Of a stretch of DNA of 48,406 nucleotides, positions 1 through 48,406 are shown one piece after another. Origin of the DNA: a virus; the IMG/VR virus record IMGVR_UViG_3300001351_000010, positions 1-48,406 of that record. The stretch is one strand, 5' to 3'. Within the stretch, counting starts at the first letter, position 1, and every line of letters begins with the position of its first letter. The position numbers were made by a program, and so were the translations under genes. The notes below the pieces were generated by a model. That model saw only the letters and a program-made list of their open reading frames with translations. It searched no databases and was not told where the DNA came from.

Positions 1-1197
1 TTTATTCATGATGTACTTGAAGCGACATATAACCCCTACAAACAATACTATGTCACCAGTAAAACGTGTAAGAAAAATAAAGGGAAATTCAAATATAACA
101 CACATAAGGATGTTTTTAGTTTGTTAAATGACCTAACTAATAGAGTTTACACAGGACATGATGCAATTCATCAAGTAAATGGGTTTGAAATGGCTACTGC
201 TTATGGACATAATGTTTATAAAATTATTGATAAAGATTTAGGTATTAGGGCTGGAGCTAAAGTTATTAATAAAGCAGTACCAGGTCTTATTCCTGAGTTT
301 AACGTAGTGTTGGCTCAAGAGTATAAAGGTAAATGTGAATGGAGTGATGAATGGTATGTTTCTAGAAAATTAGATGGAGTTAGATGTATAGCTAGAGTTG
401 ATAGTGAGGGTAATTGCTCATTATTTAGTAGAACAGGTAAAGAATTTACCACATTAAATAAAGTTAAAGAAGCTATTGAAGATACTGGTATTATTAGTAC
501 TACATTTGATGGTGAGATTTGTTTAGTTGATGAAGATGGTAATGAAGATTTTCAAGGTGTAATGAAGCAATTGAGACGTAAAGATCATCAAATTAAAAAC
601 CCAGCATATATGGTATTTGATATGTTGAGAAATGATGAATTTGATAGTGGTAAAGGTACAGAGCCATTAAAAACACGTTTGCTTAAATGTAGGTCTTGGG
701 TTAGAAATAATTTAGATAAGCCAATGATAGAAAGTAAATGTGATATTTTACGTTTTACAGATCAAACATTAATTACAGGTGAGGATCATTTTGAATATTG
801 GAGAAATATTGAATGTAAAGATAATTGGGAAGGTTTAATGTTACGTAAGAATTGTGGTTATGAAGGTAAGCGTACTAAAAACTTGGTTAAGGTAAAGAAA
901 TTCCATGATGCTGAGTATGAAGTGTTAGGGTGGGATAATGATACACATGAGGTAGTTAGAGATGGTAAGTCTGAGTCGATGACGATGTTGGCTCAGGTTT
1001 GGATTGAACATAAAGGACATATTGTGAAGGTAGGTAGTGGATTTACCCAAGAGCAGCGTTTGGAGTATATGGATGGATCAATTTTAGGTAAAGTAATTAC
1101 GGTTCAATATTTTGAGGAAACCAAAAATGATAAAGGTGGTATTAGTTTAAGATTCCCAACTGTAAAAGTAATACATGGGGATAAACGTGAAATGTAA
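1..1197 (+). CDS. ATP-dependent DNA ligase, 5' end outside window
   Basis: The reading frame is open from the first base to the stop at 1197, so the gene begins upstream; 398 codons are visible. All nucleotidyltransferase motifs of ATP-dependent ligases are present in order: motif I KLDGVR with the adenylated Lys at 367-369, motif III around FDGEICL, motif IIIa YMVFDML, motif IV WEGLMLRK and motif V LVKVKKF, followed by an OB-fold-like C-terminal part. The enzyme seals nicks during phage replication or repair by Lys-AMP transfer to the 5' phosphate. A TTG at 121 is an internal codon, not a credible start, because coding-like sequence continues upstream of it. The family is confident; the specific phage subgroup is not. 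Confidence 0.93.
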   Translation, partial: FIHDVLEATYNPYKQYYVTSKTCKKNKGKFKYNTHKDVFSLLNDLTNRVYTGHDAIHQVNGFEMATAYGHNVYKIIDKDLGIRAGAKVINKAVPGLIPEFNVVLAQEYKGKCEWSDEWYVSRKLDGVRCIARVDSEGNCSLFSRTGKEFTTLNKVKEAIEDTGIISTTFDGEICLVDEDGNEDFQGVMKQLRRKDHQIKNPAYMVFDMLRNDEFDSGKGTEPLKTRLLKCRSWVRNNLDKPMIESKCDILRFTDQTLITGEDHFEYWRNIECKDNWEGLMLRKNCGYEGKRTKNLVKVKKFHDAEYEVLGWDNDTHEVVRDGKSESMTMLAQVWIEHKGHIVKVGSGFTQEQRLEYMDGSILGKVITVQYFEETKNDKGGISLRFPTVKVIHGDKREM

Positions 1198-1207
1198 ATT
1201 ATATAAT

Positions 1208-1384
1208 ATGATAGTAAATCAAGAATCAACATTAAGTTTTAAACATTGGGATGAAGAGGTTGTGATAAAAAGAGATCATAGCGATTTAACAATTGGTGAA
1301 TTTTACCAAATATGTAAGCAATTAGCTTTAGGGGCTGGTTTTCAACCAAACAATGTAGATGAATATTTTAATATAGACCAATAA
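1208..1384 (+). CDS. small hypothetical protein
   Basis: A 58-residue acidic ORF directly after the ligase. I chose the ATG at 1208 because it lies just after the ligase stop in AT-rich sequence, as is usual here; an in-frame ATG at 1175 would overlap the ligase by 23 nt. The C-terminal half (TIGEFYQICKQLALGAGF) could form a helix. No family recognised. It is probably cotranscribed with the ligase, since no promoter-like sequence separates them. Confidence 0.6.
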   Translation: MIVNQESTLSFKHWDEEVVIKRDHSDLTIGEFYQICKQLALGAGFQPNNVDEYFNIDQ

Positions 1385-1395
1385 TATAACTTCAA

Positions 1396-1620
1396 ATGGA
1401 AAATAAAACAGGTAGAAAATACAATCGTAAAAAGTGGAATTGGTGTGAGTTGGAAGATGGAAAATATGATGATGTAAAAAGTAAATATGATGAGCATCCT
1501 TACTATGATAGCCCTAAGCGTAAGAAAAATGAGGAAGCATTCTTTTGGTTTATTACAATAGCTGGTGGTTGTGTTGTTGGAATGATTTTAGGTGGGTTAG
1601 TAATTAAACTTATATTTTAA
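1396..1620 (+). CDS. small C-terminally anchored membrane protein
   Basis: A 74-residue protein with a charged, Lys/Tyr-rich N-terminal half and one C-terminal hydrophobic segment of about 24 residues (from FFWFITIAGG to the end), consistent with a tail-anchored inner-membrane protein. Its stop overlaps the next start (TAATG), suggesting translational coupling. No family recognised. Small membrane proteins of this kind are common in early regions of large phages; the function is unknown. Confidence 0.6.
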   Translation: MENKTGRKYNRKKWNWCELEDGKYDDVKSKYDEHPYYDSPKRKKNEEAFFWFITIAGGCVVGMILGGLVIKLIF

Positions 1621-1850
1621 TGGGAGTAGAATTAGATAAAGAATTGATGAGTAAAATGACACTGCAAGAGCGTTTTGATTACATAAATGAAATTAAACGA
1701 CTGAAGATGTTTGCTCAAAACCCAAAGCAGAGAAATGACGAATGGGTGGATAGAGATGAGAATGAATGGGATTCCAGCAGCGGTGGAGATAAATTAAATC
1801 GTCGCGGTGGAGAGTATAACGACGTGGGAGATGATTCAAATGAGTACTAA
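1620..1850 (+). CDS. small hydrophilic hypothetical protein
   Basis: A 76-residue highly charged protein. Residues 10-30 look helical (MTLQERFDYINEIKRLKMF). The rest is rich in Asp, Asn, Gly and Arg and probably disordered. It starts at the TAATG overlap with the upstream membrane protein, so the two are probably translationally coupled. No family recognised. Confidence 0.55.
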   Translation: MGVELDKELMSKMTLQERFDYINEIKRLKMFAQNPKQRNDEWVDRDENEWDSSSGGDKLNRRGGEYNDVGDDSNEY

Positions 1851-1869
1851 TAATTAAAATCAACATTAT

Positions 1870-2034
1870 ATGGATAATGAGATAATAATTGCTTTAATAG
1901 GTGTTCCTGCAATATTCCTATTTGCATTTGGGTGGACGTGGTTAGAGGAGCGTTCACGAGCGCGTTCTAAGCGTAAGTATGACCAACAAATGGCTAAATA
2001 TGACACGTGGATGGATGAGATTAAGCGTATGTAA
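1870..2034 (+). CDS. small N-terminally anchored membrane protein
   Basis: A 54-codon ORF starting ATGGATAATGAG. Residues 5-24 are a hydrophobic segment ending in aromatic residues (FAFGWTW), followed by a strongly basic, probably cytoplasmic tail (ERSRARSKRK). That layout fits a single-pass membrane protein, N-out by the positive-inside rule. It follows the previous gene by 19 nt, completing a run of four very small genes. Function unknown. Confidence 0.5.
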   Translation: MDNEIIIALIGVPAIFLFAFGWTWLEERSRARSKRKYDQQMAKYDTWMDEIKRM

Positions 2035-2180
2035 CAAACGTTGATAAGGGTATATGGACTAAAGTGGCACTGCCGTTAACCCCTCTTGCCCGCGCATCCA
2101 ACCTTACCACTAGGTAACGAGTATATACTTGTGAACATAACGGAAACGCGCGGTTCGCGAATATTCATAACTATTTCTTT
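2035..2180. other. intergenic region, no gene seen
   Basis: About 145 nt with no convincing ORF on either strand. Base composition is visibly richer in G and C than the flanking genes, with CGCG-containing stretches around 2150. No tRNA fold or clear long hairpin was found. It leads into the terminator/promoter element at 2181-2240. Confidence 0.5.
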
Positions 2181-2220
2181 AAGGCACCGGCGAAGATATG
2201 TGGTTCCCCGAGGGAGCCTT
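2181..2220 (+). terminator. hairpin fused to downstream promoter
   Basis: The outer stem AAGGC/GCCTT (2181-2185 with 2216-2220) stacks on an inner stem TCCC/GGGA (2205-2208 with 2212-2215). The 3' arm directly abuts TTCG of the next promoter. It has no long T-tract, so termination is inferred from position and from the same arrangement at 2566, 3760, 4215 and 47050. Confidence 0.4.
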
Positions 2221-2230
2221 CGTATATTTA
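2200..2230 (+). promoter_or_regulatory. class A promoter for the gene at 2279
   Basis: A -33-like GTGG at 2200 is followed, after the same spacing seen at a dozen other sites, by the -7 box TATATTTA at 2223-2230, preceded by TTCG. The -7 box overlaps the palindrome TTTAC-GGG-GTAAA (2227-2239). It matches the Bacteroidetes pattern of -33 TTG and -7 TAnnTTTG except that the -33 starts with G. Confidence 0.6.
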
Positions 2231-2278
2231 CGGGGTAAATGAGGCGGGAACGCAAGTTAAATTAAAAAAATAAAGGTT

Positions 2279-2563
2279 ATGTATAGTGTAAGACAATTAA
2301 GTGAAGGGGATGTTAAGGACATCATGGAGTATGAGGGCAAGTTATTTAGCGATAACAACAGTAATACGGGCTCATGTCTGTGTTTGAAGGTTGATGTTGA
2401 TGGTGATAAAGTGTACTACCAGGAGAGCTACAGTCGATATGGTAATTTCACTGGTAAGAATATTTACGGTGAGCGTCGTGACGATAAGCTCAATCACCCA
2501 CGTCCAGGTTTGCTCACCTGCTCACTTACCACATTTTATGGTAAATCAATTGGTTGGGTTTAA
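2279..2563 (+). CDS. hypothetical protein, single-gene unit
   Basis: A 94-residue protein without a recognisable family; the middle (CLKVDVDGDKVYYQESYSRYG) looks like beta strands. It has its own class A promoter at 2200-2230 and the leader AATAAAGGTTATG that recurs before several genes here. A strong hairpin begins 3 nt after its stop. This self-contained organisation is typical of phage host-takeover genes, but the function is unknown. Confidence 0.6.
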   Translation: MYSVRQLSEGDVKDIMEYEGKLFSDNNSNTGSCLCLKVDVDGDKVYYQESYSRYGNFTGKNIYGERRDDKLNHPRPGLLTCSLTTFYGKSIGWV

Positions 2564-2565
2564 TT

Positions 2566-2603
2566 AAAGACTCCCGCCAAAAGGCTTGGATACCCGAGTC
2601 TTT
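2566..2603 (+). terminator. cruciform-like hairpin fused to promoter
   Basis: A perfect 8-bp stem AAAGACTC/GAGTCTTT (2566-2573 with 2596-2603) encloses a small inner hairpin GCC-AAAA-GGC (2576-2585). It lies right after the stop of the 2279 gene and its 3' arm runs into TTTGTTCG, so it can serve as terminator of that gene. The -33 TTGG of the next promoter lies inside it. Confidence 0.55.
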
Positions 2604-2616
2604 GTTCGTATATTTA
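2586..2616 (+). promoter_or_regulatory. class A promoter for the gene at 2675
   Basis: TTGG at 2586, a 20-bp spacer after TTG, then TTCG-TATATTTA with the -7 box at 2609-2616, overlapping the palindrome TTTAC-GGG-GTAAA (2613-2625). Confidence 0.65.
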
Positions 2617-2674
2617 CGGGGTAAATGATGAGATAAGTCCATCGAATAAAGGTTATTAATTAAAAATAAAGGTT

Positions 2675-3175
2675 ATGTTAAAGAATTTTAAAAGTGGTTA
2701 TGCAGTTAGTGGTTCTGATCAAACAGCTAAAGGCGAGAGTAATGATTGCGTGGTGAGAGCCATTGCGAATGCTTGTGACGTGAATTATTCCCAAGCACAC
2801 AAATATGTTTCCGACACTTTCAAACGTAAGAAAGGTGAAGGTACAAAACAGTTTATGTCTACTTTGGACAACGTTAAGGAAATGACGTTTGATGAGGTGG
2901 GCCAATTGAGTCTATTTGATAGTGGCATTACTAGAAAGTTAAAGGTGCTAGGTCACGGGCCTAAACAAGGTGGTGACATGGTTAATCCAAAATATAAGCA
3001 CAAGCCGGTTGCATTTACAGTTAAAGCATTTGCACAGCGGTTTAATAAAGGCAATTACATACTAGCCGTGAATAAACACGCATTGGCGATTAAGGATGGC
3101 GTGGTGATTGACAATGGTAATTATCAGTATGATGGTTATAGGCGCGTAGTAGAGGGTGCGTACCAAGTATCATAA
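2675..3175 (+). CDS. putative papain-like cysteine peptidase-fold protein
   Basis: A 166-residue protein. NDCVVRAIANA near residue 23 and NKHALAIKDGVVIDN near residue 130 place a Cys at the start of a helix, a His in a strand and an Asp/Asn shortly after, which is the order of a papain-like catalytic triad. I infer a cysteine peptidase or transglutaminase-like fold; activity and substrate are unknown. It has its own class A promoter at 2586 and the leader AATAAAGGTTATG, as expected for an early or middle host-interaction gene. Confidence 0.55.
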   Translation: MLKNFKSGYAVSGSDQTAKGESNDCVVRAIANACDVNYSQAHKYVSDTFKRKKGEGTKQFMSTLDNVKEMTFDEVGQLSLFDSGITRKLKVLGHGPKQGGDMVNPKYKHKPVAFTVKAFAQRFNKGNYILAVNKHALAIKDGVVIDNGNYQYDGYRRVVEGAYQVS

Positions 3176-3676
3176 GTACTAGTACGTCATTATTAAATAT
3201 AAGGTGGCGTCGACGGCCATTGTAAGTACCCCTACGGTGACATAACCTACCGTGGTGGGTACCTTACTATATATTACTTATTACTTATGTAGTACTGGGT
3301 GTAATATAATATAGATAATAGTTCGGGCGGCGTGCGGCGTACGTACCGCATAATAACCCACGGTATGCCGCCGTCCATCGGGCGTGTATATGCGCAAGAA
3401 AGGGTGTAGTGGGCTTATTAGAGCGAGTATAAAACTAACCCATCGATTGTATATACAAATATATTATATGCAACTACATACAAAATAACGCATCTCAAAA
3501 AAATTATATGTAAGCCCATATAGGATAAAGAAAATAAAAACCCGCAAGGCGCAAATAGTAGCGAACGACGATTTCTTCACATCGATAGAAGATATATGTA
3601 TATAACGTAATAGCTACTTCATCATGGGGTAATATAAATAACCATAGGTAATTAATTAAAACCCATATATATCGCC
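3176..3676. other. GC-rich non-coding region with several hairpins
   Basis: Five hundred bases without a convincing gene. A hairpin spans 3222-3267: GTAAGTACCC pairs with GGGTA-C-CTTAC around an inner ACGGT/ACCGT stem. A second structured block lies at 3326-3373, with GGCGGC pairing to GCCGCC around GCGG/CCGC. TGGGCTTA at 3410-3417 is repeated inverted as TAAGCCCA at 3511-3518, and TTGTATATACAA at 3448-3459 is a perfect palindrome. The region is much more GC-rich than its surroundings. It could be a structured RNA, a replication or packaging site, or decayed genes. Confidence 0.5.
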
Positions 3677-3757
3677 ATGAAACATAAAACAGACATATCC
3701 TCAGTGATTTATGTAGCACTTATGATTGTAGTGTTTACATTAGCAACAATTTCTTAA
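3677..3757 (+). CDS. possible 26-residue membrane peptide
   Basis: ATG at 3677 opens a 26-codon ORF with a charged start (MKHKTD) and a hydrophobic stretch of about 17 residues (VIYVALMIVVFTLATIS) to the stop. It ends 2 nt before the hairpin at 3760, consistent with that hairpin terminating its transcript. It is too short to be certain. Confidence 0.35.
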   Translation: MKHKTDISSVIYVALMIVVFTLATIS

Positions 3758-3759
3758 AG

Positions 3760-3793
3760 GCTTCCGGTGACTTGCGTGGAGAAGCGAGAAAGC
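3760..3793 (+). terminator. hairpin fused to promoter
   Basis: The outer GCTT/AAGC stem (3760-3763 with 3790-3793) encloses an inner CTTGC/GCGAG stem (3771-3775 with 3784-3788, one wobble pair). The element is an imperfect copy of that at 4215-4248: the 14 bases AAAGGCTTCCGGTGA minus its first base are shared, and both copies keep their stems despite sequence differences. Confidence 0.5.
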
Positions 3794-3806
3794 GTTCGTA
3801 TATTTA
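3776..3806 (+). promoter_or_regulatory. class A promoter for the gene at 3857
   Basis: GTGG at 3776 in the hairpin loop, 20-bp spacer, TTCG-TATATTTA with the -7 box at 3799-3806, overlapping the palindrome TTTAC-AGG-GTAAA (3803-3815). Confidence 0.6.
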
Positions 3807-3856
3807 CAGGGTAAATGGGGTGCGAGCCCAAGTGTTAATTAAATTCAATAAAGGTT

Positions 3857-4207
3857 ATGTTAAATAAGCAAAAAGTTCAAGGTTTTAGAGGTGATTTCGC
3901 AAAAGCAGTCGCTCAATTAGAAAAAGATTATGGTGTTACTATTTCATTAGGCACAATTAGGTTTGATGCTCAAGAATTAAGAGCAAAAATGACAGCTCGA
4001 GTTGGTGATGCACCACAAAAAGCTTCAAAAGATGATTTTCAAATTGGAGATGTGGTTGGTATTAATCATAAAAAAGTCTCTCCTAATGATGAATTTAAAA
4101 TTATTAAAATTAACAATAAGAACATTAAAGTTCAAGCTATTAATGTTGGTGATGGTAGAATTGGTGGTTTAATTAATGTTTCACCAAGTCTATTAGTTAA
4201 AAAGTAA
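3857..4207 (+). CDS. hypothetical protein with possible SH3-like C-terminus
   Basis: A 116-residue protein. Residues 1-50 are probably helical and basic. From about residue 62 (DFQIGDVVGINHKK) the sequence alternates hydrophobic residues in a way typical of small KOW/SH3-like beta barrels. No family recognised. It has its own promoter at 3776 and terminator-like hairpin at 4215, and the leader AATAAAGGTTATG. Confidence 0.6.
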   Translation: MLNKQKVQGFRGDFAKAVAQLEKDYGVTISLGTIRFDAQELRAKMTARVGDAPQKASKDDFQIGDVVGINHKKVSPNDEFKIIKINNKNIKVQAINVGDGRIGGLINVSPSLLVKK

Positions 4208-4214
4208 TTTAAAG

Positions 4215-4248
4215 GCTTCCGGTGAATCGCTTGGAGAAGCGAGGAAGC
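4215..4248 (+). terminator. nested-stem hairpin fused to promoter
   Basis: GCTTCC (4215-4220) pairs with GGAAGC (4243-4248), and an inner TCGCTT (4227-4232) pairs with AAGCGA (4237-4242) around a GGAG loop. It lies 8 nt after the stop of the 3857 gene. The following TTTCG is a short T-tract and simultaneously leads into the next promoter, whose -33 TTGG occupies the hairpin tip. Confidence 0.6.
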
Positions 4249-4261
4249 TTTCGTATATTTA
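4231..4261 (+). promoter_or_regulatory. class A promoter for the gene at 4316
   Basis: TTGG at 4231, 20-bp spacer, TTCG-TATATTTA with the -7 box at 4254-4261, overlapping the palindrome TTTAC-GGG-GTAAA (4258-4270). Confidence 0.65.
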
Positions 4262-4315
4262 CGGGGTAAATGAGGTTAAAACACAATAAAAGTTTAATTT
4301 AAATAAATAAAAGTT

Positions 4316-5131
4316 ATGATGAATTCAGAAAATTTGCAAGAAGCAAAGTATTTAACAAAAGAAGCGATTGCCAAAATGGCACCTTCAGTTTTTTCAACGA
4401 AGCCAAGTAGTGAGGTTTCAGACAAGTATACACACATTCCAACGGAGCGTGTAATTGATGATATGGAGCTTCTAGGTTGGAAGCCAATTGAAGCCAAAGA
4501 AGTTAAGGCTCGTAAGAACTCAACAAAAGGATTTCAAAAGCACTTGCTAGTGTTTAGAAATGATGATGTTGTTATTAATGGTAGTGATGGTGATACAGTT
4601 TTTCCACAAATTCTACTAACAAATTCTCACGATGGTAAGAATTCCTTCCAATTTCAAGCAGGTTTATATCGTTTGATTTGTGCAAATGGTTTAGTTATTG
4701 CAGATACGCAATTTGAAGCCGTTAAAATGCGTCATATGGGTTATACATTTGAGGATCTTCAGGTTTTACTTAAGGACATGGTAGAAAAGCTTCCGCTTAC
4801 AGTTGAATCTATGAATAAGATGAAAGCTCAAGAAATGGCAGAAGAAGAAATTCTACAATTTGCTAAAGATGCCATTAATACTAGATTTTCAAAGCAAGAA
4901 ATGAAGCGTATTGAAATTGATTATAAAGCTTTAGTTCAGCCCGTACGTAAGGAAGATTACGGTACAGACCTTTGGTCAGTATTTAATGTAGTTCAAGAAA
5001 AAATTGTAACAGGTGACTTCGATTACCGAGCAGGTGGTAAAGCACGTAAAGCTCGTGAGATAAAGAACTTCAAGCAAGATATGAAGATCAATAAAGAATT
5101 GTTTGATGTAGCACTTCAATATGCGAACTAG
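4316..5131 (+). CDS. DUF932 (phage/plasmid-type) protein
   Basis: A 271-residue protein matching the DUF932 family as I know it: a central block PQILLTNSHDGKNSFQFQAG followed by LYRLICANGLVI, and the late motif DLWSVFNVVQEKIVTGDF near residue 220. DUF932 proteins are common in phages and plasmids and have no settled function. The start is ATG at 4316 after AATAAAAGTTATG; a second in-frame ATG follows at once. It overlaps the next gene by 11 nt, so the two are translationally coupled. The family is confident, the role unknown. Confidence 0.85.
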   Translation: MMNSENLQEAKYLTKEAIAKMAPSVFSTKPSSEVSDKYTHIPTERVIDDMELLGWKPIEAKEVKARKNSTKGFQKHLLVFRNDDVVINGSDGDTVFPQILLTNSHDGKNSFQFQAGLYRLICANGLVIADTQFEAVKMRHMGYTFEDLQVLLKDMVEKLPLTVESMNKMKAQEMAEEEILQFAKDAINTRFSKQEMKRIEIDYKALVQPVRKEDYGTDLWSVFNVVQEKIVTGDFDYRAGGKARKAREIKNFKQDMKINKELFDVALQYAN

Positions 5132-5525
5132 AGTCACATGGTTAAATGGTTGTTTTGATGTGCTCCATGCGGGGCACATCCAACTATTTAAAAGAGCTTG
5201 GGAGGAAGGAAATGATGTGATAGTAGGAATTGACTCAGATGAGCGTATTCGTCAGATGAAGGGTGATTGTAGACCGGTGAATTCTCTTGAAAATAGAATG
5301 CTCTTCCTACAAAGTATAAAATACATTAGGAATGTAATTCCTTTCAATACGGATGATGAGCTAGATGGTTTAATTAAACGCTTGGCTCCCGAAGTATTTG
5401 TAATTGGTGAGGAGTATAGAAATAAGACAATTATAGGTAAAAAGTGGGCTAAAGCAATGTTGTATGTGCCTCGCTATCAAGGCTTAAGTTCTTCGGATAT
5501 TATAAACGGAACCCACAACTCATGA
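5121..5525 (+). CDS. cytidylyltransferase-fold nucleotidyltransferase (RfaE2/TagD-like)
   Basis: A 134-residue protein with the superfamily signature NGCFDVLHAGHIQLFKRA, whose HAGH is the HxGH nucleotide-binding motif, and the late motif GLSSSDII corresponding to the (I/L)SST segment. It is typical in length for single-domain enzymes that transfer CMP or AMP to a phosphorylated substrate, such as glycerol-3-phosphate or heptose-1-phosphate. It overlaps the DUF932 gene by 11 nt. Family assignment is strong; the substrate cannot be told from sequence. Confidence 0.88.
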   Translation: MRTRVTWLNGCFDVLHAGHIQLFKRAWEEGNDVIVGIDSDERIRQMKGDCRPVNSLENRMLFLQSIKYIRNVIPFNTDDELDGLIKRLAPEVFVIGEEYRNKTIIGKKWAKAMLYVPRYQGLSSSDIINGTHNS

Positions 5526-5534
5526 TATTTATAA
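5526..5534 (+). promoter_or_regulatory. class B (late-type) promoter motif
   Basis: TATTTATAA 15 nt before the ATG at 5550. The same nonamer occurs shortly upstream of genes at 12102, 15357, 28320, 33255, 36868, 39289 and 46265, mostly structural. No -33 TTG at the class A spacing. Confidence 0.45.
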
Positions 5535-5549
5535 CAAAATAATAGAATT

Positions 5550-5915
5550 ATGCCAACATATCCCAGCTCATCACTAAACGGAAGTGGATCTTTAGGAACG
5601 TCAGTTATGACTGCCGGTCAACAATATCTCTTTGAATTAGAAAATACCGCGACGACGATTGGTTCGGTAGCTTACTTTACACTGGAAGCTAACTCAACCG
5701 CAAATCAAAATCTTCTTACTCAAACACCAATAGCCGGAGCGTTTGGTGGTTTTTTACAAGATATTGATGAAGGGTCTTTGCAAGAAAATACCTATGGTTT
5801 TTCCGTAAGTCTATTTGGTAAGGGTGGTTCATTTACATTTACCCCTACTACCACAATTCCTGCAAATACTTACTATTTAAAAACAACTGGTCGTGTAGGG
5901 TTGGTGATATCATAA
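5550..5915 (+). CDS. putative virion protein, beta-rich
   Basis: A 121-residue Ser/Thr/Gly-rich protein with few charged residues and alternating hydrophobicity, typical of small beta-sandwich virion or decoration proteins. No family recognised. The late-type motif TATTTATAA at 5526 supports late expression, which sets it apart from the surrounding class A transcription units. Confidence 0.55.
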   Translation: MPTYPSSSLNGSGSLGTSVMTAGQQYLFELENTATTIGSVAYFTLEANSTANQNLLTQTPIAGAFGGFLQDIDEGSLQENTYGFSVSLFGKGGSFTFTPTTTIPANTYYLKTTGRVGLVIS

Positions 5916-5931
5916 TATATACGTATGTATA
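5901..5931 (+). promoter_or_regulatory. class A promoter for the gene at 5988
   Basis: TTGG at 5901, inside the end of the preceding gene, a 20-bp spacer, then ACG-TATGTATA with the -7 box at 5924-5931. The -7 box is less canonical than the others. Confidence 0.5.
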
Positions 5932-5987
5932 GATGTTATATTGTTAAGGAGAGAAGTTTCGAGACGACCTAATTAAAATTAAAAAAT

Positions 5988-6125
5988 ATGTTATATAAAA
6001 TCAAGATTACTGAAAGTGAAAGTGGAAAAGTACAAGAAATGCAAATTAAAACCGATCGTTTAGAATGGTTTATGGAGCAATATCAAAGAAATAGACCTGT
6101 TTTTACTTGGGAAATTATTAAGTAA
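5988..6125 (+). CDS. small hypothetical protein
   Basis: A 45-residue ORF (begins MLYKIKITESESGKVQ), preceded by an A-rich leader and by a class A promoter at 5901. It is rich in charged residues and looks like a small beta-alpha unit. Three nt separate its stop from the next ATG. No family recognised. Confidence 0.5.
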   Translation: MLYKIKITESESGKVQEMQIKTDRLEWFMEQYQRNRPVFTWEIIK

Positions 6126-6128
6126 GTT

Positions 6129-6302
6129 ATGGATCTTTTTAATAAGAAGAAGGTTGTAAACCTTCAAAAAAATATTAATAAGTGTAATGCTACTATTCTA
6201 AAAATGAGTCAAGACATTGATTATCTTAAAGAAGTTAATAGAAAACTAAAGGAAGAAAATAGCAATTTAAAATATACTCTAAAACATCAAAGAACTTATT
6301 AA
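6129..6302 (+). CDS. small coiled-coil protein
   Basis: A 57-residue ORF with a heptad-like pattern of Leu/Ile/Val and many Lys, Asn and Glu residues (VNLQKNINK, LKEVNRKLKEENSNLK). It is predicted to form one long coiled-coil helix. It follows the 45-residue gene by 3 nt and ends about 7 nt before the -33 of the next promoter. Function unknown. Confidence 0.5.
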   Translation: MDLFNKKKVVNLQKNINKCNATILKMSQDIDYLKEVNRKLKEENSNLKYTLKHQRTY

Positions 6303-6308
6303 ATAAAT

Positions 6309-6339
6309 TTGGTTTTTTAAGATATCTTTCGTATATTCA
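6309..6339 (+). promoter_or_regulatory. class A promoter for uvdE
   Basis: TTGG at 6309, 20-bp spacer, TTTCG-TATATTCA with the -7 box at 6332-6339. The TTTAC/GTAAA palindrome of the upstream promoters is not conserved here. Confidence 0.65.
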
Positions 6340-6363
6340 CCACGTAATAAAAAAATAAAGGTT

Positions 6364-7302
6364 ATGAATCTAGGATACGCTTGTATTAATACTGCACTAA
6401 GTGCTAACAAAATTATGACAAATCGCACAATGCGTCGAAAAACATTTGATGCTAAAGGTATTGATTATGTCTCCGATCTTGCATTACTTAATGTTAAAGA
6501 TCTTAAAACTATTGTTCAGTGGAATAATGAGATGAAAATCAAGTTATTTCGGTTATCTAGCCAAATATTCCCTTGGTCAGATGAATATGATGTTAAAACT
6601 CTTAAAGATTATGATGAGATTAAATCAATAATGTTTGAGATTGGGCAAATTGCTAAAGATGGAGGACAACGACTTACGATGCATCCAGGCCCTTATAATT
6701 GTTTAGCTTCACCTACTCAAAAAGTAGTTGAAAAAACTATTAGAGAATTAAATTTTCATAGTGAGCAATTTAATATGATGGGTTATGACCCATCACCTTA
6801 CAATAAAATAAATATTCATGTTGGAGGTGCATATGGTGATAAATCCACAACGTTGGCGCGTTTTGTGCAGAATTTTAGTTTATTGAATATTGACACTCAA
6901 AAACGCTTAGTTATTGAAAATGATGACAGTCCAAACGAATACTCTGTTAAAGATTTGTTTGATGGTATTTATCAACAAATTGGTATTCCAATTACATTTG
7001 ATTATTTCCATCATAAATTTAATACTGGAGGGTTAACTGAGGAAGAAGCACTTAAAATGGCATCTATTACTTGGCCTGAAGGTGTTACTCAATGTTGTCA
7101 TTATTCTGAAAGTAGACGTGAAGAAAAATTAGATGAAACAATTCGCCCTCAAGCTCACTCTGATTTAATTTATAATAAAATTAATACTTATGGTCTTAAC
7201 CCAGATATAGTAATAGAAGCTAAATTAAAAGAACAGTCTATTTTTAATATAGGTCAAGATTCAGAAGAGAATGAATTTAAAGTTTTAACACAAGCTTGTT
7301 AG
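6364..7302 (+). CDS. uvdE: UV damage endonuclease (UvdE/UvsE family)
   Basis: A 312-residue protein with the family hallmarks throughout: N-terminal MNLGYACINTALS, FRLSSQIFPWS, QRLTMHPGPYNCLASP, KINIHVGGAYGDK, RLVIENDDSPNEYSVKDL, PITFDYFHHKF and a final IVIEAKLKE. It is a TIM-barrel enzyme whose His, Glu and Asp residues in these motifs bind metal ions. It nicks DNA 5' to UV photoproducts and abasic sites, giving a repair route independent of UvrABC. Its length is normal for the family. It is a single-gene unit with its own class A promoter and the AATAAAGGTTATG leader, suggesting early or middle expression to repair phage or host DNA. Confidence 0.95.
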   Translation: MNLGYACINTALSANKIMTNRTMRRKTFDAKGIDYVSDLALLNVKDLKTIVQWNNEMKIKLFRLSSQIFPWSDEYDVKTLKDYDEIKSIMFEIGQIAKDGGQRLTMHPGPYNCLASPTQKVVEKTIRELNFHSEQFNMMGYDPSPYNKINIHVGGAYGDKSTTLARFVQNFSLLNIDTQKRLVIENDDSPNEYSVKDLFDGIYQQIGIPITFDYFHHKFNTGGLTEEEALKMASITWPEGVTQCCHYSESRREEKLDETIRPQAHSDLIYNKINTYGLNPDIVIEAKLKEQSIFNIGQDSEENEFKVLTQAC

Positions 7303-7307
7303 TAAAT

Positions 7308-7338
7308 TTGGAAAATTGAAAATCAATTCGTATATTCA
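7308..7338 (+). promoter_or_regulatory. class A promoter for the gene at 7357
   Basis: TTGG at 7308, 20-bp spacer, TTCG-TATATTCA with the -7 box at 7331-7338. A small hairpin AATTGA-AAA-TCAATT (7314-7328) occupies the spacer. Confidence 0.65.
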
Positions 7339-7356
7339 CGTATAATAAAAATAAAT

Positions 7357-7557
7357 ATGTTACCACAATTTAAAAAAGATTTTTTGGAAAAGATGAGTCA
7401 AGAAGAAATGATTAGTTTTAATGAAATATGGTTAAGAGTAATAAAACATGGTTTACAATTTGAAGTAACTTATACAGCATTAGAAGAAATGAAATCTAAT
7501 CCTGAATCATCTCCTCTCCTTTGTTTGCAGATTGCAGCAGAAGATTGGGATTGTTAA
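7357..7557 (+). CDS. small helical hypothetical protein
   Basis: A 66-residue acidic, mostly helical protein (begins MLPQFKKDFLEKMSQEEM). No family recognised. It has its own class A promoter. The -33 of the following promoter lies in its last codons. Confidence 0.55.
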   Translation: MLPQFKKDFLEKMSQEEMISFNEIWLRVIKHGLQFEVTYTALEEMKSNPESSPLLCLQIAAEDWDC

Positions 7558-7576
7558 AAAATTGTTCGTATATTTA
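7545..7576 (+). promoter_or_regulatory. class A promoter for the gene at 7600
   Basis: TTGG at 7545, inside the end of the previous gene, a spacer one base longer than usual (21 bp), then TTCG-TATATTTA with the -7 box at 7569-7576. Confidence 0.55.
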
Positions 7577-7599
7577 AATATAAATTAAAAATCAAAGTT

Positions 7600-7791
7600 A
7601 TGTCAGAAAAAGAAAAAGATCCACAAGTTGAACTCATTAATGAGGCTATCCAATTATCAAAAATTAGAGATACATATTGGGATTACCATCCATCAAATCC
7701 AAAATCAATAGATGTTACTATCGAGATTCCTAAAATCGATAAAGCTATTGAGGAAATTGAAAACAAACTTAAACTTATTACTAGTAATTAA
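7600..7791 (+). CDS. small hypothetical protein
   Basis: A 63-residue charged protein with helical ends (residues 8-24 and 45-60). It has its own class A promoter at 7545. It ends only 7 nt before tRNA-Leu, so its transcript probably continues into the tRNA genes. No family recognised. Confidence 0.55.
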   Translation: MSEKEKDPQVELINEAIQLSKIRDTYWDYHPSNPKSIDVTIEIPKIDKAIEEIENKLKLITSN

Positions 7792-7798
7792 ACCGAAT

Positions 7799-7887
7799 GC
7801 CGCTGTGGTGGAATTGGTAGACACGACAGACTTAAAATCTGTTGAGCCGAATGGCTCGTGGCGGTTCGAGTCCGCCCAGCGGTACCA
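7799..7887 (+). tRNA. tRNA-Leu (anticodon UAA)
   Basis: The acceptor stem GCCGCTG/CAGCGGT is followed by discriminator A and an encoded CCA. The anticodon arm ACAGA-CTTAAAA-TCTGT gives anticodon TAA. A long variable arm (GAGCC/GGCTC) is as expected for Leu, and the T arm is GGCGG-TTCGAGT-CCGCC. TTA is visibly the main Leu codon of the phage genes, so the tRNA fits the codon usage. Confidence 0.95.
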
Positions 7888-7894
7888 ACACTCC

Positions 7895-7906
7895 TAAAAC
7901 GTTATT
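7895..7906 (+). repeat. 12-bp direct repeat, copy 1
   Basis: TAAAACGTTATT occurs here and again at 8107-8118, flanking tRNA-Arg and the tRNA-like element. It may be a leftover of tRNA gene gain or a processing signal, or chance in an AT-rich region. Confidence 0.4.
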
Positions 7907-7918
7907 TTTTTATAGAAT

Positions 7919-7995
7919 GGACTCGTAGCTCAGCTGGATAGAGCAATACCCTTCTAAGGTATCGGTCGTAGGTTCGAATCCTACCGGGTTCACCA
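7919..7995 (+). tRNA. tRNA-Arg (anticodon UCU)
   Basis: The acceptor stem GGACTCG/CGGGTTC (two wobble pairs) is followed by discriminator A and an encoded CCA. D arm GCTC/GAGC; anticodon arm ATACC-CTTCTAA-GGTAT giving TCT; T arm GTAGG-TTCGAAT-CCTAC. It reads AGA, visibly the preferred Arg codon in the phage genes. Confidence 0.95.
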
Positions 7996-7998
7996 CAT

Positions 7999-8077
7999 AG
8001 GCATGTATCTCCTCAAGCTTATACCTTGTAGAAAGAGTAATTGGTTACATGAGAGTTCAAGTCTCTCCTTGCCTACC
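7999..8077 (+). ncRNA. degenerate tRNA-like element
   Basis: A perfect T arm GAGAG-TTCAAGT-CTCTC (8051-8067) and an acceptor-like stem AGGCATG/CTTGCCT (7999-8005 with 8068-8074, one mismatch) end in ACC without the final A. Between them lie a hairpin CAAG-CTTATAC-CTTG (8014-8028), whose 7-nt loop would present anticodon UAU (Ile), and a second hairpin GTAA-TTGG-TTAC (8037-8048). No normal D arm fits. It may be a tRNA remnant or an unusual tRNA. Confidence 0.45.
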
Positions 8078-8106
8078 TTAAAGAAGATTTACATATGTAT
8101 TAGTGA

Positions 8107-8118
8107 TAAAACGTTATT
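8107..8118 (+). repeat. 12-bp direct repeat, copy 2
   Basis: Second copy of TAAAACGTTATT (first at 7895-7906). Confidence 0.4.
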
Positions 8119-8142
8119 CTACTTTACACTCTCTATTACTTA

Positions 8143-9126
8143 ATGTATAAATTTCTTCTTTCCCTTGCGGTTATATTACTGCCCTTATCGTTATTTTCCC
8201 AATCTCCAGATGCCATAATAGGTGATGTAGAAATTGAAACTGGGTGTATTGGTGATACACCTTTTTATAACATAAATTATGTTGTATGGAATTTTGGTGA
8301 TGAAGAAATTACAGACTATTGTATTGAAATTTGGAATGAAGATTATTATCAATGTTTTAGTAGTGATTTATTTGGGGCTTATGCAATTCCTCCTGGGGAA
8401 GGGCAATTCTTTACTACTCCTTATTTTGAAATGGAAGGGCCTGGTAGTATTTTTGTAATGTCTGTTGATGGTATTTTAAATGAAATCGTTACTGGAAATA
8501 ATAATACAACTGTATTCTTACCTGAAATACCTGAGTGTCCTGTTGATTGTTTAAACGATACAATTACTATAACTTTACCACCAGATACTATTATACAAAC
8601 GCAAATTGACACCGTTATAACGCAAGAATACGTGTATTTAACCGATACAATTGTGGAATACATAGCAGATACTGTAGTTGTAGACAATTACATATATACA
8701 GTAGATACTTTGGAAGTTGAAGTTTTAGAGTATGTTTTTTTAACAGATACTATCACAAAAATTATTGAAGTAGATTGTAATACTGGTTTGCCCTGTAGTG
8801 AATTAATTATTGATGGGTGCTGGCCTTGGAATGTTTTTATACCTAATGTACTAACCCCAAATAATGATGGTATAAATGATGTTTGGGAAATTATTTTTGA
8901 TTTAGAGTGTTGGGTTGATGTAGAATTTAAGATTTACAATAGATGGGGAAGTTTAGTTTTTGAAGGTTACGGAGAAGATTATAGCAGTTATCCTTATTGG
9001 GATGGTAGTATGCAAGGTGGATCCTCTTATGTGGTTGATGGAATATATGTTTATACTTTCTATGCTAGAAAATATAATTCCCCAGAAATATATCAAAAAT
9101 CTGGGCATCTTACAATATTAAGGTAA
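8143..9126 (+). CDS. secreted protein with T9SS type B sorting domain (gliding-motility CTD family)
   Basis: A 327-residue protein. Residues 1-20 are a classical signal peptide (MYKFLL, hydrophobic core, ending LFSQ before SPD). Residues about 25-125 resemble a CARDB-like beta-sandwich (NYVVWNFGDEEITDYCIEIW). Residues about 140-215 form a repetitive Thr/Val/Asp linker with recurring DTI and DTV units. From residue 232 the sequence has the hallmarks of the CHU_C/TIGR04131-type C-terminal domain: FIPNVLTPNNDGINDVW, FKIYNRWGSLVFEG, WDGSMQGG and GIYVYTFYARK. In Bacteroidetes this domain directs export through the type IX secretion system and attachment to the cell surface. In a phage it would put a phage product on the surface of the infected host, perhaps for superinfection exclusion. 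It sits beside the tRNA genes, a usual cargo position. Confidence 0.85.
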   Translation: MYKFLLSLAVILLPLSLFSQSPDAIIGDVEIETGCIGDTPFYNINYVVWNFGDEEITDYCIEIWNEDYYQCFSSDLFGAYAIPPGEGQFFTTPYFEMEGPGSIFVMSVDGILNEIVTGNNNTTVFLPEIPECPVDCLNDTITITLPPDTIIQTQIDTVITQEYVYLTDTIVEYIADTVVVDNYIYTVDTLEVEVLEYVFLTDTITKIIEVDCNTGLPCSELIIDGCWPWNVFIPNVLTPNNDGINDVWEIIFDLECWVDVEFKIYNRWGSLVFEGYGEDYSSYPYWDGSMQGGSSYVVDGIYVYTFYARKYNSPEIYQKSGHLTILR

Positions 9127-9133
9127 AAATTAC

Positions 9134-9164
9134 TTGGATTGCTAGTATTTATACCATATATTAT
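9134..9164 (+). promoter_or_regulatory. class A promoter for the gene at 9191
   Basis: TTGG at 9134, 20-bp spacer, -7 box TATATTAT at 9157-9164. The spacer also holds TATTTATA (9146-9153), close to the class B motif. Confidence 0.55.
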
Positions 9165-9190
9165 GACTTTAATACTATAAAATTTTTAAA

Positions 9191-9379
9191 ATGAGCCATT
9201 ACGAAGACGCACTTTATGAAGTTTATGAAACAGTACAAAGAGAAGGATTAAAAGAAAAGTTTGACATACAAACTAAAAAAATGCAATCTCAAGATAAACA
9301 TAAAAATAAAACTGTGGTTGAAAAGTGGGAGTATGCTTTATATAGGATAAGAGGTGGTAATAGTAAAGATCGTTACTAA
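9191..9379 (+). CDS. small charged hypothetical protein
   Basis: A 62-residue hydrophilic protein, mostly helical at its N-terminus (HYEDALYEVYETVQREGLKE) and basic at the C-terminus. Two nt separate it from the next gene, with which it probably forms an operon under the promoter at 9134. No family recognised. Confidence 0.55.
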   Translation: MSHYEDALYEVYETVQREGLKEKFDIQTKKMQSQDKHKNKTVVEKWEYALYRIRGGNSKDRY

Positions 9380-9381
9380 GT

Positions 9382-9816
9382 ATGAAAAAAATGGATTTTG
9401 ATAATATATTTAACCTATTTGGTGAAGAAGATGTAAGTAATAATACTACTACTTATACTAATTTAACCTCAACTCCCCTATATTGGTTAGGTATGCATAC
9501 AAAACTTATCCTTAATCATATAAATTTTAGGAAAAAAGCAATACGATTGTTAAAAAATTCAAATATGGAGTTAGATCCTGCAGAATTAGCAGCTGCCGGT
9601 GAAGTAATTGCTTATAATAGAGCTTGGTTTTATATTAAAAAAATAGATCTTAGTAATAAAGATCATGTTGAGGCTATATTGGCACATGGTGATGATTTTT
9701 TGGAAACTTCTTTAGAATTAGCCATCAAACATTTCCAATCCCCAGAAAGAGAAGAGTATGAAAAATGTCTTCATCTTTTAGAAGTTCTTAAACTATCAAA
9801 AGAATTACGACTTTAA
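9382..9816 (+). CDS. hypothetical helical protein
   Basis: A 144-residue, predominantly helical acidic protein with a Ser/Thr/Asn-rich patch at residues 18-32. Second gene of the 9191 operon. Nothing in it resembles a family I recognise. A 147-nt gap follows, containing the next class A promoter and no gene. Confidence 0.6.
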   Translation: MKKMDFDNIFNLFGEEDVSNNTTTYTNLTSTPLYWLGMHTKLILNHINFRKKAIRLLKNSNMELDPAELAAAGEVIAYNRAWFYIKKIDLSNKDHVEAILAHGDDFLETSLELAIKHFQSPEREEYEKCLHLLEVLKLSKELRL

Positions 9817-9906
9817 GTAGGATACCAGAGAAATTTTGGGTACCTTGGAAATACGGGTTTTGAAGATATTTAGGAAAATGAAAGAATAGGAAATGAGGAG
9901 TATAGG

Positions 9907-9937
9907 TTGGATGAATGAGGGGGTTATTGTATATTAT
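9907..9937 (+). promoter_or_regulatory. class A promoter for the operon starting at 9964
   Basis: TTGG at 9907, 20-bp spacer, -7 box TATATTAT at 9930-9937. It lies in the only sizeable gap of this part. It probably serves the genes from 9964 to the sigma-like gene ending at 12068. Confidence 0.55.
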
Positions 9938-9963
9938 AGACACATTAATAAAATAAAAATAAT

Positions 9964-10161
9964 ATGGCATTTAGAAACAAAGAATTGGTTGACAAAGGGT
10001 TTGTAAATATTAAATCCGGAGTTAAAACATTAGATCTAATGGTATCCCGTGGAGGAAGCGACATTGATACTTTTAGAAAAAAAATAAAAGAGGTTTATGA
10101 TAAAATTGAAGAGGTAGAATCTTTAGTTGAACGCGAAGCCGGAGTTCTAAGAAACGGATAA
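9964..10161 (+). CDS. small helical hypothetical protein
   Basis: A 65-residue protein with a C-terminal amphipathic helix of coiled-coil type (FRKKIKEVYDKIEEVESLV). First gene after the promoter at 9907. No family recognised. Confidence 0.55.
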   Translation: MAFRNKELVDKGFVNIKSGVKTLDLMVSRGGSDIDTFRKKIKEVYDKIEEVESLVEREAGVLRNG

Positions 10162-10177
10162 TACAAAAATAAAAGTT

Positions 10178-10951
10178 ATGAAATTAACAGCAGACCAAAT
10201 TCAAATGAATTGGGTGGAATTTTTGAGTAATATTGATACTTATATTTCCTCTCCTCGTAAAGAACAACTAACTAAATTTTATGAAAAGTATGCGGAACGT
10301 ATTATGTTTATGCCTGCTGCTCATAAAAAAGAATATCACTCTGCCTTTCCTGGAGGTTATGTAGATCATGTTAATAGAGTAGTTAAAGCTGCTTTATCAA
10401 TGTCTGCTGTTTGGGAAGGTTTTGGTTGTGATATGACTACTTTTACTACTGAAGAATTAGTATTCTCAGCTATTAATCATGATTTAGGTAAAATGGGGGA
10501 TGATAACCATGAAGCTTATATCCCACAAACTGATAAATGGAGAAAAGATAAACTAGGTGAAGATTATATGTTTAATAAAGAATTAGCATTTTCAGCTGTC
10601 CCAGATAGAGGATTATTTTTACTTCAAGATAATAACATTAAATATACATTTAATGAAATGGTAGCAATCCAAACACATGATGGGTTATATGATTCAGCTA
10701 ATGAAAAATATTTAAAGGGTTATATGCCAGAACAAAAACCACGCACTTCATTACCATTTATTTTACATCAAGCAGATATGATGGCAGCTAGAATTGAATT
10801 TGAAATTGAATGGTTGCCTAAATTTAAAAATAACTTGGATACCAGTAAAAATAATTTTACATTGGGTAATAATAAGAAAACCTCTACAAAAAATAAAGCC
10901 TTAGGCTCTATTAAAAGTGAAGGTTTACAAAACATTTTTGATAAACTATAA
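10178..10951 (+). CDS. HD-domain metal-dependent phosphohydrolase
   Basis: A 257-residue protein with the HD-superfamily motif series: GGYVDHVNRVV with His64, NHDLGKMGD with His101-Asp102, IQTHDG with His167, and ILHQADMMAARIE with Asp200. These residues bind one or two divalent metals. Relatives hydrolyse nucleotides or act as 3'-5' exoribonucleases; the substrate here is unknown. The leader AATAAAAGTTATG resembles that of the class A genes. It lies 2 nt before a small membrane gene and upstream of the sigma-like gene, so it is probably in the same operon. Confidence 0.85.
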   Translation: MKLTADQIQMNWVEFLSNIDTYISSPRKEQLTKFYEKYAERIMFMPAAHKKEYHSAFPGGYVDHVNRVVKAALSMSAVWEGFGCDMTTFTTEELVFSAINHDLGKMGDDNHEAYIPQTDKWRKDKLGEDYMFNKELAFSAVPDRGLFLLQDNNIKYTFNEMVAIQTHDGLYDSANEKYLKGYMPEQKPRTSLPFILHQADMMAARIEFEIEWLPKFKNNLDTSKNNFTLGNNKKTSTKNKALGSIKSEGLQNIFDKL

Positions 10952-10953
10952 AT

Positions 10954-11247
10954 ATGGAAATTTATCCAACTACATTATTTGTAACAATTGCAATTTTAAG
11001 CATTTTAGTTTTAGTCTTAGGATATACAACTTTTAATTTACTTAAGAAAAATGAAAGAGCAGAAGATATAGTATTAGGATATCTTGATTATTTAGATAAA
11101 ATATCCAGGGTAATAGAAGTTGCCGATGAAAAGGTAAAAAAAATTGATGTAAAAGGATCTTTTGAGTCAGATGATGAGGTAGGTTTTTTCTTTAAGCAAA
11201 TTAAACAAATTCAAGAAATTCTAAATGATTTCCAATTAAAAGAATAA
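10954..11247 (+). CDS. small membrane protein, N-terminal anchor
   Basis: A 97-residue protein. Residues 7-29 form one transmembrane helix (LFVTIAILSILVLVLGYTTF), followed by a charged, probably coiled-coil cytoplasmic part. Separated by 2 nt from the HD-domain gene and 8 nt from the sigma-like gene. Function unknown. Confidence 0.65.
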   Translation: MEIYPTTLFVTIAILSILVLVLGYTTFNLLKKNERAEDIVLGYLDYLDKISRVIEVADEKVKKIDVKGSFESDDEVGFFFKQIKQIQEILNDFQLKE

Positions 11248-11255
11248 AATAGCAG

Positions 11256-12068
11256 ATGGATGAAATAATAAGGAGGCATAAATCATTACCTCAGAAAAAA
11301 GTATATTTTTCAAAAGTGACAGAAGCAGCGATTGTAAGATACAATCGCTCCTCTGATCCCGAAGAGCGAAGTGATATATATGCCGAACATATACATTGGG
11401 GTTTTTATAAACTTACAGAAAATATCATCCATACTTTTAAGTTTTATCATACTGATGGGGTAGAAAATTTAGAAGATTTACAACATGAGATAATTACCTT
11501 TTTATTATCTAAAATACATCTATTTAATCCTGAAAATGGAGCTAAAGCCTATTCATATTTTGGAACTATAGTTAAACGTTGGTTAATAGTATACAACCAA
11601 AAAAATTACGGTAAAAAAATAAAAAATATAGCAATTTCAGATTTAAATCACTACTCACAATTAGATACATCAGATCCTTCATTTATTATATCACAAAATA
11701 GATTAGATGATACTCAAGTTTTAGTTGAAGATGAAGAATTTAGTAGTAGAAATTTAAAAGAAAATAAAGACTATAAATATGAAGATCGTTTATCTTTATT
11801 TATAGACCAATATGTAAAATATTGTACTGATAGAATTTATGTTTTATTTCCTAAAGGTAATGATGCTACTATAGCTGATGCCATTTTAGAATTATTTAGA
11901 AAAAGAGATGCCATTGATGTATTTAATAAAAAGGCACTTTATATCTACATTCGTGAGATGGTAGATGTTAAAACTCCAAAAATAACTAAAATAGCTAATA
12001 AATTATATGCTATATTTAAAGAAAAGTATATGTTTTATTTAGAACATGGCTACTTTCCACCAAAATAG
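11256..12068 (+). CDS. putative phage late sigma factor (gp55/sigma-70 region 2-like)
   Basis: A 270-residue protein. Residues about 40-125 resemble sigma region 2 and T4 gp55: a helix containing DLQHEIITFLLSKIHLFNPENG, then KAYSYFGTIVKRWLIVYNQK, comparable to the [20 protein letters not shown] segment I recall from gp55. Phage late sigma factors redirect the host RNA polymerase to late promoters. The gene ends just before the first structural operon and a TATTTATAA motif at 12082, where such a factor would be expected to act. The C-terminal half (about 180-270) is helical and not recognised. Moderate confidence; a remote homology search is needed. Confidence 0.6.
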   Translation: MDEIIRRHKSLPQKKVYFSKVTEAAIVRYNRSSDPEERSDIYAEHIHWGFYKLTENIIHTFKFYHTDGVENLEDLQHEIITFLLSKIHLFNPENGAKAYSYFGTIVKRWLIVYNQKNYGKKIKNIAISDLNHYSQLDTSDPSFIISQNRLDDTQVLVEDEEFSSRNLKENKDYKYEDRLSLFIDQYVKYCTDRIYVLFPKGNDATIADAILELFRKRDAIDVFNKKALYIYIREMVDVKTPKITKIANKLYAIFKEKYMFYLEHGYFPPK

Positions 12069-12081
12069 TTTTAATAATGCA

Positions 12082-12090
12082 TATTTATAA
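12082..12090 (+). promoter_or_regulatory. class B (late-type) promoter motif
   Basis: TATTTATAA 11 nt before the ATG at 12102, at the head of the tail/baseplate operon. The short distance would give a very short leader or a leaderless message. Confidence 0.5.
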
Positions 12091-12101
12091 TCAAAAACAT
12101 T

Positions 12102-12440
12102 ATGGGACAGTTAGATTCATACGTTTTTGGGGATAAAAAATTTTCTGATTTATTAGAAGAAATCTACCAAAACCAAAAAAAGAGAGATACTCAAGTAGTA
12201 GCTTTAATATCAGAATTAAAACCTTTAGTTCAAGAAATAGGTGATGCTACTCTTATAGTTCCTCTTATTAAAGAATATATGGAAATTGGAGTTAAAAATG
12301 ATGATGCTCTAATTAAAATGGCTACTATTGTTCAAAGAGCGCTTCAAAACCAAGATGAAGATGGTGGATTAGGAATTAGTGAAGAAGAAAAAGAACAATT
12401 ATTAGCTGAGATGGAAAAAATTTCAAAAGAAAATAAATAA
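12102..12440 (+). CDS. hypothetical late protein heading the tail operon
   Basis: A 112-residue acidic, almost entirely helical protein with a Glu/Lys-rich C-terminal coiled-coil-like helix (EEEKEQLLAEMEKI). It is the first gene of the tail/baseplate operon, and its stop overlaps the start of the spike gene (TAATG). It may be a tail assembly chaperone or minor virion protein, but nothing specific supports either. Confidence 0.6.
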   Translation: MGQLDSYVFGDKKFSDLLEEIYQNQKKRDTQVVALISELKPLVQEIGDATLIVPLIKEYMEIGVKNDDALIKMATIVQRALQNQDEDGGLGISEEEKEQLLAEMEKISKENK

Positions 12441-13672
12441 TGGCTCAACAACCTACAGGATTAAATTCACTTAAGGGCACACCATCAGTTAAACCTCAAA
12501 ATTCTGGGGTATTTGCAGCTAGGGTAAGACATGCTATGGTGGACGAACAAACTGAAAACAAAGCATTTAAAGATTTTGGCAATTGGAGTTCTATAGGTTG
12601 TTTATTTTTTGATAAATTAAATACCCCAAACCCCAGCCCCCAATTTACAACTGATAACTTTGCAAGACCTTTATTTCCTAATAATTCTAATATACCTTTA
12701 AAAAACGAAATAGTTTACATAATATCATTACCAAACAGTAATGTTCAAGGTGATGTTAATGACCAAACATATTATTACTTTCAGGCAATAAATATTTGGA
12801 ATAGCACACATCATAATGCTATCCCAGATCCTATTAATGGGGAATCAACACCCGCAGCACAATCTCAAGATTACGAACAAACAACTGCTGGTTCAATTAG
12901 AAGAGTTTCTGATGGTAGTACTGAAATTGATTTAGGTAAAGATTTTAAAGAAAAACTATCTATAAGAAATCTTCAACCCTATGAAGGTGATTTAATATAT
13001 CAAGGAAGATGGGGACAATCTCTTAGATTTGGTTCAACTAATAAAGATGCAACAATCCCCAATACATGGTCTAAATCAGGAGAAAACGGTGATGCTATTA
13101 CAATAATAAAAAATGGACAACATGAAGAAGATAGTGACCCTTGGATTCCACAAGTAGAAGACATAAACACAGATAAATCTAGTATTTATTTAACAACTAC
13201 TCAAGAAGTACCAATTGATTTAGCTAGTAAAAGTTATAAATCATATGCTTCATCACCAACAGCAGCTCCTATTTTTAAAGAAGAACAAGTAATTTTAAAT
13301 TCAGGTAGATTATTATTTAATTCAAAATCAGATTCTATTTTACTTTCATCTTTTGATACTATAAATCTAAACTCAGTAAATAGTGTAAATATAGATACCC
13401 CAAAAACCATAGTATCATCTCCTGAAATTTATTTAGGTGATAAGGGTGCTACTGAACCCATAATATTAGGTGATAAGTTTCTTTCAGATTTTTCATCATT
13501 AATGACATCATTAATATCATTATGTAGTGCATTAGGAACACCAATTGGTACACCAATTCCTTTTGTCCCTAACGCAGCTATCCCAGCTCCTGCTACACAA
13601 ACACTTGTTAAAGCACAAACAATGCTTAATAAAATTCAAATGTATAAATCTAAAGTAAGTAAATCTAAATAA
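12440..13672 (+). CDS. baseplate central spike-like protein (gp5/VgrG type)
   Basis: A 410-residue protein. The middle contains an OB-like segment (YEGDLIYQGRWGQSLRFGS). Residues about 284-347 are short alternating strands (ILNSGRLLFNSKSDSILLSS, NLNSVNSVNIDT, SPEIYLGD) like the intertwined beta-helix of T4 gp5 C-terminus and VgrG spikes. The spike is the membrane-piercing tip at the centre of a contractile baseplate. No lysozyme domain is seen, unlike T4 gp5. It lies upstream of gp25 and gp6 homologues. Confidence 0.7.
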   Translation: MAQQPTGLNSLKGTPSVKPQNSGVFAARVRHAMVDEQTENKAFKDFGNWSSIGCLFFDKLNTPNPSPQFTTDNFARPLFPNNSNIPLKNEIVYIISLPNSNVQGDVNDQTYYYFQAINIWNSTHHNAIPDPINGESTPAAQSQDYEQTTAGSIRRVSDGSTEIDLGKDFKEKLSIRNLQPYEGDLIYQGRWGQSLRFGSTNKDATIPNTWSKSGENGDAITIIKNGQHEEDSDPWIPQVEDINTDKSSIYLTTTQEVPIDLASKSYKSYASSPTAAPIFKEEQVILNSGRLLFNSKSDSILLSSFDTINLNSVNSVNIDTPKTIVSSPEIYLGDKGATEPIILGDKFLSDFSSLMTSLISLCSALGTPIGTPIPFVPNAAIPAPATQTLVKAQTMLNKIQMYKSKVSKSK

Positions 13673-15324
13673 TGTCGTTTCTATCTAGCCTTCTAATAAA
13701 AACAATTACAAAAGTAATTAAAAACTTAACTAAGTTTGAAGTTGCTATTGATGCTCTTATAGATAGATTTAAGGCATCCTGCCCCCCAAAAGCAGAATTA
13801 CTAAATATAGTAAAACAAAAAAACCAAATACAGGGAGCTCTTGAAAATGTTGTTGGTGCTTTTAATACTGTAGAAGCTACAGCTGAAACTACCAATACTA
13901 TAGTTACTACGGTAAGTACAGCCGTTAAGGTAATAAAAGCCATCCCTATACCAACATCAGTCCCACCAGGTGTTGGTATTCCTATAAATGTTATTACACT
14001 TCTAGCAGATTCTTTAGATACTTTAGGTGATTTATTAAAAGGAGCTAAAGGTGCTCTTAAAGTAGTACCATCTGCCGGTAAAACTATACAAGAAGCTGCT
14101 CAAACTATAGTTACAAAATTACAAACTTTAGATGGTGTGTTAAATGTTTGCATTGAAGAATTAGCACAAAATGGGGGTGAAGATGGTGGGCCTATGACTC
14201 AACAAGAAGTAAATGATTTAATTAATGAAATAGGAAATGTAGCAGCTGAATCCGGAAATTTTGTAAACCCAAACCTAAATACTGCCAATGAAGATGATTT
14301 ATTATCACAACTAAGCCCTAATAGTGGTAATCCTCTTTTATATCAAAGACAACCTACAATTTTTATTCCATTAGACCCTGATGGTAACTACACAAAGGGT
14401 GAAATAGACCCAGGATCTGGCCAGCAAATAATTAAAGATGAAAGTGGTAGATTTGGATATAATGCTGGGTTTGATTGGAGATTAACTATAGAATATAATG
14501 ATGATAATGAATATTCATTCCCACAAAGAAGAGTAAAAGCAACAAACATAAATCCTTCTAATTTTAATATATTTAAAGGAATTAATGTTTATAATATAGG
14601 ACCACCAATTGGTACTATGGAAGAACGAGGAGCATATTCATATAGTACATCAGTTAAAGTATTAATAGATGAAGTTAAATTTAATGTTGATTCACTTAAT
14701 GTTAGATATTGGCAAAATAAATGGGTTCTTGATAATATGGAAGAAGCTGATGATGATGATAGAATAGATGGTGATGGAAATGTAAGTGGTGGGGGTACAG
14801 ATGGAAATACAACAGCACCTGGGGGTACAAACCCTCCACCACTACCCCCAGTTACTGTATTACTACCTAATGGTGTAACTATGTCTGATTTAGATATTAC
14901 TTTACCTATTGTACAAAATGGGTCTGGTACTTATTATAAACAAATATTTGTTGAAACCACACAACCTAATAAATCTGTTTATTTAAAAATAGACACAGGA
15001 GGTAATGAAGTTCAAAATCAATACGTTCAAGGAGACTATGGCCAGCCTGAATATGGTAGTTATTTACAAGGTGAAGTTAAGGTAAGAATTGATTCAAATT
15101 TTAATAACGCCGGTAGTGGTGAAGATGGAAATGTAGTAACAGTGAAAACCGTAGATCGAGAAGCTATAGAAGTTAAAATTCAATATGCTGAACCCGGGCA
15201 ATATTTACTTAAATACACAGTTGTATTTAAAGATTATGATCCACCTGGGTTTACAAAAGAAATCCAATCTAATCAGGGGGGAATAATTTCTCTATCAACT
15301 GGAAGTTTCTTTGAAGGAGATTAA
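13672..15324 (+). CDS. putative virion structural protein
   Basis: A 550-residue protein. The first 170 residues are helical and Ala/Val/Thr-rich, with KVIKAIPIPTSVPPGVGIPI in the middle. The centre has an Asp/Gly-rich linker around residues 360-390 (DDDDRIDGDGNVSGGG, then Pro-rich). The C-terminal part is beta-rich. It starts in TAATG overlap with the spike gene and is followed by gp25, so it is probably a baseplate or tail component. No family recognised. Confidence 0.6.
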   Translation: MSFLSSLLIKTITKVIKNLTKFEVAIDALIDRFKASCPPKAELLNIVKQKNQIQGALENVVGAFNTVEATAETTNTIVTTVSTAVKVIKAIPIPTSVPPGVGIPINVITLLADSLDTLGDLLKGAKGALKVVPSAGKTIQEAAQTIVTKLQTLDGVLNVCIEELAQNGGEDGGPMTQQEVNDLINEIGNVAAESGNFVNPNLNTANEDDLLSQLSPNSGNPLLYQRQPTIFIPLDPDGNYTKGEIDPGSGQQIIKDESGRFGYNAGFDWRLTIEYNDDNEYSFPQRRVKATNINPSNFNIFKGINVYNIGPPIGTMEERGAYSYSTSVKVLIDEVKFNVDSLNVRYWQNKWVLDNMEEADDDDRIDGDGNVSGGGTDGNTTAPGGTNPPPLPPVTVLLPNGVTMSDLDITLPIVQNGSGTYYKQIFVETTQPNKSVYLKIDTGGNEVQNQYVQGDYGQPEYGSYLQGEVKVRIDSNFNNAGSGEDGNVVTVKTVDREAIEVKIQYAEPGQYLLKYTVVFKDYDPPGFTKEIQSNQGGIISLSTGSFFEGD

Positions 15325-15341
15325 AAAATTTAATAATTTAA

Positions 15342-15350
15342 TATTTATAA
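15342..15350 (+). promoter_or_regulatory. class B (late-type) promoter motif
   Basis: TATTTATAA only 6 nt before the ATG at 15357. If this is a -10-type element, the message would be essentially leaderless. Confidence 0.4.
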
Positions 15351-15356
15351 TAAAAA

Positions 15357-15701
15357 ATGAAGTCATCACAATTAAAAACTCTAATTAAAGAATCAGTAAA
15401 AGAAGCAATTCAAGAAGAATTGAAGGAAATTTTACTGGAAGCTGTTAAGACTCCAAAAGTTACAACTATAGCATCAGTACCTCATCAAACTGTTGTAGAG
15501 CAACAAACTCCACAACAACCTGTTATGAGTGCGGAAGAAAAAAGATCAGCATATTCAAATATATTAGGTGATATGAGCGGACAATTTACATCAGCTCAAG
15601 TACAACCTAAATTTAACCCACAAGGCGGAGATGCAATTAATGGATCATTACCCCCAGGTGAAGTTGATATGGCACAAATATCAGGATTGTTAAAAAAATA
15701 A
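15357..15701 (+). CDS. putative virion protein with targeting-like N-terminus
   Basis: A 114-residue protein. Residues 1-30 are a strong amphipathic helix (KSSQLKTLIKESVKEAIQEE) ending ILLE-AV, which fits a T4-type prohead-protease site (L/I-x-E before A/G). The rest is Gln/Pro-rich and probably disordered. It sits between structural genes in the tail operon. The N-terminus resembles those of genes in the 33-46 kb cluster, such as the one at 39289. Confidence 0.55.
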   Translation: MKSSQLKTLIKESVKEAIQEELKEILLEAVKTPKVTTIASVPHQTVVEQQTPQQPVMSAEEKRSAYSNILGDMSGQFTSAQVQPKFNPQGGDAINGSLPPGEVDMAQISGLLKK

Positions 15702-15705
15702 ATAA

Positions 15706-16113
15706 ATGGCAAGAATTTTACAAAACAGATTTCCAATTGACTCAGTAGGCCGTAAAGCTGTTGGGTTTGGATTTCCCTTAAATGGGCCTGCTGTTTTTGT
15801 ACCTACATTTACAACTAGAGAGCAAACAAAATCCAATTTAATCAATTATTTATTAACCAATAGAGGAGAAAGAGTATTTAATCCTATGTTTGGGGCAGAT
15901 TTAAGAAATTTATTATTTGAAAATGTTTTAGATCGAACAACCGACGAATTACAAGAACGAATACAAAATGATATTAAAAATTATTTCCCACAAGTAGATA
16001 TAAAAGAAATTCTATTTGATAATCAACCTGATAGAAATACTATAAGTTTTACATTAACATATACTGTAGCAAACTTTGGGATAACTGATGACATAACTAT
16101 ATTACTACAATAA
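15706..16113 (+). CDS. 25: baseplate wedge subunit, gp25-like
   Basis: A 135-residue protein of the GPW/gp25 family: REQTKSNLINYLLTNRGERVFNPMFG followed by LRNLLFENV, then the conserved C-terminal strands. It matches the family in length. gp25 is a core wedge component of contractile baseplates and works with gp6 and gp53 in T4. Its TAATG overlap with the gp6 gene reproduces the order seen in many contractile systems. Confidence 0.92.
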   Translation: MARILQNRFPIDSVGRKAVGFGFPLNGPAVFVPTFTTREQTKSNLINYLLTNRGERVFNPMFGADLRNLLFENVLDRTTDELQERIQNDIKNYFPQVDIKEILFDNQPDRNTISFTLTYTVANFGITDDITILLQ

Positions 16114-17975
16114 TGGCAGATTTAAAACGAGACATAAGATATATTAATAAAGATTTCAACCAATTTAGAAATTCTTTAATACAATATTCAAAAACATATT
16201 TCCCTAATACCTATAATGATTTTACAGATACCTCTACAGGTATGTTGTTTATGGAAATGGCATCTTATGTAGGTGATGTGTTATCTTTTTATTTAGATAA
16301 CCAAATACAAGAAACATTTATTCAAAAAGCAAGACAGCAGGAAAATTTATACCAAATGGCTTACTTATTAGGATATACTCCTAAAGTAACAACAGCAGCT
16401 AGTGTAAATCTTGACTTTTACCAACAAGTACCAGCTATATTAGAAAGTGGTGAATATGTTCCAGATTACAACTATGCCATGATTATTCCAGAAAATACTC
16501 AAATTACTTCTAATTTAGACAGTAATATAAAGTTTTTAATTGAAGATGTAATTGACTTCTCAGCATCAGGATCATTAAATCCTACAACTACATCAGTATA
16601 TCAAATTTCAGGTAATAACCCAACATATTTCTTATTAAAGAAAACAAGAAAAGCAATATCTGCAACTATTAATACAACATCATTTACATTTAATGCCTCA
16701 AAAAGATTTGATGAAAGAAATATTAAAGATACTAATATTATAGGCATATTAGACTGCGTAGATACAGATGGCAATACCTGGTATGAAGTGCCCAATATGG
16801 CGCAAGAAAACGTATATGATACGATTAGAAACACAAATACAAATGACCCACAATTCAATATAGAAGAAGATGCTCCATATTTACTTAGATTAAAACAAGT
16901 GCAAAGAAGATTTGTATCACGTTTTATAGACTCAGGGTCATTACAAATTCAATTTGGAGCGGGGGCAACAACAAATAATGATGAGCAAATAGTTCCAAAC
17001 CCAGATAATGTAGGTTTAGGATTGTCATTTGAAAGAGATCAATTAACAACTGCTTTTTCACCTTTAAATTTTATATTTACAAATACTTATGGTATTGCTC
17101 CATATAATACAACTTTAAATTTTAGATATCTAACAGGAGGGGGAATTGGATCTAATGTTGAAGCTGGTACTTTAACTGTATTAGATGATACTAATTTTAC
17201 ATTTGTAAACCCCAACCTACCAGATACAGCATTAGCAAATCAAATATTTAAATCAGTTTCTTCAAATAATGAATTAGCAGCTGATGGGGGTCAAGATGGT
17301 GATACTGTTGAAGAATTAAGATTAAATGCTGTTGGTAACTTCCAAAATCAATTACGTACTGTAACAAAAGAAGATTATTTAATAAGAGCTTTATCTATGC
17401 CTTCTAATTTGGGTACTATAGCAAAAGCATATGCAGCCCCAGTAAAAATAAATGAATTTCAACCTGGTGAATTACCTACAATGTTAGATTTATTTGTTTT
17501 AACATATGATGCTAATGGTAATTTAAGAACAGCTTCACCTTTAATGAAACAAAATTTACAAACTTACTTAGCAGAGTATAGAATGATTAATGATTCTGTT
17601 AAAATTAAAGATGCTTTTATTATTAATATAGAAGTAATATTTGATATTATAGTATTACCTAATTTTAATAATAATGAAACTATTACTAAATGTATAACAT
17701 CATTAACTAATTTCTTTGCAGTAGATAATTGGCAGATTAATCAACCTATTTTACTTAATAATTTATATATTCTTTTAGATAAAGTAGAAGGAGTCCAAAC
17801 TGTAAAAAATATAACAGTAAATAATTTATCAGGAGTATCTTTGGGGTATAGTGATTATGCATATGACATCCCAGGAGCAACTGTAAATGATGTTGTGTAT
17901 CCTTCAATAGACCCAATGATATTTGAAATTAAATATCCTAATACTGACATTAAAGGTAGAGTAGTACCACTATAA
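16113..17975 (+). CDS. 6: baseplate wedge subunit, gp6/J-like
   Basis: A 620-residue protein. The N-terminus (YSKTYFPNTYNDFTDTSTGML, then FMEMASYVGDVLSFYLDNQ) is characteristic of T4 gp6/baseplate J proteins. Late motifs are RTVTKEDYLIRALSMP near residue 415 and a C-terminal beta-rich domain with IEVIFDIIVLPNFNN. gp6 dimers form the ring that links baseplate wedges and is rearranged on contraction. Its position directly after gp25 supports the call. Confidence 0.93.
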   Translation: MADLKRDIRYINKDFNQFRNSLIQYSKTYFPNTYNDFTDTSTGMLFMEMASYVGDVLSFYLDNQIQETFIQKARQQENLYQMAYLLGYTPKVTTAASVNLDFYQQVPAILESGEYVPDYNYAMIIPENTQITSNLDSNIKFLIEDVIDFSASGSLNPTTTSVYQISGNNPTYFLLKKTRKAISATINTTSFTFNASKRFDERNIKDTNIIGILDCVDTDGNTWYEVPNMAQENVYDTIRNTNTNDPQFNIEEDAPYLLRLKQVQRRFVSRFIDSGSLQIQFGAGATTNNDEQIVPNPDNVGLGLSFERDQLTTAFSPLNFIFTNTYGIAPYNTTLNFRYLTGGGIGSNVEAGTLTVLDDTNFTFVNPNLPDTALANQIFKSVSSNNELAADGGQDGDTVEELRLNAVGNFQNQLRTVTKEDYLIRALSMPSNLGTIAKAYAAPVKINEFQPGELPTMLDLFVLTYDANGNLRTASPLMKQNLQTYLAEYRMINDSVKIKDAFIINIEVIFDIIVLPNFNNNETITKCITSLTNFFAVDNWQINQPILLNNLYILLDKVEGVQTVKNITVNNLSGVSLGYSDYAYDIPGATVNDVVYPSIDPMIFEIKYPNTDIKGRVVPL

Positions 17976-17986
17976 AATAAAAAAAA

Positions 17987-18574
17987 ATGGCAATCGGAAC
18001 AAATAATTTAGATAGAGCAATAGAAGAAAGAATTAGGAAAGGTCCAAAACAATCCTTAAGAGATAGTTTTAATAAAACTAATTTAGACACCCAAAACCCA
18101 GAACCTGAAGGAGGTCCAATTAATGATCCTGTTATTGTTGTAGATGGTATGACAGCTGGGAGTGGATTTGAACAAGTTTATTCAGCACAAAATCCATATT
18201 TACAAGATTCTAGAACAAATCAAAATTCTATTTTGTATGAAAATGGTATAACACCTGAAGATAGCACATCCCCCGCTCTTAAAATTACTGCTTTAGATAT
18301 AGAATCAAGTGAAGCTGGAGTAAGACAAGGAGGATCAGGAGGTCCTAATAGAATAGCACCCAATAAACTTAATACCGTTGGTCAAGATGGTACATATCAA
18401 TTAAAACAATATCCATCTACTAAAAATAATTTTACTCCTAACCCAACAAGTGGTACTCCTTTAAAGAATAAAGAAGGCGAAAATGTTCCAAATCAGGAAG
18501 TACAAGCATATACTCCACAAAATACTTATATGGATTATATGGTGGAACAAAAATCAAAAAACGATAATATATAA
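17987..18574 (+). CDS. hypothetical structural protein, low complexity
   Basis: A 195-residue protein rich in Asn, Gln, Pro, Gly and Ser, with little predicted core, so probably extended or disordered. It lies between gp6 and the next baseplate gene, with 11- and 3-nt gaps, in the same operon. No family recognised. Confidence 0.6.
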   Translation: MAIGTNNLDRAIEERIRKGPKQSLRDSFNKTNLDTQNPEPEGGPINDPVIVVDGMTAGSGFEQVYSAQNPYLQDSRTNQNSILYENGITPEDSTSPALKITALDIESSEAGVRQGGSGGPNRIAPNKLNTVGQDGTYQLKQYPSTKNNFTPNPTSGTPLKNKEGENVPNQEVQAYTPQNTYMDYMVEQKSKNDNI

Positions 18575-18577
18575 GAT

Positions 18578-19720
18578 ATGGCTATTTATAAAATTTTTCC
18601 TGAAAAAGATGCAACTTTATACACTGAATTCCCAAATAAAAATACAGGATTAGATCAGATTATTGAGGCATCAACTTATCAAGCAAATGCTACAGCACAG
18701 GTTAGTAGATATTTAATTAAATTTCCTACAAGTCAAATTGCTGAGATGTATAATGATAAAATCATAAATGGAGAATATAAAGCATATTTAAGAAACTTTA
18801 ATGCTGTAGTAACAGGGTTAAATTTAGATCAAAAATTAGAATTTTATCCTGTTAGTGGAAATTGGGGTATGGGAACAGGAAGATATAATGATTCCCCAAT
18901 AGTAACTAATGGTACTAGTTGGAACTGGTTAGATTATTCAGGATCTGTAGAGTGGCCCTCATCAGGGTTTTCTCCTTATGTAACAGCTTCATATAACTCA
19001 TCTTTAGAAGGTGGAGGAAATTGGTATACAGGTTCTAATTTAACTTTAGACCCCGTAACACAATCCCAAGCTTTTACTTATGCTGATACAAAAGATATTC
19101 TTGTTGATGTATCAAAAACAGTTGAAACTTGGTACAGTTACTCATTAAATAATGTTAATGGGTTTGCTAATGAAGGATTTTTAGTAAAACAACCTTCAGG
19201 AAGTGAATTTATTAATACTAAAGCGAACAACACAATTTTTAGATTTTTTTCAATTGATACTAATACAATCTATCCCCCACAATTAGAATTTAGATTTAAT
19301 GATTATATTTTTAATACTGGATCTTCTAAAAATACTATATTACCCCAAGTAGAAAGTTTTGTTTCTATTTATAACAATCTCGGTACATACTATTCAGAAA
19401 GTATTCCTAGATTAAGATTTGCGGCTATGCCCAAGTATCCAGATAGAGCATTTTTAACAGCCTCTCTCTATACAACTAATTATTTTCTTCCAGAAAGTCA
19501 ATCATTATATGCTATTAAAGATACAGAAACTAATGAATTTGTAATTGATTTTGATCCTGAATACACAAGGATTAGTGCTGATGATACTTCAAGTTACTTT
19601 GATTTATATTGTAATGGTTTAGAACCTGAAAGATATTATACAATTTTAGTTAAAACATCAATAAGTGGTGAAGTAAAAGTTTTCGATGAAAATATTATGT
19701 TTAAGGTAGCAAAAGGATGA
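18578..19720 (+). CDS. putative baseplate/fibre protein, DNRLRE-like N-terminus
   Basis: A 380-residue beta-rich protein. The start (IFPEKDATLYTEFPNKNTG, then SRYLIKFP) resembles the beginning of DNRLRE-type carbohydrate-binding or adhesin modules. Many aromatic and Ser/Thr/Asn residues suggest an exposed virion protein. It lies after gp6 and overlaps the next gene by 4 nt (ATGA). A wedge or fibre-attachment role is inferred from position only. Confidence 0.6.
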   Translation: MAIYKIFPEKDATLYTEFPNKNTGLDQIIEASTYQANATAQVSRYLIKFPTSQIAEMYNDKIINGEYKAYLRNFNAVVTGLNLDQKLEFYPVSGNWGMGTGRYNDSPIVTNGTSWNWLDYSGSVEWPSSGFSPYVTASYNSSLEGGGNWYTGSNLTLDPVTQSQAFTYADTKDILVDVSKTVETWYSYSLNNVNGFANEGFLVKQPSGSEFINTKANNTIFRFFSIDTNTIYPPQLEFRFNDYIFNTGSSKNTILPQVESFVSIYNNLGTYYSESIPRLRFAAMPKYPDRAFLTASLYTTNYFLPESQSLYAIKDTETNEFVIDFDPEYTRISADDTSSYFDLYCNGLEPERYYTILVKTSISGEVKVFDENIMFKVAKG

Positions 19721-20082
19721 CAAATAAAAAAAATATAAAATTAATACGACAAGTATTTGATAAGGAAGCTTTTAATAATACTATAGATACAAATTTTACA
19801 CAATTAACATCTGTAGATGATCCATCATTTTTTGATGTTAATTTGGCTACTCAAGAGGATTTTTGGATATTGTATGGTAAGTTTTTTTATGAAATACCTA
19901 AAGATGGTGAGGTTAACTCACATGAATATTTAGTACAAACTAGTGGAGATTTTATTGATTATGCTCCACAAAGGGAAGAAATAGAATCATTATTAGCAGA
20001 AATAGCAGAATTAAGAACAGAAAATTTAGAAGTAAGACAAGAGATTGCTCAAATAATCCAAGATTTTGCGGATAATCAATAA
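19717..20082 (+). CDS. small structural protein with C-terminal coiled coil
   Basis: A 121-residue acidic protein. The N-terminal part contains DPSFFDVNLATQEDFWILYG. Residues 88-118 form a clear coiled coil (EIESLLAEIAELRTENLEVR). It overlaps the upstream gene by 4 nt and precedes the giant structural gene by 11 nt. It may trimerise or dock the giant protein, inferred from position only. Confidence 0.6.
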   Translation: MTNKKNIKLIRQVFDKEAFNNTIDTNFTQLTSVDDPSFFDVNLATQEDFWILYGKFFYEIPKDGEVNSHEYLVQTSGDFIDYAPQREEIESLLAEIAELRTENLEVRQEIAQIIQDFADNQ

Positions 20083-20093
20083 TATAATAGTTA

Positions 20094-23000
20094 ATGGAAT
20101 ATAAATTTGATGAATTAAAAGAAATGTCTAAAGCATTAGGTACAGATTATAAAAGCAATCTCGAAAGAGATGCTGTTGTAACTCCTATAACTAATGATAG
20201 GGAAAATAATATTAATATTAGCTCTTCCTGCATTCAAATACCAGCATCTACAGTTGTTAGTATGGGGTATGATTTTGCTGAATCTGAAATTATCCCAAGT
20301 GAAGACATATCAGGTTCATTTTTTCAAAGTGGGAGTATAATTGAATTTTATACTTATAGTACTACAAAAACCTTATTATCTCAAGATTATAACTTTACTG
20401 ATTATACAATTGAAGAGAATACAGCAATTGCTGATACTTCAGATGCAACTTCTTATACAAACAGTCAAGGTGTTGCTGTAGTTAATACAGGATCTGCTTC
20501 TATCCCAACAAATAATATTACATTACAACCTACATTAGATTTATACGATAGAGGATTTGATAATGGTGAGTTATTTGCTGTGTATAATTTTATTAATTAT
20601 GAATTAGCCTCATCAACAACTCAAACATTTTATATATCTGAAATATCAGGAGATAGAACAGAAATAAGAATAAAATCTAATGCAATATCTGCTGTAGATA
20701 TTAAAAATGGTTTTGCTTCATTAAAAGATAAATTAAACTCAACTGAATATTTTGATGAATTTTATTTAAGTTTTTATCAAAATAATTATGTAGTTGCTGT
20801 TAATATTGCATTAGAATCTACTCCTGAAAAGGCATTAGATCCTTCTATATTAATTAAATTATATGAACCATTACCTGCTAATTATAATGTTGAACAGAGA
20901 TTATATGTTGCAACTAAAGTAGGAGAAACAGTAGCCTATAAAGTAGAATTTATTCAAGATTTTTCAAATTTTATAGATAATGCAAATTACATTAAAGGTC
21001 CTAATGTTAATATTCCCCTTCAAGATTTAGTTAATAATTCAACAACTTTAAAATCTTATGAAGATTTAACAAAAACCGAATCATCATCATCATTAGATAG
21101 TGTTTTAAATTATTTAAACCAAACTGGGGTAACAATCACTCCTAACTACTCATACAACACGTTTGATGAATATATTAATTTTTCTTCAGCAAAACAGAGA
21201 ATTAATAATTTTTATGAAAAAGTATCTCAAATACAATCATACCAATCTGACATTGATACTATCACAACAATAACAGGATCAAATCCTAATGTAATAGAAA
21301 TATCTCAGAGTTTATCAAGTCTACAAACTAATATTACAAATTTAGTTTCAAATTTTGATGGGTATGAAAGTTATCTTTATTATAATTCATCATCTTTTGC
21401 ATATCCAAAAACTGGATCATCATATCCTTATTCCCTGTTACCAACAGGAAGTACAGAGGTATTAACATGGATGGGTAGTGATGTTGAAAATTCCCAATAC
21501 TATGGAGGTTATGTATTATCAGCATCTTTATATGATGAAGATAATCAAAACTGGTTGTATTATACTATACCAACTTTTATAACAGAAAATTCAGACAATA
21601 ATGAATATGTAGAATTTTCTAATATGGTGGGTCAATCTTTTGATGAAGTATGGTTATATACTAAAGCATTAAGTGAAAGATATAACACTACTAATGACCC
21701 AGAATCTGGATTGCCTTTAGATTTAGCTGCTGATGCTATAAAAGGTTTAGGATTTGAAACTTTTGGAAATAATTATGACAACCAAGATAATTTTATAGGG
21801 TTAACAGGTGAAGATAATGGGATTTATGTTCCACCAACAGGAAGTGAATTAATTACAGATTATGTAGCTGTAAATAATGGTAAAATAATAAATTACTGGA
21901 ATTTAGGGTATTCATGGCTTAATTATGTAGAACAACTAATAGAACCAGGATTCCCATATGCTATTGATAAAGTAAGTAAAGAAATATATAAACGTCTTTA
22001 CCACAATATGGCTTATCTTACTAAGAAAAAAGGTACAATTAGTGGTTTAAGACAATTAATTAATATTTGGGGTATTCCAAATACAATACTTCGAATTAAT
22101 GAATTTGGGGGTAAAAATAAGGACAACTCAGATGATTATGATTTATGGTATAAACGTTATAGTTACGCGTATACACCAGTTGCCAACCAATATATGGCAA
22201 GTTCGTCGGTTAAAGTACCTTGGATGCCATTACAACGTAATAAGATAGATAGTAATGAGTATATAGTACCTGATGGTCTTGCTTTTAGATTTAAAACTAC
22301 AGGACACCCATCATCAAGTTATGGAGGTAAATTTTATAGCCAATCTTTAGCCGTTAAAAAATCAAATGGAACTAATGATCAACAAATGGATTGGGGTATT
22401 GGTTTATTTTATGAAGACCAACCATCAGGATCATATTCTGGGTCTAGTTTTAGTGATTATTACAACTATGGTAAATTAAGATTTTATATGTCTGCCTCTC
22501 AACCCGATGGGGGAGTACAAATATCAGATGATATTGAATTACCATTTTTTGATGGAGGGTGGTGGAGTGTTTTACTACAAAGAGACCAACACGTAAGTGC
22601 TAGTACTAATGACACACCAACAACATATACTTTATTTGTAGCTAATAAGCAAGTAGATGGTTGGGATGGAAATTCATTAGGATGGTCAGGATCAGTAAGT
22701 ATGTCTTCAGCAAATATAGCTTTCAACTCAGGATATGGAGGAGGAACTTATGATAGTGTAGAATATGATTTACCAGAAGCTGTACATCCTACAATAAATG
22801 AATCTTGGAATAGTTTTGGAGTTACAGAATATGATGGTGTTTATGTTGGGGGGTATGTTTCAGGTTCAGATGTAATGACTGAAGTCTTAAATGAAGGAGC
22901 CAAAATATTTTCAGGATCTTTTCAAGAATTTAGATATTATTCTAACAATATTTCAAAAGAAGTATTTAATGATTTTGTAATGAATCCTGAATCCGTTGAA

Positions 23001-26000
23001 GGTAATAATGTTACAGGATCAGAATCATCATTTGATATTATTAACTTTAGAGCACCTTTAGGAAATGAATTAGAATATAAATTTACGGCATCCGTAAGTG
23101 AATCATTCTCAACTCTTATATCATCATCACACCCATCAATTACAGGATCAGCACCTATGGTGTTTACCCAATCTTTTATCAATCCTTCAAATTCTTCACT
23201 AACTTCAAGTTATGAATTTATTGGGTATGAAGCAGCATCTACCTACACTTATAGTAAACCTAACGTAGAAACATACTTTCTAGACCAACCAGCAATAGGA
23301 ATTAGAAATAGAATTTCAAATAAAATTCAAGTTGATGATGGTAGTGATTATGGTAATGTATTATCTAAATATAGAAGTATAGATCAAGACTATTTAATTA
23401 GCAAAAGTTATACTGAAGATATAACAAGTTTAGAAGTAGGATTTTCACCACAGGATGAAGTAAATGATGATATAATAGCAACTTATGGTTATGGTGTAAT
23501 ATCAGATGTATTAGCTGATCCTAGATTTGCTTATGAGGGTAAAGAAAACTATTACCCTAAATTAAGAAATATAGCAAATGAATATTTTAAAAAATATACA
23601 GAAGGTGATGTTTGGGATTATTTAAGATTAATTAAATATTTTGATAATTCATTATTTAAAGCAATTAAATCATACGTACCCGCTCGTACTAGTGTAACTA
23701 CAGGTGTTATAGTTAAACAACATATGTTGGAGCGTAATCGTCGTGTACCTATTACAGTTAATCCAAATACGATAATAGCATACACACCTGAAACAGGATC
23801 AATAGTAGGTGGTCAATCTACAGCTACAGGAATGAATAGTCCAATCTCATATAGAGATTTAGAACTTACAGGAAGTATTAAGATGGTTGATATTGGTGGA
23901 TCAACAGGAGGAGTTTTAAATCCTTACAATGTTGAAGTTACCCAATCTGGATTTTTCTCATATTTTTCGTCTAATACTCCTGGTAATTTACCAGACCAAT
24001 ATATTAATCTGATTCCTCAAGGTGGAAGTACAGCAACATATGGAGATATAGTATTATCTAGATTTGGAACTTCTTTAAAACAAGGTTTAAGATTAAAAAC
24101 CCCAATTAAAACAAGATTTCTTTTTAACCAAACTAATACTGTAGGTGAGTTAGGATTTGATGAAGGATTTGAATTTGCAGTATCATCATCTATAAGAGGA
24201 ATTATAGGTACTGATATAATAACTTCATCTTCATTGTCTCCTATTGGAGCTACAATTGCAAGTTCTTCATACTATGAAATGCTCCCAGGGGAAGATATTA
24301 CTTTCTGGTTTAAAGGTATGGATGTTAGTGATCCAAATAATCCTATACCTGCTTCTGTAACTATGGAAAACTTCCTTTGGTCGATGTATTCTGTAAACCA
24401 ACCAAACGCAAATGATTTTCAAGGTGCTGTTCTCCCATTTTCATCAAGTATATGGAATTCATTTACTACACAATCCTACATTATAGAAAATAAAACTATA
24501 TCTGGTAGTGTTTATGAATTACATAAATCACAAGATGAATTTTATAATGGAGAATTCAGTGGAAGTGAAATAACAGTAACAACTCAATCTTTACTAGTAA
24601 ATCCTTTTAGTGAGCCAAATACAATAAATACTACATATAACTTAATAGTTACTGCAAGTTTTGGTGCATATCAAAATAGTTCATGGAATACTACAGACCC
24701 ATTTCAAAACACATTCCCTTCAGGTACTTTTGATTTACAATCAACATCCTCATTTTATGACCCAACAAAAGAAGGACTTGGGTTAGAATCAGTTTATAAT
24801 TTATGGGCTGAGTGGGAAATAGATAATAGTTTTTCTACAAAAACGGGTTCTATATTTTATTATCAAGACCCAACTCAACCAGAAGATTGGTGGATTGTAG
24901 GGTTAATTTTACCCAGTCAAATGGACATCCCAGCAGGTTCTATTTCAAATAAATTTGGGAGTTATTTAGGTTGGTCTAGCCAAAATTTATCAAATGGTGA
25001 AGTTGTAGCTAGAAAAAATTCTAATGGTTCAGTCATAGAAGTACCCCAAGAATCAAATATAAATCCTATAAACCAAGTACCCCCAGAATACTCAGGCATT
25101 CCTGCTATCGAAGGTGGAGAGAATACACCAAACCAGTGGGGTCCTTATATAAAATTCCCAACTACATCGGGTTCAATGAATCAATTTTATGCCATAGGTT
25201 TAAATGTTGATTATGGTATTACAGACCCACAATATAATAATATGAAGTATGAGGAAATATTTTCTAATATGTTAGGAAATAATGATTCAGTACTTAAATA
25301 TTATAGCACGACAGGTATAATCAATACGGGTGACCCAGATGCCCCAACAATTACAACAACATCAGCAACATATGGAATAACTAAATATTGGTTTAAGGAT
25401 CCTTGGAATAATGGGGGTAGACCTATTAGACTTAATCAGCCAACATCTTTTGGACCATCCCCAGATATGTTTACGGAAACAGTCCGTGGCATAGAAGTTT
25501 ATCTTTCACCTGAAAGAATACAAAGAACTAAATTTGCCGACAATCAAAAAGATGGAACTCTTAATAATTATGGAATAGGATCAGCAAGTTTAGCATTGAT
25601 AGGATCCACATGGACAGGTTCATGGTATGATGGGTCAGGCTGGTTTCCAGAACAATTAACATTTAATAATGAAACTCAAGATCCAGATACAGGAGTAATT
25701 AATAATAATTTATCTACTTTTGCAAATGAACCATCATTTGAATTAAACCTTCCTAATTATATAGGTACACCAGCTCCTATAGATTCTTATGGAAAAGCAG
25801 GTAATGTCTTTATCCAATCTTTAAATGATTTAGAAGGTATTTCCTTTTTACAAGATTCAACAAGTCCGGGATGGACAGTATTTAATTATAACCCACAAAA
25901 TAGTAGATATTTAAGTGGTTCAGTTAACGGAAGTTTCCCACTTATACAATATAACCCATCAGGACCTCAAGATTCAGAGTATGTTAATTTTAACCCTCAA

Positions 26001-28262
26001 TTACCTTCAAATAACTTAGAATTTGAAAACTCATCATATTATCCTTTAATAAATAATGCTACTGAAAGTGTAAAAAATACTTATTTGCAAGTTGTAGAGT
26101 ATGATAATGGTCCAATTCCATCAAATATTGAACCTATAATATCTCAATCAGCATTAAAAGCAAGAGTGCCAGATAGTTTTTATACTCAAAAATCCTCAAT
26201 CATACCAAGATATTTAGGAAGTAAATTACAAAGTGCAGATTATAATACTTATACTCCACCACTAACAAATATTACTTACCTAAACGGTAATATAACAGGA
26301 AGTATGTTTTCAGGGTCTAATGAAACATTCACAATAGCTACTACTTGTTTTGTAGAAGGTACTAAAATATCTACAACAAAAGATAGTATTAAAAATGTTG
26401 AAGATTTTAAACCTGGAGATTTTATATTAACATACAATCCTGATGATAATAAACAAGAAGAAGGTGTTGTAGGAAGTATTGATACAAAATTAGTTTCATC
26501 TTTAATAGAAATAACATTTGATAATGGTAATATTATTCAAACAACAGAAGAACATCCATTTTATGTTAAAGATAAAGGACTTGTAAATGCTTCTGAATTA
26601 AAACCTTTGGATATTTGTAAAACTATAAATGAAGATTTATCAACAATAACAACAGTAAACAAAATTAAAGGAGATTATAAAGTATATAATATAATAGATG
26701 TAAATCCTAATAGTAATTACTATGCAAATGGTATATTAGTTCACAATAAAGGGATAATTATTACAACATATACTTCACCATCTTGGTTAGGAGATTCAAG
26801 CCCCCAACAGATGCCTTCTGAAGGAGTAGCATTTTCAACAATTTCAAAACATCCAATTTATTTTGCTCATTATAGATCTTCAAAAGAAACTTATGAGTTA
26901 TGGGATTCTACAACATTTAATATAGATCAATTAATTGAATCACCTTTAGAGGATATTAGAGGTGAAAAAGCCCCAACAACCCCAGTAGTAGTTAGTATTG
27001 ATGGGTCTGATGATCAAATAACAGAAGTAAGAAGTACATTTGAAGTAGATAGAAAATCTGATGTTAATTATAATGTAGGAAAAGTAAAAGGACTATCAGG
27101 ATCACTTTCAACTATTAATTATGGTTCATTAGCTGTTGGTGATAATACAATATATCAAGGTGCTTTAGAATATAATGCTTTATTATCTAATGAACCCAAC
27201 CAAACATCATATGCTAAATTTATGGCTTTTAACACCGGGAGTATTTTTGGAATGTATAAATCTACAGGCTCAGGTACATATGGAAAACCAACATCAAGTA
27301 ATTTTATAGATTTAACCTTACAAAAAGCACCAGGAAGTGGTGGTTGGGGACTTTCACAAATGGCAGGTTATGATTTTTTCTTATCAGCAAGTCAAGATTC
27401 AGATCCAACTTCTCCAAACTATCAAGGTGGATATTTAAGGCTACTTGGGGGAGGAGTAACAATTACAGCATCAGCTGAAGCAATTCCGGATGCAGCCTCA
27501 ACATACCAATGGATCTCAGGTCCAGGATTAGGTGCTATTCACTCTGTAAATAAATGTTTACAAAAAGGACAATTTGCAACTAATATTAACATAATAACTC
27601 CAACTATCAATCAATTAGGATGGCCTATTGGTGCTAAACGAATAAAGCAAGACTCAATATTTTTTACATGGGATGTAGGACAATCAGCAAATGCTACAAG
27701 TTCAATTGGCTCTTATGTTTCCCCCAACCCACTAACTAAAGGTTATTTTCCAGAAATAGCAAACTACCAAGACTATTCTCTACCTTTTTTAATTGAAAAG
27801 GGAGATGAAATTAGAATTGCATATTCATCATCTGCTAATTCTCAAGGTAAAGCATTTATAAATGAACAAGATTTCACAGTAGTAGATGTTCCCCATTCAC
27901 CTGATAATAACCATGGTTATGTTTGTCCTGGTTTTGCTGTTACCCAAACTATAAATTCAGCATCTATTTTCGATAGAATTTATGTTTCTCCAAACCCAAT
28001 GAATTTTGATATAGAAGATAATAAAATATTTAATTTTACTATAAGAAGAAGAGTTAATGCTTCTGATAGAGTTATAATATTCCAATCTAACCCAACAGGA
28101 TCAGAGGGTGCTAGAACATTTGGCCCATCAGGATATTTAATACCTGGGGATTTTACACCTATCCAAAAAAGAAATGTTCAAACTTTAATAAATCAATTAA
28201 GAGCTAAAAATGCTTTTAGAGCAGATGAAGACAATGACACAAGAAGAGCTCCAACTGAATAA
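20094..28262 (+). CDS. giant tail/baseplate structural protein with embedded intein-like (Hint/BIL) domain
   Basis: A 2,722-residue protein and by far the largest gene. Residues about 600-675 hold a conserved phage-tail segment (YKRLYHNMAYLTKKKGTISG, LINIWGIPNTILRINEFGG). Residues about 724-945 look like a concanavalin/LamG-type sandwich (GGWWSVLLQRD, FSGSFQEFRYYSN). Residues about 1153-1216 (YFKKYTEGDVWDYLRLIKYF, YVPARTSVTTGVIVKQHMLE) are another recurrent tail-protein block. Residues 2085-2218 are an intein-like Hint domain: it starts with Cys2085 (CFVEGTKIS), has block B TTEEHPFY, block F NIIDVNPNSNYYANG and ends VHN at Asn2218. The next residue is Lys, not Cys/Ser/Thr, so normal splicing is unlikely and self-cleavage is possible. 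Its place after gp25/gp6 suggests a large baseplate or fibre-network protein. Confidence 0.8.
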   Translation: MEYKFDELKEMSKALGTDYKSNLERDAVVTPITNDRENNINISSSCIQIPASTVVSMGYDFAESEIIPSEDISGSFFQSGSIIEFYTYSTTKTLLSQDYNFTDYTIEENTAIADTSDATSYTNSQGVAVVNTGSASIPTNNITLQPTLDLYDRGFDNGELFAVYNFINYELASSTTQTFYISEISGDRTEIRIKSNAISAVDIKNGFASLKDKLNSTEYFDEFYLSFYQNNYVVAVNIALESTPEKALDPSILIKLYEPLPANYNVEQRLYVATKVGETVAYKVEFIQDFSNFIDNANYIKGPNVNIPLQDLVNNSTTLKSYEDLTKTESSSSLDSVLNYLNQTGVTITPNYSYNTFDEYINFSSAKQRINNFYEKVSQIQSYQSDIDTITTITGSNPNVIEISQSLSSLQTNITNLVSNFDGYESYLYYNSSSFAYPKTGSSYPYSLLPTGSTEVLTWMGSDVENSQYYGGYVLSASLYDEDNQNWLYYTIPTFITENSDNNEYVEFSNMVGQSFDEVWLYTKALSERYNTTNDPESGLPLDLAADAIKGLGFETFGNNYDNQDNFIGLTGEDNGIYVPPTGSELITDYVAVNNGKIINYWNLGYSWLNYVEQLIEPGFPYAIDKVSKEIYKRLYHNMAYLTKKKGTISGLRQLINIWGIPNTILRINEFGGKNKDNSDDYDLWYKRYSYAYTPVANQYMASSSVKVPWMPLQRNKIDSNEYIVPDGLAFRFKTTGHPSSSYGGKFYSQSLAVKKSNGTNDQQMDWGIGLFYEDQPSGSYSGSSFSDYYNYGKLRFYMSASQPDGGVQISDDIELPFFDGGWWSVLLQRDQHVSASTNDTPTTYTLFVANKQVDGWDGNSLGWSGSVSMSSANIAFNSGYGGGTYDSVEYDLPEAVHPTINESWNSFGVTEYDGVYVGGYVSGSDVMTEVLNEGAKIFSGSFQEFRYYSNNISKEVFNDFVMNPESVEGNNVTGSESSFDIINFRAPLGNELEYKFTASVSESFSTLISSSHPSITGSAPMVFTQSFINPSNSSLTSSYEFIGYEAASTYTYSKPNVETYFLDQPAIGIRNRISNKIQVDDGSDYGNVLSKYRSIDQDYLISKSYTEDITSLEVGFSPQDEVNDDIIATYGYGVISDVLADPRFAYEGKENYYPKLRNIANEYFKKYTEGDVWDYLRLIKYFDNSLFKAIKSYVPARTSVTTGVIVKQHMLERNRRVPITVNPNTIIAYTPETGSIVGGQSTATGMNSPISYRDLELTGSIKMVDIGGSTGGVLNPYNVEVTQSGFFSYFSSNTPGNLPDQYINLIPQGGSTATYGDIVLSRFGTSLKQGLRLKTPIKTRFLFNQTNTVGELGFDEGFEFAVSSSIRGIIGTDIITSSSLSPIGATIASSSYYEMLPGEDITFWFKGMDVSDPNNPIPASVTMENFLWSMYSVNQPNANDFQGAVLPFSSSIWNSFTTQSYIIENKTISGSVYELHKSQDEFYNGEFSGSEITVTTQSLLVNPFSEPNTINTTYNLIVTASFGAYQNSSWNTTDPFQNTFPSGTFDLQSTSSFYDPTKEGLGLESVYNLWAEWEIDNSFSTKTGSIFYYQDPTQPEDWWIVGLILPSQMDIPAGSISNKFGSYLGWSSQNLSNGEVVARKNSNGSVIEVPQESNINPINQVPPEYSGIPAIEGGENTPNQWGPYIKFPTTSGSMNQFYAIGLNVDYGITDPQYNNMKYEEIFSNMLGNNDSVLKYYSTTGIINTGDPDAPTITTTSATYGITKYWFKDPWNNGGRPIRLNQPTSFGPSPDMFTETVRGIEVYLSPERIQRTKFADNQKDGTLNNYGIGSASLALIGSTWTGSWYDGSGWFPEQLTFNNETQDPDTGVINNNLSTFANEPSFELNLPNYIGTPAPIDSYGKAGNVFIQSLNDLEGISFLQDSTSPGWTVFNYNPQNSRYLSGSVNGSFPLIQYNPSGPQDSEYVNFNPQLPSNNLEFENSSYYPLINNATESVKNTYLQVVEYDNGPIPSNIEPIISQSALKARVPDSFYTQKSSIIPRYLGSKLQSADYNTYTPPLTNITYLNGNITGSMFSGSNETFTIATTCFVEGTKISTTKDSIKNVEDFKPGDFILTYNPDDNKQEEGVVGSIDTKLVSSLIEITFDNGNIIQTTEEHPFYVKDKGLVNASELKPLDICKTINEDLSTITTVNKIKGDYKVYNIIDVNPNSNYYANGILVHNKGIIITTYTSPSWLGDSSPQQMPSEGVAFSTISKHPIYFAHYRSSKETYELWDSTTFNIDQLIESPLEDIRGEKAPTTPVVVSIDGSDDQITEVRSTFEVDRKSDVNYNVGKVKGLSGSLSTINYGSLAVGDNTIYQGALEYNALLSNEPNQTSYAKFMAFNTGSIFGMYKSTGSGTYGKPTSSNFIDLTLQKAPGSGGWGLSQMAGYDFFLSASQDSDPTSPNYQGGYLRLLGGGVTITASAEAIPDAASTYQWISGPGLGAIHSVNKCLQKGQFATNINIITPTINQLGWPIGAKRIKQDSIFFTWDVGQSANATSSIGSYVSPNPLTKGYFPEIANYQDYSLPFLIEKGDEIRIAYSSSANSQGKAFINEQDFTVVDVPHSPDNNHGYVCPGFAVTQTINSASIFDRIYVSPNPMNFDIEDNKIFNFTIRRRVNASDRVIIFQSNPTGSEGARTFGPSGYLIPGDFTPIQKRNVQTLINQLRAKNAFRADEDNDTRRAPTE

Positions 28263-28268
28263 TATAAC

Positions 28269-28299
28269 TTGGAGTAAAAACAAAAAAAACGTATATTTA
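28269..28299 (+). promoter_or_regulatory. class A promoter for the gene at 28320
   Basis: TTGG at 28269, 20-bp spacer, ACG-TATATTTA with the -7 box at 28292-28299. The -7 box is merged with a class B motif at 28294-28302. Confidence 0.5.
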
Positions 28300-28302
28300 T
28301 AA
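28294..28302 (+). promoter_or_regulatory. class B (late-type) promoter motif
   Basis: TATTTATAA overlapping the class A -7 box, 17 nt before the ATG at 28320. This is the only site where both motif classes coincide fully, so the gene could be read at two stages. Confidence 0.45.
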
Positions 28303-28319
28303 TTAAAATAACATAGCAA

Positions 28320-28994
28320 ATGGGATATTTAAACAATCAGGTAGTAACAGTAGATGCTATCTTAACAACAAAAGGAAGAGAACTTTTAGCAAGAGGTGAT
28401 GGTTCTTTTAACATAAGGTCTTTCGCATTATCAGATGATGAAATAGATTATACATTGTATAATCCAACAAACCCTTCAGGTTCTGCTTATTATGGTGAAG
28501 CTATTCAAAATATGCCATTATTAGAAGCATTTCCAGATGAAACTCAAATGATGAAGTATAAGTTAGTAACTTTACCAAGAGACACAGCAACAATGCCAGT
28601 AGTTTCAGCTGGTGGCTTCTCAGCAGTAAAATTAAAACAAACATTATCTACTACTATTACACCACAAACTGCAAACTATTTAGGCAATAATGCAGTAAAT
28701 GAAGCATCTGGGTATATGTTTACAGTTAGTGATGTAAGACAATTTTCAGTAGTTCAAGGGGATGGTATTACATCTAAATCTGCAAATAGTTTAAATGAGA
28801 ATTCAATGATTACAAATGGTACTAATGTATCTAGAACCGTAATAGGAATGTCTTGTACTTTAACAGCAACAGGTATTGCTACTTTATTTGGTCAAGGAGG
28901 TAATTCAACTAGTACTTTATTTAGCACTTTAACTATTATAGGAATGGATTCAGGAGCAAGAGTTCAAATTCCAATCCAAATCACTAGAACATAA
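28320..28994 (+). CDS. virion structural protein
   Basis: A 224-residue protein with an N-terminus (VDAILTTKGRELLARGDGSF, FALSDDEIDYTLYNP) that I recognise as recurrent in phage structural proteins without a precise name. The rest is beta-rich and Thr/Ser/Gly-rich. It begins a sub-operon of three structural genes. A tail or fibre-attachment role is inferred from position. Confidence 0.65.
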   Translation: MGYLNNQVVTVDAILTTKGRELLARGDGSFNIRSFALSDDEIDYTLYNPTNPSGSAYYGEAIQNMPLLEAFPDETQMMKYKLVTLPRDTATMPVVSAGGFSAVKLKQTLSTTITPQTANYLGNNAVNEASGYMFTVSDVRQFSVVQGDGITSKSANSLNENSMITNGTNVSRTVIGMSCTLTATGIATLFGQGGNSTSTLFSTLTIIGMDSGARVQIPIQITRT

Positions 28995-29006
28995 AAATAA
29001 AAAAAT

Positions 29007-30077
29007 ATGGCAGTTCAAATAACAAATGATAATCAAATAACAGCGTTCTACCCAATAGAACCTCAGGATATGATTATTAGTACTGAAAATGTAACCAGTA
29101 CAGTATGGGAAAATAATCAACCTACACTAACAACGATGTTTACATCATCAGTACAAGCAGCAAGTGCCACGGGGCAATTCTATTATAGTATTTATGGCTC
29201 TGAAGAAGCTACAGGTTCTGTACAATTTGCAATAGCTTATTGTGATGCTGATGGTAGCGGTAGTTTATTATACAACCCTAATGTTAATGGTTTATCACCA
29301 ACAAGAACAAATTATGGACAATATAGAAATTTAATTCTAGGAGATGAAGAATCTTCATTTGTATTTGGAAATCAATCATCATCATATTTTTATGCTTTAC
29401 CTATTGAAAGAGCAGGATATAAAGAAGAAATCCTACCAGGAGTATGGACTTTAGCACTTTCTGATGGTACTGGGAATAATATATATCTTACAGATGATAG
29501 TAAATTAGGAGGAGCAGCAGTATTTTCAGAAGCTGGTAGAGTTTATAACATAGTAACAGGATCAGCAGGTAATGTTTATACTTCTGTTACTCAACCACAA
29601 GGATGGACACTAAACTCAGGATCTTATGGGTTTTTACTACCAGATATTGGAGTAATATTATTAAGTGGTGAAGCATTAGATGGTACAGTAGCAGATTCAG
29701 GTATTAATTTACAAACAGACAGAACATCAAATAGCCAAGAAAATAATCCTAAATTAATGTTTGAAGCTATGGATGATGCCTCAGCTATATCACCATCACC
29801 AGGGTTTACTTTAAACTCACAAGAAAATCTTTCATCAGATTTTATATTTTGTAGAGCTAGAAGTCAAAATTCAAATTATTCAACAAACCCATCATTTATC
29901 TCAGGTTCAGATGGAGCTGTATTATATAATTCTTTTATTAATGACCCCCAAGTATATATTACTACAGTAGGTTTATATAACAATGATCAGGAATTAGTAG
30001 CAGTTGCTAAACTTTCAAGACCTTTGTTAAAAGATTTTACTAAGGAATTACTTGTAAGGATCAAGTTAGACTTCTAA
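29007..30077 (+). CDS. fibre-like structural protein, paralogue of next gene
   Basis: A 356-residue beta-rich, Ser/Gly/Asn-rich protein. Its C-terminus (TVGLYNNDQELVAVAKLSRP) closely resembles that of the following gene product (CVGLYNESQQLVAVGKLSFP), so both probably attach to the virion through the same module while their N-terminal parts differ. Four nt separate the two genes. Likely a baseplate-peripheral or fibre-network protein. Confidence 0.65.
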   Translation: MAVQITNDNQITAFYPIEPQDMIISTENVTSTVWENNQPTLTTMFTSSVQAASATGQFYYSIYGSEEATGSVQFAIAYCDADGSGSLLYNPNVNGLSPTRTNYGQYRNLILGDEESSFVFGNQSSSYFYALPIERAGYKEEILPGVWTLALSDGTGNNIYLTDDSKLGGAAVFSEAGRVYNIVTGSAGNVYTSVTQPQGWTLNSGSYGFLLPDIGVILLSGEALDGTVADSGINLQTDRTSNSQENNPKLMFEAMDDASAISPSPGFTLNSQENLSSDFIFCRARSQNSNYSTNPSFISGSDGAVLYNSFINDPQVYITTVGLYNNDQELVAVAKLSRPLLKDFTKELLVRIKLDF

Positions 30078-30080
30078 TGA

Positions 30081-31046
30081 ATGAGCGCTTGGAAACAATT
30101 CACAACAAAGGATGTTACAATAACTCCATTTACAGCAGATAAAGGATTTACTTTTACAGGTAATGAAATTACAGGGTCTGAAAATGGTATTAATATTTAC
30201 TCTGGTAACAATGTAAATTATACATCATCACTTAATATTCAAACTGGATTTGAATATTCTTCCTCAGTAAATTCTATATGGAATAGTGCAAAACAATTAT
30301 ATTACACAAATTACATATCTTCAAGTAAAGGAGATTTTGTAAACACAGGTAGTATACTTCCGGGAGTTACAAGAGAAGATGACAGATCTATTGGTAATAT
30401 AGAATCACCTTTATATGATAATTACCTTCAATCTTCTTTACTTCAAGAAAGATACTGGAATACTGGAAGTGAACAAAATACTCCCATATCACAAATAACT
30501 TCAATATCTATACCAACTAAACTTTATGGGGAAAAAGTAATACCTGGAACTTTTCTATTTACAACATCAACACCTGATTATCCTACCGGAATAACTTTAA
30601 AGGATGATGGTGAGGGAAATATTATATCTGGATCACAAGATGTAGTAATTGGTCAAATATTTTACTCTCATGGTATGGTTATACTTACTAGAGATGCCCG
30701 TTCTACTAATATAGGCAATTCAATTAATAGTAATCCTGCATTATTAGGTAATACAACTATAGCATTTTCTTCATCACTAACTATTTATGAACAACAATAT
30801 AAATGTGTTATATTAGAAAACGAATTAGGATACTCACTAAATCCATCCCTATTAACTCAATCTATTCCGGGTGATAGTAGTGAACAATATTATCCTTTTG
30901 TAACAGGTTCATTTTTTGAACCATACATTACTTGTGTAGGATTGTATAATGAATCACAACAATTAGTAGCTGTAGGAAAATTATCTTTCCCATTACCAGT
31001 ATCTCAGTTTACAGATACAACAGTTATTGTAAATTTCGACGTATGA
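30081..31046 (+). CDS. fibre-like structural protein, paralogue of previous gene
   Basis: A 321-residue beta-rich protein sharing the C-terminal GLYN-LVAV-KLS-PL module with the product of the gene at 29007. The N-terminal two thirds (many Ser, Asn, Tyr and Gly residues) show little visible similarity. It overlaps the next gene by 4 nt (ATGA), so the last structural gene is coupled to the nuclease-like gene. Confidence 0.65.
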   Translation: MSAWKQFTTKDVTITPFTADKGFTFTGNEITGSENGINIYSGNNVNYTSSLNIQTGFEYSSSVNSIWNSAKQLYYTNYISSSKGDFVNTGSILPGVTREDDRSIGNIESPLYDNYLQSSLLQERYWNTGSEQNTPISQITSISIPTKLYGEKVIPGTFLFTTSTPDYPTGITLKDDGEGNIISGSQDVVIGQIFYSHGMVILTRDARSTNIGNSINSNPALLGNTTIAFSSSLTIYEQQYKCVILENELGYSLNPSLLTQSIPGDSSEQYYPFVTGSFFEPYITCVGLYNESQQLVAVGKLSFPLPVSQFTDTTVIVNFDV

Positions 31047-31492
31047 TAAATTGGAAATACCAACAAAAAGAAATATTAGAATTCTCTGACTTCCCAGAGT
31101 TAACCCATGGTTTTGTATATAGGATAATCCATACACCTACTAAAAAATCTTATATAGGTAGGAAAATATTACAAAATACTTCTAAAGTAAAATTAGGTAA
31201 AAAAGAAATAGCAGAATATGCTGGAGTAGTAGGCCGTAGACCATCTTATAAACTAGTTGTAAAGGAATCAAATTGGAAAAATTATTGGGGTTCAAATAAA
31301 TATTTGAATGAGTTATATAAAACAGAACCTAAAGAAAATTTTGAACGACAAATTTTAACATTTGCCCCCTCCAAAAAATTACTTACTTATTATGAAGTAA
31401 AGTATCAAATGATTTATCAAGTTTTAGAAACACCCGATGAATTTTTTAATGATAATATTTTAGGAAAGTTTTATACAAAAGATTTTAACTAA
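31043..31492 (+). CDS. GIY-YIG-like nuclease-fold protein
   Basis: A 149-residue protein starting with a GIY-YIG-type core: GFVYRIIHTPTKKSYIGRK supplies the VYxI and YIGRK strands and the catalytic Arg. It continues with WKNYWGSNKYLNELYK and a C-terminal FFNDNILGKFY, a layout I recall from phage Seg-like proteins. It might be a free-standing homing endonuclease or a domesticated nuclease. It overlaps the preceding structural gene by 4 nt, unusual for a recent mobile insertion, which suggests it is a settled part of the operon. Confidence 0.7.
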   Translation: MINWKYQQKEILEFSDFPELTHGFVYRIIHTPTKKSYIGRKILQNTSKVKLGKKEIAEYAGVVGRRPSYKLVVKESNWKNYWGSNKYLNELYKTEPKENFERQILTFAPSKKLLTYYEVKYQMIYQVLETPDEFFNDNILGKFYTKDFN

Positions 31493-31495
31493 CCG

Positions 31496-31526
31496 TTGAT
31501 ATCTAAATTTAGTTTCGTATATTATA
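31496..31526 (+). promoter_or_regulatory. class A promoter for the primase operon
   Basis: TTG at 31496, 20-bp spacer, TTTCG-TATATTAT with the -7 box at 31519-31526. It lies inside an inverted repeat AACTAA/TTAGTT (31487-31492, 31509-31514). The -7 box ends only 4 nt before the ATG at 31531. Confidence 0.6.
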
Positions 31527-31530
31527 CTCC

Positions 31531-32463
31531 ATGATTAATGAACTATTAGTAAGTTTAGTAAATTCCGTTATAGGTGCGGGTAAACGAACAGCTAGAGGCA
31601 ACCAAGCCCATAACTGTCCGTATTGCAACCACCATAAACCAAAATTAGAGATTAATTTTTCTGAAAATAAAAAAGGATATAATCCTTGGCATTGTTGGGT
31701 TTGTAATAAAAAAGGAACTAAAATCACGTCTTTATTCAAACAAGTTAAAGCATCCCCTGAAAAATTTACAGAATTATATAAGTTAATAGGAAATGAAAAG
31801 GAACGTAAAACTGTAATAAATACAACCTTACTAAAACTTCCTGAAGAATATAAATCATTTAAAGATATAACATCATCAGACATTGAGGGTAGACAAGCTG
31901 CTTACTATTTAAAAAGCAGAGGTATTACTAAAGATGATATTGAAAAATATAACATAGGATATTGCACATCAGGAAGATACTCAAAAATGGTTATAATACC
32001 TTCTTATGATGAATCTGGAAATTTAAATTATTTTACAGGTAGATCTTTTGAAAAAGAACCATATATTAAATATCGTAATCCTGAAACCTCACGTGATGTC
32101 ATCCCATTTGAATTGTTTATAAATTGGAAATTACCGTTAATATTGTGCGAAGGACCATTTGACGCCATAGCCATTAAAAGAAATGCAATACCGTTATTAG
32201 GCAACAATATACAACAAAACCTAATGAAACGGATTGTAACATCAACAGTTGAAAAAATATACATAGCATTAGATAATGACGCATTAAAAAAATCTTTAAA
32301 ATTTGCAGAAAAATTTATTAATGAAGGCAAGGAAGTTCATCTAGTTGAACTTGAAGGGAAAGACCCTAGCGAAATGGGATTTACCCATTTTACTAACCTA
32401 ATACAAAAATCCATTCCTCTAACACAATACGCCTTAATGGAAAAAAAATTATCTCTAGTATGA
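31531..32463 (+). CDS. DNA primase (DnaG/T4 gp61-like)
   Basis: A 310-residue protein. The N-terminal zinc-binding domain has Cys29-x2-Cys32 and His54/Cys55-x2-Cys58 (CPYCNHH, HCWVCNKKG). The TOPRIM domain has the ILCEGPFDAIAIK motif with Glu207 and Asp211, and IYIALDNDA with Asp248 and Asp250, the metal-binding acidic residues. Primases make RNA primers for the lagging strand with a DnaB-type helicase; no helicase is in the window. Its length is near that of T4 gp61. A class A promoter ends 4 nt upstream of the ATG. It overlaps the next gene by 4 nt. Confidence 0.9.
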   Translation: MINELLVSLVNSVIGAGKRTARGNQAHNCPYCNHHKPKLEINFSENKKGYNPWHCWVCNKKGTKITSLFKQVKASPEKFTELYKLIGNEKERKTVINTTLLKLPEEYKSFKDITSSDIEGRQAAYYLKSRGITKDDIEKYNIGYCTSGRYSKMVIIPSYDESGNLNYFTGRSFEKEPYIKYRNPETSRDVIPFELFINWKLPLILCEGPFDAIAIKRNAIPLLGNNIQQNLMKRIVTSTVEKIYIALDNDALKKSLKFAEKFINEGKEVHLVELEGKDPSEMGFTHFTNLIQKSIPLTQYALMEKKLSLV

Positions 32464-33230
32464 GTAAAAAAACAATTAAAAAGTCCTATAATAGGATTTT
32501 AGAAATTTCGGAAGATGCTAAACAAATTACACTCCCAGATTCAAGGTATTATCAAAGAAATGGTGATTATTACCCATCAATTACTTATGTTTTAAGTTGT
32601 TATCCAAAAGGTAAACATTTTCAAGATTGGTTAAAAAAAGTAGGATACAGTGCTGATTGGATTGTAAGAAAAGCAGGTGAAGAAGGTACTCAAGTACATG
32701 AAATGTGTGAGGATTATCTTAATGGTAAAGAGTTAAACTTTTTACAAAACGGAATCCCAATGTATGACACCTTAGTATGGCAAATGTTTTTAAGATTTGT
32801 AGATTGGTGGGAAACATACAACCCAACACTAATTGAAACTGAAGTTCATTTATTTTCAGATGAAATCAAAGTAGCAGGTACTTGTGATATGGTTTGTGAA
32901 ATTGATGGTGAGTTATGGATTATTGATTTTAAAACTTCTAACCACTTACAAACTACATATGATCTTCAAACCGCAATTTATGGTAAATGTTATGAAGAAT
33001 GTTTTGGTAAAAAAGCAGATAGATATGGGGTTTTATGGTTAAAATCCTCTAAAAGAGGTCCTAAAGAAGGATCAATGCAGGGTAAAGGATGGGAAATGTA
33101 TGAATCAAAACGTTCACAAGATGAAAATATTAATATATTTAATACTGTAAAACAATTATTTGATTTAGAAAATCCTAAACATAAGCCAATATTCACCGAA
33201 TTTAGAACGCAAGCTAAAAGAAAATTGTGA
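32460..33230 (+). CDS. PD-(D/E)XK nuclease (RecB/Cas4-like)
   Basis: A 256-residue protein with the RecB-family nuclease signature: GTQVHEMCEDYL with His80, ETEVHLF, VAGTCDMV with Asp143, WIIDFKTSN with Asp156 and Lys158 (the D-x-K of the active site), and DLQTAIYG with Gln170. Such enzymes act as metal-dependent exonucleases in replication or recombination. ATGA overlap with the primase gene implies coupled expression and a shared DNA metabolism role. Confidence 0.88.
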   Translation: MSKKTIKKSYNRILEISEDAKQITLPDSRYYQRNGDYYPSITYVLSCYPKGKHFQDWLKKVGYSADWIVRKAGEEGTQVHEMCEDYLNGKELNFLQNGIPMYDTLVWQMFLRFVDWWETYNPTLIETEVHLFSDEIKVAGTCDMVCEIDGELWIIDFKTSNHLQTTYDLQTAIYGKCYEECFGKKADRYGVLWLKSSKRGPKEGSMQGKGWEMYESKRSQDENINIFNTVKQLFDLENPKHKPIFTEFRTQAKRKL

Positions 33231-33239
33231 TATTTATAA
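33231..33239 (+). promoter_or_regulatory. class B (late-type) promoter motif
   Basis: TATTTATAA beginning right after the nuclease stop codon, 15 nt before the ATG at 33255. It probably starts the 33-36.8 kb operon. Confidence 0.5.
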
Positions 33240-33254
33240 TAAAATATTCAATTT

Positions 33255-34052
33255 ATGATTTCACTAATTAAATTATTAAAAGAAGCTATAGCAGAGCCAA
33301 AGGCCATTATATTAGCAGGAGCACCAGGAGCTGGTAAAGGATACATTTTAAGAGGTTTAGATTTAGGTGGTATAAAAATACTAAATGTAGATGATATTTA
33401 TGTCCCCCTATTACAAAAAGCTAATGTAACATTAGATTTAAAAAATGCTACTCCTGAAGAAAGAAGTGAGCAAGCTAAACAAATGGCTGCTGCAAATAAA
33501 CAATTTAAAGGAGATGTAGAAGCTACTATAGAAGGCAAAGAATCTTTTATTTTAGATGGAACAGGAGCTTCATATAATCAAACTGCTAAATTAAAAAATG
33601 AATTAGAAGAAGCAGGATACAAAGTATTTATGCTTTATGTTTATACTGATTTAGAACGCTCACTATCTCAAAACCAAGACAGATATGAAAAATCAGAAGG
33701 TAAAGATAGAAGTTTAGCACCTGCTATTGTAATGCGTACATGGAAAAGTGTAACAGATAATTTACCTAAATATGCTGAATTATTTGGTAATAATTTTGTA
33801 GCTGTAGCCAATACATTAGATAATAGAATGCAAAATATAGATAAAATAATAAAAAAATATCTTACTCCATTTAAACCTGAAGGAACAAAACCAAAAACAC
33901 CAAAAGAACAAGCTAAATCAGACGCTAGAAAGGCTAAAGATAAAGAAGAGATTCAAATTATGCTAGATGATGATTTTGTATATGATGTAATTGAATATAC
34001 AATGTCTAAAGAAGAAGCACAGATGCGAATAGGTAAATTCTTAAATTCATGA
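33255..34052 (+). CDS. zeta-toxin-like P-loop kinase with targeting-like N-terminus
   Basis: A 265-residue protein. Residues 17-29 contain the Walker A motif GAPGAGKG, followed by NVDDIY near residue 45, a DGTG segment near residue 101 and the helical lid region with RYEKSEGKDRS. The layout fits the zeta-toxin/AAA_33 kinase group, which phosphorylate small molecules such as UDP-N-acetylglucosamine, or in other members nucleic acid ends. The first 14 residues (MISLIKLLKEAIAE) contain LKE-A and resemble a T4-type capsid-targeting peptide. The C-terminal part is Lys/Glu-rich and helical. It overlaps the next gene by 4 nt. The toxin role is inference. Confidence 0.7.
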   Translation: MISLIKLLKEAIAEPKAIILAGAPGAGKGYILRGLDLGGIKILNVDDIYVPLLQKANVTLDLKNATPEERSEQAKQMAAANKQFKGDVEATIEGKESFILDGTGASYNQTAKLKNELEEAGYKVFMLYVYTDLERSLSQNQDRYEKSEGKDRSLAPAIVMRTWKSVTDNLPKYAELFGNNFVAVANTLDNRMQNIDKIIKKYLTPFKPEGTKPKTPKEQAKSDARKAKDKEEIQIMLDDDFVYDVIEYTMSKEEAQMRIGKFLNS

Positions 34053-36055
34053 GTAAGGTAATAGCAGCATATGGTGGTGGTTTTAAACCACCCACTAAAG
34101 GACATTTAGAAGTAGTTAAAAAAGCTTTAGAATCTCTTCCTGAAATAGATGAATTTATTATTTATGTTGGGAGTAAGGAAAGAAATGGGGTAAGTCAAGC
34201 TGAAGCTATTTTAATTTGGGATATATTTAAAAAATATCTCCCTATGAAAGTCAGAATTGAACCTGCAAAATCACCAATTGGTGATATTGTTCGTTTAGGA
34301 AAAAATAACCCTGAGGATGAAGTTTATTTTATTATAGGAGGAAGAGAAGGAAGAGATGATGATTTAGAAGATATTGAAAATAGAACTAAAAACATAGAAT
34401 CCGCTTATCCTAATATGAAAGTAAAAGTACAATTTACACAAGATAAAGGTATGAGTGGAACTAATGCTAGAAAAGCAGCAAAAATGTCAACTGATGAATT
34501 ATCACCATTTCTACCTGATGAGTTAGATGATAGTGAAAAAGAAGAAGTATTTAATATCTTAAGACCAGTAATTAAAGAAGAAATTACCAAACCCCAATTA
34601 GATTCAATTGAAAAATATGCTGATAGTTTATTTAATAAATTAGGAATTGATATTGAGTTTACAAAACATTTCTTAGATAGGGTAAATGATGAAAGAAATA
34701 TTAAACCTATATCAGTACCAGAATTAGTAGGGATGTTTAAACGTTTACATAGAAAACACGGTAAACCTTTATCCAAAATAGACGATGATTTTAATGCTGT
34801 TGTTAAGGATTTTAATAATAATATTAATATACCATTTGCTATAAATGTAACTGATGATGATATTGAAATGTATGCCAAAACAGTAATGCGTAAAAAAGAT
34901 TTCAAAACCTCAACTCCTGTTATTGCCCTTAATGAAAACGCTTCATATACTAAAGATATTAATCTTATTGAAAAATTAGCTCAACTAACTCAACATATGT
35001 TAGATAAAGGCATGAACATAGAACCTTTACCTAGTTTAGAATTTGTTAATGGTGATAGTGAAAATGCACGCGAATTTCTTGGTAAGACAGCGTATTATGA
35101 CCCAAACACACAAACTATAGTATTATATACTGAAGGTAGACATCCTAAAGATATAGCGCGTAGTTACACTCATGAAATGATTCACCACATTCAAAATTTA
35201 GAAGATAGATTAGGTAATATTACTACAACAAACACTCAAGAAGATGATGAGTTAAATGATATTGAAGCAGAAGCTAATTTAAAAGGCACAATGACATTTA
35301 GAAATTGGACTGATAGTTTAAATGAGGTTGTTGTAGGTAACAAAATTGAATGTGATAAGTGTGGTTGGAGTTGGAAAATAGCAGATGGTGGAGATGATTT
35401 ATTTATATGTCATAAATGTGGGAACAATAATAAGCCTATAAATGAAGTAAAACCTTATAAACATAAACATGGTTTTGATGACAAATTAGGCAAAGATCCC
35501 TTTGGTTTAAACCAATTTGCTAGAGAAATAGCCGAAGGAGTTTTGATACCCGAAGAAGAGGTCGTATCTTCACCCCCTATGGAATATAAAATATACTCAG
35601 ACATGGATGGTGTGTTAACAGATTTTGACAAATCATTCGAAAAATACTCAAAAGGAATACCACCTAGAGAGTATGAAAAGAAATTTGGTAAAGATGGTTT
35701 TTGGAAATTAATTGATGGTGAAGGTAAAGTTGGATTTTGGGTAGGAATGCCTTGGATGGAAGATGCTAAACAGTATTGGGATTATATTAAAGATTACGAT
35801 GTAGAGTTATTATCTTCTCCATCTAGATCTGAAACATCAAGATTAGGTAAAAGATTATGGGTTAGAAATAATATGCCGGGCATTAAATTAACTTTAGCAC
35901 AAGCTTATAATAAGAAAAATTATGCTGAACCTAATCATATATTAATTGATGATAGAGAATCAAATATAGAACAATGGAAAGAAGCAGGTGGAATAGGCAT
36001 ATTACACACATCAGCAGCTGACACTATTAACCAACTTAAAGCATTAGGATTATGA
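34049..36055 (+). CDS. multidomain fusion: nucleotidyltransferase, unknown domain, HExxH metalloprotease-like, zinc ribbon, HAD phosphatase
   Basis: A 668-residue protein with at least four modules. Residues 1-145: cytidylyltransferase fold with GGFKPPTKGHL (T-x-G-H16-19) and GMSGTNARKAA (residues 135-144). Residues about 185-295: a helical/beta unit with FTKHFLDRVNDERN, not recognised, perhaps RNase-toxin-like. Residues about 300-425: zincin-like segment with HEMIH (His375, Glu376, His379) and a downstream ELNDIEAEAN that could supply the third ligand. Residues 435-457: zinc ribbon C-x2-C-x15-C-x2-C. Residues 518-668: HAD phosphatase of the 5'-nucleotidase type (DMDGVLTDFD with Asp518 and Asp520, LIDDRESN). 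IAE-G at 494-497 fits a T4-type prohead-protease site that would release the HAD domain. It is coupled to both neighbours by ATGA overlaps. Confidence 0.8.
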   Translation: MSKVIAAYGGGFKPPTKGHLEVVKKALESLPEIDEFIIYVGSKERNGVSQAEAILIWDIFKKYLPMKVRIEPAKSPIGDIVRLGKNNPEDEVYFIIGGREGRDDDLEDIENRTKNIESAYPNMKVKVQFTQDKGMSGTNARKAAKMSTDELSPFLPDELDDSEKEEVFNILRPVIKEEITKPQLDSIEKYADSLFNKLGIDIEFTKHFLDRVNDERNIKPISVPELVGMFKRLHRKHGKPLSKIDDDFNAVVKDFNNNINIPFAINVTDDDIEMYAKTVMRKKDFKTSTPVIALNENASYTKDINLIEKLAQLTQHMLDKGMNIEPLPSLEFVNGDSENAREFLGKTAYYDPNTQTIVLYTEGRHPKDIARSYTHEMIHHIQNLEDRLGNITTTNTQEDDELNDIEAEANLKGTMTFRNWTDSLNEVVVGNKIECDKCGWSWKIADGGDDLFICHKCGNNNKPINEVKPYKHKHGFDDKLGKDPFGLNQFAREIAEGVLIPEEEVVSSPPMEYKIYSDMDGVLTDFDKSFEKYSKGIPPREYEKKFGKDGFWKLIDGEGKVGFWVGMPWMEDAKQYWDYIKDYDVELLSSPSRSETSRLGKRLWVRNNMPGIKLTLAQAYNKKNYAEPNHILIDDRESNIEQWKEAGGIGILHTSAADTINQLKALGL

Positions 36056-36264
36056 GTAAATTAAATACACTAGCTGGGGGATATAAGGGGGGATCACCAA
36101 GATTAAGAAGTAATAATACTCCAAAACCCTTTATTGGAGACCCACCAAAACAGGTAGATGTAGAACAATTATCAAATTATCTTAAACAATTATATAGTGG
36201 GGGTAATTTATCAAAAGAAGGTGTACAAGTTATTATTAAAGAATTAAATAAATTAGTTTTATGA
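36052..36264 (+). CDS. small hypothetical protein
   Basis: A 70-residue basic protein with a Gly/Pro/Asn-rich first half and a helical second half (VEQLSNYLKQLYSGG, VQVIIKELNKLV). ATGA overlaps on both sides tie it into the operon. No family recognised. Confidence 0.6.
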   Translation: MSKLNTLAGGYKGGSPRLRSNNTPKPFIGDPPKQVDVEQLSNYLKQLYSGGNLSKEGVQVIIKELNKLVL

Positions 36265-36836
36265 GTAAAGTACAAGGTCTAAATAAACAATTTACTGAAA
36301 GAGATGTAAATAGAATGCGTAACCTTATCCAAGGAAAACACGGTGAAAAAGTAGGTCAGAGTGTGGGTTATGCTAAACATGATAAAGATTATAAAGAAGG
36401 TGATGTTTGGGAAGTAGATGGTAGGATGTGGACTATTAAAGAAGGTATTAAACAAAATATTACCAAATTAGATAAAGCAAAAAAAGCACACATAATGCCT
36501 ATTTTTTGCCCTAATTGTGGGTCTAAAATGCATACAGATTTAGATAAACCCTACTACAATATACATAAAAAATGTTTTAATTGTGTTGTTGAGTTTGAAC
36601 ATCATTTAAGAGTAGCAGGTTTATATGAAGCTTATGAGTCTAAAATCATCAACTCAGAAATAGATAATTTTGTTAATGAATTTAAAGCTTATATAGAAGC
36701 TGAGTTAGTATTATCTAATAAAGGTTTTATTACAGAACAGGGCGATGTTGAAAGTTGGGTAGGGGCTCCTAATAAATCAAAAGTATTAGAAGGATTAAAT
36801 AAAACTATCGAACATTTAAATAATCTTAAAAAGTAA
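36261..36836 (+). CDS. zinc-ribbon protein of unknown function
   Basis: A 191-residue protein. Residues 46-70 contain EGDVWEVDGRMWTIKEGIKQ. A zinc ribbon follows, with Cys83-x2-Cys86 and Cys105-x2-Cys108 (CPNCGSKMH, CFNCVVEFE), then a helical C-terminus. I recall similar proteins in marine T4-like phages but no function. It closes a four-gene chain linked by ATGA overlaps and may be a virion-associated nucleic-acid-binding protein. Confidence 0.65.
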   Translation: MSKVQGLNKQFTERDVNRMRNLIQGKHGEKVGQSVGYAKHDKDYKEGDVWEVDGRMWTIKEGIKQNITKLDKAKKAHIMPIFCPNCGSKMHTDLDKPYYNIHKKCFNCVVEFEHHLRVAGLYEAYESKIINSEIDNFVNEFKAYIEAELVLSNKGFITEQGDVESWVGAPNKSKVLEGLNKTIEHLNNLKK

Positions 36837-36848
36837 CATATTTTTATA

Positions 36849-36857
36849 TATTTATAA
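36849..36857 (+). promoter_or_regulatory. class B (late-type) promoter motif
   Basis: TATTTATAA 10 nt before the ATG at 36868, in the 31-nt gap after the zinc-ribbon gene. Confidence 0.5.
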
Positions 36858-36867
36858 CTAAAAATCA

Positions 36868-38415
36868 ATGGATAATTTTAATATCACTAAGTGGAATAGA
36901 AACCGCTATCTTAATGAAGGTCAAATAGACGAATATGGGGAATATAGATCTCGAGAAATAGAATTAGGAAAAGAATTAGATTCTCAATTTAATGATTATA
37001 ACCCTAACATTTCATTACAAATGTATAGTGGTGACAGACCAGATTCAGACCCATTAAAAGGCAAAGGCTTTGGTTCTATAACATTTAGTGTTAGAGAAGA
37101 ACTTGATCCTAATGATTGGAATAAAGCATTAAAGTGGGTAGAATCTAAAGGATTTGAAATAGAATCAGAATCTAATTGGTATGAAATGGAATATGATGGA
37201 GATAGAGCATGGTACCCAAAAATAAAATTTCAATTTAATGTAGCAGATTTTCCAATCAACGAAGGGATGAGTAAAGCAGGCATCAAAAAACAAATCAAAG
37301 ATGCAGAAGAAATATTAGATAGTGGTGAAGCTAATGGTGAACCTTTAACTTCTGAAACAGAAATGTTAGTACAGAAAGAACTTAAAAGACTACTTTCACT
37401 ATACAAATCAGTTAACGAAATGGATATAAATGACCCAGTACTCGTAAAAATAAGAGCTGCTAAAGATAGAACTGATAAAATACTATCCCAACCTAAATCA
37501 GATTTCGGTAAAGAATATGGTGATGCTGTTAAAAAAGCTCGTGGTGGTAATAATAATGATACTAAACTTAGATTTCTTAAGAAAGAAAGAGATCAATTAA
37601 TGCGTGATATGGAGCAAGAAGCTGAACCAGAAGGTGGACCAATTGCTGATGAATATGGTAGTAAACTAAACCGTATAGATAATGCAATTGCTAAACTATC
37701 AGGTAGAAAAGAAATGACTTATGACCAAGCAATAGCTGAAGGTAAAAAAATAGGAAAAAATTCATATAAAACTAGAACTGCTATAAACACAGCACCTGGA
37801 AAAACAGAAGATAAAGAAGTAATAATTGATAACATAAGTGATCTTGATAATGTTACTATTAGATGGAGAGGAACTAACCATCATGGTAATAAAACACTTA
37901 CAAATTTAAAATTTAAACAAGAATCTAAAGGTGATGATGATTTAATGGCAATATCAAATGATGATAAATGGCTATTTATAGTAGATAGGGATGACGACAC
38001 AGGGGAGATAGATTGGAATACTTTAATCGTAGATAGTAGAGAATTAGAACAAGACGATGGTAGCTATGCCGTAGATTCTGAAGATAGAATAAATACTAAA
38101 GAATCAATAGATGAAAGTGCTTCAACAGAAGAAAAAAGAATTGCCTTACGTGCTATTAAAAGTATAGCTAAGTATAGAGGTGTTAGTGAAGATGAAGCAA
38201 AACGAGATCTTACTAGAGCAATTGAACAGTTAGGTAGTTTAAAAGAAGCAATTAAAGATATTAAAGAAACTACTGAATTAGGAAAAAATCTAACTGAAGA
38301 ACTTTGTGCTAAAGGTAAAGCATATAGAAAGAAAAGAATGGCAGCTGGTGAGAAATCATCTGCTTACTTGAATGGTCGTGCTGTTAAAGTATGTAAAGGT
38401 CAAATGAAAGGGTAG
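36868..38415 (+). CDS. putative head-packaged protein with targeting-like N-terminus
   Basis: A 515-residue protein. The N-terminus MDNFNITKWNRNRYLNE-GQ ends in LNE before Gly, a T4-type prohead-protease pattern, and resembles the starts of the products of the genes at 45465 and 45746. Further L/I-x-E-G patterns occur (INE-G near residue 131, IAE-G near residue 290). The middle is charged and helical. The C-terminus (LCAKGKAYRKKRMAAGEKSS, AYLNGRAVKVCKGQMKG) is a Lys-rich module I recall at the ends of other phage proteins, perhaps for DNA binding. Function unknown; packaging into the head is inference. Confidence 0.6.
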   Translation: MDNFNITKWNRNRYLNEGQIDEYGEYRSREIELGKELDSQFNDYNPNISLQMYSGDRPDSDPLKGKGFGSITFSVREELDPNDWNKALKWVESKGFEIESESNWYEMEYDGDRAWYPKIKFQFNVADFPINEGMSKAGIKKQIKDAEEILDSGEANGEPLTSETEMLVQKELKRLLSLYKSVNEMDINDPVLVKIRAAKDRTDKILSQPKSDFGKEYGDAVKKARGGNNNDTKLRFLKKERDQLMRDMEQEAEPEGGPIADEYGSKLNRIDNAIAKLSGRKEMTYDQAIAEGKKIGKNSYKTRTAINTAPGKTEDKEVIIDNISDLDNVTIRWRGTNHHGNKTLTNLKFKQESKGDDDLMAISNDDKWLFIVDRDDDTGEIDWNTLIVDSRELEQDDGSYAVDSEDRINTKESIDESASTEEKRIALRAIKSIAKYRGVSEDEAKRDLTRAIEQLGSLKEAIKDIKETTELGKNLTEELCAKGKAYRKKRMAAGEKSSAYLNGRAVKVCKGQMKG

Positions 38416-38416
38416 T

Positions 38417-38953
38417 ATGAAAGATTTAAAAATAATACAAGAATTTTTTTCTAAACCTATCTATGAAAATGAAATAGATAGTTTAGGTGATGCTTTAGCT
38501 GATGAAATAAAAGATACCTTAGAAGATAAAAAAGATGAATTAAAAGAAATAGTTGATCCTATAACAATTTTATCTACAGTATTAGCTAGCACAACATTAA
38601 TCAACATTATAGCTAAATTCTCAGGTAAAATATTTAAAAAATATAATTTTGGTAAAGGTGAAGAAGCAGCTAAAAAAATCTATGATTTTACTCATAAATT
38701 AGAACAAGATTTTAAGGGACCCATTAAACGTGTAGTTTCATTATTTTCTAAAGATCCAAAAACAATAAAATTGGTAACTGATGGTTTATATGCTTTATTA
38801 ATTTTAAGTTTAGGTGTTAAAGCCGGTAGTGGAGCAGTACAAAGTTTATCAAAAGGTAATATAGCATCAGGAACCATTAGTGGTTTAAAGGCAGCTTTAA
38901 AAGGTAAAGATTTAACTACACTAATTAAAGATATAGCAGGAGCAGTAACATGA
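38417..38953 (+). CDS. putative packaged protein with hydrophobic segments
   Basis: A 178-residue protein. The N-terminus MKDLKIIQEFF resembles the T4 internal-protein leader in style. Two hydrophobic stretches at about residues 51-67 (ILSTVLASTTLINIIAKF) and 114-131 (LYALLILSLGVKAGSGAV) could insert into a membrane. One base separates it from the previous stop, and it overlaps the next gene by 4 nt. A protein able to interact with the host membrane after injection is conceivable, but nothing proves it. Confidence 0.55.
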   Translation: MKDLKIIQEFFSKPIYENEIDSLGDALADEIKDTLEDKKDELKEIVDPITILSTVLASTTLINIIAKFSGKIFKKYNFGKGEEAAKKIYDFTHKLEQDFKGPIKRVVSLFSKDPKTIKLVTDGLYALLILSLGVKAGSGAVQSLSKGNIASGTISGLKAALKGKDLTTLIKDIAGAVT

Positions 38954-39240
38954 TAACAGAAGAAAGAGTATATGAAATAGTTAAAGAATCCTTACGTGAT
39001 TGGTTTAAAAAAGAAAATTGGGTAAGAATTAACACATCAGGTAATATTGCAGGTGATTGTGGTACTATGAAAAAAGGAAAGGCCACTACCAGATGTTTAC
39101 CTAAGAAAAAAGCTCAATCTTTGTCAAAATCAGAAAGAAAATCTACAGTTGCTAAGAAAGTTAGGGGTAGTAAAAAAGGAAAACAATTTGTAAAAAATAC
39201 AAAGTCCGCAAAATATCGAAAAGGAACGTATGAGAAATAA
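38950..39240 (+). CDS. small very basic protein, probable DNA-binding
   Basis: A 96-residue strongly basic protein (many Lys and Arg from residue 35 on). Residues 1-20 are a helix (ITEERVYEIVKESLRDWFKK). The middle INTSGNIAGDCGTMKKGKAT followed by RCLPKKKAQSLSKSERKST is a module I recall from other T4-like phages without a name. It may condense DNA or be packaged with it. It overlaps the upstream gene by 4 nt. Confidence 0.6.
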   Translation: MITEERVYEIVKESLRDWFKKENWVRINTSGNIAGDCGTMKKGKATTRCLPKKKAQSLSKSERKSTVAKKVRGSKKGKQFVKNTKSAKYRKGTYEK

Positions 39241-39248
39241 TTTTTACA

Positions 39249-39257
39249 TATTTATAA
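39249..39257 (+). promoter_or_regulatory. class B (late-type) promoter motif
   Basis: TATTTATAA 31 nt before the ATG at 39289, leaving room for a normal leader. Confidence 0.5.
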
Positions 39258-39288
39258 TAAAATTAATCAACAGAAAAATACAAATATA

Positions 39289-39951
39289 ATGAAAAAATCG
39301 GAATTAAAAGAAATCATCAAAAGTCAGTTTTTAGCTGAAGCTGATGACTCTAAAAAAGGAAACAGCGAAGAACAAAAACGAATGGAAGGTGCCATTCGTG
39401 ATGATAGAGATCACATTAAAAATCTTGAAAAAGACATTAAAGATAACGAAGAAAAATTAGCTAAATTAAAGAAAGACTTTAAAAAAGATGTTAATGAAGC
39501 TGAGGATGTTGATGTTGAAGATAATGAAGATATTGATGTTGAAGATAATGAAGATATTGATGTAGATATTGAAGATGATGTTAACATTGATGATGAATCA
39601 TCCAAATCAGAAATTGAAGTTGATTCAGAATTAGCAGGTGAAGATTCTGATGTAGCAGCTATATTAGGTCTTTTAACTAAGGCACAAGAAGAAGCTAAAG
39701 GTTTAGGAGATGAAAAACTATTAGACCAAATAGGAAATACAATTACTTATTATACTAGAGCACACGTTGTAGCTACTAATGAAGAACAAGGAATGGATCC
39801 TGAAAGATTCGTAGGTTCGGGTGGTGATGAAGTTGATTCTGATAGTATAGTTAATGTAACAAAAGACAACCCAGCTGAAGATGCTGAGATTGGATTTGCA
39901 TTAGATGAGTCAATTCAAAGATTTGCTAAATTAGCAGGATTAGAAAAATAA
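39289..39951 (+). CDS. acidic protein with targeting-like N-terminus
   Basis: A 220-residue very acidic protein. The N-terminus MKKSELKEIIKSQFLAE-AD ends in LAE before Ala, the T4 prohead-protease pattern, comparable in form with the T4 internal-protein leader. Residues 30-65 are a charged coiled coil, followed by an Asp/Glu/Val/Ile repeat (DVEDNEDI twice, from a perfect 24-nt tandem repeat). The C-terminal helix ESIQRFAKLAGLEK resembles the ends of some phage scaffold or head proteins. A scaffold/core-like or packaged role is inferred. Confidence 0.6.
   Translation: MKKSELKEIIKSQFLAEADDSKKGNSEEQKRMEGAIRDDRDHIKNLEKDIKDNEEKLAKLKKDFKKDVNEAEDVDVEDNEDIDVEDNEDIDVDIEDDVNIDDESSKSEIEVDSELAGEDSDVAAILGLLTKAQEEAKGLGDEKLLDQIGNTITYYTRAHVVATNEEQGMDPERFVGSGGDEVDSDSIVNVTKDNPAEDAEIGFALDESIQRFAKLAGLEK
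39511..39558 (+). repeat. 24-nt tandem repeat, two perfect copies
   Basis: Two identical 24-base units at 39511-39534 and 39535-39558 encode DVEDNEDI twice inside the acidic region of the 39289 gene; a degenerate third unit follows. Confidence 0.85.
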
Positions 39952-39986
39952 ATAAAAACAGTTATTAACAAATAAAATTTATAAAA

Positions 39987-40142
39987 ATGGACACAAAAGA
40001 ATTATTAGAAGGAATTAAAGAACAAGTATTATTAATTGAAGCAGAATTAGAAAAAACAAGTGCTGCCGCAAAGGGTAGATGTAGATCTGCTGCCAATAAA
40101 ATTAAAAACTTATCTGCTGATTTCAAAAGAAACCATAAATAG
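39987..40142 (+). CDS. small basic histone-like protein
   Basis: A 51-residue protein starting MDTKELLEGIKEQV, where LLE-G fits a prohead-protease site. Its C-terminal half is strongly basic (AAAKGRCRSAANKIKNLSAD, ending FKRNHK), resembling short phage DNA-binding or condensing peptides. Removing the acidic N-terminus would leave a basic peptide, as in T4 internal proteins. Two nt separate it from the next ATG. Confidence 0.55.
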   Translation: MDTKELLEGIKEQVLLIEAELEKTSAAAKGRCRSAANKIKNLSADFKRNHK

Positions 40143-40144
40143 GA

Positions 40145-42289
40145 ATGAACGAGCGTAAACTGTCAAAAGCAGAACTCAAAAAGAGGGAAGATATTATCAT
40201 GAATATGAAAGGTAACAAACGTGACCTTGTTAAAAAATATGGTAAAGATGCTGAGGCAGTTATGTATGGACGTGCAACTAATATGGCTAAAAAACAAACA
40301 AAAGAAATGAGAGATCCTAATTTAACAGAGTTGATTAAAGATGCATTAAAAAACCCATCAAAAGCAGATTTAAATAAGGATGGAAAGCTATCAGATTATG
40401 AAAAAACTAGGGGGGCTGCTATTGAAAAAAACATAAAAGAATTAGACTCATCAATTCCGTTGGGAAAAGATTTTACTTATGATTATGAAGATATAGGTCA
40501 ATTTTATTTAGAAGGTTTTGGTAGACCACACTCATTAAATAATAGTGAATTAGAAGCATTAGGTAAGCAAATTGTTGGTAGACTATATGGTGGTAACATT
40601 AGTAAAGCCTATGATGATTTAAAAAATAAAGGTAAAATGAATGAAGTAGAATTACCTACATCAATTATCCAGAAATTTGCTAATGAAATTAAGGACCCCC
40701 AAGGATTTGCAAAAGCAATGCTTGGGATTTTTAATTCTATACAAGATAAAGAACAAAAAGATTATTCTAAAAATCAAAAATTTGGAAGAGTACTTAGTTA
40801 TTTAAAAGATATAGCCGATAGTGAAGCTGAAGAAATAAATGAAGCACCAGGAACAACATTAGATTTATCTCAAGATGATATGGATAAACTTCATCAAAGT
40901 GGTAAATTAGAACTTGATGGTCATAAACTTTTATATAAAGTAAAAGAAGATATTGATTTAGGTCATGAAGATAATGAACCTGGAATGCTTAAAGCAGAGC
41001 TTTACCATATTGGTAGTTATGCTATGGAATTATATAAAATGATGGATGATTTAGAAGGTATGGGAGAAATTGATTTCCCTGCTTGGTGGCAATCAAAAAT
41101 CACAACAGCTAAAAATAATATATCAGGAGCTAAACATTATCTTGAATTTGAACTTAAAGAACCTAAAATTGATGCCGTAGTTGATGTAGCTACAGACGTA
41201 GTAGATGAAGAAATAGGCCAACTAGGCACAGATGGTGATACAGGATTTCAAGCGTCATTATACACACCAAACGAATTAGGTGATGCATCAGTAGGAAGAG
41301 AATATGCATCAGGAGCATTTGAGGAAAGTAAAAAACCAATAGAAGAAGCAATGAATATGAATAAATGGCGCCGCGCCTACAACGGAAAAGCATTTGCTAA
41401 AAAAACAGTATATTTAACAGATTATAATAATAATAAAAAGAGATATACTATTTATTTTAAATATAAGGAAACACCATCTAAAGATGTTGTATCACTTAAA
41501 GAATCTCATTATGGTAATCATGAAGGTAGTGGAATGGCATTTGCAATGTCTAATTTACAAAACAAACCAGTATATCAATTTACATCTGATGATAAATTTG
41601 AGTGGGACAATGAAGAAGAATTTGATGCTTGGGTAGCAGAAGGACCTAAAGGTTTAGAAAGTTTACTAAGCTTTTTCTTAGGTGGTAGAAATGTTGATGA
41701 TGCTATTAAATCTTGGTTTGACACAGGTGTTACTGATAAAAGTAAATTAAAAATAGGACCTGCAGAATATTATCCAGATGCAGCCGTAAATGAATCTACT
41801 TCTAAACATAGTTCAATAGCAGAAAAATTAGCTAAAGAGTTAAAAGAAGGTTTACCTAAAGGATTTTGGGATAAAAAAATCGATGCTAAAGATGAAGACC
41901 AAGATGGTAAAATAGATGAAGACTTAAAAGGTCTAATGGCACAGGGAGAAAAAATAGCTGCATTTGCTAATAAGCAAAGTGGGTATGAAGGGGGTGTATC
42001 TTCACCTGTAAGAGGTGTTTTAGCAGCTATGGCAGCAGCGGGTGCACCTGATTTTGATGGTGATGATGAAATGGTAAGTTATTATACTAGAAAATTAACT
42101 AAAGCTATTGAAACTCAAAAAGGTAAAAAATATATGAGTGGTTTTTCTATTGATGAATCATACGATACTTTAGTTAATAAAATTAAAAAACAAGGTAAAT
42201 CTAGTAAGGCAGCTAAAGCAATTGCAGGTGCAGTAGCATCATATAAAGCAAAAGGCGGAGGTAAAGGCCCAACAGCAAAACAAAAATAA
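40145..42289 (+). CDS. large modular putative packaged protein
   Basis: A 714-residue protein built of modules I recall from other phages. Residues 8-52: KREDIIMNMKGNKRDLVKKYG followed by DAEAVMYGRATNMAKK, basic. An EF-hand-like DLNKDGKLSDYE lies near residue 78 and a second Asp-rich loop (DAKDEDQDGKIDED) near residue 580. Residues about 277-345: EDNEPGMLKAELYHIGSYA and FPAWWQSKITTAKNNI. The C-terminus is Lys/Gly-rich (SSKAAKAIAGAVASYKAKGG). INE-A and IEE-A patterns near residues 236 and 397 could be prohead-protease sites separating modules. Function unknown; virion association inferred from context. Confidence 0.6.
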   Translation: MNERKLSKAELKKREDIIMNMKGNKRDLVKKYGKDAEAVMYGRATNMAKKQTKEMRDPNLTELIKDALKNPSKADLNKDGKLSDYEKTRGAAIEKNIKELDSSIPLGKDFTYDYEDIGQFYLEGFGRPHSLNNSELEALGKQIVGRLYGGNISKAYDDLKNKGKMNEVELPTSIIQKFANEIKDPQGFAKAMLGIFNSIQDKEQKDYSKNQKFGRVLSYLKDIADSEAEEINEAPGTTLDLSQDDMDKLHQSGKLELDGHKLLYKVKEDIDLGHEDNEPGMLKAELYHIGSYAMELYKMMDDLEGMGEIDFPAWWQSKITTAKNNISGAKHYLEFELKEPKIDAVVDVATDVVDEEIGQLGTDGDTGFQASLYTPNELGDASVGREYASGAFEESKKPIEEAMNMNKWRRAYNGKAFAKKTVYLTDYNNNKKRYTIYFKYKETPSKDVVSLKESHYGNHEGSGMAFAMSNLQNKPVYQFTSDDKFEWDNEEEFDAWVAEGPKGLESLLSFFLGGRNVDDAIKSWFDTGVTDKSKLKIGPAEYYPDAAVNESTSKHSSIAEKLAKELKEGLPKGFWDKKIDAKDEDQDGKIDEDLKGLMAQGEKIAAFANKQSGYEGGVSSPVRGVLAAMAAAGAPDFDGDDEMVSYYTRKLTKAIETQKGKKYMSGFSIDESYDTLVNKIKKQGKSSKAAKAIAGAVASYKAKGGGKGPTAKQK

Positions 42290-42290
42290 C

Positions 42291-42731
42291 ATGACATCAG
42301 CAGAATTAAGGGAAAAGATAAGATTACTTGTCCCAACTGTTGTTGGTAACAAGAAACAAGCAGAAGCAGCTGCTGTGGAATATGATGAATTAACAAAATT
42401 CCCAGAGTTAAAAGCTATTATTGTTGACTTGTTAACTCATGAATTTGATTCTTTTTTATCATCAATTGATTGGGTTGCCCCAAAACCATCAACTTTTAGA
42501 ATAAATTTAAAAAATGATCAAGCTTTTTATTTAACATACTCAAGAACAAGTTGGGTAGCTCAAGTAGAAGGTAAAAGATATTACTTATTAAATCTACCAG
42601 AAGAAGAAAGAGCAACAGAAGCTATTGCACGTATTTTAAGATATGGTGTAAAGGCTGACACTGATGCTGTTGAAGGTGGTGGAGAAGATGTAGATGTGGA
42701 GGTAGATGATAACGTTGATATAGACATATAA
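42291..42731 (+). CDS. hypothetical protein with acidic tail
   Basis: A 146-residue protein. The core (residues 1-120) is mixed alpha/beta, with YLTYSRTSWVAQVEGKRYYL in the middle. The last 20 residues are an Asp/Val-rich acidic tail resembling the repeat in the product of the 39289 gene. It starts right after the 40145 gene stop and ends in TAATG overlap with the next gene. No family recognised. Confidence 0.6.
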   Translation: MTSAELREKIRLLVPTVVGNKKQAEAAAVEYDELTKFPELKAIIVDLLTHEFDSFLSSIDWVAPKPSTFRINLKNDQAFYLTYSRTSWVAQVEGKRYYLLNLPEEERATEAIARILRYGVKADTDAVEGGGEDVDVEVDDNVDIDI

Positions 42732-43768
42732 TGGATAATATAACAAAATATTTACATAAAATAGCATATAAATTTCCTAAAGGATATCCTGATATGGGTG
42801 ATCCTAAAGATAAAGATATGTTATTTGAATTAATAAAAACTGTAATAGAAGCAGAAGAAGAAGTAGAAATTGATGTCAAAACATCACAACCTTCTGGGGG
42901 GTCTGAAACATATAATGATACTATTAGATATGCTATATATGGTAAAGATTACAAAGATAAACCAATTCCAAAACCTAAGAGTAAATACCCTTATAAAAAT
43001 TCTACATTTAGTATAGCAGTTAGCTCTGAAGATAAAGAATTATTTACCAAACTATACCCTGTTAAACCCCCAAAAGTAGGAAAAGAAATAGGTAGTGCTG
43101 GTTCTTTAGGTGTGGGGAATGGAGAAATTGCATTATATTGGTTATATCATTTTTCAAATAGTGCTAAAGTAACAGAAGGTAGAGAAAAAGATGACCCGGA
43201 TTTATACTTTAACAATCAGGGAGTAGAGGTTAAATCTTGGAGTACTGATAAAGGTTTACACGGTTTAGGAAGATTTGGAGCTGATAAAGAAAATTTATCA
43301 TTACTTTCACTTATATTTGGGTTTAGTGCTCTAGTAAGTGTTTTTGATGGTGAAGGTGAATTGCCAAAAACAGTAAATCCAACTAATTTTAGAGGATTTC
43401 AACTTACGGCTGCTATGGAAAAAGTAAAAGAGTTTAAAAGCCTTTTAAATAAAAATAGTGATTTAGTAGATGAATATCCTTTATTTAAAAATATTAAATC
43501 TAATGTAGATAGAGTATACAATACATTAAATTTAGAAGATTCAGATAGCCCTCAGGATATGGGGAGAAAGATGGCAATACAACTTTTAAAACCAAAATTA
43601 GATAGAAAACCAGGAGATGGTAACCATTTAGCAAATGTAAAAGACAATGGGGATATTAAATTCTTTCAAATTAATTTTGATGAATTAAAAAATAGTGATG
43701 AATTAATGAAAGACTTTGAAGTAAAACAGAGTGCAATTAGAATTAATTTTGATAAAATTTGGGGTTAA
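42731..43768 (+). CDS. putative PD-(D/E)XK-type nuclease in late operon
   Basis: A 345-residue protein. The stretch GNGEIALYWL (Glu132), DPDLYF (Asp155/Asp157) and GVEVKSW (Glu166, Lys168) fits the E...D-x(8-10)-E-x-K core of restriction-like nucleases. I recall related proteins in other T4-like phages. The N-terminus MDNITKYLHKI resembles the leaders of neighbouring genes but lacks a clear L/I-x-E-G/A site. Located among putative packaged proteins, it may act on DNA during packaging or after injection. Nuclease activity is inferred from motifs only. Confidence 0.6.
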   Translation: MDNITKYLHKIAYKFPKGYPDMGDPKDKDMLFELIKTVIEAEEEVEIDVKTSQPSGGSETYNDTIRYAIYGKDYKDKPIPKPKSKYPYKNSTFSIAVSSEDKELFTKLYPVKPPKVGKEIGSAGSLGVGNGEIALYWLYHFSNSAKVTEGREKDDPDLYFNNQGVEVKSWSTDKGLHGLGRFGADKENLSLLSLIFGFSALVSVFDGEGELPKTVNPTNFRGFQLTAAMEKVKEFKSLLNKNSDLVDEYPLFKNIKSNVDRVYNTLNLEDSDSPQDMGRKMAIQLLKPKLDRKPGDGNHLANVKDNGDIKFFQINFDELKNSDELMKDFEVKQSAIRINFDKIWG

Positions 43769-43786
43769 AAAATAAAATAAAACAAT

Positions 43787-45139
43787 ATGTGTAACTGCGG
43801 ATGTAATACTTGTGATACTAATAAATCAACGTTAATGTTAAATGAAAATTTAGCACCGCGTGCTATATTGTCTGAGGGTTTAAAACACCATATAGACAAC
43901 GATAAACCGCTTACTGAACATTTATACCGTGCGGGTTCACGTGCTTATTTTGATTTATTTGCAGAAGCAAGATCTTTATATAGTAGAGGCATTTTAAAAT
44001 TTACTAATGAAGATGATTTAGCTTTACTTACAGAAACTAATTTAGGTCATTTTGGTATGTTTGAAGGTAAAAAAGTGCCTTTAGATTTTCCTATTGAATT
44101 AAATGAGCAAATGGACATATATGATGACATTGCAAATATGGAATTTGGAATGGATTATGACCAATTAGGTGATAATGAAAAAGAATGGGTTCGTGATGAA
44201 ATTGATAATATGGAAATGAATGAAGTTACCAGTTATAGTGGTTTTAATAGAAACCCAGAGGACCCAGATTCCGAACCATTTCAACCAACAGGGTCAGTAT
44301 CTGAATTTAGAGAAGATTTAAGAGCATTATTTGGTAAATTTAAGGGTGATTTAAAAAATCCTGAGTTTATAAAAGGAGTAGCTCAAATAATGGTTAATTG
44401 GAAATCACTTTTAAGAAGTCAATTAAATGAATCAGATTCTAAATATCCAAATTTTGATTTAAATAAAAATATAAAATACAAAGATACATCTATTTCAAGT
44501 GGGATGTGGAGATACACAGGTCAAGAACAAGGTGGAGCAGGTGTTTATAGAAATTTAAATAATGGTCAAATATTAGCTTTTGATAGAAGTGATTTTGATA
44601 TATTTAAAAATAATCTTAGCAGTCATTTTGATATAAATGAAGGAACATTTAATTCTCCTAACCATATTGCAATTTTTGATGGTCCTGATGGCATGGTAGA
44701 TGTTTATAAGACACCAGAGGGTTATTATTTCCAAACTGATAATTATGATGGAGAAGCTTCTAATGCTAAAGAAGCAGCTAAATGGTTAAAAGATAATGGT
44801 TTTGTTAGATTACAAGCTGGTAGTTTAGATGAAGCTAAAAAGAAAAAAGCTAAGAAAAAAGATAATAGACCAATAGGAAAACCAATGCGTTCATCTTCAG
44901 GTGGAAAAGCTTACAAAGTATACGTTAAGGATCCTAAAACTAAAAAGATTAAAACCGTTAGATTTGGATCTGGTGGTTTAAGAGCAAAAATAAATGACTC
45001 TAAGGCCCGCGCAGCATTTGCAAAAAGACACAAATGTTCAACTAAAAAAGACAGAACTAAAGCAGGTTATTGGAGTTGTAGATTACCTAGATATGCAAAA
45101 TTACTCGGACTCAAATCAAGCTTTTCTGGATTCTGGTAA
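43787..45139 (+). CDS. putative packaged protein with Cys-rich start and basic C-terminal module
   Basis: A 450-residue protein. It begins with a Cys cluster (MCNCGCNTC) that could bind metal. AILSE-GL near residue 27-31 fits a prohead-protease site. The middle is acidic and helical, then beta-rich (residues 280-330). From about residue 350 it becomes very basic, and the end contains KIKTVRFGSGGLRAKINDSK, RAAFAKRHKCSTKKDRTKAG and YWSCRLPRYAKLLGL, a Lys/Arg-rich module I recall at the ends of other phage virion proteins. The gene overlaps the next by 47 nt. Confidence 0.6.
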   Translation: MCNCGCNTCDTNKSTLMLNENLAPRAILSEGLKHHIDNDKPLTEHLYRAGSRAYFDLFAEARSLYSRGILKFTNEDDLALLTETNLGHFGMFEGKKVPLDFPIELNEQMDIYDDIANMEFGMDYDQLGDNEKEWVRDEIDNMEMNEVTSYSGFNRNPEDPDSEPFQPTGSVSEFREDLRALFGKFKGDLKNPEFIKGVAQIMVNWKSLLRSQLNESDSKYPNFDLNKNIKYKDTSISSGMWRYTGQEQGGAGVYRNLNNGQILAFDRSDFDIFKNNLSSHFDINEGTFNSPNHIAIFDGPDGMVDVYKTPEGYYFQTDNYDGEASNAKEAAKWLKDNGFVRLQAGSLDEAKKKKAKKKDNRPIGKPMRSSSGGKAYKVYVKDPKTKKIKTVRFGSGGLRAKINDSKARAAFAKRHKCSTKKDRTKAGYWSCRLPRYAKLLGLKSSFSGFW

Positions 45140-45404
45140 ACCATATATTGACTTAGAAGTTACAGATAATTATATTCTAAGACAATTTAATGAATCAATT
45201 GATCCTATAGAATTACTTTGGCATCGTGATGATGAAGACAGAGTAGTTGAAATTATAGGAGAAACTGATTGGAGTTTACAACTTGATAATTCCCTTCCAT
45301 CTTCCCTTCAGGAACGTATATTTATACCTCGACATCAGTGGCATAGAGTAATCAAAGGCACTGGAAGTTTAAAACTTAAAATATATAAAAATGAACAAAT
45401 GTGA
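45093..45404 (+). CDS. cupin-like small protein
   Basis: I chose the ATG at 45093 (103 residues) because an upstream in-frame start at 44994 would lie deep inside the preceding gene and encode sequence unlike the rest. The core ELLWHRDDEDRVVEIIGETD, LQLDNSLP, FIPRHQWHRVIKGTG and LKLKIYK resembles the beta-barrel cupin fold, with His residues at the usual metal positions (WHRD, QWHR). I recall similar proteins in T4-like phages. It might be a metal-binding or sugar-binding protein; the activity is unknown. Confidence 0.65.
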   Translation: MQNYSDSNQAFLDSGKPYIDLEVTDNYILRQFNESIDPIELLWHRDDEDRVVEIIGETDWSLQLDNSLPSSLQERIFIPRHQWHRVIKGTGSLKLKIYKNEQM

Positions 45405-45459
45405 TTGTCAAATATGTAAGTGCGGTACTTCATGTAGTTGTACTTGTTGTAATTGTTAA
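45391..45459 (+). CDS. 22-residue Cys-rich (metallothionein-like) peptide
   Basis: ATG at 45391 opens a 22-codon ORF with nine cysteines arranged C-x-C-x2-C-x-C-x3-C-x-C-x-C-C-x-C (MNKCDCQICKCGTSCSCTCC, then NC). Such density is typical of metallothionein-like metal chelators. It overlaps the cupin-like gene by 14 nt in another frame and ends 5 nt before the next ATG, so it fits the operon spacing. An A-rich leader precedes the ATG. Confidence 0.5.
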   Translation: MNKCDCQICKCGTSCSCTCCNC

Positions 45460-45464
45460 ATAAA

Positions 45465-45740
45465 ATGGAAAATTTCGATTATAAAAAATATTTAGCTGAA
45501 GGTCGCTTATACGAAAACGTATTAGCTCAAAAACTTAGAGACGAAGCAAAACACCCAGACTCAAAAGTGGGTGCTGCTATATTTAACAAGTATGCTGAAA
45601 AAGTAGAAAAAGCTAAAAAAGAAGATTATGTAAAACTTATAAAAGCTATGGAAAGCGAATTAATATCTAAACACCCTGATACATTCAGTGGTGAAGATGA
45701 CATTCCAGGAAGCTTTTTACGTGAGGACAAAATAAATTAA
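45465..45740 (+). CDS. small putative internal protein with targeting-like N-terminus
   Basis: I chose ATG at 45465 (91 residues) rather than an upstream TTG at 45453. The N-terminus MENFDYKKYLAE-GRLYENV nearly repeats that of the next gene (MNNFDLTKYLAE-GKLLNEF), including 18 identical bases in the DNA, and LAE-G fits a T4-type prohead-protease site at residue 12. The rest is helical and Lys/Glu-rich. The pattern matches capsid-targeted internal proteins; the function is unknown. Confidence 0.6.
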   Translation: MENFDYKKYLAEGRLYENVLAQKLRDEAKHPDSKVGAAIFNKYAEKVEKAKKEDYVKLIKAMESELISKHPDTFSGEDDIPGSFLREDKIN

Positions 45741-45745
45741 AATAA

Positions 45746-46228
45746 ATGAATAACTTCGATTTAACAAAATATTTAGCTGAAGGTAAGCTACTAAATGAAT
45801 TCGTAGGTAAAGCCTTAGAAGATAGAAATCAACCTCTTTATGATAAATTAGTAGCAGGATCTGGCAAATCAGATACTATGGAAGGTGAAATGTTAAGAGC
45901 TATTAATAGAATTGTTTATCGTTATTATAATGATGGAGATGAATACCATACAGGATATGGTACTGAAACAGCAGGACCAGCTCATTCATTTTTGGTTAAT
46001 GCTAACACAGGTGTAAGATCAGCAATGAATATGATATTTAGAAATGGAACTAATTATGAAGAAACTATTGAGGATGCTTTAGAGCATATTTTATCTCATA
46101 TTGAAGCTAAACAAGGTAAATACACCCCTAATACAGTAGGTGATATGTTTGATTATGAAGCTGAATTTGAAGACGATACATATGAAGAAGAAGATTATGA
46201 TGATTATGATGATGATTATGATTATTAA
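45746..46228 (+). CDS. putative internal protein, paralogous N-terminus, acidic tail
   Basis: A 160-residue protein starting MNNFDLTKYLAE-GKLLNEF, a near copy of the upstream gene's start with the same LAE-G site. The body is alpha/beta (RAINRIVYRYYNDGDEYHTG). The last 25 residues are almost only Asp, Glu and Tyr (EEEDYDDYDDDYDY). DNA-mimic proteins are similarly acidic, but this is only a suggestion. Five nt separate it from the previous gene. Confidence 0.6.
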   Translation: MNNFDLTKYLAEGKLLNEFVGKALEDRNQPLYDKLVAGSGKSDTMEGEMLRAINRIVYRYYNDGDEYHTGYGTETAGPAHSFLVNANTGVRSAMNMIFRNGTNYEETIEDALEHILSHIEAKQGKYTPNTVGDMFDYEAEFEDDTYEEEDYDDYDDDYDY

Positions 46229-46239
46229 TTAAAATAATA

Positions 46240-46248
46240 TATTTATAA
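46240..46248 (+). promoter_or_regulatory. class B (late-type) promoter motif
   Basis: TATTTATAA 16 nt before the ATG at 46265. Confidence 0.5.
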
Positions 46249-46264
46249 TAAAAAATAATAAAAC

Positions 46265-46987
46265 ATGAAATATCACATATTTAGTGGATTGTACGTAGAT
46301 GGAGCAGACTTTCAAACTGGCACGGGGATAGGCCTTTGGTGTAATTTTAATGATAATTCAGGACTATACACAGTAGACCAAGAACAAAATTTTGTAATAG
46401 ACACACCAAATTTTCTAAATAATTCTTCTATAGGAGGTAGCCTTAATATAGATAATGAAATGTGTGGATCAGCACCTATACAAGCAGGTACTAATTCCCA
46501 ATTCCAAGGCCCCGCAGATGGTCTCCCAACTACTTTTCCTGTAGGAAAAAGTAGATTTGCAATAGGAGCAGTTGACCTTGATGAATATGTAAGCCAGGGG
46601 GGCACTTTATCTCCATCTGATTGGTCAAATAATTTTGCTCAAATAGGATTTAGAGGAAATGCCAACCCATTAACAGTTTCAAAACTTCCAGGACAAGTTA
46701 TTCCAAGTACAGATCATTATAATGTAATAGTTGCTGGAAACGAACCCTTAGGATTAAATACAAACGATGCAGGTGGAAGAGTACATTGGGATGTTGCTAC
46801 CGGTACTTTAGGTCAATTTGTTAGTAAAATATTAGGTATAAAAATTGGAGAAGTTGGTGGAGCGGGAAGTATAGGAACTGTAGTTCCTTCAACTTCCGAT
46901 GAATTAGCTGCTGGTGTTTTATTACTATCAGGGTATGGAATTTTAAAAAATGATGCACTAGCATTTGCAACAGAACCCCAACCATAA
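46265..46987 (+). CDS. putative virion protein, Gly/Asn-rich
   Basis: A 240-residue protein rich in Gly, Asn, Thr and Ser with few charges. The start (YHIFSGLYVDGADFQTGTGI) and middle look beta-rich and virion-like, and the C-terminal part is hydrophobic (LAAGVLLLSGYGIL). No family recognised. It has its own class B motif and is followed by a strong terminator, so it is a single-gene late unit. Confidence 0.6.
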   Translation: MKYHIFSGLYVDGADFQTGTGIGLWCNFNDNSGLYTVDQEQNFVIDTPNFLNNSSIGGSLNIDNEMCGSAPIQAGTNSQFQGPADGLPTTFPVGKSRFAIGAVDLDEYVSQGGTLSPSDWSNNFAQIGFRGNANPLTVSKLPGQVIPSTDHYNVIVAGNEPLGLNTNDAGGRVHWDVATGTLGQFVSKILGIKIGEVGGAGSIGTVVPSTSDELAAGVLLLSGYGILKNDALAFATEPQP

Positions 46988-47049
46988 TACAATAAACTTA
47001 CAGCTCGATTCATAGCCGAGCGATTATATAAAAATAAATTTAGAGATCT

Positions 47050-47081
47050 GTGGCCTCCATTTGGAGGTCACATTTTTTTTT
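47050..47081 (+). terminator. rho-independent terminator fused to promoter
   Basis: A 9-bp stem GTGGCCTCC/GGAGGTCAC (one G-T pair) with an ATTT loop, followed by A and nine T. It is the best terminator in the window and ends the 46265 gene transcript. A weaker hairpin GCTCG/CGAGC lies at 47003-47021. The loop and 3' arm contain the -33 TTGG of the next promoter. Confidence 0.9.
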
Positions 47082-47091
47082 CGTATATTAA
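47061..47091 (+). promoter_or_regulatory. class A promoter for the oxidoreductase gene
   Basis: TTGG at 47061 in the terminator loop, 20-bp spacer, TTTTCG-TATATTAA with the -7 box at 47084-47091, 23 nt before the ATG at 47115. Confidence 0.6.
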
Positions 47092-47114
47092 TAACAAATA
47101 AAATTTAAGTCTAG

Positions 47115-48406
47115 ATGAATAAAAACATAGTAATGGTTGGAGCCGGGGTAGCAAATGTAAATGCTGCTACTAAGCTAGTAGATGAAGGTTATAATGGTAA
47201 AATTACCATTATTGATATGGGTAAAGACCCTTATTTAAGACCCTATGAAGAAGTAATGACAGGATTTTTAGGTGCAGGAGGTTGGTCTGATGGTAAATTA
47301 ACTTACCATACTTCAATTGGAGGACAATTATCTAAATATTGTGGGGAAGAAAAAGCAATGGAATTATTTGATCAGGTGATAGATAATTTTAAACGTTTCC
47401 ACCCCAAACCAGAGGAAGTACAATGTTCAAATCCAATTGCAGAACCAGATTTTATTAAACCCTATTTTGGTTTACGTTTATTCCCTGTATGGCACGTTGG
47501 TACAGATTACCTACACGAAATTGGAAAAAATTGGTATGATTATCTAGTATCTAAAGGTGTTAAATTTGAATGGGAAGCTAAGGTAACTTCAATTGATTTT
47601 GAAAACCAAACAGGAACTGTAATAGTACTACAATCTGATCTAACACATACATTTGAATATGACCGTCTAATATTTGGTGTAGGTAAATCAGGTATTGACT
47701 TTGGTAAACAATTAGCTGAAAAATATGAACTACCAACTGAACCAAAACCAGTACAAATTGGTGTCCGATTTGAAGCACCACAAAAACACTTTCAAAAACT
47801 TATTGATGTAAGCTATGATTTCAAATTGTATCGTAAATTCGAAGACAAAGGAGTATCATTACGTTCATTCTGTACTAACAACAACGCAGCTTATGTTGCC
47901 GTTGAGCAAACGTATGGGGATGTTAGCTACAATGGACACGCTAAAAAAGGAGAAGAACATAGAAACAATATGACCAATTTTGGCATATTAATGGAAATTC
48001 AAGGTATTGATGAACCTTTTACCTGGTCAAGAGAATTAGTTAAAGCTGTAAATGAAACTTGGTTTGATAATAGTAAAGGCCAAGGTAGATTTGCTCGTAA
48101 GACTCATACAGGTTTATATTATTCACCTACTCGTGAAGCAGGAATGACAAGTGAAGGTATAAAAGTTGATGCTATGCCTATTAAATCATTAGATCAAGTT
48201 AAAGATGCATTTCAAGGTTATTATGATTACATAGAAGATTTTATTGAAGATATGAAAAAAGTATTCCCAACACTTAAAGATGATTGGGGTATTTATGTAC
48301 CTGAAGTAAAATATTTGTCACCTGAACCATTAGTTAACTATAATGATTTAAGTTTAACTACATACCCTAATGTACATTTTGTAGGTGATGCTTTAAGTGC
48401 AAGAGG
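47115..48406 (+). CDS. FAD-dependent oxidoreductase, 3' end outside window
   Basis: ATG at 47115 opens a frame with no stop to the end of the window (430 codons visible). The N-terminus has the dinucleotide-binding motif VMVGAGVANVNAATKLVDEG, followed by KITIIDMG at the end of the second strand. LIFGVGKSG lies in the middle, and the last visible residues NVHFVGDALSARG match the FAD-contacting GD motif of such flavoproteins. The overall arrangement fits the uncharacterised FAD-dependent dehydrogenase group (COG2509-like). It is preceded by its own class A promoter, suggesting early or middle expression. As a phage gene it is unusual; the substrate is unknown. Confidence 0.8.
   Translation, partial: MNKNIVMVGAGVANVNAATKLVDEGYNGKITIIDMGKDPYLRPYEEVMTGFLGAGGWSDGKLTYHTSIGGQLSKYCGEEKAMELFDQVIDNFKRFHPKPEEVQCSNPIAEPDFIKPYFGLRLFPVWHVGTDYLHEIGKNWYDYLVSKGVKFEWEAKVTSIDFENQTGTVIVLQSDLTHTFEYDRLIFGVGKSGIDFGKQLAEKYELPTEPKPVQIGVRFEAPQKHFQKLIDVSYDFKLYRKFEDKGVSLRSFCTNNNAAYVAVEQTYGDVSYNGHAKKGEEHRNNMTNFGILMEIQGIDEPFTWSRELVKAVNETWFDNSKGQGRFARKTHTGLYYSPTREAGMTSEGIKVDAMPIKSLDQVKDAFQGYYDYIEDFIEDMKKVFPTLKDDWGIYVPEVKYLSPEPLVNYNDLSLTTYPNVHFVGDALSAR

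Follow-up and report, generated by a model that had tools for sequence, protein, structure and literature searches.

A cargo gene with a type B sorting domain and exchangeable front modules in probable T4-like marine phages

We analysed a stretch of 48,406 nucleotides from the IMG/VR virus record IMGVR_UViG_3300001351_000010 (hereafter the window) and identified, from its open reading frame and from matches to the PF13585 and TIGR04131 profiles, a gene for a cargo protein of the type IX secretion system (T9SS). The gene (8143–9126, + strand) starts with ATG and encodes 327 amino acids. Taken as a whole, the evidence makes it probable that this is an accessory "display" gene, whose product would be exported by the host T9SS and would present a swappable module to the outside.

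Architecture of the protein and its phage origin

The C-terminal domain (CTD; residues 226–327, 8818–9123, + strand) matched two sorting-signal profiles above their curated cut-offs, namely PF13585 (CHU_C, "Type IX secretion signal domain"; residues 232–324, E = 1.4e-16, 60.8 bits against a cut-off of 27) and the type B sorting domain TIGR04131 (residues 233–325, E = 7e-10, 38.9 bits, just over the cut-off of 35). Since both scores pass, the match is well beyond chance, and at residues 232–325 of 327 it reaches the C-terminus of the protein. The initial annotation, which had recognised a type B CTD from the letters and had proposed TIGR04131 and type B profiles as a check, is borne out by these scores. 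Five CTD motifs (A–E) are needed for secretion (PMC12618676), and the PF13585 and TIGR04131 matches cover the CTD domain. A PDB search with the CTD profile returned only the Aureispira grappling hook protein GhpA (E = 1e-6), a search of INPHARED yielded only two uncultured megaphages with 34–35% matches over the CTD, and PHROGs and PADLOC showed no match for the 327-aa protein.

At the other end of the protein, a heuristic (not SignalP) predicted a Sec signal peptide at residues 1–19 (8143–8199, + strand) with a cut before Gln-20, in keeping with the Q-rule of Bacteroidetes signal peptides (PMC5837995); the h-region has a Kyte-Doolittle 10-residue maximum of 3.15 and is followed by S-Q at 19/20. 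A small residue followed by Q is found at the predicted cut site in 26 of the 29 cargo family members, and among window ORFs of at least 50 aa the simple heuristic flagged Q-rule secretion in 8143–9126 only. Residues 132–225 (8536–8817, + strand) form a DT-rich repetitive linker with conserved Cys-132, Cys-136, Cys-212 and Cys-218, whose seven "DT" dipeptides were reached in 3 of 10,000 residue shuffles. The signal peptide (by heuristic only) and the repetitive linker had both been read in the initial annotation and both stand. Between them lies the passenger (residues 21–131, 8203–8535, + strand, with Cys-35, Cys-60 and Cys-71), delimited by alignment, AlphaFold and Foldseek, for which the motif VSVDGILNEIVTGNNNTTVFL and the AlphaFold model (pLDDT 77.8, pTM 0.71) indicate an Ig-like beta sandwich; the full-length model (pLDDT 52) was too poor apart from the CTD. 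This domain had previously been called CARDB-like, a name favoured by the Ig-like model and by weak Foldseek matches to the CARDB structures 3idu and 2kl6 (E = 4e-3 to 1.5e-2), whereas Pfam gave no CARDB match even at E <= 1; judged from the model, the label seems fair but not proven. Foldseek with the passenger domain alone returned no hit at E <= 1e-3, and no significant match came from a PDB sequence search with passenger profiles.

The virus record to which the window belongs measures 59.6 kb and has a terminase match at 51942–52556, and an identical 327-aa protein occurs on six other records (L002–L007) of up to 164 kb. The 164-kb relatives with the identical gene encode a T4-type gp23 (PF07068, E = 7.9e-76) together with a terminase, so that of the two T4-like marks the gp23-type capsid is found on these relatives and the terminase also on the record of the window itself. 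On the same grounds the earlier designation as a phage gene holds. A tyrosine integrase query, positive in 14 of 14 control genomes, had no match in 14 large viral records, which fits a virulent lifestyle. The carrier is probably a virulent, T4-like marine phage, and we infer its hosts to be Flavobacteriales-type bacteria (Bacteroidetes).

Comparison of the window with L008, L009, L010, L014 and L015 gave a dN/dS of 0.02–0.11 for the CTD and of 0.19–0.43 for the linker, and the CARDB region, where homologous (L008–L010), gave 0.16–0.26. Judged by these ratios, the CTD is under strong purifying selection. In a tree of 134 CTDs, 55 viral ones grouped together (98/79 support) with only three bacterial ones; the input comprised the best 80 bacterial CTDs among the matches listed and viral CTDs found with viral patterns, and because the query was viral and the bacterial set consisted of the best matches listed, this clustering is biased in its own favour. 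Two of the three bacterial CTDs (L118 and L130) belong to ordinary host genes, and the third (L092), which comes from a Flavobacteriales MAG, has a nested position close to the viral group.

These data bear on the reading that the gene stems from host contamination or was captured recently from a host and is not functional. CTD families are characteristic of host genomes, and the L092 CTD, the closest bacterial one among the matches listed, shares about 60% identity with the viral CTDs nearest to it. However, several independent viral records carry the identical gene together with gp23 or terminase, the gene is syntenic with phage genes and close to the phage in GC and GC3, and both the purifying selection and the viral CTD cluster speak against a dead or foreign copy. 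A search for the passenger modules in 42 genomes from the order of the L092 MAG (run with no bacterial positive control) found none, and no bacterial chromosome with the same gene and the same flanks was seen. Host contamination and a dead gene, which we consider hardly credible, were rejected on the gp23/terminase linkage, the synteny, the dN/dS values and the empty sites described below.

An accessory slot behind the tRNA genes

The gene follows two tRNA genes called by ARAGORN and by Rfam RF00005, tRNA-Leu (taa) at 7799–7887 (+ strand, 59.5 bits) and tRNA-Arg (tct) at 7919–7995 (+ strand, 67.7 bits). Directly behind them, at 7996–8077 (+ strand), we read from the sequence a tRNA-like element with acceptor- and T-arm-like halves, whose end forms the left border of the insert; it is possibly an unusual or decayed tRNA. 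A third genuine tRNA at this place was rejected, as neither ARAGORN nor Rfam called one. A 92-bp stretch overlapping the element is 100% identical in L014 and 93% identical in L044, and about 80 bp of it are 96% identical in L021 (8312–8391), a member of a distant phage group.

The conserved neighbour gene at 10178–10951 served as a marker to retrieve 80 viral loci, of which 61 had enough upstream sequence. A CTD gene was present at this locus in 8 of the 61, on 8 contigs; in the other loci inspected, the tRNA cluster or the upstream genes run on with no CTD gene. Empty-site relatives covering both borders (L183, L184, L192 and L197) align by blastn to position 8076 and resume at 9124–9129, and four more with the right border only (L175, L182, L186 and L207) resume at 9124–9126. 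These alignments define the inserted accessory segment as 8077 to about 9123 (+ strand), which runs from where the tRNA-like element ends as far as the gene's stop codon. As the gene is missing from most related phages, it is not essential. The position beside tRNA genes had been noted at the outset as usual for cargo, and the empty-site relatives demonstrate an accessory slot directly behind the tRNAs.

This position also weighs on the possibility that the CTD-like Ig fold is a particle decoration or fibre domain, i.e., a virion component and not a secretion signal. Ig-like domains are common on virions, and the structural genes begin about 3.5 kb downstream. Against this, the Q-rule signal peptide recurs in 26/29 members, the gene lies behind tRNAs and is missing in close relatives, no second copy of the CARDB module is present in the tail genes, and the profile matches are specifically to sorting-signal families. 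A virion protein, very unlikely in our view, was rejected on the signal peptide and the accessory position revealed by the empty sites.

The motif TTGGR-N15..17-CGTATATT has six matches in the window, all on the + strand (2586, 4231, 7308, 7545, 28269 and 47061), and none in 100 dinucleotide shuffles; by its sequence it likely marks a phage-specific promoter class, and the putative promoter nearest upstream of the tRNA/T9SS stretch is at 7545–7574 (+ strand). The sequence AACGTTATT occurs only twice in the window, once ahead of tRNA-Arg (7898) and once ahead of the T9SS gene (8110), and similar bases stand at the same place in L014 and L015, notwithstanding the module swap. Separately, 20094–28262, in a structural gene region, encodes a protein of 2722 aa in which residues 2095–2222 make up a HINT/intein-like domain (PT-HINT, E = 2e-6).

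Exchange of passenger modules between phages

Comparison with L014 revealed a natural swap breakpoint within the gene. Over 7986–8077, L014 and the window are 100% identical. L014 then shows no blastn match over its positions 93–1199, and matches again from window position 8583 (breakpoint 8578–8588, + strand), with L014 1200–9740 corresponding to 8583–17158 at 93.1% identity; both the promoter-proximal stretch and the entire N-terminal module therefore differ. Most neighbouring proteins near the locus are 99–100% identical in amino acids between the two, with one (9382–9816) at 95%. A second, independent pair has flanks that are 96–97% identical, and L013 7469–8494 is replaced there by L037 7043–7720, with breaks at the start codon and in the linker. 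By these alignments, the front module is swapped and the linker and CTD are kept in phages that are otherwise 93–97% identical.

Exchange also extends across more distant phages. The modules of L014 and L037 are 97% identical in amino acids, and, apart from a small companion gene, no further shared DNA was detectable between their loci. This gene encodes a Q-rule secreted protein of 120–121 aa with a dockerin-like DxDxDG segment at its C-terminal end, and it travels with the cargo gene on either side, upstream in L014 (149–511) and downstream in L037 (8314–8679), L044 (1675–2040) and L013 (9088–9453). The synonymous distance of the window gene to L009 and L010 (0.47–0.49) falls below the values for the neighbour genes compared (at least 0.82), which suggests that the gene moves between phages. 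The CARDB query matched in 11 of 14 viral records, where the module occurs only inside cargo proteins, and across the 14 phage records the passenger modules were not linked to a phage receptor or tail protein.

Passengers are varied in kind. In L021, whose record also carries gp23 and terminase, the passenger matches Pfam Peptidase_M43 (E = 1.9e-17), and the L021–L023 proteins align over the protease region; these viral contigs encode M43-type metalloproteases of 951–969 aa with a type B CTD (L021:89–2971, L022:2070–4979 and L023:1035–3890). Further family members have GCTDP..DGSC repeats or other modules as passengers, and most passengers have no enzyme signature. In one 169-kb phage, two type B CTD genes encoding 619 and 296 aa stand in tandem (L024:7299–10045).

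Proposed display on infected cells and relation to known systems

SprA was not found in the 5 viral records tested, while host-type MAGs have it; PorP/SprF was likewise not found in 21 viral records, and the one host-type MAG checked (G041) has 13 PorP/SprF matches. Phages lacking both would need those of the host. Type B CTDs need SprF-like shuttles, and one shuttle can serve several orphan CTDs (PMC12618676); since orphan type B cargo in Flavobacterium johnsoniae is served by one orphan shuttle, a cargo gene with no shuttle of its own is possible. Type B cargo is held at the surface by PorP-like proteins (PMC9143113).

We propose that the protein would be made during infection and exported by the host Sec system with removal of its Q-rule signal peptide. 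Its type B CTD would let the host T9SS translocon carry it over the outer membrane, and a host SprF/PorP-like shuttle, of which the phage encodes none, would pick it up. The protein would then stay anchored at the infected-cell surface, the N-terminal domain facing outward on the DT-rich stalk, and the phages would recombine this outward module while the stalk and CTD are retained. Judged from the CTD, the Q-rule signal peptide and known T9SS biology, export by the host T9SS and surface display appear likely. Given that the front part is swapped and the sorting label kept, infected cells probably wear a surface protein chosen by the virus.

In flavobacteria, resistance to phage has been mapped to gld/spr (T9SS) genes, which makes T9SS-made surfaces relevant to phage entry (PMC9233685). 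The same observation could serve a T9SS decoy, in which an active CTD would compete for host shuttles or SprA so that fewer host adhesins (phage receptors) are displayed, the passenger being irrelevant. The CTD is indeed the most conserved part of the protein, the phage without its own shuttle must draw on that of the host, and gld/spr mutants resist phage. However, the passenger is itself under purifying selection (dN/dS of 0.16–0.26) and is swapped between homologous or unrelated modules, including the metalloprotease in L021–L023, and passengers of 100–860 aa would be needless for a pure jam, which makes the decoy improbable in our view.

If the protein is displayed, its most likely purpose would be to alter the infected-cell surface against competing virions or re-adsorption, a plausible but unproven role that we put forward with reserve. 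Two points favour phage competition, namely that near-identical phages exchange the exposed part and keep the anchor, and that the T9SS-made surfaces of flavobacteria are where resistance to phage arises (PMC9233685). Altered adhesion or aggregation ranks next. Passenger swapping, the lack of an integrase, and gain and loss of the cargo gene may be what is expected of a protein for inter-phage competition, and adhesion, protease or other virocell roles fit them too.

The main rival, especially for the M43 variant, is accordingly that the displayed or released module alters aggregation, particle attachment or nutrient uptake with no effect on other phages. CARDB/Ig-like modules are common in adhesive surface proteins, and the M43 passenger of L021 occurs on a record with gp23 and terminase. 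Moreover, the T9SS cargo of Cryophage includes an endoglucanase and a glycoside hydrolase (PMC7468147). On the other side, an enzyme signature is missing from most passengers, the absence of integrase matches in 14 records would limit such effects to one lytic cycle, and the exchange of passengers among near-identical phages points to negative-frequency or arms-race selection; we regard this role as possible, though on the unlikely side. Returning to phage competition, T4-like marine phages could tentatively be seen as sharing mobile display cassettes, with a constant type B anchor of viral lineage and largely phage-specific modules exchanged within and between groups, often with a second small secreted protein, which would give infected cells a phage-type-specific surface in phage-phage competition, as tail-fibre modules are shuffled for host range.

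The closest known case is Cryophage, a 76-kb Bacteroidetes phage from cryoconite with three type A T9SS cargo genes; its cargo was called a unique occurrence, varies between variants, and was suggested to act in superinfection exclusion (Bellas et al. 2020, PMC7468147). The likeness lies in phage-encoded T9SS cargo that varies between near-identical phages. In Cryophage, however, type A domains are carried by endoglucanase, GH39 and PA14 proteins, and the phage has relatives in integrated elements, whereas here a type B CTD is joined to Ig-like and other passengers in T4-like phages with no integrase, and there is an intragenic module swap with a constant CTD, transfer between phage groups and a mapped empty site. 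Phage-encoded T9SS cargo and the superinfection idea were thus already published in 2020 (PMC7468147), and no other reports of phage T9SS cargo like this were found in the PMC open literature. New here are the type B CTDs, their presence in several T4-like marine phage groups, the empty site, the module swap on a constant anchor and the inter-group transfer.

Among bacterial systems, the type B cargo of F. johnsoniae (SprB, Fjoh_3952 and the orphans Fjoh_1123, 1720 and 4934, with SprF-like shuttles) likewise combines a Sec signal peptide with a type B CTD, and as with the orphans no shuttle gene lies beside the phage cargo gene; the present protein differs in being phage-encoded and much smaller than SprB (PMC12618676). 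The PorP-PG1035 pair of Porphyromonas gingivalis is similar in that a PorP-like protein is expected to hold type B cargo at the surface, but it is chromosomal, and such binding by the phage CTD is putative (PMC9143113). Q-rule proteins of P. gingivalis phages are comparable in their adaptation to the Bacteroidetes signal peptidase and in the suggested envelope modification, and the text of that paper does not mention T9SS or sorting domains (PMC10367356).

For lytic phages, the use of a host machine to secrete proteins through the outer membrane is seldom considered. If the proposed display is true, virulent Bacteroidetes phages would re-dress infected cells through the host T9SS, with a constant address label and interchangeable faces. 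Superinfection control could then readily be tested by genetic means in a major marine phylum, and the modules would form a natural library for display through the T9SS. With regard to type A signals, the 113-kb L019 phage record also carries a type A (PF18962) sorting domain (G014:84081–84275), in a protein of about 1176 aa.

Follow-up and report, generated by a model that had tools for sequence, protein, structure and literature searches.

Exchangeable N-terminal leaders on unrelated proteins encoded in a phage late gene block

Results

Genes of the block

The window, a 48,406-nt stretch of viral DNA, comes from a T4-like marine phage, most likely with a Bacteroidetes host; genes were counted in its near-identical contig, G001 (164 kb). 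The block described here opens with a zeta-toxin-like P-loop kinase (33255..34052; all features are on the + strand), which lies above the Zeta_toxin gathering score (PF06414, E = 5.4e-17; 62.3 bits versus 22.3) and begins with the leader MISLIKLLKE↓A (33255-33284; arrows mark predicted cuts). It is followed by a 668-aa multi-enzyme fusion (34049..36055) comprising a nucleotidyltransferase, an HExxH region, a zinc ribbon and an NT5C-like nucleotidase. PDB sequence searches with the kinase and with the fusion gave no match. Two proteins without a leader come next, a small one (36052..36264) and a zinc-ribbon-like one (36261..36836). They served as negative controls within the block: L/I-x-E was present in 0/10 and 0/42 of their distinct orthologue N-termini, respectively (7.3 expected for the latter).

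The 515-aa protein at 36868..38415 has the class-A-like leader MDNFNITKWNRNRYLNE↓G (36868-36918; site in 10/10 orthologue N-termini) and ends in a small basic module (about residues 464-515) that recurs on other proteins. A 178-aa protein with two hydrophobic stretches (38417..38953) starts with MKDLKIIQEFFSKPIYE↓N (38417-38467), with the site in all 14 orthologue N-termini; this leader is swapped for class A in three cases (L013, L014 and L020). The only PADLOC match was a weak one of this protein to HamA (E = 0.0011 over 71 residues). The basic 96-aa protein (38950..39240; phrog_23735, E = 5.5e-11) carries the leader MITEERVYEIVKE↓S, and L/I-x-E was found in 16/16 of its orthologue N-termini versus 7.7 expected. 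An acidic 220-aa protein (39289..39951), preceded by a late-promoter-like element, has the leader MKKSELKEIIKSQFLAE↓A (39289-39339; site in 13 of 14 orthologues), and a 51-aa protein (39987..40142) begins with MDTKELLE↓G and shows weak Hc1 histone-like similarity below the cut-off (E = 0.029). The 714-aa protein at 40145..42289, for which Pfam and PHROGs returned no family matches, has its site at chance level (10/16 orthologue N-termini, 7.6 expected), and the same is true of a conserved 146-aa protein without leader (42291..42731; 16/35, 14.2 expected).

The gene at 42731..43768 encodes a putative PD-(D/E)XK-type nuclease, in which the residues of an E...D...E-x-K motif (E132, D157, E166 and K168) are invariant in 8 orthologues. 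Its leader module of roughly 40 residues, MDNITKYLHKIAYKFPKGYPD...LFE...VIEAE, has L/I-x-E at its end in 36/36 sequences and also precedes other bodies; the sites of this protein and of the 38950 protein lie near residues 33-40. The nuclease model had a pLDDT of 82, with low confidence at residues 40-56, and a fold search of the PDB gave no match with E < 1. The next protein (43787..45139, 450 aa) combines a Cys-rich N-terminus containing APRAILSE↓G (LSE↓G at residues 28-31; a site within the first 45 residues in 23/23 orthologues) with a basic C-terminal module, which is also found in pelagiphage and roseophage proteins; phrog_7595 matches at residues 349-432. A 91-aa protein (45465..45740) and a 160-aa protein (45746..46228; site in 8/8 orthologues) carry the class-A leaders MENFDYKKYLAE↓GRLYE↓N and MNNFDLTKYLAE↓GKLLNE↓F. 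Outside the block, a 114-aa protein encoded among tail and baseplate genes (15357..15701) starts with MKSSQLKTLIKESVKEAIQEELKEILLE↓A (...KEILLE↓A).

A late-promoter-like TATTTATA element (ATATTTATAA) is located at 33231..33238, 24 nt ahead of the kinase gene, with further copies at 36849, 39249, 46240 and 15342 (positions were moved to window numbering by a shift of 62942). In G001, 26 of 41 copies have an ORF starting no more than 80 nt downstream, in many cases that of a late structural gene; in the Flavobacterium phage vB_FspM_immuto (Immuto) this applies to 25 of 30. The T4-type late promoter (TATAAATA) was not enriched before late genes, the element of this clade being TATTTATAA.

Leader sites are enriched in the block and conserved in orthologues

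A sequence-only reading of the window had listed eight L/I-x-E-G/A sites, and all eight were found at the gene starts it gave. Within the first 20 residues, this motif occurs in 6/15 block genes but in only 6/177 ordinary genes of G001 (Fisher p = 5.6e-5), the latter consisting of 128 early genes (6 with the motif) and 49 other late genes (none). Composition shuffles of the block gave 0.57 ± 0.74 motif genes, and the site density in the first 30 residues was 17.8 per 1000 for the block versus 1.4-2.6 elsewhere. Since early genes also slightly exceeded shuffles (10/128 versus 3.7, first 30 residues), a single site is weak evidence, and we regard orthologue conservation as the decisive sequence criterion for leader status. 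It separates leader genes from leaderless neighbours inside the block: the site is conserved in orthologues of 33255, 36868, 38417, 38950, 39289, 42731, 43787 and 45746, and orthologue N-termini revealed no conserved leader site for 36052, 36261, 42291 and 46265 (the last without a site in 3 orthologues). The original list was therefore incomplete, as 38417, 38950 and 42731 have conserved sites once P1' is left free; the proposed requirement for G or A after the Glu was too strict, with 38417 having IYE↓N. The view of the block as a cargo operon would apply to most of its genes, which bear leaders, but not to 36052 and 36261, which never have the site, or to 42291, where it is at chance.

For the kinase, L/I-x-E was present in 47/51 distinct orthologue N-termini versus 15.6 after shuffling, although shuffle statistics overstate significance because related sequences are not independent. 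The kinase leaders contain 57 LxE versus 7 reversed ExL; past residue 30 of the block proteins, LxE is not commoner than ExL. The kinase orthologues carry differing, exchanged leaders, and in a comparison of distinct kinases the motif was found in the leaders of 50/50, with a fixed distance from the Glu to the kinase domain in 49/50.

One leader precedes many unrelated proteins

Stronger evidence came from related contigs, where the leader M(D/E)NFDLKKYLAEGKLLKE stands before some 40-67 proteins unrelated to one another, a family count that is biased where loci were picked by leader pattern. Bodies were called unrelated at a threshold of E 1e-5, from residue 31 to the end; their leaders align at high score. 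The string FDLKKYLAEGK was found in 110 viral stretches, beginning at ORF residue 4 in 83 of them and followed by 40 unrelated bodies, and had zero occurrences in 84,980 cellular genomes (257 Gb). At loci not picked by leader, N-termini were common to 113 unrelated family pairs, compared with 5 and 15 for internal windows; of the 15 families at unbiased loci, 14.8 had L/I-x-E in the leader and only 9.3 had Glu at the first site. Each genome holds few class-A genes. The leaders thus appear to be interchangeable modules, with one leader on many proteins and one protein with various leaders. Several leader-bearing proteins are small and acidic, without enzyme features.

The fusion protein has sites in its linkers

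The sequence-only reading had counted the fusion and a nuclease among the cargos. The N-terminal signature it describes is absent from both: the nuclease has the longer leader, and the fusion of the window phage lacks an N-terminal leader and has its sites in linkers, with predicted cleavage after E177, E296, E426, E466, E496 and E502. IKE↓E (E177) and LNE↓N (E296), at 34575..34937, have a Glu that is invariant in a 13-sequence alignment (A2). LNE↓V, INE↓V, IAE↓G and IPE↓E, at 35318..35557, flank the zinc ribbon and precede the NT5C domain, as judged also from orthologue linkers. In the AlphaFold2 model, domain 1-173 is confident and the linkers are not (low-pLDDT segments 174-228, 270-303, 387-432 and 463-509). 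The nucleotidyltransferase gave a Foldseek match to PPAT/NadD (E = 3e-7), and the nucleotidase matched NT5C phrog_2643 (E = 9.7e-25). Linkers preceding the NT5C domain contain L/I-x-E in 24/25 cases; these junctions have 42 sites versus 18.0 ± 3.7 in shuffles, and the NT5C domain itself has 4 versus 26.2 ± 4.7. Avoidance of LxE was seen for NT5C, but neither for the kinase domain nor across the block, and so was rejected as a rule for cargo domains. Because the domain junctions carry sites and the stand-alone nucleotidase domain has its own leader, the fusion probably represents a cargo polyprotein that can be cleaved. To our knowledge, processing of a cargo polyprotein by a prohead protease has no described precedent.

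A gp21-type protease is encoded among the head genes

A gene for an S77 (T4 gp21-type) prohead protease is present 12 kb outside the window (contig position 58414-58842; PF03420, E = 5.6e-32, above the curated cut-off). Its catalytic-type His and Ser align with those of T4 gp21, the N-terminal LLIET is the same in both, and it adjoins gp20-, gp22- and gp23-like genes. The gp22- and gp23-like proteins carry L/I-x-E sites, including GLLEG near residue 35 of the clade's gp23; the T4 record gives IAE↓A, ITE↓A, LRE↓S and LTE↓A as substrate sites. The L/I-x-E density is highest in core proteins (3.4 per 100 residues), and one core-protein homologue holds a complete class-A leader internally. S77 above the curated cut-off was also found in related contigs, including the cultured Immuto. 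It was seen in 6/15 other leader- or kinase-bearing contigs; most of those without it are fragments, and it was not found in one of 124 kb.

Immuto (Immutovirus) is the nearest cultured relative (TerL 59%). Its syntenic block lies between the terminase and the genes for primase and exonuclease, and the phage has five class-A leader genes and the S77 protease. In contrast to the window phage, Immuto encodes the nucleotidyltransferase and the nucleotidase separately (genes 183 and 184; the nucleotidase bears a leader of its own), and many of its bodies are not the same. Among cultured phages, the class-A leader was found in Immuto strains only; Microcystis phage Mel-JY01 (TerL 51%) has gp22/gp23 and protease sites, but the genes examined there include none with a class-A leader.

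Discussion

The leaders, their sharing and exchange, the conservation of their sites, the protease gene and the upstream elements are established at the sequence level. The best explanation, which we consider likely, is that the block is a late operon of prohead-targeted, protease-matured internal proteins similar to those with T4 capsid targeting sequences (CTS). The core of the sequence-only reading thus stood where it could be checked, as a gp21-type protease is encoded and genes outside the block have the sites less often. The leaders shared by unrelated bodies, their exchange on one body and the conserved junction sites extend well past the argument of that reading. Most products of the operon would be synthesised behind a short N-terminal leader, and one would be a precursor of several domains. 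By analogy with T4, the leaders would attach to the prohead core and the proteins would thereby be enclosed as the head assembles; the S77 protease would cut after L/I-x-E, removing leaders and separating precursor domains. Leader-bearing proteins are, on this analogy, most likely loaded into the virus head. The mature enzymes might remain with the DNA and enter the cell at infection; such injection is suggested more weakly, as is a role of the cargos in counter-defence or takeover. Against this explanation, several block genes lack a leader, and the fusion has none at its N-terminus here, so that its route into the head is unaccounted for. The lack of an LxE excess past residue 30 of the block proteins and the detection of S77 in only 6 of the 15 other contigs also count against it, and a search for virion proteomics of clade members found none. 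A broader picture can be offered only tentatively: a clade-wide portable address code with leaders mimicking prohead core segments, an open-ended, fast-exchanging set of enzymes, some as polyproteins, and a virion that serves as a counter-defence kit.

The leaders could instead be cleaved assembly tags. The tagged proteins would then be factors of the head core or scaffold, with a role confined to the prohead, and would not reach the host. The top site density of core proteins, the internal leader in one core homologue and the small acidic cargos without enzyme features would fit, but a scaffolding role is not obvious for the kinase, nucleotidyltransferase, nucleotidase and putative nuclease, and their active-site motifs are intact in folded domains, which makes this unlikely. 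A role of the shared N-termini as peptides that dock to another assembly (neck, tail tube, membrane or chaperone), with L/I-x-E as a by-product of a Leu/Glu-rich amphipathic helix, is in our view very unlikely. In its favour, the leaders resemble helices with a high content of L, K and E, early genes slightly exceed shuffles, and 15357, with a similar N-terminus, is located among tail genes (in Immuto, an N-terminus resembling it sits upstream of the baseplate gene; 81525); however, the excess is seen neither in composition shuffles nor with the reversed motif, the Glu is exactly placed before the kinase despite differing leaders, and domain junctions bear this motif too. An origin by chance, from amphipathic N-termini of proteins rich in Leu and Glu and with sharing by recent gene duplication, is barely credible and already disfavoured: a single four-residue motif is common and class-A genes are few per genome, but unrelated bodies have leaders aligning at high score, the block is enriched, and the leader is absent from cellular genomes.

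If the preferred explanation of T4-CTS-like internal proteins is true, the leaders provide a simple sequence rule for predicting head-travelling phage proteins, dozens of uncharacterised families become candidate first-wave effectors against bacterial defences, compact natural packaging tags are available in the cultivable relative Immuto, and T4-like recruitment and swapping of internal proteins becomes testable beyond enterobacteria.

The system appears to resemble the known T4 trick at much larger scale. The capsid targeting sequences of T4 internal proteins IPI-III and Alt are cut by gp21 (PMC9026906). As in T4, a short N-terminal leader ending in L/I-x-E precedes unrelated mature bodies, an aromatic residue stands at position 4 and just ahead of L/I-x-E (MKTYQEFIAE↓A in T4, MDNFDLKKYLAE↓G in the clade), and the S77 protease lies next to gp20, gp22 and gp23. 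The clade differs from T4 in that its cargo families, unrelated to one another, number in the tens, and in that proteins exchange leaders of at least four classes. Leaders also occur within ORFs (in tandem leader-body units and in a core protein), and a precursor of several enzymes has sites at its junctions. The Pfam and PHROGs matches of the block include no body homology to IPI, IPII, IPIII or Alt. The Dar system of P1 (DarA, DarB, Hdf, DdrA/B, Ulx) loads antirestriction and accessory proteins into the head, and the DarB N-terminal signal sends a reporter to the capsid (PMC9024508). In the clade, too, several proteins are proposed as head-loaded; P1 differs in having no small interchangeable leader family and apparently no separate scaffold. 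In the giant phages SPN3US and phiKZ, a gp21-related protease cleaves many head proteins after Glu residues, and ejection proteins have redundant sites in their propeptides (PMC5694885, PMC9026906). Several of these propeptides exceed 100 residues, whereas the leaders of the clade have 10-45, and the phiKZ motif is S/A-x-E compared with L/I-x-E in the clade.

Leader-bearing and leaderless genes in the late-type block

The sequence-only reading had placed L/I-x-E-G/A sites at the starts of several genes of the late-type block (33255-46228), and every quoted site was present. We tested the same motif on the genes of contig G001 (164,118 bases), which contains the window nearly unchanged and was read over its full length. 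Within the first 20 residues, 6 of 15 block genes carried the motif, compared with 6 of the 177 other genes, early and other late (p=5.6e-5), and composition shuffles of the block predicted 0.57 ± 0.74 positive genes against the 6 observed. Since the early genes were also slightly above their shuffles, the motif alone cannot call single genes, and we therefore examined orthologues and non-homologous proteins that share a leader.

Conservation of the site was clear for eight genes, whose orthologue N-termini contained L/I-x-E as follows (shuffled expectation in parentheses): 33255, 47/51 (15.6); 36868, 10/10 (3.2); 38417, 14/14 (8.3); 38950, 16/16 (7.7); 39289, 13/14 (8.1); 42731, 23/23 (11.4); 43787, 23/23 (11.2); and 45746, 8/8 (4.0). 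By contrast, the counts were zero or near the shuffled value for 36052 (0/10), 36261 (0/42; 7.3), 42291 (16/35; 14.2), 40145 (10/16; 7.6) and 46265 (0/3). The block is thus a mixture, in which the leaderless neighbours serve as internal controls. The N-terminal module of 40145-42289, NERKLSKAELKKREDIIMNMKGNKRDLVKKYGKDAEAVMYGRATNMAKK, also opens several different proteins of related contigs.

The 42731 product begins with a longer leader module (about 40 residues), which is found in front of other bodies too and has L/I-x-E at its end in 36/36 sequences; in the window, its last site is VIE|A (the bar marks the predicted cut), with Val replacing Leu or Ile. The body of this putative nuclease has an invariant E...D...ExK signature, and its structure model found no neighbour in the PDB.

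Exchange of leaders between proteins

Orthologues of the zeta-toxin-like kinase 33255 start with MISLxxLLKE, MIKLxDLLLE, MKLYDILKE or MDNFDYKKYIAEGKLLKE, and all continue into PKAIILAGAPGAGKG. L/I-x-E was present in the leaders of 50/50 distinct kinases (18.7 ± 3.4 in shuffles), exactly four residues separated its Glu from PKA in 49/50, and LxE occurred 57 times versus 7 for the reversed ExL. Similarly, MKDLKIIQEFF... of the 38417 family is exchanged in relatives for class-A leaders (type LKKYLAE|G).

Conversely, one leader stands on many proteins. FDLKKYLAEGK occurs in 110 stretches in IMG/VR. Of its copies in ATG-started ORFs, 83 begin at residue 4 and 9 at residue 3. The bodies that follow it form 40 clusters with no similarity detectable between them, and a search of bacterial and archaeal genomes (257 Gb) gave no occurrence. 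When only the leader's upstream half was used for selection, 67 body families were recovered, of which essentially all have L/I-x-E inside the leader and 56 the first-site Glu, in loci picked in part by the leader; among 15 families from loci not so picked, the values were 14.8 and 9.3, respectively. A motif-independent test gave 113 pairs of unrelated families with common N-termini (score of at least 50) versus 5 and 15 for internal stretches, a few of the sharing groups being ordinary lipoprotein or signal-peptide N-termini or fragmented families.

Most leaders have two tandem sites, YLAE and then LLKE, which recall the redundant propeptide sites of the giant phages phiKZ and SPN3US (PMC9026906, PMC5694885). 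A 343-aa cargo-type ORF has one complete leader at residue 1 and another at residue 89; it is the first of five consecutive ORFs (locus L017, 15371-18104; also L022, contig G006), all of which begin with a class-A or class-A-like leader. At another locus (L028, 14859-16680), three genes with unrelated bodies share the near-identical leader MIKLIDILKE.

Prohead protease, core protein and predicted late expression

The gp21-type protease implied by the sequence-only reading was found at contig position 58345-58947 as an S77 gene (E 5.6e-32), whose GELDHP and SSRG motifs align with T4 gp21 and whose N-terminal LLIET is identical. A second search found S77 in 8/9 related records, some being near-identical contigs of the same phage. 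T4 gp21 cleaves after L/I-x-E (PMC9026906), and the T4 GenBank record gives IAE|A in IPIII and gp22, ITE|A in IPI, LRE|S in gp24 and LTE|A at 65 in gp23; the gp23-like proteins of the window phage, Immuto and Mel-JY01 have GLLEG near residue 35. Ten residues of IPIII are enough for targeting, positions 4 and 7 serving targeting and 8 and 10 processing (PMC9026906). When IPIII (YQEFIAE|A) is aligned with the class-A leader at the protease site, each shows an aromatic residue directly preceding L/I-x-E as well as one at residue 4, a likeness for which we do not claim homology.

A prohead core protein homologue (L108, 8286-9398) contains KENKMDNFDLKKYLAEGKLSKENKMIKLTDLINES at residue 194, a class-A leader and, right behind it, a leader of a second type, and the window phage's core protein has KENKMISLLNLLENSPL at the same place, close to the kinase leader MISLIKLLKEA. 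This suggests that leaders may imitate or copy core-protein segments.

In G001 and Immuto, many late structural genes have the element ATATTTATAA 15-45 nt upstream, and window copies lie at 33231, 36849, 39249, 46240 and 15342, upstream of late genes. Late expression of the block would be consistent with the copies preceding 33255, 36868 and 39289, and ATATTTATAA, which differs from the T4 consensus TATAAATA, is possibly the clade's late promoter.

The 34049 fusion and the predicted cargo

The 668-aa fusion 34049, which we read as a probable cargo polyprotein, opens directly with a nucleotidyltransferase domain (Foldseek: PPAT, E 3e-7, TM 0.73-0.80 on target; also NadD) and ends in an NT5C-type nucleotidase. 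Low-confidence linkers in its model span 174-228, 270-303, 387-432 and 463-509 and hold 6/9 of its L/I-x-E sites (E177, E296, E426, E466, E496, E502). Among 25 fused relatives, 24 have L/I-x-E in the linker before the nucleotidase (42 sites versus 18.0 ± 3.7 shuffled), and the nucleotidase domain itself has 4 versus 26.2 ± 4.7 expected. Immuto, L028, L074, L169 and L203 encode the nucleotidase as a gene of its own, and there the protein begins with a leader that ends in L/I-x-E. Some 34049 orthologues have an N-terminal leader; its absence from the window phage's copy is the main gap.

We consider it quite likely that the leader proteins are targeted to the head and cleaved in the prohead; their injection into the host is less certain. 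A cargo of zeta-like kinase, nucleotidyltransferase, nucleotidase, putative nuclease and small basic proteins would fit an early role in counter-defence or takeover, and phages that restore NAD against NAD-depleting defences are known (NARP1; PMC12774641). The capsid targeting sequence (CTS) proteins of T4, the Dar proteins of P1 and the propeptides of giant phages are already established (PMC9026906, PMC9024508, PMC5694885); in the literature searched, neither this leader family nor the exchange of leaders on a single enzyme nor cargo polyproteins were described.

Phage, host and other features

The window covers the initial 48.4 kb of the 59.6-kb virus contig G000. Because of its terminase and the order gp17, gp20, core proteins, gp21, gp22, gp23, we assign the phage as T4-like; its nearest cultured relative is Flavobacterium phage Immuto (TerL identity 59%). 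The 8143-9126 product has a C-terminal T9SS type-B-like sorting sequence (VFIPNVLTPNNDGINDVWEI...YNRWGSLVFEG), which would fit a Bacteroidetes host, and is possibly a phage protein exported through the host secretion system. Genes for tRNA-Leu(taa) and tRNA-Arg(tct) lie at 7799-7995. Within the 2722-aa putative tail protein (20094-28262) lies a Hint-like stretch (TCFVEGTKISTTKDSIKNVEDFKPGDFILTYNPDDN ... YYANGILVHN) that looks like a self-cleaving or intein-type module in a phage structural protein. A phage-encoded protein (L002, 916-2391; contig 47115-48590), whose gene has ambiguous bases in that contig, has an N-terminus, GAGVANVNAATKLVDEGY, like that of an FAD- or NAD-binding oxidoreductase.
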